From: Ignavibacteriota bacterium
GTDB taxonomy: Bacteria; Bacteroidota; Ignavibacteria; UBA10030; UBA6906
Assembly: GCA_003158475.1 (NCBI GenBank)
Contig: PMJR01000049.1
Coordinates: 14,078 to 47,726 of the forward strand
Reading direction: 5' to 3'
Length of the DNA stretch: 33,649 bases
The position numbers and the translations under genes were made by a program. Position 1 is the first letter of the stretch; each line of letters starts with the position of its first letter. Shown here one piece after another: positions 1-33,649 of this stretch. Below the pieces are notes generated by a model that ran no database searches, was not told the DNA's origin, and saw only the letters and a program-made list of their open reading frames with translations.

Positions 1-945
<945 letters not shown>

Positions 946-959
946 CGCTGCATTCGTGG

Positions 960-971
960 GGGGCGCGCCCC
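960..971. repeat. 12-bp perfect GC palindrome between tuf and rpsJ
   Basis: GGGGCGCGCCCC is its own reverse complement. It sits 15 nt after the tuf stop codon and is followed by CTCTTAC rather than a T run, so it is not a canonical terminator. With no loop it could fold only as a very short hairpin, and it may simply reflect base composition. Confidence 0.4.
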
Positions 972-1027
972 TCTTACAGGATGCGCGCTTCCCGTTGTTT
1001 CAGTGATTATATGGAGTACTGACAAAC

Positions 1028-1336
1028 GTGGCCGGGCAAAAGATACGCATCAAGCTCAAATCGTACGATCACAACCTGATCGACAAGTCTGCGGAGAAGA
1101 TCATCAAGACTGTGAAGTCAACAGGCGCTGTGGTCTCAGGCCCGATCCCGTTACCCACGAAGCGTACGGTGTATACTGTGCTTCGTTCTCCTCACGTTGA
1201 CAAAAAGTCGAGGGAGCAGTTCGAGACGCGCGCGCACAAGCGGCTGATCGACATACTCAACTCGACCAACAAGACTGTCGACTCCCTGATGAAGCTCGAT
1301 CTCCCCGCGGGCGTCGACGTCGAGATCAAAGTGTAA
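1028..1336 (+). CDS. rpsJ: 30S ribosomal protein S10
   Basis: S10 is a small-subunit head protein and, as NusE, a partner of NusB in transcription antitermination. The 102-residue protein has the normal family length and carries conserved stretches such as [19 protein letters not shown] and [11 protein letters not shown]. The start is GTG at 1028. A GGAG at 1013-1016 lies 11 nt upstream, and the alignment to [12 protein letters not shown] supports this codon. It is the first gene of the S10 cluster after tuf. An unusually long 124-nt gap separates it from rplC. Confidence 0.97.
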
Positions 1337-1460
1337 CCCGCGATCATTTGAAAGACAGGAATAAGCGCGTTGTTCCGGCGGTGAGGGACTGCCGGGGCGG
1401 CACGGCAACGGGGACGGTGCCGGCGGCGGAGCTGTCGGCCCGCGGTGGTGTATTCTTACA
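1337..1460 (+). other. 124-nt rpsJ-rplC intergenic segment with a possible stem-loop
   Basis: No gene is visible here. The segment is very G+C-rich. A 6-bp inverted repeat, CGGCAC at 1398-1403 and GTGCCG at 1417-1422, encloses 13 nt. Other gaps in this cluster are mostly 5-50 nt, so a spacer this long is conspicuous. It might hold a leader or internal promoter, but I see no convincing -35/-10 pair. Confidence 0.35.
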
Positions 1461-2105
1461 ATGGATGAACGCATGAACGGACTCCTGGGAAAAAAAATCG
1501 GCATGACCAGCATCTTCGACGACTCTGGTCAGGTGGTACCGTGCACGGTGATCGAGGCGGGTCCGTGCTACGTCACGCAGATCAAGACCAAGGAGCGCGA
1601 CGGTTACGAGGCGGTCCAGCTCGGGTTCGACCCGATGCGTGAAAGGCTCCTCCGCAAGCCGCAAAAGGGCCACTTCGCAAAAGCCGGTGCGAAGCCCGTG
1701 AAGCTCGTCTGCGAATTCCGCGAAATCGGGATGGCCGAGGTCCAGCCGGGGCAGGAAATCAAGGTGGAGTCGGTGTTCACGAAAGGGGATGTGGTGTCCG
1801 TCATCGGCACATCCAAGGGACGGGGATTCCAGGGCGTCGTCAAACGCCACCACTTCGGCGGCGGATTCCGGACGCACGGCCAGAGCGACCGTGAGCGCGC
1901 ACCGGGCTCGATCGGCTCCTCCTCGTACCCTTCGCGGGTGTTCAAAGGGATGCGCATGGCCGGCAGGATGGGGGGGGAACAGGTGACGGTCCACAACCTG
2001 AAGGTGGTGGGGATCATCCCGGATTCGAACCTCCTCCTCCTCAAGGGCTCGGTCCCCGGCGCGATCAACGGGTACCTCGAAATCCGGAAACGCAAGGCTC
2101 AATAA
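1461..2105 (+). CDS. rplC: 50S ribosomal protein L3
   Basis: L3 is an early-assembly 23S rRNA-binding protein whose central loop reaches toward the peptidyl transferase centre. Conserved features include GLLGKKIGMTSIF near the N terminus, VVKRHHF and THGQSDRERAPGSIG in the loop, and FKGMRMAGRMGG. At 214 residues it has normal length. ATG 1461 gives an N terminus of MDERMNGLLGKK. ATG 1473 (MNGLLGKK) resembles homologues equally well. Neither has a strong ribosome binding site; GGTGG at 1444-1448 lies 12 nt before the first. It is followed after 18 nt by rplD. Confidence 0.96.
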   Translation: MDERMNGLLGKKIGMTSIFDDSGQVVPCTVIEAGPCYVTQIKTKERDGYEAVQLGFDPMRERLLRKPQKGHFAKAGAKPVKLVCEFREIGMAEVQPGQEIKVESVFTKGDVVSVIGTSKGRGFQGVVKRHHFGGGFRTHGQSDRERAPGSIGSSSYPSRVFKGMRMAGRMGGEQVTVHNLKVVGIIPDSNLLLLKGSVPGAINGYLEIRKRKAQ

Positions 2106-2123
2106 TTCATAGAGAGTGCGGCG

Positions 2124-2753
2124 ATGGAACTGGATGTCTACAAGAAAGACGGCACGAAGAGCGGCGAAAAGGTGAAGCTTTCCGCCGACATATTCGGGAT
2201 CGAGCCGAACGAGGACGCCATGTACCGCGCGGTCCGGGTCTACCTGGACAACCAGCGGCAGGGGACGTCGAAAGTCAAGACGCGCGCAGAAGTGCGCGGC
2301 GGAGGGAAGAAGCCGTTCAAGCAGAAACATACGGGGCAGGCGCGCCAGGGCTCTTCGCGTTCCCCGGTCTTGGTGGGCGGAGGTTCGATATTCGGTCCGA
2401 AGCCCCGCGACTACTCGAACACGCTCCCGGCGGGGTTGCGGAAGCTCGCCCGGAAGTCCGCTCTCTCGCACAAGGCGAAGGAAGGACAGATCAGGATAGT
2501 GGAGGACTTCACGTTCCCCGGGCCGAAGACAAAGGAGATGGTCTCTGTGCTGAAGGCCCTTGAGCTCCATGCATCCAAGACGCTGATGCTGGTCCCCCGG
2601 GCGGACGCCAACGTTGTGAAATCGGGGAGGAACATACCGAAGCTGGGTATCCTGGAAGCGGATAAGGCCTCCACCTACGACTTCGTGAACAACCAGATCC
2701 TCCTGATCCAGAAGAGCGCTGTCGAGGTCCTTCAGAACACATTCAAGAACTGA
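2124..2753 (+). CDS. rplD: 50S ribosomal protein L4
   Basis: L4 binds 23S rRNA and its extended loop lines the peptide exit tunnel. The 209-residue protein shows the family hallmarks: RRGGGKKPF-like text (EVRGGGKKPFKQKHTGQAR) in the tunnel loop, GGGSIFGPKPRDY and a C-terminal Rossmann-like half ending VNNQILLIQKSAVEVL. In E. coli L4 also represses its own operon, but the matching leader structure is not recognisable here. It is tightly coupled to rplW, whose ATG follows its stop by 5 nt. Confidence 0.96.
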   Translation: MELDVYKKDGTKSGEKVKLSADIFGIEPNEDAMYRAVRVYLDNQRQGTSKVKTRAEVRGGGKKPFKQKHTGQARQGSSRSPVLVGGGSIFGPKPRDYSNTLPAGLRKLARKSALSHKAKEGQIRIVEDFTFPGPKTKEMVSVLKALELHASKTLMLVPRADANVVKSGRNIPKLGILEADKASTYDFVNNQILLIQKSAVEVLQNTFKN

Positions 2754-2758
2754 CGAGC

Positions 2759-3049
2759 ATGACTGGCATACTGAAACGACCGATCGTCACCGAAAAGATG
2801 ACCGCACTCCAGGAGAAGGGGCAGTATGCCTTCGAGGTGACGCTCTCTGCGAACAAGATCGAGATCGCGCGCGCGGTCGAGAAGAAATTCAACGTCACCG
2901 TCCTGGGCGTCCGCACGAGCCGGCACAAGGGAAAGTCCAAATCCCAGATGACACGCAAGGGGCGGTATGCGGGGCGCACGCCCGCATGGAAGAAGGCGAT
3001 TGTGCGACTGAAGGATGGGGACAAGATCCAGTTCTTCCAGAACGTCTGA
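2759..3049 (+). CDS. rplW: 50S ribosomal protein L23
   Basis: L23 sits at the tunnel exit and is the docking site for trigger factor and the signal recognition particle. The 96-residue product begins MTGILKRPIVTEKMTAL, the conserved L23 opening, and contains the RxSRHKGK-type basic loop and the C-terminal VRLKDGDKIQFF strand. The ATG lies 5 nt after the rplD stop, implying translational coupling; there is no separate strong ribosome binding site. Confidence 0.95.
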   Translation: MTGILKRPIVTEKMTALQEKGQYAFEVTLSANKIEIARAVEKKFNVTVLGVRTSRHKGKSKSQMTRKGRYAGRTPAWKKAIVRLKDGDKIQFFQNV

Positions 3050-3067
3050 CACGAGGAAAGAACCGTC

Positions 3068-3895
3068 ATGGCAATACGCAAATTCAAGCCGGTGACCCCG
3101 GGAACGCGCTGGATGTCCGTGTCGGCGTTCGATGAGATCACCAAGACGCGCCCGGAGAAGGCGCTGATCGAGCCGCTGCACAAGTCGGGAGGGCGGAACA
3201 ACACGGGACGGATTACGTCGCGTCATCGGGGGGGCGGGCACAAGCGCTTTTACCGCGTGATCGATTTCAAGCGGAACAAATTCGGTATGGATGCGAAGGT
3301 CACGGCGATCGAATATGACCCGAACCGGTCCTCGCGCATCGCGCTCCTCCAGTACGCCGACGGCGAGCGCAGGTACATCATCGCCCCCGAGGGGATAAAG
3401 ACGGGGGAAATACTCCGTTCCGGGCCGGACGCCGAGATCAAGGTCGGGAACGCTCTCCCGCTTGCAGGGATACCCGCGGGCACGTTCGTGCACAACGTCG
3501 AGATGCGCCCGGGGAAGGGTGCCCAGATCGGCCGCAGTGCGGGGATGAGCATACAGTTGATGGCAAAAGAGGGAAAATTCGCGCAGCTCCGGCTCCCCTC
3601 GGGCGAGATCCGGAACGTCCCGGCTGACTGCCTGGCCACCATCGGCAGCGTCGGGAACGCCGACCATGAAAATATCAGTGTTGGCAAGGCCGGCCGCTCC
3701 CGCTGGCTCGGCATCCGCCCGCAGTCGCGGGGGGTTGTGATGAACCCTGTCGACCACCCCCACGGCGGCGGCGAAGGGAAATCCCCTCAGGGGAATCCTC
3801 ATCCGGTCTCCCCCTGGGGCTGGCACACCAAGGGGAAGAAGACCCGCTGGAGGAAGAAACCTTCCAGCAAGTACATCGTGAAACGAAGGAAATAG
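3068..3895 (+). CDS. rplB: 50S ribosomal protein L2
   Basis: L2 is needed for subunit association and peptidyl transferase activity. The 275-residue protein has the normal length and includes the [20 protein letters not shown] region and the invariant [13 protein letters not shown] motif near residue 230, whose histidine lies close to the catalytic centre. The basic C-terminal tail ends [17 protein letters not shown]-like ribosome binding site precedes ATG 3068. The gene is 18 nt after rplW and 7 nt before rpsS. Confidence 0.97.
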
Positions 3896-3902
3896 GCACG
3901 CT

Positions 3903-4193
3903 ATGACCCGTTCGCTGAAAAAAGGACCGTTCGTCAGCCAGCGACTGCTCGAACAGGTGGAAGCGCTCAACAAGTCGAACCAGAAGAAGGTCATCAAGAC
4001 CTGGTCCCGTTCGTCGACAATCACACCCGACTTCGTCGGCCACACGTTCGCGGTGCACAACGGGAACAAATTCATCCCGGTGTACATCCACGAAGGGATG
4101 GTCGGGCACAAGCTGGGTGAATTCTCACCGACGCGGACGTTCCGTGTTCACCCGGGGATCAAGAAGGAAGAAACCACCACTCCCGCGGCATAG
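3903..4193 (+). CDS. rpsS: 30S ribosomal protein S19
   Basis: S19 binds S13 and 16S rRNA in the head of the small subunit. The 96-residue product starts [11 protein letters not shown], the family signature, and contains [23 protein letters not shown] and [13 protein letters not shown], all highly conserved. The last few residues (EETTTPAA) are a short low-complexity tail. It is 7 nt from rplB and 20 nt from rplV. Confidence 0.97.
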
Positions 4194-4213
4194 GCCCACC
4201 CAGAGAGGAAGCA

Positions 4214-4690
4214 ATGGAAGCACAGGCGATCAACAGGTACATAAGCACCTCTCCCCGGAAGATGCGGTTGGTCATCGACCTCATCCGGGGGAAGTCGGTG
4301 CCCGAGGCGCTCCACATACTCCATTTCTCGCCGAAGCATGCCTCGAAAGTTGCAGAAAAAGTCCTCCGCTCGGCGGTCTCGAACCTGCAGAACAAGGATG
4401 AGGGGGGGCGCCTGGAGCCGGAGCAAATCGTGGTGAAGAGCGCCTCCGTGGACGGTGGGATGACAATGAAGCGGATCAGCCCCGCCCCGATGGGGCGTGC
4501 CTTCCGCATCCGGAAGCGCTCGAACCACGTCACAATCGTCGTGGCGGCGCCGGATAAGCCGGACAAGAAAGACGTGAAGCAGGCGAAGAAGGCCAAAAAG
4601 CCTGCAAAGGAATCGAAGGTAGGATCGAAGGCAGGATCGAAGGCAGGAAAGAGCGGCGCGAAACAGAAAACCCCCGCTGACACCAAGTAG
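4214..4690 (+). CDS. rplV: 50S ribosomal protein L22 with Lys-rich C-terminal tail
   Basis: L22 has a globular part on the ribosome surface and a beta hairpin lining the exit tunnel. Residues 1 to about 111 form the normal domain: ISTSPRKMRLVIDLIRGKSV, then the hairpin text MTMKRISPAPMGRAFRIRKR. The remaining 47 residues are a Lys/Ala/Ser/Gly-rich extension with a short tandem repeat (GSKAGSKAGK, DNA unit GGATCGAAGGCA around 4620-4650). Standard L22 is about 110-115 residues, so the tail is extra. It should lie on the solvent side and may contact rRNA, though that is inference. GAGAGGAAG before ATG 4214 is the ribosome binding site. Confidence 0.95.
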   Translation: MEAQAINRYISTSPRKMRLVIDLIRGKSVPEALHILHFSPKHASKVAEKVLRSAVSNLQNKDEGGRLEPEQIVVKSASVDGGMTMKRISPAPMGRAFRIRKRSNHVTIVVAAPDKPDKKDVKQAKKAKKPAKESKVGSKAGSKAGKSGAKQKTPADTK

Positions 4691-4711
4691 GACGTTCACA
4701 CTGGAGGATAT

Positions 4712-5380
4712 TTGGGACAAAAAGTAAATCCGATCGGCCTGCGCCTGGGCATCATTCGTTCGTGGGATTCGAACTGGTATGACGAGAAATCGTTCGCGAG
4801 CAAGCTCGCCGAAGATACGACGATCCGGAATTACGTCCGGAACCGGTTGAAGAAAGCCGGGATCTCGCGCATCCTGATCGAGCGGACGCCGAAGCGGGCG
4901 GTCATCACGATCAACACCTCGAGGCCGGGCATCGTCATCGGCAGGAGCGGGAAGGAGATTTCCCAGCTCGAAGAAGAGCTCAAGAAGATAACAAACAAGG
5001 AAGTCAAGATACTCATCAACGAGATCAAACGCCCCGAGCTCGACGCCTACCTCGTGGCGGAGAATATCGCCCAGCAGCTCGAGGGGCGCATCGCCTTCCG
5101 ACGTGCGATGAAAAACGGCATCACCGCCGCAATGAGGATGGGGGCGGAGGGGGTCCGCATCATGACCTCCGGTCGGCTGGGCGGCGCCGAGATGTCGCGG
5201 CGCGAGCAGTACAAGGAAGGGCGCATACCGCTGCACACGCTCCGTGCCGAGATAGATTATGCGACGGCGACCGCACGGACGGTGTACGGCGCGATCGGCG
5301 TGAAGGTCTGGATTTGCAAGGGCGAAGTGCTTGACGCTCAGCAAACCATGCAGGCCCCTCCCCGCCGCGGACAACAGTAA
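4712..5380 (+). CDS. rpsC: 30S ribosomal protein S3
   Basis: S3 forms part of the mRNA entry channel and has helicase activity together with S4. The 222-residue protein opens [20 protein letters not shown] and carries a KH domain with the GRSG loop at residues 77-80, then the C-terminal domain with [19 protein letters not shown]. The start codon is TTG at 4712, fixed by the invariant GQKVNPIG start and by GGAGG at 4703-4707. Neighbours are rplV (21 nt) and rplP (24 nt). Confidence 0.96.
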
Positions 5381-5404
5381 GCGATAACGACGGAGTAGTC
5401 TCCC

Positions 5405-5827
5405 ATGTTGATGCCGAAGAGAGTCAAGTACAGGAAAGCGCAGCGCGGGCGCATGCGGGGAAAAGCGACCCGGGGTTCGAACGTGGATTTCGGGGACTTC
5501 GGGCTCAAGGCGCTCGAACCCGCGTGGATCACGCAGCGCCAGATCGAGGCGGCCCGTGTCACGCTGACAAGACTGATGAAGAGGGAGGGACGCGTCTGGA
5601 TCCGGATCTTCCCGGACAAGCCGGTCACGAAGAAGCCCGCGGAGACCCGCATGGGAAAAGGGAAGGGCGCCCCGGAATACTGGGTGGCCGTGGTGAAACC
5701 GGGCCGCGTCATGTTCGAGGTGGGAGGCACCACGAGGGCGACCGCGGTCGAAGCTCTGAGGCTCGCCTCGCACAAGCTTCCGATCAAGACGCGTATCAGC
5801 GTCAGACCCGATTACGACGGGAAGTGA
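5405..5827 (+). CDS. rplP: 50S ribosomal protein L16
   Basis: L16 organises the A-site region of 23S rRNA and is required for full peptidyl transferase activity. The 140-residue protein begins [19 protein letters not shown], matching the MLxPKRxKYRK opening of the family, which supports ATG 5405 over the in-frame ATG 5411. [20 protein letters not shown] and the glycine-rich [15 protein letters not shown] loop are conserved. Length is normal. Confidence 0.96.
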
Positions 5828-5843
5828 CAGGAAAGGACGCTCC

Positions 5844-6074
5844 ATGAAAGCAGCCGAACTCAAGGATCTCTCGATTGACGAACTCAGGAAGCGCCTCGCG
5901 GATGAAGAGGAGAGCCTGGGGAACCTCAGGTTCCAGCTTGCGACGAGCCAGCTTGAAAGCCCGATCCGGGTCCGTTCCGTCCGGCGCGACATCGCCCGGC
6001 TCAAGACGTTTATCAACGAGAAACAGCGGGCTGCGGCCGCACCCACAGCGAAAAACAAGGTGAAGACACCATGA
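5844..6074 (+). CDS. rpmC: 50S ribosomal protein L29
   Basis: L29 is a small helical protein beside L23 at the tunnel exit. The first 60 or so residues form the expected two helices ([44 protein letters not shown]). A short Ala/Lys-rich tail brings it to 76 residues, slightly long for the family. Its last codons overlap the rpsQ start by 4 nt (ATGA), which couples translation of the two genes. Confidence 0.95.
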
Positions 6075-6358
6075 GTGACGAAGTCCGGACAGCACCAGCG
6101 GCGAAGCGCACGACCCGCCGGAAGACCCGTGTCGGCAAGGTGGTGAGCAACAAGATGGAAAAGAGCATCCTCGTCGCAATCGAGCGCCGGGTGCCCCATC
6201 CCATCTACCGGAAGTACTTCAGGAGGACGACGAAGCTCATGGCGCACGACGAGAAGCGCGCCGCCGGCGTCGGCGACACGGTCAAGATCATGGAGACACG
6301 CCCCGTCAGCAAGCTGAAGCGCTGGCGTCTCGTCGAGATCCTGGAAAAGGCGAAGTGA
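6071..6358 (+). CDS. rpsQ: 30S ribosomal protein S17
   Basis: S17 is a primary 16S rRNA-binding protein with an OB fold. The core begins around residue 18 ([23 protein letters not shown]) and includes [19 protein letters not shown] and the [19 protein letters not shown] motif. An N-terminal 17-residue segment rich in Ala, Thr and Arg precedes the core. The ATG overlaps the rpmC stop (ATGA), giving translational coupling. Total length is 95 residues. Confidence 0.96.
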
Positions 6359-6380
6359 AACCCGTACACGGAGTCCACCA

Positions 6381-6749
6381 ATGATTCAAGAAGAGACAAA
6401 CCTGGTCGTCGCCGACAACTCCGGCGCGAAGAAAGTCCGCTGCATCCGGGTGCTTGGCGGATCGGACCGCCGGTACGCGGGATTGGGGGACGTGGTCGTG
6501 GTGGCGGTAAAGACCGCGATCCCGGGGGCGACCGTGAAGAAGGGGGAAGTGGCCAGGGCGGTCATCGTCCGCACCAAGAAGGAGACCCGTCGCAAGGACG
6601 GTTCCTTCATCCGGTTTGATGAAAACGCGGCCGTGCTCATCAACGAGCAGGGGGAGCCGCGCGGGAGCCGCATTTTCGGCCCCGTCGCCCGCGAGCTTCG
6701 CGAAAAGCAATACATGAAGATCGTCTCGCTCGCGCCCGAAGTGCTGTAA
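6381..6749 (+). CDS. rplN: 50S ribosomal protein L14
   Basis: L14 is a central large-subunit protein that forms intersubunit bridges and is the binding site for the silencing factor RsfS. The 122-residue protein is exactly family length, starting [27 protein letters not shown] and ending [19 protein letters not shown], both hallmark ends. It lies 22 nt after rpsQ and 19 nt before rplX. Confidence 0.97.
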
Positions 6750-6768
6750 CGACAATCGAGGAAGACGC

Positions 6769-7092
6769 ATGAAGATCAGGAAGAACGACAACGTGATGGT
6801 GATCGCCGGCAATTCCCGCGGCAAGAGCGGGAAGGTTCTCAAGGTCTACCCGGAAAAGGAGCGGGTGATCATCGAGGGGGTCAATATCATGAAGCGGCAC
6901 AGCCGCCCGAGCCAGAAGAATCCGCAGGGGGGGATCGTGCAGCGGGAGGCTCCCATCCACGTGTCGAACGTCATGCTGATCGACGCCAAGACAAACGAGG
7001 TCACGCGCATAGGGACGAAGATTGTGACCGATCCTGCGACCGGGAGGAAGAAACGCCTTCGCGTCTCGAAGGCCACCGGCGAAACGATGTGA
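6769..7092 (+). CDS. rplX: 50S ribosomal protein L24
   Basis: L24 initiates large-subunit assembly by binding the 5' end of 23S rRNA. The KOW motif is clear at the N terminus ([22 protein letters not shown]), followed by [19 protein letters not shown] and [19 protein letters not shown]. Length is 107 residues, normal. GAGGAAG precedes ATG 6769. The following 32-nt gap leads to rplE. Confidence 0.96.
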
Positions 7093-7124
7093 TACACTAT
7101 TAACCCGAAGACACAGCAGCCCTC

Positions 7125-7841
7125 ATGAGCGACGAGAAACAGAAAAACCCGAAACCGAAGGGGGCGCCAAAGGCGTCCGGGGCGCCACCGAAAGCGCCAA
7201 AGCCGCCGAAAGGTGAGCCTGGGGCGCCACCCAAGGCGCCACCGAAAGAGCGGAAGCCGAGGGAGCGTGTGGTCGCGCGGCTCGCGGAGACCTACAAGCG
7301 GGACGTCATCCCCGTCCTTATCAAGCGGTTCAAATACAAGAGCGCCATGCAGGTGCCGCGTCTTGAGAAAGTTGCAATCAACATCGGTGTGGGAGAGGCG
7401 ACGCAGGATGCGAAGCTCGTCGAGGCCGCCGCGCGCGACCTGGAAGCCATAGTCGGGCAGAAGGTCGTGATCACGAGGGCCAAGAAATCCATCTCCAACT
7501 TCAAACTGCGCGAAAAGATGCCGATCGGCTGCCGGGTGACCCTCCGCCGGGCGCACATGTACGAGTTCCTGGACCGGTTTATAAGCGTGTCGGTCCCGCG
7601 CATCAGGGATTTCCGGGGCCTCTCGGACAAGTCGTTCGACGGCCGGGGTAACTACACGATCGGCATCAAGGAACACACCGTGTTTCCGGAGATCGACGTG
7701 GACAAGATCACGAAGGTTTTCGGAATGGACATCACCTTCGTCACGACGGCGAAAACCGATCAGGAGGCCTACGAGCTCCTGAAGGCCTTCGGGATGCCCT
7801 TCGTGAAGCGGCAGGAAGTCATGGAAACGCCTACAACGTAA
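7125..7841 (+). CDS. rplE: 50S ribosomal protein L5, with a Pro/Lys/Ala-rich N-terminal extension or a later start
   Basis: L5 binds 5S rRNA and touches P-site tRNA. From about residue 49 the protein is a standard L5: [52 protein letters not shown] and [21 protein letters not shown] 7125 adds 48 residues of repetitive GAPPKAP-like text, giving 238 residues against about 180 in the family. An alternative GTG at 7269, with GAGGGAG just upstream, gives a conventional 190-residue protein starting [11 protein letters not shown] keep ATG 7125 because the 48 codons are open in frame and similar low-complexity extensions occur on L22 and L17, but the start is uncertain. Confidence 0.93.
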
Positions 7842-7862
7842 TCAGACAGGAGCCCACACGGC

Positions 7863-8132
7863 ATGGCAAAGACCAGTTCGAAAGCCCGCCAGGCGAAGCG
7901 TGAACGCATGGTTCTGAAATATGCGGCACTCCGGAAGGAGTTGAAGGAGAAGGGGGACTACGTCGCCCTGCGGCAGCTCCCGCGCGACAGCTGTCCGACC
8001 CGGCTGCACAGCCGCTGCGTGGTGACGGGCCGCCCCCGCAGCTTCATGCGCAAGTTCGGCGTCTCGCGGATCGCCTTCCGCGAGCTCGCGCTCGACGGTA
8101 AAATCCCCGGCGTCACCAAGGCAAGCTGGTGA
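7863..8132 (+). CDS. rpsN: 30S ribosomal protein S14, zinc-independent long form
   Basis: S14 helps assemble the 30S head. The 89-residue length and only two cysteines (residues 44 and 52) mark the long, zinc-free form, as opposed to the 61-residue CxxC...CxxC type. Conserved text includes [22 protein letters not shown] and [25 protein letters not shown]. It contrasts with L36 in the same operon, which keeps its zinc site. It follows rplE by 21 nt, and 49 nt separate it from rpsH. Confidence 0.96.
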
Positions 8133-8181
8133 CGAGGGTCGTTCACATTTTGTTCCAGTCAGTTGCAGAAGAGGTAGCCTC

Positions 8182-8577
8182 ATGACAATGACCGATCCCG
8201 TCGCCGATTATCTCACCAGGCTGCGCAACGCCATCCAGGCGAAGCACAAGCGGGTTGATGTCCCGGCGTCGACACTGAAGCGCGAGCTGACGAAGCTGCT
8301 CGTCGCGCAGAAATTCATCGCCTCCTTCACCGAGATCAAGGAGTCGGCCCAGGGGATTCTCCGCATCCAGCTGAAGTACAACGACGGCCAGCCGGTCATC
8401 GCGGGACTCCGGCGCGTGAGTAGGCCCGGACTGCGGCACTATGTCGATGCCGACGGGATCCCGCGCGTGCTGGGCGGACTGGGCGTGGCGGTCATCTCCA
8501 CCCCGAAAGGACTCATGACGGACAAGCAGGCACGGCTCGCGAGGATGGGCGGGGAAGTGCTCTGCGAGGTCTGGTAA
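8182..8577 (+). CDS. rpsH: 30S ribosomal protein S8
   Basis: S8 binds the central domain of 16S rRNA and, in E. coli, represses the spc operon. The 131-residue protein starts MTMTDPVADYLTRLRNAIQAK and ends with the conserved GGLGVAVISTPKGLMTDKQAR...GGEVLCEVW. ATG 8182 is preferred over ATG 8188 because GAGG at 8171-8174 lies 7 nt upstream. An S8-binding regulatory site in the rplX-rplE leader, as in E. coli, was not recognised. Confidence 0.96.
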   Translation: MTMTDPVADYLTRLRNAIQAKHKRVDVPASTLKRELTKLLVAQKFIASFTEIKESAQGILRIQLKYNDGQPVIAGLRRVSRPGLRHYVDADGIPRVLGGLGVAVISTPKGLMTDKQARLARMGGEVLCEVW

Positions 8578-8593
8578 CCAAGGAGATCAGAAC

Positions 8594-9148
8594 GTGTCAC
8601 GAGTTGGCAGAAAACCGATTCCCATCGCCGCGGGAGTAAAAGTGGCGCAGAGCGGGAGGACGATCACCGTGGCGGGGCCGAAGGGCCAGCTGGCTGCGGA
8701 TGTCCATCCCGATATCAGCGTGGAGATCAAGGAGAACACGATCCTCGTTGCGCGCCCCTCCGACCTGAAACATCACCGGGCGCTGCACGGGCTCTGGCGC
8801 GCGCTCCTGGCCAACATGGTCAGGGGAGTGACCGAAGGCTACACGAGGAAACTCGAGCTCGTGGGGGTCGGCTACCGCGCAGAGCTCAAGGGGAAGAAAC
8901 TCCAGCTTCTGCTCGGGTTCTCCCACCCGATTCTCTTCGCCCCCCCGGAGGGGATCAAGATCGAGACGCCGAGCCAGAACAACATCACGATAAGCGGCAT
9001 CGACCGCGCGTTGGTGGGGCAGGTCGCGGCAAAGATCCGTTCATTCCGGCCGCCGGAGCCCTACAAGGGGAAAGGCGTGAAGTACGAAGGCGAGTACGTC
9101 CGCAGGAAGGCCGGCAAGGCTGCGGCGGCGAGCGGAGCCAAGGTATAA
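8594..9148 (+). CDS. rplF: 50S ribosomal protein L6
   Basis: L6 lies near the GTPase-associated centre. The start is GTG at 8594, with a good AAGGAG at 8580-8585 eight nt upstream and the family opening MSRVGRKPIPI. Both L6 repeats are present, with VGYRAELKGKKLQLLLGFSHP in the middle and the C-terminal signature FRPPEPYKGKGVKYEGE...RRKAGKA. Length is 184 residues, normal. Confidence 0.97.
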   Translation: MSRVGRKPIPIAAGVKVAQSGRTITVAGPKGQLAADVHPDISVEIKENTILVARPSDLKHHRALHGLWRALLANMVRGVTEGYTRKLELVGVGYRAELKGKKLQLLLGFSHPILFAPPEGIKIETPSQNNITISGIDRALVGQVAAKIRSFRPPEPYKGKGVKYEGEYVRRKAGKAAAASGAKV

Positions 9149-9172
9149 TGTCATCGACCGGGAATTGACGCA

Positions 9173-9541
9173 ATGATCACCAAGAAAAAAATCGAGCACC
9201 GGAACCGCCTGAAGGTGCACATCCGTCTCAGGATCACCGGAACTCCGGAGCGCCCGAGGTTGACGGTCTTCCGGAGCCTCAGGAACGTCTATGCGCAGAT
9301 CATCGACGACACGACGGGAAAGACGCTCGTCGCCGTGTCGAACCTGTCGAAGCCGGAACGGGAACAGTTCAAAGAGCTGAAGGGGCAGACCGCGAAGGCG
9401 AAACTGGTCGGCAAGATCGCCGCGCAGAAGGCGGCCGAAAAGAAAATCACGCAGGTCGTGTTCGACAGGAACGGTTACCTGTACCACGGCGTGGTAAAGG
9501 CGATGGCGGATGGCGCGCGCGAGGGTGGCCTGAAGTTCTAA
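9173..9541 (+). CDS. rplR: 50S ribosomal protein L18
   Basis: L18 binds 5S rRNA with L5. The 122-residue product has the RPRLTVFRSLRNVYAQIIDD strand region and the C-terminal VVFDRNGYLYHGVVKAMADGAREGGLKF signature. A basic N terminus (KKKIEHRNRLK) is typical. In most bacteria rpsE follows directly; here a tRNA gene intervenes 45 nt downstream. Confidence 0.96.
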   Translation: MITKKKIEHRNRLKVHIRLRITGTPERPRLTVFRSLRNVYAQIIDDTTGKTLVAVSNLSKPEREQFKELKGQTAKAKLVGKIAAQKAAEKKITQVVFDRNGYLYHGVVKAMADGAREGGLKF

Positions 9542-9586
9542 AGAACCCCCCGCTGAAAATGGGGAGAACCCGGCGCCGCAGGCGTT

Positions 9587-9657
9587 TGTCGGGTCGTCTA
9601 ATGGCAGGACAGCGGCCTTTGGAGCCGTGAGTAGAGGTTCGACTCCTCTCCCGACAG
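9587..9657 (+). tRNA. tRNA-Gln, anticodon TTG
   Basis: All four arms fold. The acceptor stem pairs 9587-9593 (TGTCGGG) with 9650-9656 (CCCGACA), 7 perfect pairs. The D stem is GTC/GAC. The anticodon stem is GCGGC at 9612-9616 with GCCGT at 9624-9628, loop CTTTGGA, anticodon TTG at 9619-9621, reading CAA. The T stem AGAGG/CCTCT (9633-9637, 9645-9649) carries the loop TTCGACT. The unpaired base 9657 is G, the expected glutamine discriminator. The 3' CCA is not encoded. The gene is in the same orientation as, and between, rplR and rpsE, so it is probably cotranscribed and cut out of the ribosomal protein mRNA. Confidence 0.95.
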
Positions 9658-9700
9658 CAGGACACAGCGGGGAGCATTTCATTGAAAGAGAGGGACAACG

Positions 9701-10226
9701 TTGGCACGTATCAAAGCGAGTGAACTGGAGTTGAAAGACAGGCTCGTCCACATCAACCGCGTCGCAAAGGTTGTGAAGGGGGGGCGCCGCTTCAGCTTCA
9801 ACGCCATCGTCGTCGTCGGCGACGGCAGGGGCCATGTCGGTATCGGCCTCGGGAAGGCGAACGAAGTGGCGGACGCTATCTGCCAAAGGCGTGGATGACG
9901 CGAAAAAGAACGTCGTTCTCGTGCCGATCGTGAACGGGACAATCCCGCACCCGGTGATAGGCAAGTTCGGTGCGGGTCGGGTGCTGCTGAAACCTGCCTC
10001 GCCGGGAACGGGCCTTATCGCGGGGGGAGGCGTCCGTGCGGTGCTCGAATCGGCCGGGGTCCGCGACGTGCTGACAAAGTCTATGGGATCTTCCAACCCC
10101 CACAACGTGGTCAAGGCCACGATGGCGGCGTTACTCAGCCTCGTGGATGCGAAATCCGTTGCGTCGCGCCGGGGTATGACTATACACGAACTGTTCGGGG
10201 CCGCCGCGGCTCCGGCATCGAACTAA
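9701..10226 (+). CDS. rpsE: 30S ribosomal protein S5, reading frame broken by one extra nucleotide
   Basis: S5 works in translational fidelity and mRNA unwinding. The first frame (TTG start 9701, AGAGGGA upstream) encodes the N-terminal dsRBD-like half through [16 protein letters not shown], then reads CQRRG and stops at TGA 9896-9898. The rest ([24 protein letters not shown] through [12 protein letters not shown]) continues in the +1 frame to the TAA at 10226. Family homologues read EAIxKGVEDAKK here, so one surplus base in TGCC at 9881-9884 accounts for the break. Without it the protein would be about 174 residues, normal for S5. The gene is essential and otherwise undamaged, so a sequencing or assembly indel is the likeliest cause. 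Confidence 0.93.
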
Positions 10227-10244
10227 GAATCACGGGTCGCCCCT

Positions 10245-10427
10245 ATGGCAAAGAAGCTGAAGATCACGCAGACCAGGAGCATCATAGACCAGATCGAACC
10301 GCAGAAGCGCACAATAAAGGCGCTGGGTCTCGGCCGGCCGAACTACTCGGTGGTCAAGAACGACACGCCGCAGATCCGCGGCATGATACGCAAGGTGATC
10401 CACCTGGTGCGTGTCGAAGAGGTCTGA
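10245..10427 (+). CDS. rpmD: 50S ribosomal protein L30
   Basis: L30 is a small large-subunit protein. The 60-residue product shows [13 protein letters not shown] and the diagnostic [24 protein letters not shown] segment, ending [10 protein letters not shown]. It lies 18 nt after rpsE. Its stop is followed at once by a strong stem-loop before rplO. Confidence 0.96.
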
Positions 10428-10432
10428 CGGTC

Positions 10433-10464
10433 ATTGCGCGCCCTCTTCTTTCGGGGCGCGCAAT
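10433..10464 (+). promoter_or_regulatory. 11-bp perfect stem-loop between rpmD and rplO
   Basis: ATTGCGCGCCC at 10433-10443 pairs perfectly with GGGCGCGCAAT at 10454-10464 around a 10-nt pyrimidine-rich loop. It begins 5 nt after the rpmD stop. CCACAACGAAAAAAG follows, so no T run supports intrinsic termination on the plus strand, and expression must continue to rplO, secY and beyond. An mRNA processing or stability element, or a ribosomal protein binding site, are possible roles; the structure is seen, the role is inferred. Confidence 0.7.
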
Positions 10465-10506
10465 CCACAACGAAAAAAGTATTCTGCCAGCACCAGGAAC
10501 GAAACA

Positions 10507-10995
10507 ATGGCCAAAGACATACTCAGCAACATGAAGCCCGCCCCGGGATCCCGCAAGAAGCGGAAGCGGATCGGACGCGGACAGGGCTCGGGACACGGCG
10601 GGACCTCCACGCGCGGCCACAAGGGTGCCGGTTCGCGCTCCGGGACGCGACACAGGGCATGGTTCGAGGGGGGGCAGATGCCCCTCGTCCGCCGCATTCC
10701 CAAGCGCGGTTTCCACAGCCCTTTCAGGGTGGAGTACCAGGTTGTCAATATCCAGACGCTGCAGAAGCTGGCGACCGACGGAAAAGTGACGGGAGGAGTC
10801 GTGACTCCCGAGCTCCTTGCGAAGCTCGGCGTGGTCAAAGGGTCCGCGATTCCGGTGAAGGTGCTCGGCACGGGCGAGATCACGGCGAAACTCGAGATCG
10901 CGGCGCACGCGTTCAGCAAATCCGCCGTCCGGAAAATCGAGACCGCCGGCGGCAAGGCTCAGACGATAAGCTCAACTCCGAAGACGAATGGCTAA
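10507..10995 (+). CDS. rplO: 50S ribosomal protein L15
   Basis: L15 is a late-assembly large-subunit protein. From ATG 10507 the product is 162 residues: the basic glycine-rich N terminus (KKRKRIGRGQGSGHGGTSTR, then GHKGAGSRSG) and the globular C-terminal part with VVTPELLAKLGVVK and AHAFSKSAVRKIETAGG. An in-frame GTG-like opening at 10411 would add unrelated residues across the stem-loop and was rejected; AGGA at 10495-10498 supports ATG 10507. The end overlaps secY by 8 nt. Confidence 0.95.
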   Translation: MAKDILSNMKPAPGSRKKRKRIGRGQGSGHGGTSTRGHKGAGSRSGTRHRAWFEGGQMPLVRRIPKRGFHSPFRVEYQVVNIQTLQKLATDGKVTGGVVTPELLAKLGVVKGSAIPVKVLGTGEITAKLEIAAHAFSKSAVRKIETAGGKAQTISSTPKTNG

Positions 10996-12313
10996 TATCG
11001 CCGAAAGCATACGCAATGTCCTGAAGATACAGGAGCTCCGCACCCGGCTGATGTTCACTGCGGCGCTTCTGATCGTTGTCCGGATAGGCGCCCACGTGAC
11101 GCTGCCGGGTGTCGACGCGCCCCTCCTGGCGCGGGCGGAGGCCAGCCAGGCCGCCAACACGCTGTTCGGACTGTACGACCTGTTTGTCGGCGGCGCGTTC
11201 AAGAACGCGGCGATCTTTGCGCTCGGGATCATGCCGTACATCAGCTCCTCGATCATTCTCCAGCTTCTCGGGGCGGTTGTGCCGTACTTCCAGAAACTTT
11301 CGAAAGAAGGGGAAGAAGGACGGAAGAAGCTGAACCAGCTCACACGGTACGGCACCGTGGTCGTGGCCGCCCTGCAGGGATGGGGTGTGAGCGTGCGGCT
11401 GACGAGCCTGACGCTGGAAGGGCAGCCGATCGTTCCCTTCGAGATCCAGGGGTTCGCCTTCACGATGAGCACCGTCCTGTTTCTCACCGCCGGGACGATG
11501 TTCATGATGTGGCTCGGTGAACAGATCACGGAGCGGGGGATGGGGAACGGGATTTCGCTCATCATTTTTATCGGCATCATCGCCCGCTTCCCCCACTCGA
11601 TCGTGGACCAGTTCCGCGTGGGTTCGAACCTGATCATCGACGTACTCATCGTTGCGGTGATGGTGCTGATTATCGCCGGGGTGGTTCTGGTGACGCAGGG
11701 GACGCGGCGTATCCCCGTCCAGTACGCCAAGCGGGTCGTCGGCCGGAAAGTCTACGGGGGAGTCACCCAGTACATACCGCTGCGCGTCAACACGGCCGGC
11801 GTCATGCCGATCATATTCGCGCAATCGATCATGTTCATACCGAGCACGATCCTGACCTTCTTCCCCGAGAGCGAGTTCATGCAGACGCTGGCGGGATACT
11901 TTCAGTACACCTCGCTCACCTATTCCTTTTTCTACGCGGTGATGATCGTGTTCTTCACCTATTTCTACACGGCCATCGCGTTTAACCCCAAGGACGTCTC
12001 GGAAAACATGCAGAAGCAGGGGGGGTTCATTCCCGGGATACGCCCGGGCAAGCACACGTCCGACTTCATCGACAATATCCTGACAAAAATAACGTTGCCG
12101 GGGTCGATATTCCTGGCGATCATCGCGATCCTTCCGGCGTTCGTGACGCGGTTCGGCGTCGCCCAGACGTTTGCGCAGTTCTTCGGCGGCACCAGTTTGC
12201 TTATCATGGTCGGCGTTGCACTCGACACGCTCCAGCAGGTGGAGTCGCACCTGCTCATGCGACACTATGACGGGTTCATGAAGTCCGGAAAAATGAAGGG
12301 ACGTCTGCGCTAG
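10988..12313 (+). CDS. secY: Protein translocase subunit SecY
   Basis: SecY is the channel of the Sec translocon in the inner membrane. The 441-residue protein has about ten hydrophobic segments, starting with LMFTAALLIVVRIGAHVTLPG and including the conserved GIMPYISSSIILQLL and RGMGNGISLIIFIGI. The cytoplasmic loop QGTRRIPVQYAKRVVG, important for SecA and ribosome contact, is intact, as is the C-terminal SHLLMRHYDGFMKSGKMKGR. It overlaps rplO by 8 nt, as is common for this pair, and is followed 9 nt later by map. Confidence 0.97.
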   Translation: MANIAESIRNVLKIQELRTRLMFTAALLIVVRIGAHVTLPGVDAPLLARAEASQAANTLFGLYDLFVGGAFKNAAIFALGIMPYISSSIILQLLGAVVPYFQKLSKEGEEGRKKLNQLTRYGTVVVAALQGWGVSVRLTSLTLEGQPIVPFEIQGFAFTMSTVLFLTAGTMFMMWLGEQITERGMGNGISLIIFIGIIARFPHSIVDQFRVGSNLIIDVLIVAVMVLIIAGVVLVTQGTRRIPVQYAKRVVGRKVYGGVTQYIPLRVNTAGVMPIIFAQSIMFIPSTILTFFPESEFMQTLAGYFQYTSLTYSFFYAVMIVFFTYFYTAIAFNPKDVSENMQKQGGFIPGIRPGKHTSDFIDNILTKITLPGSIFLAIIAILPAFVTRFGVAQTFAQFFGGTSLLIMVGVALDTLQQVESHLLMRHYDGFMKSGKMKGRLR

Positions 12314-12322
12314 ACGGCACTC

Positions 12323-13087
12323 ATGGCACATGTGCCTGTCAAAAACTCGCGTGAGATCGGGCTGATGAAGGAGAGCTGCCGCATCGTCGCGGAGGTGCTT
12401 GCCCTGATCGGATCGCGGATCGCCTCCGGCGTGCGGACCCGTGATCTCGATCGGGTGGCCGAGGAGTATATCCGGACCCGGGGCGGAGAGCCGGCCTTCA
12501 AGGGATACGGTCATGACCGGCGCAACCTGTTTCCCGGGACGCTCTGCGTCTCGATCGACGATGAAGTGGTTCACGGTATACCCGGCGGAGGGACGATCGA
12601 GGAGGGGCAGGTGGTCTCGATCGACGTGGGGGTGAAGAAGAACGGCTACTACGGAGACGGGGCGCGGACGTTTCCCGTCGGGAGGGTTTCGGAGGAGAAG
12701 TCGCGGCTCCTGCGCGTGACGGAAGAGGCGCTCCTCCTGGGGATTGCGGAGGCGCGGTCCGGGAATCATCTGCACGACGTGTCCGCAGCGGTCCAGCGCC
12801 ATGTCGAGGCTGCGGGGTTCTCCGTCGTACGGGACCTCGTGGGACACGGGATCGGCAAAAACCTGCACGAGGATCCCGCGATACCGAACTACGGGGAACC
12901 GGGGACAGGGGTGCTGCTGAAAGAAGGGATGGCGCTGGCCATCGAGCCGATGGTGAATGCAGGGACCCACCGGGTCACTGTGGGGGACGACGGGTGGACG
13001 GTCCGCACGGCGGACGGGAAGCCGTCGGCGCATTTCGAACATACGATAGTTGTCACGACGGGAGAAGCGGAAATCCTCACCCGGTAG
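12323..13087 (+). CDS. map: Methionine aminopeptidase, type I
   Basis: This cytosolic metalloenzyme removes the initiator methionine from nascent proteins. The 254-residue pita-bread fold carries all five metal ligands: D101, D112, H175, E208 and E239, plus substrate-contacting H84 in DEVVHGIPG. There is no N-terminal zinc-finger extension, so it is the short type Ia form. The secY-map-infA order without adk resembles Bacteroidota and relatives. ATG 12323 is 9 nt after the secY stop. Confidence 0.96.
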
Positions 13088-13104
13088 TTACGGGTCGGTT
13101 ACCT

Positions 13105-13323
13105 ATGGCAAAACAAGGTCCAATCAAAGTCGACGGCGTCATCACCGAGACACTCCCCAACGCGATGTTCAAGGTGAGTCTCGAGAACGGCCACAATGTC
13201 CTTGCGCACATTTCAGGGAAGATGAGAATGAATTTCATCAAAATCCTTGTGGGCGACAAGGTGACTGTCGAGCTTTCGCCGTATGATCTGACGAAAGGTC
13301 GGATCACGTACAGGTATAAATGA
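13105..13323 (+). CDS. infA: Translation initiation factor IF-1
   Basis: IF-1 occupies the A site during initiation. From ATG 13105 the protein is 72 residues, exactly the usual length: [20 protein letters not shown], the OB-fold core [22 protein letters not shown] and the ending [14 protein letters not shown] longer in-frame opening from 12994 overlaps map and lacks homology. No strong ribosome binding site is visible; the 17-nt gap from map suggests coupling. Confidence 0.96.
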
Positions 13324-13336
13324 CGGGGTTCTCAAA

Positions 13337-13450
13337 ATGAAAGTCCGGTCGTCGGTCAAGAAAATTTGCATCAACTGCAAGATCATACGGCGCAAAGGTG
13401 TCGTTCGCGTGATCTGCAAGAATCCGAAACACAAACAGCGTCAGGGTTAA
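13337..13450 (+). CDS. rpmJ: 50S ribosomal protein L36, zinc-binding form
   Basis: This 37-residue gene starts [19 protein letters not shown] and ends in KHKQRQG. Zinc ligands C11, C14, C27 and H32 form the C-x2-C-x12-C-x4-H ribbon of the C+ form. L36 is the smallest large-subunit protein and is placed between infA and rpsM as in most bacteria, 13 nt after infA and 18 nt before rpsM. Confidence 0.96.
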
Positions 13451-13468
13451 GAAGGAGGAGGATGCCCT

Positions 13469-13852
13469 TTGGCTCGTATTGCAGGAATAGATCTGCCGAA
13501 GAAGAAACGCTCTGAAATCGGTCTCACGTATATCTACGGGATCGGCCGGACATCGTCGTGCGCCATCCTGACGAAGGCGGGAGTCGATGTCAACAAGAAG
13601 ATCGGGGACCTCAACGACGACGAAGTCGCGAAGATCCGCGCCATCATCACCGCCGATTTCAAGGTGGAAGGCGCCCTCCGCAGCGAGACGCAGATGAACA
13701 TCAAGCGTCTGATGGATATCGGATGCTACCGCGGGATCCGGCACCGCAAGGGGCTTCCCGTCAGGGGTCAGCGAACGAGGACGAACTCGCGAACACGCAA
13801 GGGGCGCCGCAAGACCGTCGCAGGGAAGAAGAAAGTCGCCGCCAAAACGTAA
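13469..13852 (+). CDS. rpsM: 30S ribosomal protein S13
   Basis: S13 is at the top of the 30S head and contacts S19 and the P-site tRNA. The start is TTG at 13469, supported by the invariant [13 protein letters not shown] opening and GAAGGAGGAG at 13451-13460; the nearby ATG 13462 is out of frame. The helix-two-turn-helix [10 protein letters not shown] and the C-terminal [18 protein letters not shown] are conserved. Length is 127 residues. Confidence 0.96.
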
Positions 13853-13899
13853 GCCAAAACGTACGTTTGTCAGAGGCATACTAACACGAGGAGGAACGA

Positions 13900-14313
13900 G
13901 TGGCCAAAACCGCTCCGGCAGCCGGTGGGGCTGCAGAGGTTGTCAAGAAGAAAAAAAAGATCCAGGTCGACGTCAGTGGCAAGGCGTTCATCAAGGCCAC
14001 GTTCAACAACGTCATCGTGACGATCACGGACGTGTACGGCAACACCATCAGCTGGTCGTCCGCCGGCAAGAACGGCTTCAAGGGGTCGCGGAAGAACACG
14101 CCGTTTGCCGCGCAGGTCTCCGCCGAAGCGGCGGCAAAGGCCGCGCACGACCTGGGTTTGCGCAAGGTGGAGGTCTTCGTGAAGGGTCCGGGCTCGGGGC
14201 GCGAAGCGGCAATCAGGGCGCTCCAGGTGACAGGACTGGAGATCTCGAGCATCCGCGACGTGACGCCGATTCCCCACAACGGGTGTCGCCCGCCGAAACG
14301 GCGGAGAGTCTAA
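13900..14313 (+). CDS. rpsK: 30S ribosomal protein S11
   Basis: S11 forms part of the platform and the mRNA exit site. GTG 13900 with an upstream GAGGAGG is the start. After a basic N-terminal segment (about 20 residues, Lys-rich), the core reads [21 protein letters not shown] and [20 protein letters not shown], ending [18 protein letters not shown], the family signature. Length is 137 residues, slightly longer than usual because of the N terminus. Confidence 0.96.
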
Positions 14314-14353
14314 ACCACGATGGCAATCTAGAGACTGAGCAGGAAGAAATTCT

Positions 14354-14983
14354 ATGGCACGATACACCGATGCGAGTTGCAGGCTGTGCAGGCGCGAGAA
14401 ACAGAAGCTGTTCCTGAAGGGGACCAAGTGCTTCACCGAGAAGTGTCCGGTGGAACGGCGTGCGTTTCCTCCCGGGCAGCACGGCCAGAGCCGGCGGACC
14501 AAGATCTCCGAATACGGCGTGCAGCTGCGCGAGAAGCAGAAGGTACGGCGCATGTATGGCCTGCAGGAGAAGCAGTTCAGGAACACCTTCGAGCGTGCGC
14601 TGAAGCAGACCGGGCGCACGGGCGAGACGCTGGTCAAGCTGCTCGAACGCCGTCTGGACAACGTGGTCTACAGGCTCGGGCTTGCCCCCTCACGCAAGGC
14701 GGCGCGCCAGCTTGTCAATCACGGCCACTTCCTGGTCAACAACCACTCGGTGGACATCCCGTCGTACCTCCTGAAGGCGGGGGACTCGATCCAGGTGCGC
14801 GACAAGAGCAAGAAGCTCGAAATCCTGCACGCGTCCATGAAGAGGATGAAGGACACGGCGATGCTGCCGTGGCTGAGTCTGGACAAGGCCGCAATGGTCG
14901 GGATCTTCCTGAACGTCCCCGAAAGGGCGGATATCCCGTTGAACGCCGACGAGCAGCTGATCGTCGAACTCTATTCAAAATGA
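14354..14983 (+). CDS. rpsD: 30S ribosomal protein S4
   Basis: S4 is a primary 16S rRNA-binding protein and, in E. coli, the repressor of the alpha operon. The 209-residue protein has an N-terminal zinc site with C9, C12, C26 and C31, then the S4 RNA-binding domain (LDNVVYRLGLAPSRKAARQLV and GHFLVNNHSVDIPSY) and the VPERADIPLNADEQLIVELYSK ending. It lies between rpsK and rpoA as expected. Confidence 0.97.
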   Translation: MARYTDASCRLCRREKQKLFLKGTKCFTEKCPVERRAFPPGQHGQSRRTKISEYGVQLREKQKVRRMYGLQEKQFRNTFERALKQTGRTGETLVKLLERRLDNVVYRLGLAPSRKAARQLVNHGHFLVNNHSVDIPSYLLKAGDSIQVRDKSKKLEILHASMKRMKDTAMLPWLSLDKAAMVGIFLNVPERADIPLNADEQLIVELYSK

Positions 14984-15011
14984 GTCAAAGTCAAGAGAAG
15001 GTGGGAACGCT

Positions 15012-15998
15012 ATGACAACAGGAACGATCCAGATGCCGGAGAAAATCCAGCTCGACGAGTCGACGTACTCGCCGACGTTCGGCCGGTTCATCGTCCACCC
15101 GCTGGAAAAAGGCTTCGGCGTAACCATCGGGAACGCAATGCGGCGCGTGCTCCTCTCGTCCCTCCCCGGGTTCGCCATCACCGCCTTCAGGGTGGACGGA
15201 GTCCAGCATGAATTCTCCACCATCCCCGGAGTCGTCGAGGACGTCCCGGATATGGTGCTGAACCTGAAGCAGGTGCGGATGAAGCTTATCAACAAGAAGA
15301 CCAACCGCATCGTCGTGCCTCTGAAAGGGCCCATGGACTTCACGGCCGGCGAGATCCAGAAGGCGACGCCGGATGCGGAAATCCTGAATCCGAAGCTGCA
15401 CATCGCGACGCTGAACTCCGAGGCGAACTTCGAGCTCGACCTTCGGATCGGACGGGGGATCGGCTACGTCGTGGCCGAGGAAAACAAGTCCCTGGATCAG
15501 ACGCTCGGGGTCATCCCGATCGACTCGGTCTTCACGCCTATCGTCAACGTCCGCTACTTCGTTGAGACGACCCGCGTGGGACAGCAGACCGACTACGAGA
15601 AGCTGACAATCGAGCTCGACACCGACGGGTCGATTACACCGGACGATGCGCTCGCGTATGCCGGGAAGATCCTGCGCGACCATATCCAGCTCTTCATCAA
15701 CTTCGACATGGAGCCTGAGGCCCCGAAGGAGGAGTCGGCGCAGGACGCGGAGTTCGCGCGCATCCGGAAGGTGCTCCTGACGCCGGTGGACGAACTCGAG
15801 CTCTCGGTCCGCTCGCACAATTGCCTGCGCGCCGCGAACATCAAGACCATTGCCGACCTCGTGCGCCGCGACGAAGGCGAGCTCCTCAAGTTCCGCAATT
15901 TCGGGCGGAAGTCGCTCGCCGAGCTCGCGGAGATCATCGAAGCGGAGAAACTCACCTTCGGCATGGACGTCACGAAGTACCTGAAAGAAGGGGAGTGA
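15012..15998 (+). CDS. rpoA: DNA-directed RNA polymerase subunit alpha
   Basis: The alpha dimer is the assembly platform of RNA polymerase. The N-terminal domain (about residues 1-235) contains FGVTIGNAMRRVLLSSLPG and VEDVPDMVLNLK, needed for dimerisation. After a flexible acidic linker near residues 235-255, the C-terminal domain carries ELSVRSHNCLRAANIKTIADL and the helix-hairpin-helix segment FRNFGRKSLAELAEII that binds UP elements and activators. At 328 residues it is full length. It is 28 nt after rpsD and 51 nt before rplQ. Confidence 0.97.
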   Translation: MTTGTIQMPEKIQLDESTYSPTFGRFIVHPLEKGFGVTIGNAMRRVLLSSLPGFAITAFRVDGVQHEFSTIPGVVEDVPDMVLNLKQVRMKLINKKTNRIVVPLKGPMDFTAGEIQKATPDAEILNPKLHIATLNSEANFELDLRIGRGIGYVVAEENKSLDQTLGVIPIDSVFTPIVNVRYFVETTRVGQQTDYEKLTIELDTDGSITPDDALAYAGKILRDHIQLFINFDMEPEAPKEESAQDAEFARIRKVLLTPVDELELSVRSHNCLRAANIKTIADLVRRDEGELLKFRNFGRKSLAELAEIIEAEKLTFGMDVTKYLKEGE

Positions 15999-16049
15999 TT
16001 CCCCCGCACGCAAGGGAACGTCATTCACTGTTGAAACCGGATTGCCATC

Positions 16050-16616
16050 ATGCGACACCGCAAGTCAGGCCGTAAGCTCAAACGCACCGCAAGCCACCGC
16101 CGCGCGACGCTCGCCGCGCTCTCCACAGCGCTGCTGCGCCACAAGAGGATCACCACCACCGTTGCGAAGGCGAAAGAGACCCGGATGGTGGTGGAGAAGC
16201 TGATCACCCGCGCGAAGAACGCCGTCGCGAAGACCGACGCCCCGGCGACGGGCGTGCACGCCCGGCGGGAAGTGGGCCGCCTGATCAAGGATCGCGACGT
16301 TATCGGCGAGCTCTTCGCGACCATCGCTCCCAGGGTGGCCGGCCGTGCAGGAGGGTACACCCGGATCGTAAAACTCGGCCAGAGGTACGGCGACGGTGCG
16401 GAGATGGCGGTGATCGAACTCGTGGATTTCAATGCCGGACAGGACGCGGCAGAAAAGAAGCCGGCCGCCCCGAAGGCGAAGAAGCAGCCGCGCCGCACGC
16501 CTTCAAAGAAGAAGGCCGCCGGAAGCCCCCCGCCCGCTCCCCCTGTTGAGGAGAGTGCGGCGACAGGAAAGAAGAAGGAGCCCCCGCAGGACGCAGGTGC
16601 CAAAGGGTCGCGGTAA
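16050..16616 (+). CDS. rplQ: 50S ribosomal protein L17 with Pro/Lys-rich C-terminal tail
   Basis: L17 lies near the tunnel exit. Residues 1 to about 128 are a standard L17: [35 protein letters not shown] and [20 protein letters not shown]. The last 60 residues are a low-complexity Lys/Pro/Ala tail that usual L17 (about 115-125 residues) lacks; total length is 188. The tail contains both basic runs and a PPPAPP patch, so it should be disordered. It is the last ribosomal protein gene of the block. Confidence 0.95.
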
Positions 16617-16639
16617 ACGGGCCCTTCTCGTCCTCCGCC

Positions 16640-17227
16640 ATGAAAATCACCTCTGCTGAATTTGTCCTCGGTGCCGCGAACCTCCGCCAGCTCCCGAAAG
16701 ACGGACTGAGGGAGATTGCATTCCTCGGCCGTTCGAACGTCGGCAAATCCTCGTTGCTGAACAAGCTCTGCGGGCGGAAATCGCTCGCGCGGGCGAGCGC
16801 CGAACCGGGGAAAACCCGCGAGCTGAACTACTACGTCATCAACAGGCAGTGGTATTTTGTCGATCTCCCGGGATACGGGTACGCAAAGCTCCCCGAACAG
16901 ATCCGTTCCAGCTGGGGAAAGCTCATCGAACAGTACCTCAAATCGCGCAAGGAACTTGCCCTGGTGATACAGCTTATCGATGCGCGTCACGAGCCGACGG
17001 AGCTCGACCTGATGATGGTGGGATGGCTCGACTACTACGGCATACCGTTCGTTATCGCGCTGACAAAGGCCGATAAGCTCCCGGCGAGCAAGATGCCCCG
17101 GTTCATCTCGGCTGCAAAGGAGCACTTCGCGGGTTTCGCGCACTGCAAGGAGATCATCCCGGTCTCCTCGGTCAGCGGAGTCGGGAAATCCGAGGTTCTC
17201 CACTGCATCGCCGCCCACCTTGACTGA
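16640..17227 (+). CDS. engB: Ribosome assembly GTPase EngB (YsxC/YihA family)
   Basis: EngB GTPases act in maturation of the 50S subunit. The 195-residue TRAFAC GTPase shows G1 GRSNVGKS at residues 30-37, the G2 region PGKTRELNYY, G3 DLPGYGYAKLP, G4 TKAD and G5 VSSVSGVG. Length matches the family. It starts at ATG 16640, 23 nt after rplQ and 9 nt before serA, so it appears to belong to the ribosomal protein transcription unit, fitting its assembly role. Confidence 0.96.
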   Translation: MKITSAEFVLGAANLRQLPKDGLREIAFLGRSNVGKSSLLNKLCGRKSLARASAEPGKTRELNYYVINRQWYFVDLPGYGYAKLPEQIRSSWGKLIEQYLKSRKELALVIQLIDARHEPTELDLMMVGWLDYYGIPFVIALTKADKLPASKMPRFISAAKEHFAGFAHCKEIIPVSSVSGVGKSEVLHCIAAHLD

Positions 17228-17236
17228 AGTCGCTCC

Positions 17237-18817
17237 ATGAAAATACTCATCAGCGATCAGCTCGAACAAAACTGCATCGACATACTCACGCACGAAGGGT
17301 TCACGGTTGACAACCGCCCCGGGCTCCCCCCGGACGATCTCCTGTCGGTTGTCGGCGAATACGACGGGCTGGTCGTCCGGAGCGCGACGAAGGTCACCGC
17401 TGAAGTCATCCTGCGGGCCACGCGCATGAAGGTGATAGGCCGGGCGGGAACCGGTGTCGACAACATCGATATTGATGCGGCGACCCGGAAGGGGATCCTC
17501 GTCATGAACACGCCGGGGGGAAACACCGTCTCGGCCGCCGAACATACCGTCTCGATGCTCCTGTCGCTTGCGCGGAACATCCCTCAGGCGTACATGAGCC
17601 TTCTGCGCGGGGAATGGGAGCGGAAGAAGTTCACGGGGACGGAGGTACTTGAAAAAACAGTGGGAGTGGTCGGACTCGGAAAGATCGGCCGTGAAGTGGC
17701 CTCACGGTGTCTCGGCCTGGGGATGAAGATACTCGGCTACGATCCTGTCCTGGCTCCTGATGCTGCCTCCCGGCTCAACATCGAGCTGGTGGACCTTCCC
17801 GACCTCTTCCGCCGCGCCGACTTCATAACGGTCCACACCCCCCTCACACCCGAGACAAAGGGGCTTCTGAACGACGCCACGCTGGCCCGGTGTAAAAAAG
17901 GGGTCAGGGTCATCAATTGTGCCCGGGGCGGGATCATTGACGAGAAGGCTCTGCTCCGCGCACTGGAATCGGGGCAGGTGGGAGGGGCGGCGCTCGACGT
18001 ATTCGAGAAAGAGCCGCCGAAGGACAACCCCCTTTTCCGCCATCCCCGCGTCATAGCGACCCCTCACCTGGGTGCGTCAACAGAGGAGGCACAGGAGAAA
18101 GTGGCCGTGCAGATCGCTCACGAGCTCGCTGACGCGCTTCACGGACGCGCCTACTCCGGGGTCGTCAACGGAAGTGCCATGCTCCTGACGCTGAAGGAGG
18201 AAGTCCGTCCGTATATCACGCTCGCAGAGAAACTCGGGCACATTGCCGCGCAGCTTGCGACCGGGAAACTGAAGCGCGTCACTGTCTCCGCGTCCGGAGA
18301 CATCGTGACTTCGGCGATCGAGCTGATGAAGGCCGGCGTTCTCAAAGGGGTCCTCTCTCAGAGCCAGCCCGGGCCTGTGAATTTCATCAATGCCCCCTTC
18401 CTCGCGGAGGAACTCGGACTTGCTGTCGGCGAAACGCGCGAACCGGAGGGAGGGAATTATCCCAACCTGCTCAGTGTCCGGTATGTCACCGATAAGGAAG
18501 TGAAAGAGTGTGGCGGCACCGTCTTCGGTTCTTCCTCTGTCCGGCTCGTCACAATCGATGGGTTCCGTTTCGAGGTAAGGCCCGAAGGGGATCTCCTGAT
18601 ATACTCTAATGTGGACCGTCCCGGGATGCTCGCCCGGGTCGGTTCCGTGCTCGCGAAGTACGACGTCAATATCGCCGGCGTCTCGCTCGGACGTTCTGCG
18701 GCCGGCGCTAATGCATTGACTGTCATGAACATCGACAGCCCGATCCCGGAGGCGGCCCTCGCCGAGCTCGTCTCCCTGGACGGTGTTTCGGGGCTCAAAA
18801 CCGTCCATCTTGACTGA
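17237..18817 (+). CDS. serA: D-3-phosphoglycerate dehydrogenase, long ACT-domain form
   Basis: SerA oxidises 3-phosphoglycerate with NAD in the first step of serine synthesis. The 526-residue protein is the long type: catalytic and Rossmann domains with GLGKIG at residues 146-151 and catalytic R230, E259 and H277 (in NCARGG, EKEP and TPHLGAS). An intervening allosteric substrate-binding domain follows (about 320-440). A C-terminal ACT domain begins around residue 450 (SNVDRPGMLARVGSVLAKYD), normally the serine-feedback site. ATG 17237 is 9 nt after engB, so it is probably cotranscribed with it. A weak terminator follows. Confidence 0.96.
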   Translation: MKILISDQLEQNCIDILTHEGFTVDNRPGLPPDDLLSVVGEYDGLVVRSATKVTAEVILRATRMKVIGRAGTGVDNIDIDAATRKGILVMNTPGGNTVSAAEHTVSMLLSLARNIPQAYMSLLRGEWERKKFTGTEVLEKTVGVVGLGKIGREVASRCLGLGMKILGYDPVLAPDAASRLNIELVDLPDLFRRADFITVHTPLTPETKGLLNDATLARCKKGVRVINCARGGIIDEKALLRALESGQVGGAALDVFEKEPPKDNPLFRHPRVIATPHLGASTEEAQEKVAVQIAHELADALHGRAYSGVVNGSAMLLTLKEEVRPYITLAEKLGHIAAQLATGKLKRVTVSASGDIVTSAIELMKAGVLKGVLSQSQPGPVNFINAPFLAEELGLAVGETREPEGGNYPNLLSVRYVTDKEVKECGGTVFGSSSVRLVTIDGFRFEVRPEGDLLIYSNVDRPGMLARVGSVLAKYDVNIAGVSLGRSAAGANALTVMNIDSPIPEAALAELVSLDGVSGLKTVHLD

Positions 18818-18822
18818 GTGAC

Positions 18823-18849
18823 AGAATTGCGGAATTCTTTCCTTTTTTT
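18823..18849 (+). terminator. Weak intrinsic terminator after serA
   Basis: AGAATT at 18823-18828 pairs with AATTCT at 18833-18838 around a GCGG tetraloop, followed by TTCCTTTTTTT. The stem is short and A+T-rich but the T tract and the position right after the serA stop fit a rho-independent terminator closing the ribosomal block. Confidence 0.55.
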
Positions 18850-18860
18850 CGGTTTTACTC

Positions 18861-18889
18861 TTGACAAAGACAACCTCTCTCTCTATATT
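18861..18889 (+). promoter_or_regulatory. Near-consensus sigma70 promoter upstream of the receptor-T9SS operon
   Basis: A perfect -35 TTGACA at 18861-18866 and a -10 TATATT at 18884-18889 (5 of 6) are separated by exactly 17 nt. Transcription would begin near 18896, giving a leader of roughly 400 nt before the receptor gene at 19294. This is the housekeeping-type promoter, not the TAnnTTTG Bacteroidota type. Confidence 0.75.
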
Positions 18890-19167
18890 CATTTCAAATA
18901 GTCCCATCATTCCATCCGTTGTATAAATCAACACCGAAGGAGGTGAAGAAACGGGGTAATTGATACTGCATTCCAAACTTCTTACCTGTTCTATTCTCTG
19001 TGCTGAAGATCACCTTTTTCGTGTGCGGCGCGACACGCGGCGCGGCATGATCTATCCGGTGATCGGAGATCCACACTAGAGAGCGCTCATCCACTTCCAG
19101 TCTCCACGCTGATCTGTCCTGAAATGTCCGGAACGGATGCCTGCAATCTCACATTCAATTCCGCGCG

Positions 19168-19197
19168 CGGATGATGAGCGGTTGATATCCGTTTTTT
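19168..19197 (+). promoter_or_regulatory. Possible attenuator hairpin in the receptor leader
   Basis: CGGAT at 19168-19172 can pair with ATCCG at 19187-19191 across a 14-nt loop, followed directly by six T residues (19192-19197). The 5-bp stem is weak, so this could be a chance match. If real it would give premature termination about 100 nt before the receptor start. Confidence 0.25.
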
Positions 19198-19293
19198 CGG
19201 CTACTTTTTTCTTTTCCGGATTGCAACACAGGGGCTTCACTACCTGGATATACCCGTGGTAAGCAACCCAGCCAACACATAAGGAGGTACAAC

Positions 19294-22275
19294 ATGCAAC
19301 GTAAGCTTTTGTTTCTTCTGTTGATCACGGCTCTTGTTCCGGGCCTGATGTTCGCATCAGGGAAGATCAAGGGCAAAGTGGTCGATGCGAGCTCGGGTGA
19401 GCCGCTCGTGGGAGCAAACGTTGTCGTCGTCGGAACGTCGATGGGCGCCGCAACGAACGTGTCTGGCGAATATACCGTGCTGAACGTCCCCCCCGGTACC
19501 TACGCGCTGAAGACCAGCTACGTTGGCTATCAGGCGATAACGCTTTCCAATGTCAGAGTGAACAACGACCTGACCACCGATGCGAACTTCCAGCTTCCTG
19601 CCGAAGGCGTCACGGTGGGGACGGTGATAATCACGGCGGAACGTCCCATGGTGAACAAGAACGCGACCAGTGCCGTGCGGATCATTGACAACGAGTTCTT
19701 CGAGAAATTACCCGGCCGCGGTGTCGATGCGGCGGTTTCCCTCCAGCCCGGCGTCGTGTACTCGGGGACTAATGCCAACACGGGTCAACCTAACATTTTT
19801 ATCCGCGGCGGGCGTGCGGATGAGACCGGCTACTCGCTCGAAGGCGTCTCGATTTCCAATCCACTGTTCGGTGGTTCCGCGATCACGTTTGCCGCAGAAG
19901 CGATCGAACAGATCCAGGTGTTGGCGGGGAGCTACGGTGCGGAATATGGCTCGGCGAACGCCGGCATCATCAGCAGCCAGCTTCGCACCGGGAACTCCGA
20001 GCGCTGGAAGGTCATGGTGCAGGGTGAGACGGATCGCTTCACCGGCAACGGCAAACAGGCTCTGGGCGGATATTCCTACGGCTACTCGGACTTTACGGGA
20101 ACACTCTCCGGTCCTGTGCTTTCCGATAAGGTTCGCTTCTTTGGAAGCCTCCAGAACACGTTTCTCCGGGATCCCGATGTGCGGCTCTGGACCGGCCTGA
20201 ACTTCCCGACGATAGTGTCGGACCCCACCAAGAACTACTACCATCCCACCACGTCGCAGCCGGACACGCTCAACCTCGCCTATCAGGCGGGAAACAGAAC
20301 GGGCGGGAGGAACAATGTCTGGTCCACGGCGGGGACACTCTTGTTTGATCTCGGTCCACTCCAGATTCGGGCAGGCGGAACCTATTCGGCGCAAAACCTG
20401 CAGGCCACCACCGACATTCTGGATATTTTCAACTCGGCGCGCAATCCGCTGACCCTCAGCAAAAACGGACTGGCGAATGTGAAGCTCTCCTACATCCTCA
20501 GCCCGACGATGTTTGCAGAGGCAAACGTCAATTATTTCAACCGGAGTGACATCATCGAGGATCCTCTTCTGAAGGACGCCTATGACCTTTACGGGGACAC
20601 GACCGCGAATGCGGCGCTCGGATACCACCTCAAGGGGGAGTCGGCGCAATATGACGCATGGTCACTCTACGGGGGTAATCCGTACGGAGTTTCATTGAAC
20701 TTCCCGGGGACGCTCCAGACGGGGTATTCCAAAACCAAACAGTCCTCCATCGGCGGCAGGCTCGACTTCAACGCCCAGCTCGGCAAGAACGCCCTGAAAG
20801 TCGGCGGCGAGTACACGCGGTACACCATTCGCAGATTTGCCCCCGGGACATTTGGTCGCGCCCAGATCATTGCGTCGCATCAGGGAGATCCGGCGACAAT
20901 CGATAAGCTTCTCCGTCTGTTGAACAATGGCGGAGATGTGTACGGCTATGACGTTCACGGAAATGAGATCACCAGCGACTTGACGGTCACGTCGACCGAT
21001 CCGAAGACCGGCTTGCCGGTGACCGATGTGACCGATTTCGGCCCACCGCATCCCGTGTTTGCCGGGGCGTACGTCGAGGACAAGATCGAGTTGTCCGATC
21101 TCATCCTGAACCTTGGTCTGCGGTATGACTACATCAACCCCGACAGCAGGGAACTGAATAATTCGCAATTTGTAACGTTCAACGACTCGTTGAACATTAT
21201 CTCGTCATCAAATTTCAAGAAAACTCCGACCACGAACCAGATCAGCCCGCGCATCGGGTTCTCCTTCCCCGTAAGCGACCGGACCGTGTTCCACGCACAG
21301 TACGGGAAGTACATCCAGCAGTCGCAACTGCGGGATTCGTACCTCGGTATGGGTGGGGCCTCGCAGATTGTCAAGGGGGGCTTCTTTGTGACGAATACCG
21401 TGGGGTTCGGACTCCGTCCGGAACGGACGACGTCCTATGAGATCGGGTTTGCGCAGCAGCTCTCCGATGCGTCCTCGTTTGACGTGACGGCGTTCTACAA
21501 GGATATTCTCGACCAGATTACTTACACGCAGATTCTGCCGTCAGCGGGCGCCCCACAGCAAGCCTATCCCTCGTATGTCAACGGCGACTTTGCGACCACA
21601 AAGGGGATCGAGTTCAAGTTCACGCTCCGCAGGACGAACCGGATTCAAGCGCAGGTGAACTACACGATCTCTGATGCACGGGGTACGGGGTCGAATCCGA
21701 ACTCCGTTGCGGGCGCTGCCGTCACCGCGGGTGCTTCAGGCTCCCCCTTTGTGCCGACGTATATCTTCGCAACCACGTTTAACCAGCCGCAGCGGGGAAA
21801 TGTCCTCCTTGACTACCGCTTCGCCAAGAACGACGGCGGTCCGATACTGGAGCAGGCGGGATTGAACATCCTCTTCACGTTCAATGGCGGAACGTCGTAC
21901 ACCCGGATCGTCGATCTGAACTACACCGGTGATACACGCCAGTACGTTCCGGTGGAGCAAATCGGCTCATCTCTCAGCCCGTGGATATTCGAGATCGATG
22001 CACGGCTCGACAAGACCGTCAGGCTCGGGCCGTTCGATGCGAACTTCTATATCTATGTCATCAACCTGCTGAACACACAGAACGCGGTCACCGTGTTCAA
22101 CACTACGGGCGATCCGAAGGACAACGGATGGCTGTCGTCGCAACTCGGTTCTGTCAAGGCGGCGGCTGCCGGCCAGGGGTACGTCGATCTCTACAACGCG
22201 GCGTACGGTGGGCTGAATTCCGGCAACTTCGGTCCGCCGAGGCAGCTACGGTTTGGCGTGAGACTGGATTATTAA
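19294..22275 (+). CDS. TonB-dependent outer-membrane receptor with carboxypeptidase-regulatory domain
   Basis: This is a predicted 993-residue outer-membrane beta-barrel receptor. A signal peptide (about residues 1-22, KLLFLLLITALVPGLMFA) is followed by a CarboxypepD-regulatory-like domain (about 24-105: GKVVDASSGEPLVGANVVV, GEYTVLNVPPGTY). The plug comes next (about 115-240: VDAAVSLQPGVV, FIRGGRADETGYSLEGVSI, YGAEYGSANAGIIS), then a long barrel ending RQLRFGVRLDY. The terminal aromatic residue fits BAM-mediated insertion. Ligand unknown. A strong AAGGAGG precedes ATG 19294. The next gene, a T9SS cargo, begins 19 nt after its stop, and the two likely share an mRNA. Such receptors in this group often accompany T9SS proteins; whether this one imports a nutrient or has another envelope role cannot be told. 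Confidence 0.9.
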   Translation: MQRKLLFLLLITALVPGLMFASGKIKGKVVDASSGEPLVGANVVVVGTSMGAATNVSGEYTVLNVPPGTYALKTSYVGYQAITLSNVRVNNDLTTDANFQLPAEGVTVGTVIITAERPMVNKNATSAVRIIDNEFFEKLPGRGVDAAVSLQPGVVYSGTNANTGQPNIFIRGGRADETGYSLEGVSISNPLFGGSAITFAAEAIEQIQVLAGSYGAEYGSANAGIISSQLRTGNSERWKVMVQGETDRFTGNGKQALGGYSYGYSDFTGTLSGPVLSDKVRFFGSLQNTFLRDPDVRLWTGLNFPTIVSDPTKNYYHPTTSQPDTLNLAYQAGNRTGGRNNVWSTAGTLLFDLGPLQIRAGGTYSAQNLQATTDILDIFNSARNPLTLSKNGLANVKLSYILSPTMFAEANVNYFNRSDIIEDPLLKDAYDLYGDTTANAALGYHLKGESAQYDAWSLYGGNPYGVSLNFPGTLQTGYSKTKQSSIGGRLDFNAQLGKNALKVGGEYTRYTIRRFAPGTFGRAQIIASHQGDPATIDKLLRLLNNGGDVYGYDVHGNEITSDLTVTSTDPKTGLPVTDVTDFGPPHPVFAGAYVEDKIELSDLILNLGLRYDYINPDSRELNNSQFVTFNDSLNIISSSNFKKTPTTNQISPRIGFSFPVSDRTVFHAQYGKYIQQSQLRDSYLGMGGASQIVKGGFFVTNTVGFGLRPERTTSYEIGFAQQLSDASSFDVTAFYKDILDQITYTQILPSAGAPQQAYPSYVNGDFATTKGIEFKFTLRRTNRIQAQVNYTISDARGTGSNPNSVAGAAVTAGASGSPFVPTYIFATTFNQPQRGNVLLDYRFAKNDGGPILEQAGLNILFTFNGGTSYTRIVDLNYTGDTRQYVPVEQIGSSLSPWIFEIDARLDKTVRLGPFDANFYIYVINLLNTQNAVTVFNTTGDPKDNGWLSSQLGSVKAAAAGQGYVDLYNAAYGGLNSGNFGPPRQLRFGVRLDY

Positions 22276-22294
22276 CCCCAAGGAGGCTCTACCA

Positions 22295-25200
22295 ATGATG
22301 AACAAGAAATTTCTCTATCCGATAACCCTCTGTGTGCTGGTCCTCTTCGCCGGGGTTGCTGTGGCCTTTGGCGGGGAACTTGAAGGCACAAAGGCACGGC
22401 CGAAAGGCCTGGGCAAGGTCGCCGACAACGACGTGTACAGGACCATGCTCATCAACAATATCTTCGACTACTACTCGAACAATGGCGACATGTCGTTCAA
22501 TCCCTTCAGTACGGACGCCGAGGGATTCGAGTTCCCCAAGGGGAGCAATGGGCATGTCATGTTTGAGCAGGGGCTCGTCTGGACGGGATTCAACGCGATC
22601 GTAGACCCCGCAGGCAACCTCCCGCCGGTGACGCTCAAGTGCTCCGGCTCGACATACTATCATGCGTTGCAGGCGGGTCGGATCACTGCTCCGGGAACGT
22701 CGACGACACGACCCACTGCGGCAAACGCAGGGGACGCCGCAAACCGCGTCTACCGTGTGCGGACTGATATCACCCCGCCGGACTGGGCAGGAGGCACGGC
22801 CACCTCGGCAAGTGATGCGCTGGGTTTCATCACAAGCGAAGAATTGCCGCTGATCACGCGATACGAGTCCTACACTGCGCAGCAGATCTATCAGCAGTAC
22901 TTGGATGACTGGAATAACTGGCCTGCAGCGCAGGGCGCCCCCTTCGCGTACGGCAAGGATGCGGCAGGGACCCAGCGGACAAGTGGTGCGTATAATCCGC
23001 ATTTTGACATCCCCGGCCAGCCAGGCGCGGACCAGACACTCTGGTATGTTTCGAACGACCTCGAAATCGGTCGCGTTGTCAACATGTACGGTTCCACTGA
23101 CGGGACCGGCATTGAACAACAGACGACGATCTGGGCGTACAAACGTGCCTCAAATACGGCGCTGGGGAACACGATCTTCAGCGGGTTCAAGCTGATCAAC
23201 AAGAGCGGTGCGCCGATCGACACGATGTACATCTCCTTCTGGGCGGATCCCGACCTCGGCGGCTCGCTGGGTGCTACGGACAACTTCTCCGGATGCGACA
23301 TCGGACGGAGCCTCGGGTTCGTGTGGAACGGCACCGCCTGCAGCCAGGATCCTGCGTACGGATGCTCCCCCCCCGCCGGGGGGCAGGTCTTCTTTCAGGG
23401 TCCCATCGTAGCATCGGCGGGGGATTCCGCAATTTTCGATCTGCAGTACCGCCAGGGCTTCAAGAACCTGAAAATGTCGGCGTACAATTTCTTTATCAAC
23501 AGCAGCACCACATATGCCGACCCCCGGGGCAAAGTTCCCCAGGGGACGCCCGACTGGTACAACCTCATGCAGGGCCTGATCGGCAGGACGGGTGCCCCGT
23601 ATACCGACCCCACAACCGGGAAGACGACCAAGTTCCTCCTCTCCGGTGATCCGGTGACTGGTCAGGGATGGGTTGAGGGGGGGGCGTTCGCCATAGCACC
23701 TCCCGGTGACCGCCGCCAGTGCCTGATTGCAGGCCCTTTTACAATGGGGGCCGGCGACACTCAGCAAGTTGTGTGCGGGACGCTCGCGGGCCGTGGAAGC
23801 GATAAGGTTTCCAGTGTTGCGGTCCTTAAATTCTACACGGATCAAGCCCAGGCGGCCTACAATGTCCTGTTCCAGTTACCGAGTCCGCCCAAGGACCCGA
23901 AAGTCACCTGTACCAATCTGGACGGTGAGATCGTCCTGAATTGGGCTGATGCACCGACGATTGCGGTCACCGAGTCTCAGAACGCGAAAGGCTTCGCGTT
24001 CCAGGGTTACAACGTCTATCAAATGCCGGGGAACTCCTCTGATGGAGCCGTGCGCCTGGCGACCTATGACATCATCGACCTGGTCCTGAAGATCCAGGAC
24101 TACGTGTTCGATCCATCGGTGGGAACCGTGATCCTGAAGCCCGTACAATTCGGCAACGACTCGGGGATACTCCGGTTCTACGACACCAAGACGGATGCAT
24201 TCAGCAAATTCGGGAACCAGCTTGCAAACGGGCAATCCTATTACTTCGCGGTCACGGCTTACAACTACAACCCCGATCACACCGTGACTCCGAACAACCT
24301 GGAGAGCGGCATCAAGCCGGTCCTGGCGGTCCCGCAGAAACCAGTCCCGGGGACACGCATTGGCGCGGCGGTCTTTGATTCGGTCAAGGGCGTCTCGCAG
24401 ACTACCGCTCCGGGCGGCGCTCCGAGCGAGGGTACGGTGACGCCGGTTGTCATCGATCCGAAAGCACTCACCGGTCACAACTATAAAGTCTCTTTCGACA
24501 CCACCGGAGGGAACTTTACCTGGAGATTGACCGATGTGTCGCTCGGCACGGTCCTCTTGAAGAACCAGACCAACTTCGACGGGAGCAGCGTAGACTTCCC
24601 GATCGTGGACGGGCAGCTGATCCGTGTCGCCGGTCCCCCTGCGGGGATGAAGCCGGATGACGTCAATAGCACCCCTGATCAGACAAAGTGGGGCTGGAGC
24701 ATCCCCTCAGGGACACGCAGGTGGACCTGGAGCGGGGCGAATAGCTCCGGCTACGCCCTGGAAGGATTCGGTCCCGCCGAGGGTGTTTCAGGGGCCATGG
24801 GGAGCGCACCAAACTTCTGGGGAGGCACACTCGGGGCGTCCGATTTGCACAACGTCCTGCTTGTTCTTGCAGCGACCGACACCGCCGGGAATCTTGCCAA
24901 CGCGGCAGACACCACCGCTTCGTATGCATACCGGTTCATGAGAGCCTGCCAGAGTGCACCAGCCGATCCGTCGTTCGCGCCGTTCATCATCCACGGCGGA
25001 GCGACAGCAACGAGCTACGACTTCCAGGACTATACCAAAGGAGTCCCGCTTGCGGCCTATGACGTCGATGTCAAGCCACCCAAACGGCTTGCATTGATGT
25101 TCCTGGAAAACAACGTCGCGGGCGCACTTGTTGACGGAAAATACTGGCCGCCGCTGGCGGGAATTGGAAACAGCGCGACCACGAGCCCGCGGGAGTGGCT

Positions 25201-25762
25201 GTTCATAACGAGCGCGCCCTATACGGGTGCGGCAGGCGACCCGACACTGGAGACAAATCTCAACACCGGGTCGGGGGCCATGCCCCTGATGTGGCTCATT
25301 CTTGCGGATCGGAGGGCAAATGTCGGCTGGGCGAAAGGCGATGAATTTGAGATCTTCGCCAATCACGTATTCACGGTCAATAACAGCTATGCGTGGGCTG
25401 CCCCGGCGACGGTGACAGGCAATCTGGCCGCCGCAAGAAACGACGTGACAAAAATCAACGTGTTCCCGAATCCGTATTTTGGATTCAATCCTGCGGAATC
25501 GAACAAGTACCAGCGCTTCGTGACGTTTACGCATCTGCCGTCAAAGGCAACGATCCGGATATTCAATGTCGCCGGCATACTGGTGCGGGTCATCACGAAG
25601 AATGATGACACGCAGTTCACGACGTGGGACCTCAATAACTCGTCCGGTATCCCCGCCGCCGCTGGTATGTACGTTGCATACATCGACATGCCTGATCTCG
25701 GAGTGACAAAGACGATTAAGCTTGGCATTGTTCCCCAAGCGCAGTTCCTGGATCGGTATTGA
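22295..25762 (+). CDS. Large exported protein with fibronectin-like region and T9SS C-terminal sorting domain
   Basis: This 1155-residue protein has a signal peptide (KKFLYPITLCVLVLFAGVAVA) and a long N-terminal region of unknown fold with many Asn, Tyr and Trp residues. About residues 530-660 look like a fibronectin type III module (EIVLNWADAP, GYNVYQ, GQSYYFAVTAYNY). The last 100 residues are a type IX sorting domain: INVFPNPYFG near residue 1055, then FTHLPSKATIRIFNVAG, LNNSSGIPAAAGMYVAYID and a final basic strand (TKTIKLGIV). It should cross the inner membrane via Sec and the outer membrane via T9SS, and be released or anchored. Start ATG 22295 has AAGGAGG upstream. No enzymatic motif was recognised; a surface or adhesion role is a guess. 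Confidence 0.88.
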   Translation: MMNKKFLYPITLCVLVLFAGVAVAFGGELEGTKARPKGLGKVADNDVYRTMLINNIFDYYSNNGDMSFNPFSTDAEGFEFPKGSNGHVMFEQGLVWTGFNAIVDPAGNLPPVTLKCSGSTYYHALQAGRITAPGTSTTRPTAANAGDAANRVYRVRTDITPPDWAGGTATSASDALGFITSEELPLITRYESYTAQQIYQQYLDDWNNWPAAQGAPFAYGKDAAGTQRTSGAYNPHFDIPGQPGADQTLWYVSNDLEIGRVVNMYGSTDGTGIEQQTTIWAYKRASNTALGNTIFSGFKLINKSGAPIDTMYISFWADPDLGGSLGATDNFSGCDIGRSLGFVWNGTACSQDPAYGCSPPAGGQVFFQGPIVASAGDSAIFDLQYRQGFKNLKMSAYNFFINSSTTYADPRGKVPQGTPDWYNLMQGLIGRTGAPYTDPTTGKTTKFLLSGDPVTGQGWVEGGAFAIAPPGDRRQCLIAGPFTMGAGDTQQVVCGTLAGRGSDKVSSVAVLKFYTDQAQAAYNVLFQLPSPPKDPKVTCTNLDGEIVLNWADAPTIAVTESQNAKGFAFQGYNVYQMPGNSSDGAVRLATYDIIDLVLKIQDYVFDPSVGTVILKPVQFGNDSGILRFYDTKTDAFSKFGNQLANGQSYYFAVTAYNYNPDHTVTPNNLESGIKPVLAVPQKPVPGTRIGAAVFDSVKGVSQTTAPGGAPSEGTVTPVVIDPKALTGHNYKVSFDTTGGNFTWRLTDVSLGTVLLKNQTNFDGSSVDFPIVDGQLIRVAGPPAGMKPDDVNSTPDQTKWGWSIPSGTRRWTWSGANSSGYALEGFGPAEGVSGAMGSAPNFWGGTLGASDLHNVLLVLAATDTAGNLANAADTTASYAYRFMRACQSAPADPSFAPFIIHGGATATSYDFQDYTKGVPLAAYDVDVKPPKRLALMFLENNVAGALVDGKYWPPLAGIGNSATTSPREWLFITSAPYTGAAGDPTLETNLNTGSGAMPLMWLILADRRANVGWAKGDEFEIFANHVFTVNNSYAWAAPATVTGNLAAARNDVTKINVFPNPYFGFNPAESNKYQRFVTFTHLPSKATIRIFNVAGILVRVITKNDDTQFTTWDLNNSSGIPAAAGMYVAYIDMPDLGVTKTIKLGIVPQAQFLDRY

Positions 25763-25769
25763 GCAGGGA

Positions 25770-25800
25770 GCCCTGCGCCGCGTCTGCCGCGGCACAGGGC
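25770..25800 (+). promoter_or_regulatory. Stable intercistronic stem-loop between T9SS cargo and PorV-like gene
   Basis: GCCCTG at 25770-25775 pairs with CAGGGC at 25795-25800, and GCCGCG at 25777-25782 pairs with CGCGGC at 25788-25793, with one C-A mismatch and a 5-nt loop. It begins 7 nt after the cargo stop codon. No T run follows, so it looks more like an mRNA processing or stability element than a terminator. Confidence 0.6.
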
Positions 25801-25851
25801 GCCCGTATCCGAGTGTGTTCTGGTGAGTTGTTCAACCAAAGGAGAGAGTCC

Positions 25852-26901
25852 ATGGAAACCAATATGAAGCGGTCAATGGTATGCCTGGTTTTCCTCATCG
25901 GCATCCTTTCAGTGACTGCTCTTGCCGGCAATAAGTCGCGGACGGGAACCGCAGGAGCAGGCGAGCTCTTGATTCCCGTCGGGGCACGCGGGGTGGCGAT
26001 GGAAGGCGCTGACCTGTCGTTCCTGAGCGGGGTCGAAGCGATCTACTATAATCCTGCGGGGCTGGGACGTATCGAACACGGAGTCGAGGCGCAGGTCTCC
26101 CATATGAACTACTTTGCCGATATCGGCGTCGATTACGGCGGCATTGGGGTGCAAGCCGGGGATTTCGGCGTGCTGGGCTTTACGATCAAATCCCTTTCTT
26201 TTGGGGATATCCCCGTTACGACCAATCAGTTCCCGGACGGGACCGGGCAGGTGTACAGCCCGACATACCTGACGATGGGCCTGACGTATGCGAAGCTCCT
26301 GACGGACCGGATTTCGGTCGGTGCGACCGCGAATTTGGTCTCAGAGAAAATCATGAGCACATCTGCCAGCGGCTTGGCGTTCAACGTCGGCGTTCAGTAC
26401 AGCAACCTGGCAACGCCGGGCTTGAATCTGGCGGTCGTCGTGAAGAACGTCGGTCCGCAGATGCAGTTCGACGGCTCGAACCTCCTGTACGCGTCCACCG
26501 CGGCAGCAGGCGGTCAGGCAGGCCAGTTACTCTCGACTCCCACGGCAGGCTTCGAGCTCCCCTCCTCGATCGAGATCGGGGTGGGATATCAGAAGAAGTT
26601 CGATGATAAGAACAGCGCTCTCCTCGGCGGCACGTTCCGGAACAACAATGCCTCCGACGATGAGTACTCCCTGGCAGGCGAGTACAATTATGACAATACC
26701 TTCTTCGTCCGGGGTGGGTACATCTTCGCGCCGCAGGTGGACAAAGATCCGACCGGTGCGAGGGAGTATCTGTACGACTTTTCAGTCGGTGCGGGCGTAG
26801 GGTATCCGGTGGGGGGCATCGATCTGAGGTTTGATTACGGGTATCGTCATATGAAGTTTTTCGGTGGCAACAATGTCATGACCCTGCGGCTGGGTTTCTG
26901 A
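25852..26901 (+). CDS. PorV/PorQ-family outer-membrane beta-barrel protein
   Basis: From ATG 25852 the protein is 349 residues with a signal peptide (MKRSMVCLVFLIGILSVTALA). The mature start GTAGAGELLIPVGARGVAM and the YYNPAGLGR motif are the signature of the PorV/PorQ (FadL-like) family. The rest alternates in short amphipathic strands and ends FGGNNVMTLRLGF with a terminal Phe, as for outer-membrane barrels. PorV is the T9SS shuttle that binds cargo C-terminal signals. This copy sits 89 nt after such a cargo gene, so a dedicated partner role is plausible but inferred. AAAGGAGAG at 25838-25846 fixes the start; an upstream in-frame opening at 25759 lacks a signal peptide at its N terminus. 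Confidence 0.88.
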   Translation: METNMKRSMVCLVFLIGILSVTALAGNKSRTGTAGAGELLIPVGARGVAMEGADLSFLSGVEAIYYNPAGLGRIEHGVEAQVSHMNYFADIGVDYGGIGVQAGDFGVLGFTIKSLSFGDIPVTTNQFPDGTGQVYSPTYLTMGLTYAKLLTDRISVGATANLVSEKIMSTSASGLAFNVGVQYSNLATPGLNLAVVVKNVGPQMQFDGSNLLYASTAAAGGQAGQLLSTPTAGFELPSSIEIGVGYQKKFDDKNSALLGGTFRNNNASDDEYSLAGEYNYDNTFFVRGGYIFAPQVDKDPTGAREYLYDFSVGAGVGYPVGGIDLRFDYGYRHMKFFGGNNVMTLRLGF

Positions 26902-26933
26902 ACCGGCGCAGCGTTTTTTTGTCCCAAGACGGC

Positions 26934-26969
26934 AGGAGGGCTGGCATGTGCATGCCAGCCCTCCTTTTT
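26934..26969 (+). terminator. Strong rho-independent terminator after the PorV-like gene
   Basis: A perfect 14-bp stem (26934-26947 with 26952-26965) with a GTGC loop is followed by a run of five T residues ending at 26969. It lies 32 nt after the PorV-like stop codon and closes the receptor-cargo-PorV unit. Confidence 0.9.
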
Positions 26970-27001
26970 GCAGTAACGGTATTCAACACGCGAGACGCGA
27001 T

Positions 27002-29374
27002 ATGACATGTTTCTTCCTCCCGCCGCGGCGTTCCGCCGTCGCGCTTTTCAGTCTCCTTCTGCTTTCGTTCTGCCTGGGACGTACGCAGGGGCGTTCGTAT
27101 TTTCCGGAGCAGGGTTCCGGGGCCCTCCAGCAGCGGGCGCTCGAAGCCCGGCACCCGTGGGTGGCAATGATGGTCAGCCTCGAGCCCGGGATGGAGGATT
27201 TTCCCGGGATTGCCTGGCTGCGCCTGGCCACAGGCGCGAGCGTCATCAACCTCTACGCAACCAACGGTGAGGGGACGCCGAGCGACTACAGCGGCGAGAC
27301 GCCGGGCGACGTCGCCGGGCGCAGGAAGATGGAGGCGGTGCGCAGCACACTGATCCTGGATGGGGAGGCGTATTTTCTGGATCTGCGCGACCCCGGCTTT
27401 CTCAAGGACCGGAAGGCGTTGGAAGAGGCATGGATTCCGGATTCCGCGGTTTCGCGAATGGTCGCGGCCATCCGAACGAACAGGCCGGATGTGATCATCC
27501 TGGCGCGGGATCAGCGGGCCGATAGCGCGGTGAGCCTCCGGCAGACCGTTTTGCAGGGCCTCCTTCAACGGGCAATCCGGGAGGCGCGCTCCGCGGGACA
27601 ACACCATGGCCCCCTGAGCCCGTTGGCCGACCGCGCATGGAGCGTCAAGCGGCTCTTCGTGGACCTGGGACGGCCGAAGCAACCGACGGCGGCCGCTGTG
27701 GGGAGGCGCCATCCTGTGTGGAACAAATCGTACGCGGCAATCGGCCTTGAGGCCGCGGCGCCGTATGCCTCTCTTTCTGGGCACATTGCGTCGTACTGGC
27801 GCAGCGGTAACGGGCGGAGCTACACGCCGATTTCACTCGACGCCGGCGCGCAGAGGAGTTCGTTCGAAGGCGGACTTCTCCTCTTCGATGAACACCTCCG
27901 GGCGGTCGAGAGGGGCGTTGCGTCCGTGGTTTCCCTGGTGGGTCAGGGGAAGGAGACCGAAGCGCTGAAACCGCTTCTGGATGTACTCGAGAAGGTGGAC
28001 TACACGGTCACCCGGGAATTTGCAACTCTGACAGACATCGACCGCCGGGCGATCACGCTGTGGAAGAACAGGCTGGAGAACCTCCGCTGCACGCTCTTGA
28101 ACGTGAATGTCACGTTCGAGATGAGCGACAGTCTGCTCACCGAACGGCAGCTCTTCTTCCTCCGATTCAAAAAGTTCAGTGCGGATCTCGTCGGCGGCCA
28201 AACGCAAATCCTCTTCCCCGGCATCGGCCAGGGGGACTGGATCGTGACGGAGGGGAAGGCCAATTCCCAGGTCTTCCCGTTTGCCGCCCCGAAGGAATTC
28301 CAGATGCTGACCCCCCAGAAAATGCGATACACGCGGCCGGTAATCCAGTATGGGCTTGCCCTTCCCGTCATCACCGAGAACCTCTCGTTTATCATATTTC
28401 ACAGGGATACGGTACGCGAAAGAAGTTTTGTGTATCGGAAGGAGGTTCCGCTGGGGATCGGCCCGCGGGGGACAGCGGAGCTCCTCACGCCGGTTGTGCG
28501 ATTGACCCCCGGGGAACGCGTCGTCTACGGCGTGTGGAACTTCATGCGCGATCCCCTGAAAGGGGAGGCCTCTGTCCAGGATTCACTGGCGTCCGGCGGA
28601 CCTCAATCCTTTTTCGTCCGCCAGAAGGATGAGGTGGACACGGATACGCTCACGCTTGACTGGAAAAGAGAAGTCCCCAGCGGGGACTATGTGATGGACT
28701 TCCGGGTGTGGGACAGGCCGCGCGCCCGGCAGCTTATTGCACGGAAGTTCGACGCGGCAGCCGATACCGCTCACCGTGTCGGACTCATCACCGCGCTGCA
28801 GGGAAGTCCTGTCGCGGAAGCCCTCAGACGGCTTCATGTCCCCACAGTCGCCCTGGATTCCGGAGCAGTTCATGCCCTGGGCCTTGGCGAGCTGGGCACG
28901 ATCATCATCGACCGGGATGCTCTCGCGCTGCGGCACGATTGCTCTTCGTGGATCCCGGCGATCGGTTCCTGGGTCAGGTCGGGGGGGCATCTGATTGTCC
29001 TCCCCCAGTATGAAGCAGCGGGACAGGGTGAGGCCTTTGCCGAAGGAATTTCATTTGCGGGCCGGCCGCACATGGAAAGCACGGAACCGGTCGAGACCGA
29101 CCCCTCGAGCCCGATGCTCACGATCCCGAACCGGATCAGCGCGGTTGATTGGCAAGGGTGGGTGGTGTCGCGCGCGATGGGGTCCGTTCAAATCAAGAAC
29201 GGAACAGGACTTCACGTTGCGGTCCGTTCCCCTGGCACGGGCGCCGCGCTCCTGGTGAATGCACCGCAAGGGAAGGGGAACGTGACGTTCGTTGCCCTCG
29301 ATCTCTGGTCGCAGCTTCTGAACGTCCACCCGGGGTCCTACCGCCTGCTTGCGAACCTTGTGAATCCGCTGTAG
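27002..29374 (+). CDS. Exported PIG-L/LmbE-like protein with degenerate zinc site (predicted pseudoenzyme)
   Basis: The 790-residue product from ATG 27002 has an N-terminal signal peptide (SAVALFSLLLLSFCLG). About residues 38-300 follow the layout of the long PIG-L family deacetylases: GIAWLRLATGASVINLYATNGEG, then GRRKMEAVRSTLILDGEAYFL, RDPGF and RPDVIIL. Where active members have AHPDDE this protein has SLEPGME (residues 59-65). The downstream region that normally carries the third zinc-binding histidine (residues 170-180) has none. The metal site therefore seems lost. From about residue 590 (VGLITALQGSPVAEALRRL) a class I amidotransferase-like domain follows, as in other long PIG-L proteins. 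The earlier ATG 26948 lies inside the preceding terminator and gives no signal peptide at its very start. No clear ribosome binding site is visible. Confidence 0.8.
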   Translation: MTCFFLPPRRSAVALFSLLLLSFCLGRTQGRSYFPEQGSGALQQRALEARHPWVAMMVSLEPGMEDFPGIAWLRLATGASVINLYATNGEGTPSDYSGETPGDVAGRRKMEAVRSTLILDGEAYFLDLRDPGFLKDRKALEEAWIPDSAVSRMVAAIRTNRPDVIILARDQRADSAVSLRQTVLQGLLQRAIREARSAGQHHGPLSPLADRAWSVKRLFVDLGRPKQPTAAAVGRRHPVWNKSYAAIGLEAAAPYASLSGHIASYWRSGNGRSYTPISLDAGAQRSSFEGGLLLFDEHLRAVERGVASVVSLVGQGKETEALKPLLDVLEKVDYTVTREFATLTDIDRRAITLWKNRLENLRCTLLNVNVTFEMSDSLLTERQLFFLRFKKFSADLVGGQTQILFPGIGQGDWIVTEGKANSQVFPFAAPKEFQMLTPQKMRYTRPVIQYGLALPVITENLSFIIFHRDTVRERSFVYRKEVPLGIGPRGTAELLTPVVRLTPGERVVYGVWNFMRDPLKGEASVQDSLASGGPQSFFVRQKDEVDTDTLTLDWKREVPSGDYVMDFRVWDRPRARQLIARKFDAAADTAHRVGLITALQGSPVAEALRRLHVPTVALDSGAVHALGLGELGTIIIDRDALALRHDCSSWIPAIGSWVRSGGHLIVLPQYEAAGQGEAFAEGISFAGRPHMESTEPVETDPSSPMLTIPNRISAVDWQGWVVSRAMGSVQIKNGTGLHVAVRSPGTGAALLVNAPQGKGNVTFVALDLWSQLLNVHPGSYRLLANLVNPL

Positions 29375-29378
29375 AGTA

Positions 29379-29407
29379 CAAAGGCTCCGGAACCCGGAGG
29401 ACCTTTG
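29379..29407. other. Stem-loop between convergent genes
   Basis: CAAAGGCTCCGG at 29379-29390 pairs with CCGGAG (29394-29399) and CCTTTG (29402-29407), with a 2-nt bulge and a 3-nt loop. It sits in the 63-nt space between two convergent genes, where a bidirectional terminator would be expected, but neither strand has a T tract. Confidence 0.45.
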
Positions 29408-29437
29408 GCGGGATGTCTCATGAGGGCCTGACGGGTG

Positions 29438-30667
29438 TCACGGTGTATGGGGGAACGCGATTTGTTCGGAGTACAGCTTGCGCGTGTTCGCATCATAGCG
29501 CCGTACGTAGAGGTCGAATGACCCGCTCCTGCCGTCGATCCACGCAACAGCGAACTCTCCCCGATGATTCATGCCGAGTGCCGGGAATTCCTGGATGGTC
29601 GGTTCGGGGGATTCGTTCACCTTGAAATTGACGTCCCGGGGAGACCCGTCGGCACTGTACCGCTGTCCGTAGATATCCCCGATCTGGTTCATGGCGTTGT
29701 TGCGGTAGTCCTCCCATACGATCACGTACGAGCCGTCCCCAGATCCCTTGATCCGCGGCAGGCGCTGCCACCGGGCGGCTGTATCGTCATTGACAATGCG
29801 GTTTGGGCCTTCGGGAACAGTTGCCGCCGAGCACCTCTGCTGGAAAATGTTGGATTCTCCCGTCCTATAGTCCTTCCACACAACGACGACATTGTTTGAC
29901 TGAACCAGGACATCGGGATTTGATTCATAGGCGTTTCCCTTTGCCGAATCGACGGGCACGATCGGGCCCCATGGACCCGCCCAAAACCCGCTCCTGGACA
30001 TAACATGAAACGTCCCCACGATCCCCTCCTGCCAGGCGAATGCAATGCGTCCGGTGCTGGAGCACGCGACGGCGGGATACCTGGCGCCGGGGGAACCGTG
30101 GGAAACCAGCCGGATGGGTCCGTCGGCGCGTGCATTGTCGGCAAAGAACTGAGCGTAGATGTGCGTGCCTTCCGAACCAATGCCCTGCCATACGGCCACG
30201 AACTTCTGCTTCCACTGGGCGATTCTCGGGGCAAATCCGTTCGTTCCCGAGGAGTCCAGGATCGACTTCGGCCTCGCCTTCACGACACCTTCTCGCGTAA
30301 CCTGGGAGAGGACGACATCGGTTCGATCCCCCGGTGATTGTTCCCACACCGCCGTGATCGTCCCATCCTCGCCGATACTGAGATCAGCCTTCTGTCCATA
30401 GCCTGGAAGATTGGCGTTCAGGCAAAGAGGCTTCCAGGCCATCGTGTTTGTGGAATCGTAGACGACAAGAAAGAGACGCCCCCCCCTCCTCGGTGCGGTC
30501 CAGCCAAGCAGAGCGAGTGATCCATCATTTGCCACACCGACACTGCATCCAACGAACTCCTCCTGCTCTGCCCGGGCGGAATCATCCTTCCCGGGGTTCT
30601 TTGCAAAGAGACAGAAGAGGATCGCCAGGGCAACGATCGCAGTCGGACTAGTGCTATACAGCCTCAC
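29438..30667 (-). CDS. Secreted or membrane-anchored beta-propeller-like protein of unknown function
   Basis: This is the only credible minus-strand gene. From GTG at 30667 (SD GAGGGG 6 nt upstream on the minus strand) the 409-residue product starts with a hydrophobic segment (SPTAIVALAILFCLFA), a signal peptide or anchor. The rest consists of irregular repeats of about 50 residues with a recurring strand of the type VxVWxDxRxG: FVAVWQGIGSEG, NNVVVVWKDYRTGESNI, YVIVWEDYRNNAMN, FAVAWIDGRSGSFD. That is typical of multi-bladed propellers in exported Bacteroidota-group proteins. No catalytic motif and no T9SS tail are seen. A TTG at 30721 would lengthen it by 18 residues but lacks a good ribosome binding site. 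It is divergent from the NHL-repeat gene. Confidence 0.8.
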   Translation of the reverse strand: MRLYSTSPTAIVALAILFCLFAKNPGKDDSARAEQEEFVGCSVGVANDGSLALLGWTAPRRGGRLFLVVYDSTNTMAWKPLCLNANLPGYGQKADLSIGEDGTITAVWEQSPGDRTDVVLSQVTREGVVKARPKSILDSSGTNGFAPRIAQWKQKFVAVWQGIGSEGTHIYAQFFADNARADGPIRLVSHGSPGARYPAVACSSTGRIAFAWQEGIVGTFHVMSRSGFWAGPWGPIVPVDSAKGNAYESNPDVLVQSNNVVVVWKDYRTGESNIFQQRCSAATVPEGPNRIVNDDTAARWQRLPRIKGSGDGSYVIVWEDYRNNAMNQIGDIYGQRYSADGSPRDVNFKVNESPEPTIQEFPALGMNHRGEFAVAWIDGRSGSFDLYVRRYDANTRKLYSEQIAFPHTP

Positions 30668-30801
30668 GAAGAACCCCTCATAATATTCATTGAATGTATC
30701 TGCCCCGGGCGGGAAAAGCAAACGCTGAATCTGCGCCCCGCGGGGCGGCTCATCGCCTCTGGCATTTGAATCCGGTCGTTCGTATGTTATTGTATAACCT
30801 C

Positions 30802-31686
30802 ATGACGGCCTTTCCCTTGCTCCGCACGACGTTCGTTGGGCTTTTTCTTCTCCTTGCCTCTCTTTCCCCGCGATATGCGTGGTCCCAGACGCTCCGGGTC
30901 CAGGGGACACAGATCGAGGTTGACCTGTACGGGAATATCTACCTCCTGGACAGCGATCGAAACACCCTTCGCCTCTTCGACAAGGCTGGCGTAGTGAACA
31001 GGGAGGTGGGAGGACCGGGATGGTTGGACGGGCAATTCGACCGCCCATCGGCGGTCTGGGCCAGGAACGGCATCGATGTGTTCGTTGCTGACTACGGAAA
31101 CCATCGCATCGAACGATTCGACCGCTCGCTCAACTTTGTTTCGTCATTTTCCACACGCGAAGCCAACAACCCGGAGGAACGATTCGGTTACCCGTCAGGC
31201 GTCGCACTCTCACGGCTCGGCGAGCTGTTCATCTGCGACACGGAAAACGGAAGGATCGTGAAGGTAGACAGGTTCAGCACGGTCGAACGGACGTTTGGCG
31301 GATTCGGCGGGGGAAAAGGGCGCCTCGCGGCTCCGCGGAGCCTGGAGCTCGGCCCGAAGGACGCGATTTACGTCCTCGATGCCGAGCGCATTGCGGTCTT
31401 TGACGCCTTTGGGAACTACTTGCGGGACCTCGTGCCGGGATTGTTCACCCACCCGACGGGTCTCTTCGCGCAGGATGACGTGATCGTTGTCCTGGATGCC
31501 GGTACGCTCTTCTTTTTCGACGCGAACGAACGCCCCGAAGGGACGTTCGCTCTCCAGTCGATCCTCCCCACGGGGACGGATTGTCGCTCCTTCGCGTTGA
31601 GCGGGGACACGCTCTATTGTCTCACGTCTGGGGGAATTTTCACGGTCGCGGACCCCCGGCCGAAAAGGGGGGGGGACAACCGCTGA
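30802..31686 (+). CDS. Exported NHL-repeat beta-propeller protein
   Basis: From ATG 30802 the product is 294 residues with a signal peptide (LLRTTFVGLFLLLASLSPRYAWSQ). It then has successive NHL-type blades: IEVDLYGNIYLLDSDRNTLR, GIDVFVADYGNHRIERFD, SGVALSRLGELFICDTENGR and LGPKDAIYVLDAERIAVFD. NHL propellers mediate binding and are often periplasmic or surface scaffolds; the partner is unknown. ATG 30784 is an alternative start 6 codons upstream; neither has a clear ribosome binding site. Only 134 nt separate it from the divergent propeller gene, which suggests a shared control region. Confidence 0.82.
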   Translation: MTAFPLLRTTFVGLFLLLASLSPRYAWSQTLRVQGTQIEVDLYGNIYLLDSDRNTLRLFDKAGVVNREVGGPGWLDGQFDRPSAVWARNGIDVFVADYGNHRIERFDRSLNFVSSFSTREANNPEERFGYPSGVALSRLGELFICDTENGRIVKVDRFSTVERTFGGFGGGKGRLAAPRSLELGPKDAIYVLDAERIAVFDAFGNYLRDLVPGLFTHPTGLFAQDDVIVVLDAGTLFFFDANERPEGTFALQSILPTGTDCRSFALSGDTLYCLTSGGIFTVADPRPKRGGDNR

Positions 31687-31761
31687 TTCTGCTCCCCAAA
31701 AATCGGTCAGAAATCACGGTCTCAGTAGTGTATTAAACTTGGGATAGGAGGAATCAAAATC

Positions 31762-32205
31762 ATGGCGAAGAGTCTGAACAAGGTGATGCTTATCGGGAAC
31801 CTGGGGAAAGACCCCGAACTCCGATTCACGTCGAGCGGTGTGCCTGTCGCGACCTTTACGATGGCAACGAACGAATCCTGGAAGGACCAGGAAGGAAACC
31901 TGCAGGAGCGGACGGAGTGGCATAACATCGTGGCCTGGCGAAAGCTTGCCGAGATATGCGGGGAGTGGCTGAAGAAGGGGAAGAAGGTCTATATTGAGGG
32001 ACGAATACAGACGCGGAGTTACGACGACAAGAACACGGGCGCGAAAAAATACATGACCGAGATAGTCGCAGACAGCATGATCATGCTTGACGGCAAGAGT
32101 GCCGGCGCCCCCCAGGAGAGCTCCGGTGCCTCCCAGGAAAGCTCCGGCGCCGCTTCTGCACCGGAACCTGCTGCCGGAGCTTCCAACGATGATCTTCCGT
32201 TCTAG
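31762..32205 (+). CDS. ssb: Single-stranded DNA-binding protein
   Basis: SSB coats single-stranded DNA in replication and repair. The 147-residue protein has an OB fold at about residues 4-110 ([49 protein letters not shown]). A flexible linker contains a near-duplicated [15 protein letters not shown] segment, and the acidic tip DDLPF recruits partner proteins. AGGAGG about 8 nt before ATG 31762 is the ribosome binding site. Its stop codon coincides with the start of homology to gamma-glutamyltransferase in another frame. Confidence 0.96.
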
Positions 32206-32482
32206 GGTTGCGCAGATCATTGCCAATGTGATCGACTTCGGGATGACAGTCCAGGAGGCGTTCGATGCACCCCGCGTCCATCATCAGTGGATCCCTGATA
32301 CGCTCTTGTATGAAAAGCGGGCCCTGGCAACCGATGTGGTGAGGAACCTCGGGAGCATGGGGTACGTTCTCCAGGAGGTCGAGGTTACCGCAGCGGCAGA
32401 GGCCCTCATGATCGACCCGGGCGAGGGGTGGCTGCTGGGTGGAGCGGATCCGAGGGAAGAAGGATATGCAATCGGATACTGA
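32189..32482 (+). pseudogene. 3' remnant of a gamma-glutamyltransferase gene
   Basis: In the +2 frame relative to ssb, an open stretch encodes VAQIIANVIDFGMTVQEAFD, then APRVHHQWIPD and GGADPREEGYAIGY before a stop. These match the end of the small subunit of gamma-glutamyltransferases, which normally read NVIDFGM...APRxHHQW...GxSDPR. The catalytic threonine, the PGG motif and about 450 residues of the enzyme are missing. The homology begins at about 32206, immediately after the ssb stop. ATG 32189 could start a 97-residue product, but it could not be active. It is either a deletion remnant or an assembly join. Confidence 0.75.
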
Positions 32483-32514
32483 TATCCACAAAGTTGTCCA
32501 CATAGCTATCCACA
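32482..32514 (+). promoter_or_regulatory. Three DnaA-box-like 9-mers in 12-bp register
   Basis: ATATCCACA (32482-32490), TTGTCCACA (32494-32502) and CTATCCACA (32506-32514) each differ by one base from the DnaA box TTATCCACA. All point the same way with 3-nt spacers, so their period is 12 bp. An A+T-rich stretch of about 110 nt follows (32515-32625), in strong contrast to the G+C-rich surroundings. That is the layout of a replication origin or a DnaA-controlled promoter. Confidence 0.65.
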
Positions 32515-32643
32515 GCTCCTTGTTTATAAATCGAGGCATGAGCTATTTGATGTAAGTTTATGTAAAATAAGCAGTTGTATTGAAACGATCTACTCATTCC
32601 GGCCTGTTGTTGAATTCTTAATCACATTCCCCCGGGGTTTGGC
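32515..32643 (+). other. A+T-rich stretch upstream of carA
   Basis: No gene is visible. The segment is markedly A+T-rich (TTTATAAATC, TTTATGTAAAATAAG) with a repeated ATGTAA element around 32550-32566. It could be a DNA unwinding element linked to the DnaA boxes, or the carA promoter region. A -10-like TAAAAT lies at 32563-32568, but no well-spaced -35 was found. Confidence 0.4.
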
Positions 32644-33649
32644 TTGAAGGCAAAGCTCTCACTTGAAAATGGAACGCTCTTCACAGCCGAAGCATTTGGT
32701 GCTCCCGGCGAGGTCACGGGAGAGGTCGTCTTTAATACGAGCATCACCGGGTACCAGGAGATACTCACGGATCCTTCCTATTGCGGGCAGATCGTGACTC
32801 TGACGTACCCTCTCATAGGGAACTACGGGATCAATGGGGAAGACCTGGAATCCGCCCGCCCCCAGGTGAGAGGCGTGATCGTCCGGGAGTCTTCGGGGAT
32901 ATTCAGCAACTTCCGTGCGGACAAGAGCCTTGCTTCCTGGCTCAGGGAGCACAACGTGATGGCGATAGAAGGCCTGGACACACGCATGCTCACGAGGATG
33001 CTCCGAACGGATGGCTCCCTCCGGGGGGTCATATCGACGATCGACATGGACGATGCAAGCCTCCAGGCGAAGGCTTCCTCCTCCCCCTCGATGAACGGTC
33101 TGGATCTGGCGACGAAGGTGACATGTGAGAGGCCATATTCCTGGGACGAGGCGGATATCACACCTTTTGCGCTCGGCCAGGCTTCCCGCCCGGAGGGGAC
33201 GGGACGGCGGTTCAAGGTGGTTGCCTATGACTTTGGAATCAAGAGGAACATACTCCGGAGGCTCGTCCGTTACGGTTGTGTCGTGACAGTCGTGCCTGCG
33301 GGTTTCCCCGCAGCCGACGTGCTTGCGATGAAACCTGATGGGATCTTCCTCTCGAACGGGCCCGGCGATCCGGCGGCGGTGAGTGTGGGAATCAGGAATA
33401 TCAACGCGCTGATAGGGAAACTCCCGATATTCGGCATATGCCTCGGGCACCAGCTCCTGGCACTAGCCTTCGGGGGGAAAACGTACAAGTTGAAATTCGG
33501 TCACCGCGGGGGGAACCATCCGGTCAAGAACCTCCTGACGGGGAAGATTGAGATTACATCGCAGAACCACGGATTTGCAGTGGACGGGCAATCGCTCGAT
33601 CCCTCAAACCTGGAAATCACGCATATCAATCTCTACGATCAGACGAACG
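32644..33649 (+). CDS. carA: Carbamoyl-phosphate synthase small (glutaminase) subunit, 5' part
   Basis: CarA hydrolyses glutamine and passes ammonia to CarB for carbamoyl phosphate used in pyrimidine and arginine synthesis. The N-terminal small-subunit domain is clear (LSLENGTLFTAEAFG, EVVFNTSITGYQEILTDPSY). The class I glutamine amidotransferase domain follows, with LSNGPGDP and the nucleophile elbow GICLGHQ, Cys266. The catalytic His and Glu lie beyond the window end, where the gene is cut after 335 codons. The start is TTG 32644, giving MKAKLSLENGTLF as in homologues, with GGGG at 32634-32637 as a weak ribosome binding site; an in-frame stop (TGA 32611-32613) excludes a much earlier start. 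Confidence 0.95.
   Translation, partial: MKAKLSLENGTLFTAEAFGAPGEVTGEVVFNTSITGYQEILTDPSYCGQIVTLTYPLIGNYGINGEDLESARPQVRGVIVRESSGIFSNFRADKSLASWLREHNVMAIEGLDTRMLTRMLRTDGSLRGVISTIDMDDASLQAKASSSPSMNGLDLATKVTCERPYSWDEADITPFALGQASRPEGTGRRFKVVAYDFGIKRNILRRLVRYGCVVTVVPAGFPAADVLAMKPDGIFLSNGPGDPAAVSVGIRNINALIGKLPIFGICLGHQLLALAFGGKTYKLKFGHRGGNHPVKNLLTGKIEITSQNHGFAVDGQSLDPSNLEITHINLYDQTN

Follow-up and report, generated by a model that had tools for sequence, protein, structure and literature searches.

The closest described systems each share some features with the locus analysed here. In the attachment complex of Porphyromonas gingivalis, the secreted proteins PorU and PorZ retain their own C-terminal tails, which are of the type IX secretion system (T9SS) kind, and are seated on the barrels PorV and PorQ (PMC5562754, PMC10202324). 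Cognate PorV-like barrels have been suggested, in a review, to guard tails against cleavage (PMC10202324). Type A cargos of the T9SS pass via PorV and type B cargos via an adjacent PorP/SprF protein; in the type B arrangement of Flavobacterium johnsoniae, the cargo gene adjoins the gene for the FadL-like barrel that serves it, and orphan cargos occur as well (PMC12618676, PMC9143113). The SusC-SusD and RagA-RagB systems, which take up glycans and peptides, place a receptor with CarboxypepD_reg and plug domains beside a surface-exposed partner. Our search of the open-access literature in PMC found no description of PorV paralogues that adjoin TonB receptors.

Architecture of a receptor-cargo-barrel cassette

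We analysed a 33,649-nucleotide stretch of DNA from an Ignavibacteriota bacterium (hereafter ‘the window’). An earlier note, made from the letters alone, had placed a TonB-dependent receptor (TBDR), a T9SS cargo and a PorV-family barrel in one promoter-to-terminator cassette, and all three genes were found at that place on the plus strand. The features are as follows.

18861-18889, plus strand: sigma-70-type promoter TTGACA-17-TATATT, consensus score 11/12
18890-19293, plus strand: 5ʹ leader of about 400 nucleotides, holding a perfect anti-SD complement
19294-22275, plus strand: TBDR of 993 amino acids with a CarboxypepD_reg-like N-terminal domain, plug and barrel
22295-25762, plus strand: T9SS cargo of 1155 amino acids with a Sec signal peptide-like N-terminus
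22415-23875, plus strand: cargo residues 41-527, predicted beta-supersandwich with insertions (compare GH94/GH116/dextran dextrinase), from AlphaFold2 and VIA
23705-24649, plus strand: cargo middle region, residues about 471-785, common to most other module cargos (profile match positions)
25421-25759, plus strand: PorZ-like T9SS C-terminal domain with a C-terminal extension of about 10 residues (...QFLDRY), from profile models and alignment
25852-26901, plus strand: PorV/PorQ-family outer membrane barrel of 349 amino acids, from NCBIfam profile and predicted structure
26934-26969, plus strand: intrinsic terminator, 14-bp stem and T tail, from folding energy and recurrence in relatives
27002-29374, plus strand: associated fourth gene past the terminator, with a signal peptide, a PIG-L-like domain with an altered motif and a weak DUF4350 match

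The barrel gene is taken to start at the ATG at 25852, since the TTG at 25759 in the mechanical ORF list overlaps into the cargo gene. Likewise, the GTG at 26948 chosen for the fourth gene by the ORF finder falls within the terminator.

We consider that this cassette probably encodes a three-part outer membrane capture-and-uptake unit, SusCD-like in arrangement and built from other parts. The modules look like the PorU/PorZ-type placement of a tail on a barrel, multiplied and joined to TonB receptors. As in the P. gingivalis pairs, a secreted protein would keep its T9SS tail and be bound by a PorV/PorQ-family barrel. However, PorZ-PorQ and PorU-PorV are single pairs that belong to the secretion machine itself, whereas here a genome has many paralogous pairs, every one accompanied by a TonB receptor of its own, and the cargo head varies. 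Similarly, the juxtaposition of cargo and barrel genes, and the existence of orphan cargos, recall the type B system of F. johnsoniae, but the barrel here is of the PorV/PorQ family rather than PorP/SprF, and the tail is type A/PorZ-like rather than type B. The receptor domains and the catabolic genes around sister modules parallel SusC-SusD and RagA-RagB, although the partner in the present case is a T9SS cargo with a predicted supersandwich head and no SusD match in Pfam, accompanied by a dedicated anchor barrel.

Recurrence of the triad in several phyla

Cargo homologues were identified in all 21 genomes of the family, often several per genome. The order TBDR, cargo, barrel recurs around them, and each genome carries several copies. 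A scan of named genomes yielded 79 loci in Ignavibacteria, Melioribacteraceae, Kryptonia, KSB1, Gemmatimonadota, Handelsmanbacteria, Latescibacterota, Delongbacteria, Marinimicrobia and Calditrichota, including one (L148) in the cultured strain Stygiobacter electus. Conservation of the three-gene order, which had been proposed as a check, proved to be strong: of the 75 cargo homologues that end in the special tail described below, 61 lie between a TBDR and a barrel. The receptor gene is directly 5ʹ of the cargo gene in most cargo homologues; for several cargos with the special tail, neither a TBDR nor a barrel gene adjoins. By these genome statistics, the triad is ancient and is spread over several phyla.

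At one locus (L065 in genome G020, 6701-12786), the barrel gene is intact and the receptor and cargo genes are split among several frames, which may reflect either decay or assembly errors.

A PorZ-like tail and its downstream barrel

The cargo is a borderline match to the T9SS type A model TIGR04183 (cut-off 23), with 22.8 bits as a whole protein and 26.1 bits for the tail alone. Against the PorZ equivalog it scores 36.9 bits, in the tail region only and below the full-model cut-off of 260. The PorZ model is matched by 24/24 special tails of the window’s cargo family and by four of five sister-family tails, but by none of five standard tails. For the window’s cargo and most of the sister families tested, the module tail fits the PorZ model more closely than it does the type A model. 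The consensus of module tails is ‘...NVFPNPYYG..RFVTF.HLP..A.IRIFNLAG...WDL.N..G.PV.SG.YI.HI.MP..G.TK.LKLA.VQEQQ.LDRY’, which runs about 10 residues past the usual last strand. In most, the stretch that begins with PNP and closes the protein measures 97-102 residues, compared with 83-90 in homologues with standard tails; processed T9SS tails are shorter than the unprocessed tails of PorU and PorZ (PMC11285876). By profile and length, the tail of the cargo appears to differ from standard type A signals and resembles the uncleaved PorZ tail. We infer from this likeness that the tail is kept rather than cut by PorU.

In three genomes, a PorV-family gene lies directly downstream on the same strand of 22 of 24 special tails, defined as those scoring at least 50 bits (a line set after seeing the list), and of 0 of 150 standard type A tails (Fisher 6e-26). 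When the window’s own cargo family is left out, the count in these genomes is 18 of 18, although the sister cargos are not fully independent cases because they share the middle region, as well as the tail, with the window’s cargo. The pairing fades among tails that score 30-50 bits, although in two of these cases (L180, L184) a receptor gene and a barrel gene follow a short way downstream, at a distance of a few genes. A comparable pattern holds across natural tail swaps: the barrel gene is present in 0 of 5 full-length homologues with a standard tail and in 65 of the 73 special-tail cases that have a downstream ORF, leaving eight without an adjacent barrel. These comparisons bear out the proposal that the barrel belongs with the cargo next to it.

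The natural tail swaps are at L054, L064, L067, L117 and L146, where cargo homologues end in a standard type A tail and have neither receptor nor barrel alongside.

The barrel protein scores 146.8 bits against the NCBIfam PorV_fam model (NF033709, cut-off 90), which is also matched by all 24 aligned module barrels. Its scores against the PorV, PorQ and PorV2 equivalogs (57.9, 66.8 and 72.9 bits) are under the respective cut-offs of 250, 220 and 325, and it is therefore a family member outside those three equivalogs. An AlphaFold2 model predicts a FadL-type barrel fold as in translocon-bound PorV, with best PDB matches to 8gl6_F and 6h3i_F (PorV in translocon structures) at TM 0.70; the profile match to 6h3i_F is 6e-23. 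PorP/SprF (PF11751) has no match in the genome, and so no type B pairing of cargo and PorP/SprF was found there.

Cargo head, genomic company and a proposed uptake mechanism

Searches of Pfam and PDB with the cargo sequence returned no named function, and a whole-cargo Foldseek search gave only weak partial matches, including PorZ 5m11, that were over-stretched (TM 0.09-0.14), leaving domain-level comparison as the informative route. The AlphaFold2 model of the cargo (pLDDT 80, pTM 0.63) provided such a comparison. Residues 41-527 align with the GH94/GH116 supersandwich over 256 residues (VIA Z 19.2, rmsd 3.3), whereas the usual background is Z 7-8, at 9% identity to GH94/GH116/GH15-type domains. 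Thus the cargo body, previously described as without recognised function, has a recognisable predicted fold in its N-terminal half, namely the beta-supersandwich of GH94/GH116-type sugar enzymes, although the fold alone is not proof of sugar binding. Unlike in those enzymes, no catalytic (alpha/alpha)6 domain follows it in the predicted model.

Sister modules in the same genomes are also receptor-cargo-barrel triads. Among their neighbours are genes for GH94 phosphorylases, a sugar-binding protein and ABC permease, regulators of the LacI or RpiR/SIS type, peptidases of families S51 and M14, or a CBM9 protein. The window’s own module has no sugar-catabolic neighbours. The company of the sister modules, again a matter of genome statistics, is the strongest pointer to substrate-specific uptake, and import is therefore favoured as the role of the receptor. 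Sister triads beside GH94, sugar ABC transporter, LacI, RpiR/SIS, S51 and M14 genes occur at L159, L160, L070, L164, L168, L162 and L161, which may represent an undescribed type of utilisation locus.

We infer docking without cleavage, ligand binding and import along the following lines. The cargo would first leave through Sec and next through SprA, the T9SS translocon, the latter step being suggested by co-occurrence. Its PorZ-type C-terminal domain would escape the PorU sortase and dock on the co-encoded PorV-family barrel, which would collect the cargo from SprA and retain it at the cell surface, much as PorZ is held by PorQ. There, the exposed N-terminal supersandwich could capture a ligand, probably a glycan or oligosaccharide, and the neighbouring TonB-dependent receptor would import it.

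A more far-reaching proposal is that these modules constitute an undescribed tripartite outer membrane uptake system across several FCB phyla, in which co-encoded PorV paralogues read a distinct PorZ-like, sortase-resistant class of T9SS tails, and each TonB receptor has its own T9SS-exported binding protein in place of SusD. We hold this tentatively, at a little under an even chance. If true, it would explain why a genome carries many PorV-family genes (18 matches here), and the cognate-shuttle rule, so far one for type B cargos, would come to cover the PorZ-like class too. It would also offer a concrete test for the published idea that cognate PorV-like barrels shield tails from cleavage (PMC10202324), and would reveal a SusD alternative in little-cultured phyla that are important in sediments and soils.

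Alternatively, the cargo might be a structural or adhesive surface protein, serving in a surface layer or in binding to a solid substrate, with the barrel as its anchor and the receptor importing something unrelated from the same niche. The cargo is indeed a large protein of several domains whose middle region is conserved, and adhesins are commonly displayed by the T9SS (PMC12618676). However, strict adjacency of receptor and cargo across several phyla fits uptake better, as do the regulators and oligomer-degrading enzymes beside sister modules, and the cargo head has a predicted sugar-enzyme fold. We therefore regard this arrangement as unlikely.

Receptor, secretion background and co-variation

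The receptor has both a plug domain and a barrel, matching the Pfam families CarbopepD_reg_2 (7e-20), Plug (1.2e-12) and the barrel domain PF25183 (8.5e-13). Its score against the SusC/RagA model TIGR04056, 78.8 bits, is far under the 368-bit cut-off. PF25183 is the Oar-like barrel family.

The T9SS background was evaluated for the co-occurrence that the earlier note had named as a check, that of the triad with porK/L/M/N and sov/sprA. The answer was mixed. The window’s genome (G000) encodes a SprA translocon (SprA_N, 191.8 bits) and, in a search of this genome alone, a PorU sortase (T9SS_sortase, 892.5 bits); SprA is also present in G003 and G015. The triad occurs only with SprA, which was found in 72 of 72 carriers compared with 190 of 247 genomes of the phylum overall (p=1e-10). 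For the motor, GldM gave no match with TIGR03517 in the window’s own genome or with PF12081 in G000, G003 and G015, and GldN (PF19841) was likewise not detected in those three genomes, although two more distant members of the phylum did yield a GldN match. This lineage may have a divergent or a different T9SS motor.

Co-variation of the parts was evaluated by a mirror-tree comparison. Within genomes, tail distances correlate with barrel distances (r=0.65, p=2e-4), but receptor and barrel distances correlate more (r 0.84). Given the receptor, the partial tail-barrel correlation is 0.22 (p 0.05) and that of barrel with receptor 0.72; distances from so short a tail are noisy, and this test is not decisive for specific contact between tail and barrel. 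Receptor, cargo and barrel diverge as one block, in which physical pairing is not separated from co-inheritance.

These data bear on the original suggestion, that the cassette is a dedicated export and surface-assembly module: the barrel would escort the neighbouring cargo, and the receptor would supply energy, taken here as energy for export, or a binding surface. An Oar-like TBDR of Myxococcus reportedly supplies energy for the export of PopC. The PF25183 match of the receptor barrel, the failure to detect the usual motor proteins GldM and GldN, and the tightest co-variation being that of barrel with receptor are all compatible with such a role here. However, about 106 standard T9SS tails are encoded in the genome, and their cargos presumably use the same translocon with no sign of needing a TBDR; as noted above, a PorV barrel gene directly follows none of the 150 standard tails listed over three genomes. 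Moreover, several special-tail cargos lack an adjoining TBDR or barrel, and sister triads embedded in catabolic loci point to import. We consider the export module highly improbable, and the capture-and-uptake unit remains our preferred reading. A further reading, in which the barrel is just a duplicated PorV used by every cargo and its adjacency to the tail is operon inheritance only, would suit the weak partial correlation of tail and barrel but is very doubtful given the downstream barrel at 22 of 24 special and 0 of 150 standard tails and its absence from homologues with a swapped-in standard tail.

Expression signals and the fourth gene

A promoter scan of the window found three promoter-like sites against 3.7 expected in shuffled sequences, and so the promoter is not above chance by consensus alone and was accepted only through conservation. 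The same hexamers with a spacing of 17 lie 273-481 nucleotides 5ʹ of the TBDR gene at 10/10 tested loci of the window’s type, and at none of the other triad types tested. The terminator hairpin (-30.3 kcal/mol, z -5.0) escaped a consensus scan, one T being taken up into its stem, and similar hairpins occur 3ʹ of the barrel gene in most relatives of the window’s type. The gaps between genes are short, with medians of 28 bp between receptor and cargo (n=90) and 23 bp between cargo and barrel (n=88), and therefore the TBDR, cargo and barrel genes likely form one predicted operon. The promoter-to-terminator cassette thus stands, with both signals recurring in relatives.

The leader contains AAGGAGGTGA at 18937-18946, which is exactly complementary to the 3ʹ end of 16S rRNA and lies about 350 nucleotides before the receptor start, and similar elements come after the promoter in L072, L098 and L118. 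A structured RNA in the leader (18890-19293) was considered and set aside: it has no Rfam match, and two stretches tried gave no stable fold.

Between the cargo and barrel genes lies a GC-rich hairpin without a T run (25768-25805, z -2.9), which could set the relative expression of cargo and barrel. Upstream of the receptor, a serA-like phosphoglycerate dehydrogenase gene (17237-18817) occupies the same place in L032, L041, L046 and L065.

The fourth gene (27002-29374) often accompanies the triad. A working PIG-L deacetylase was rejected as its product, as the HPDDE motif is changed to xxPGxED in all relatives checked; it is possibly a secreted PIG-L-like pseudoenzyme.
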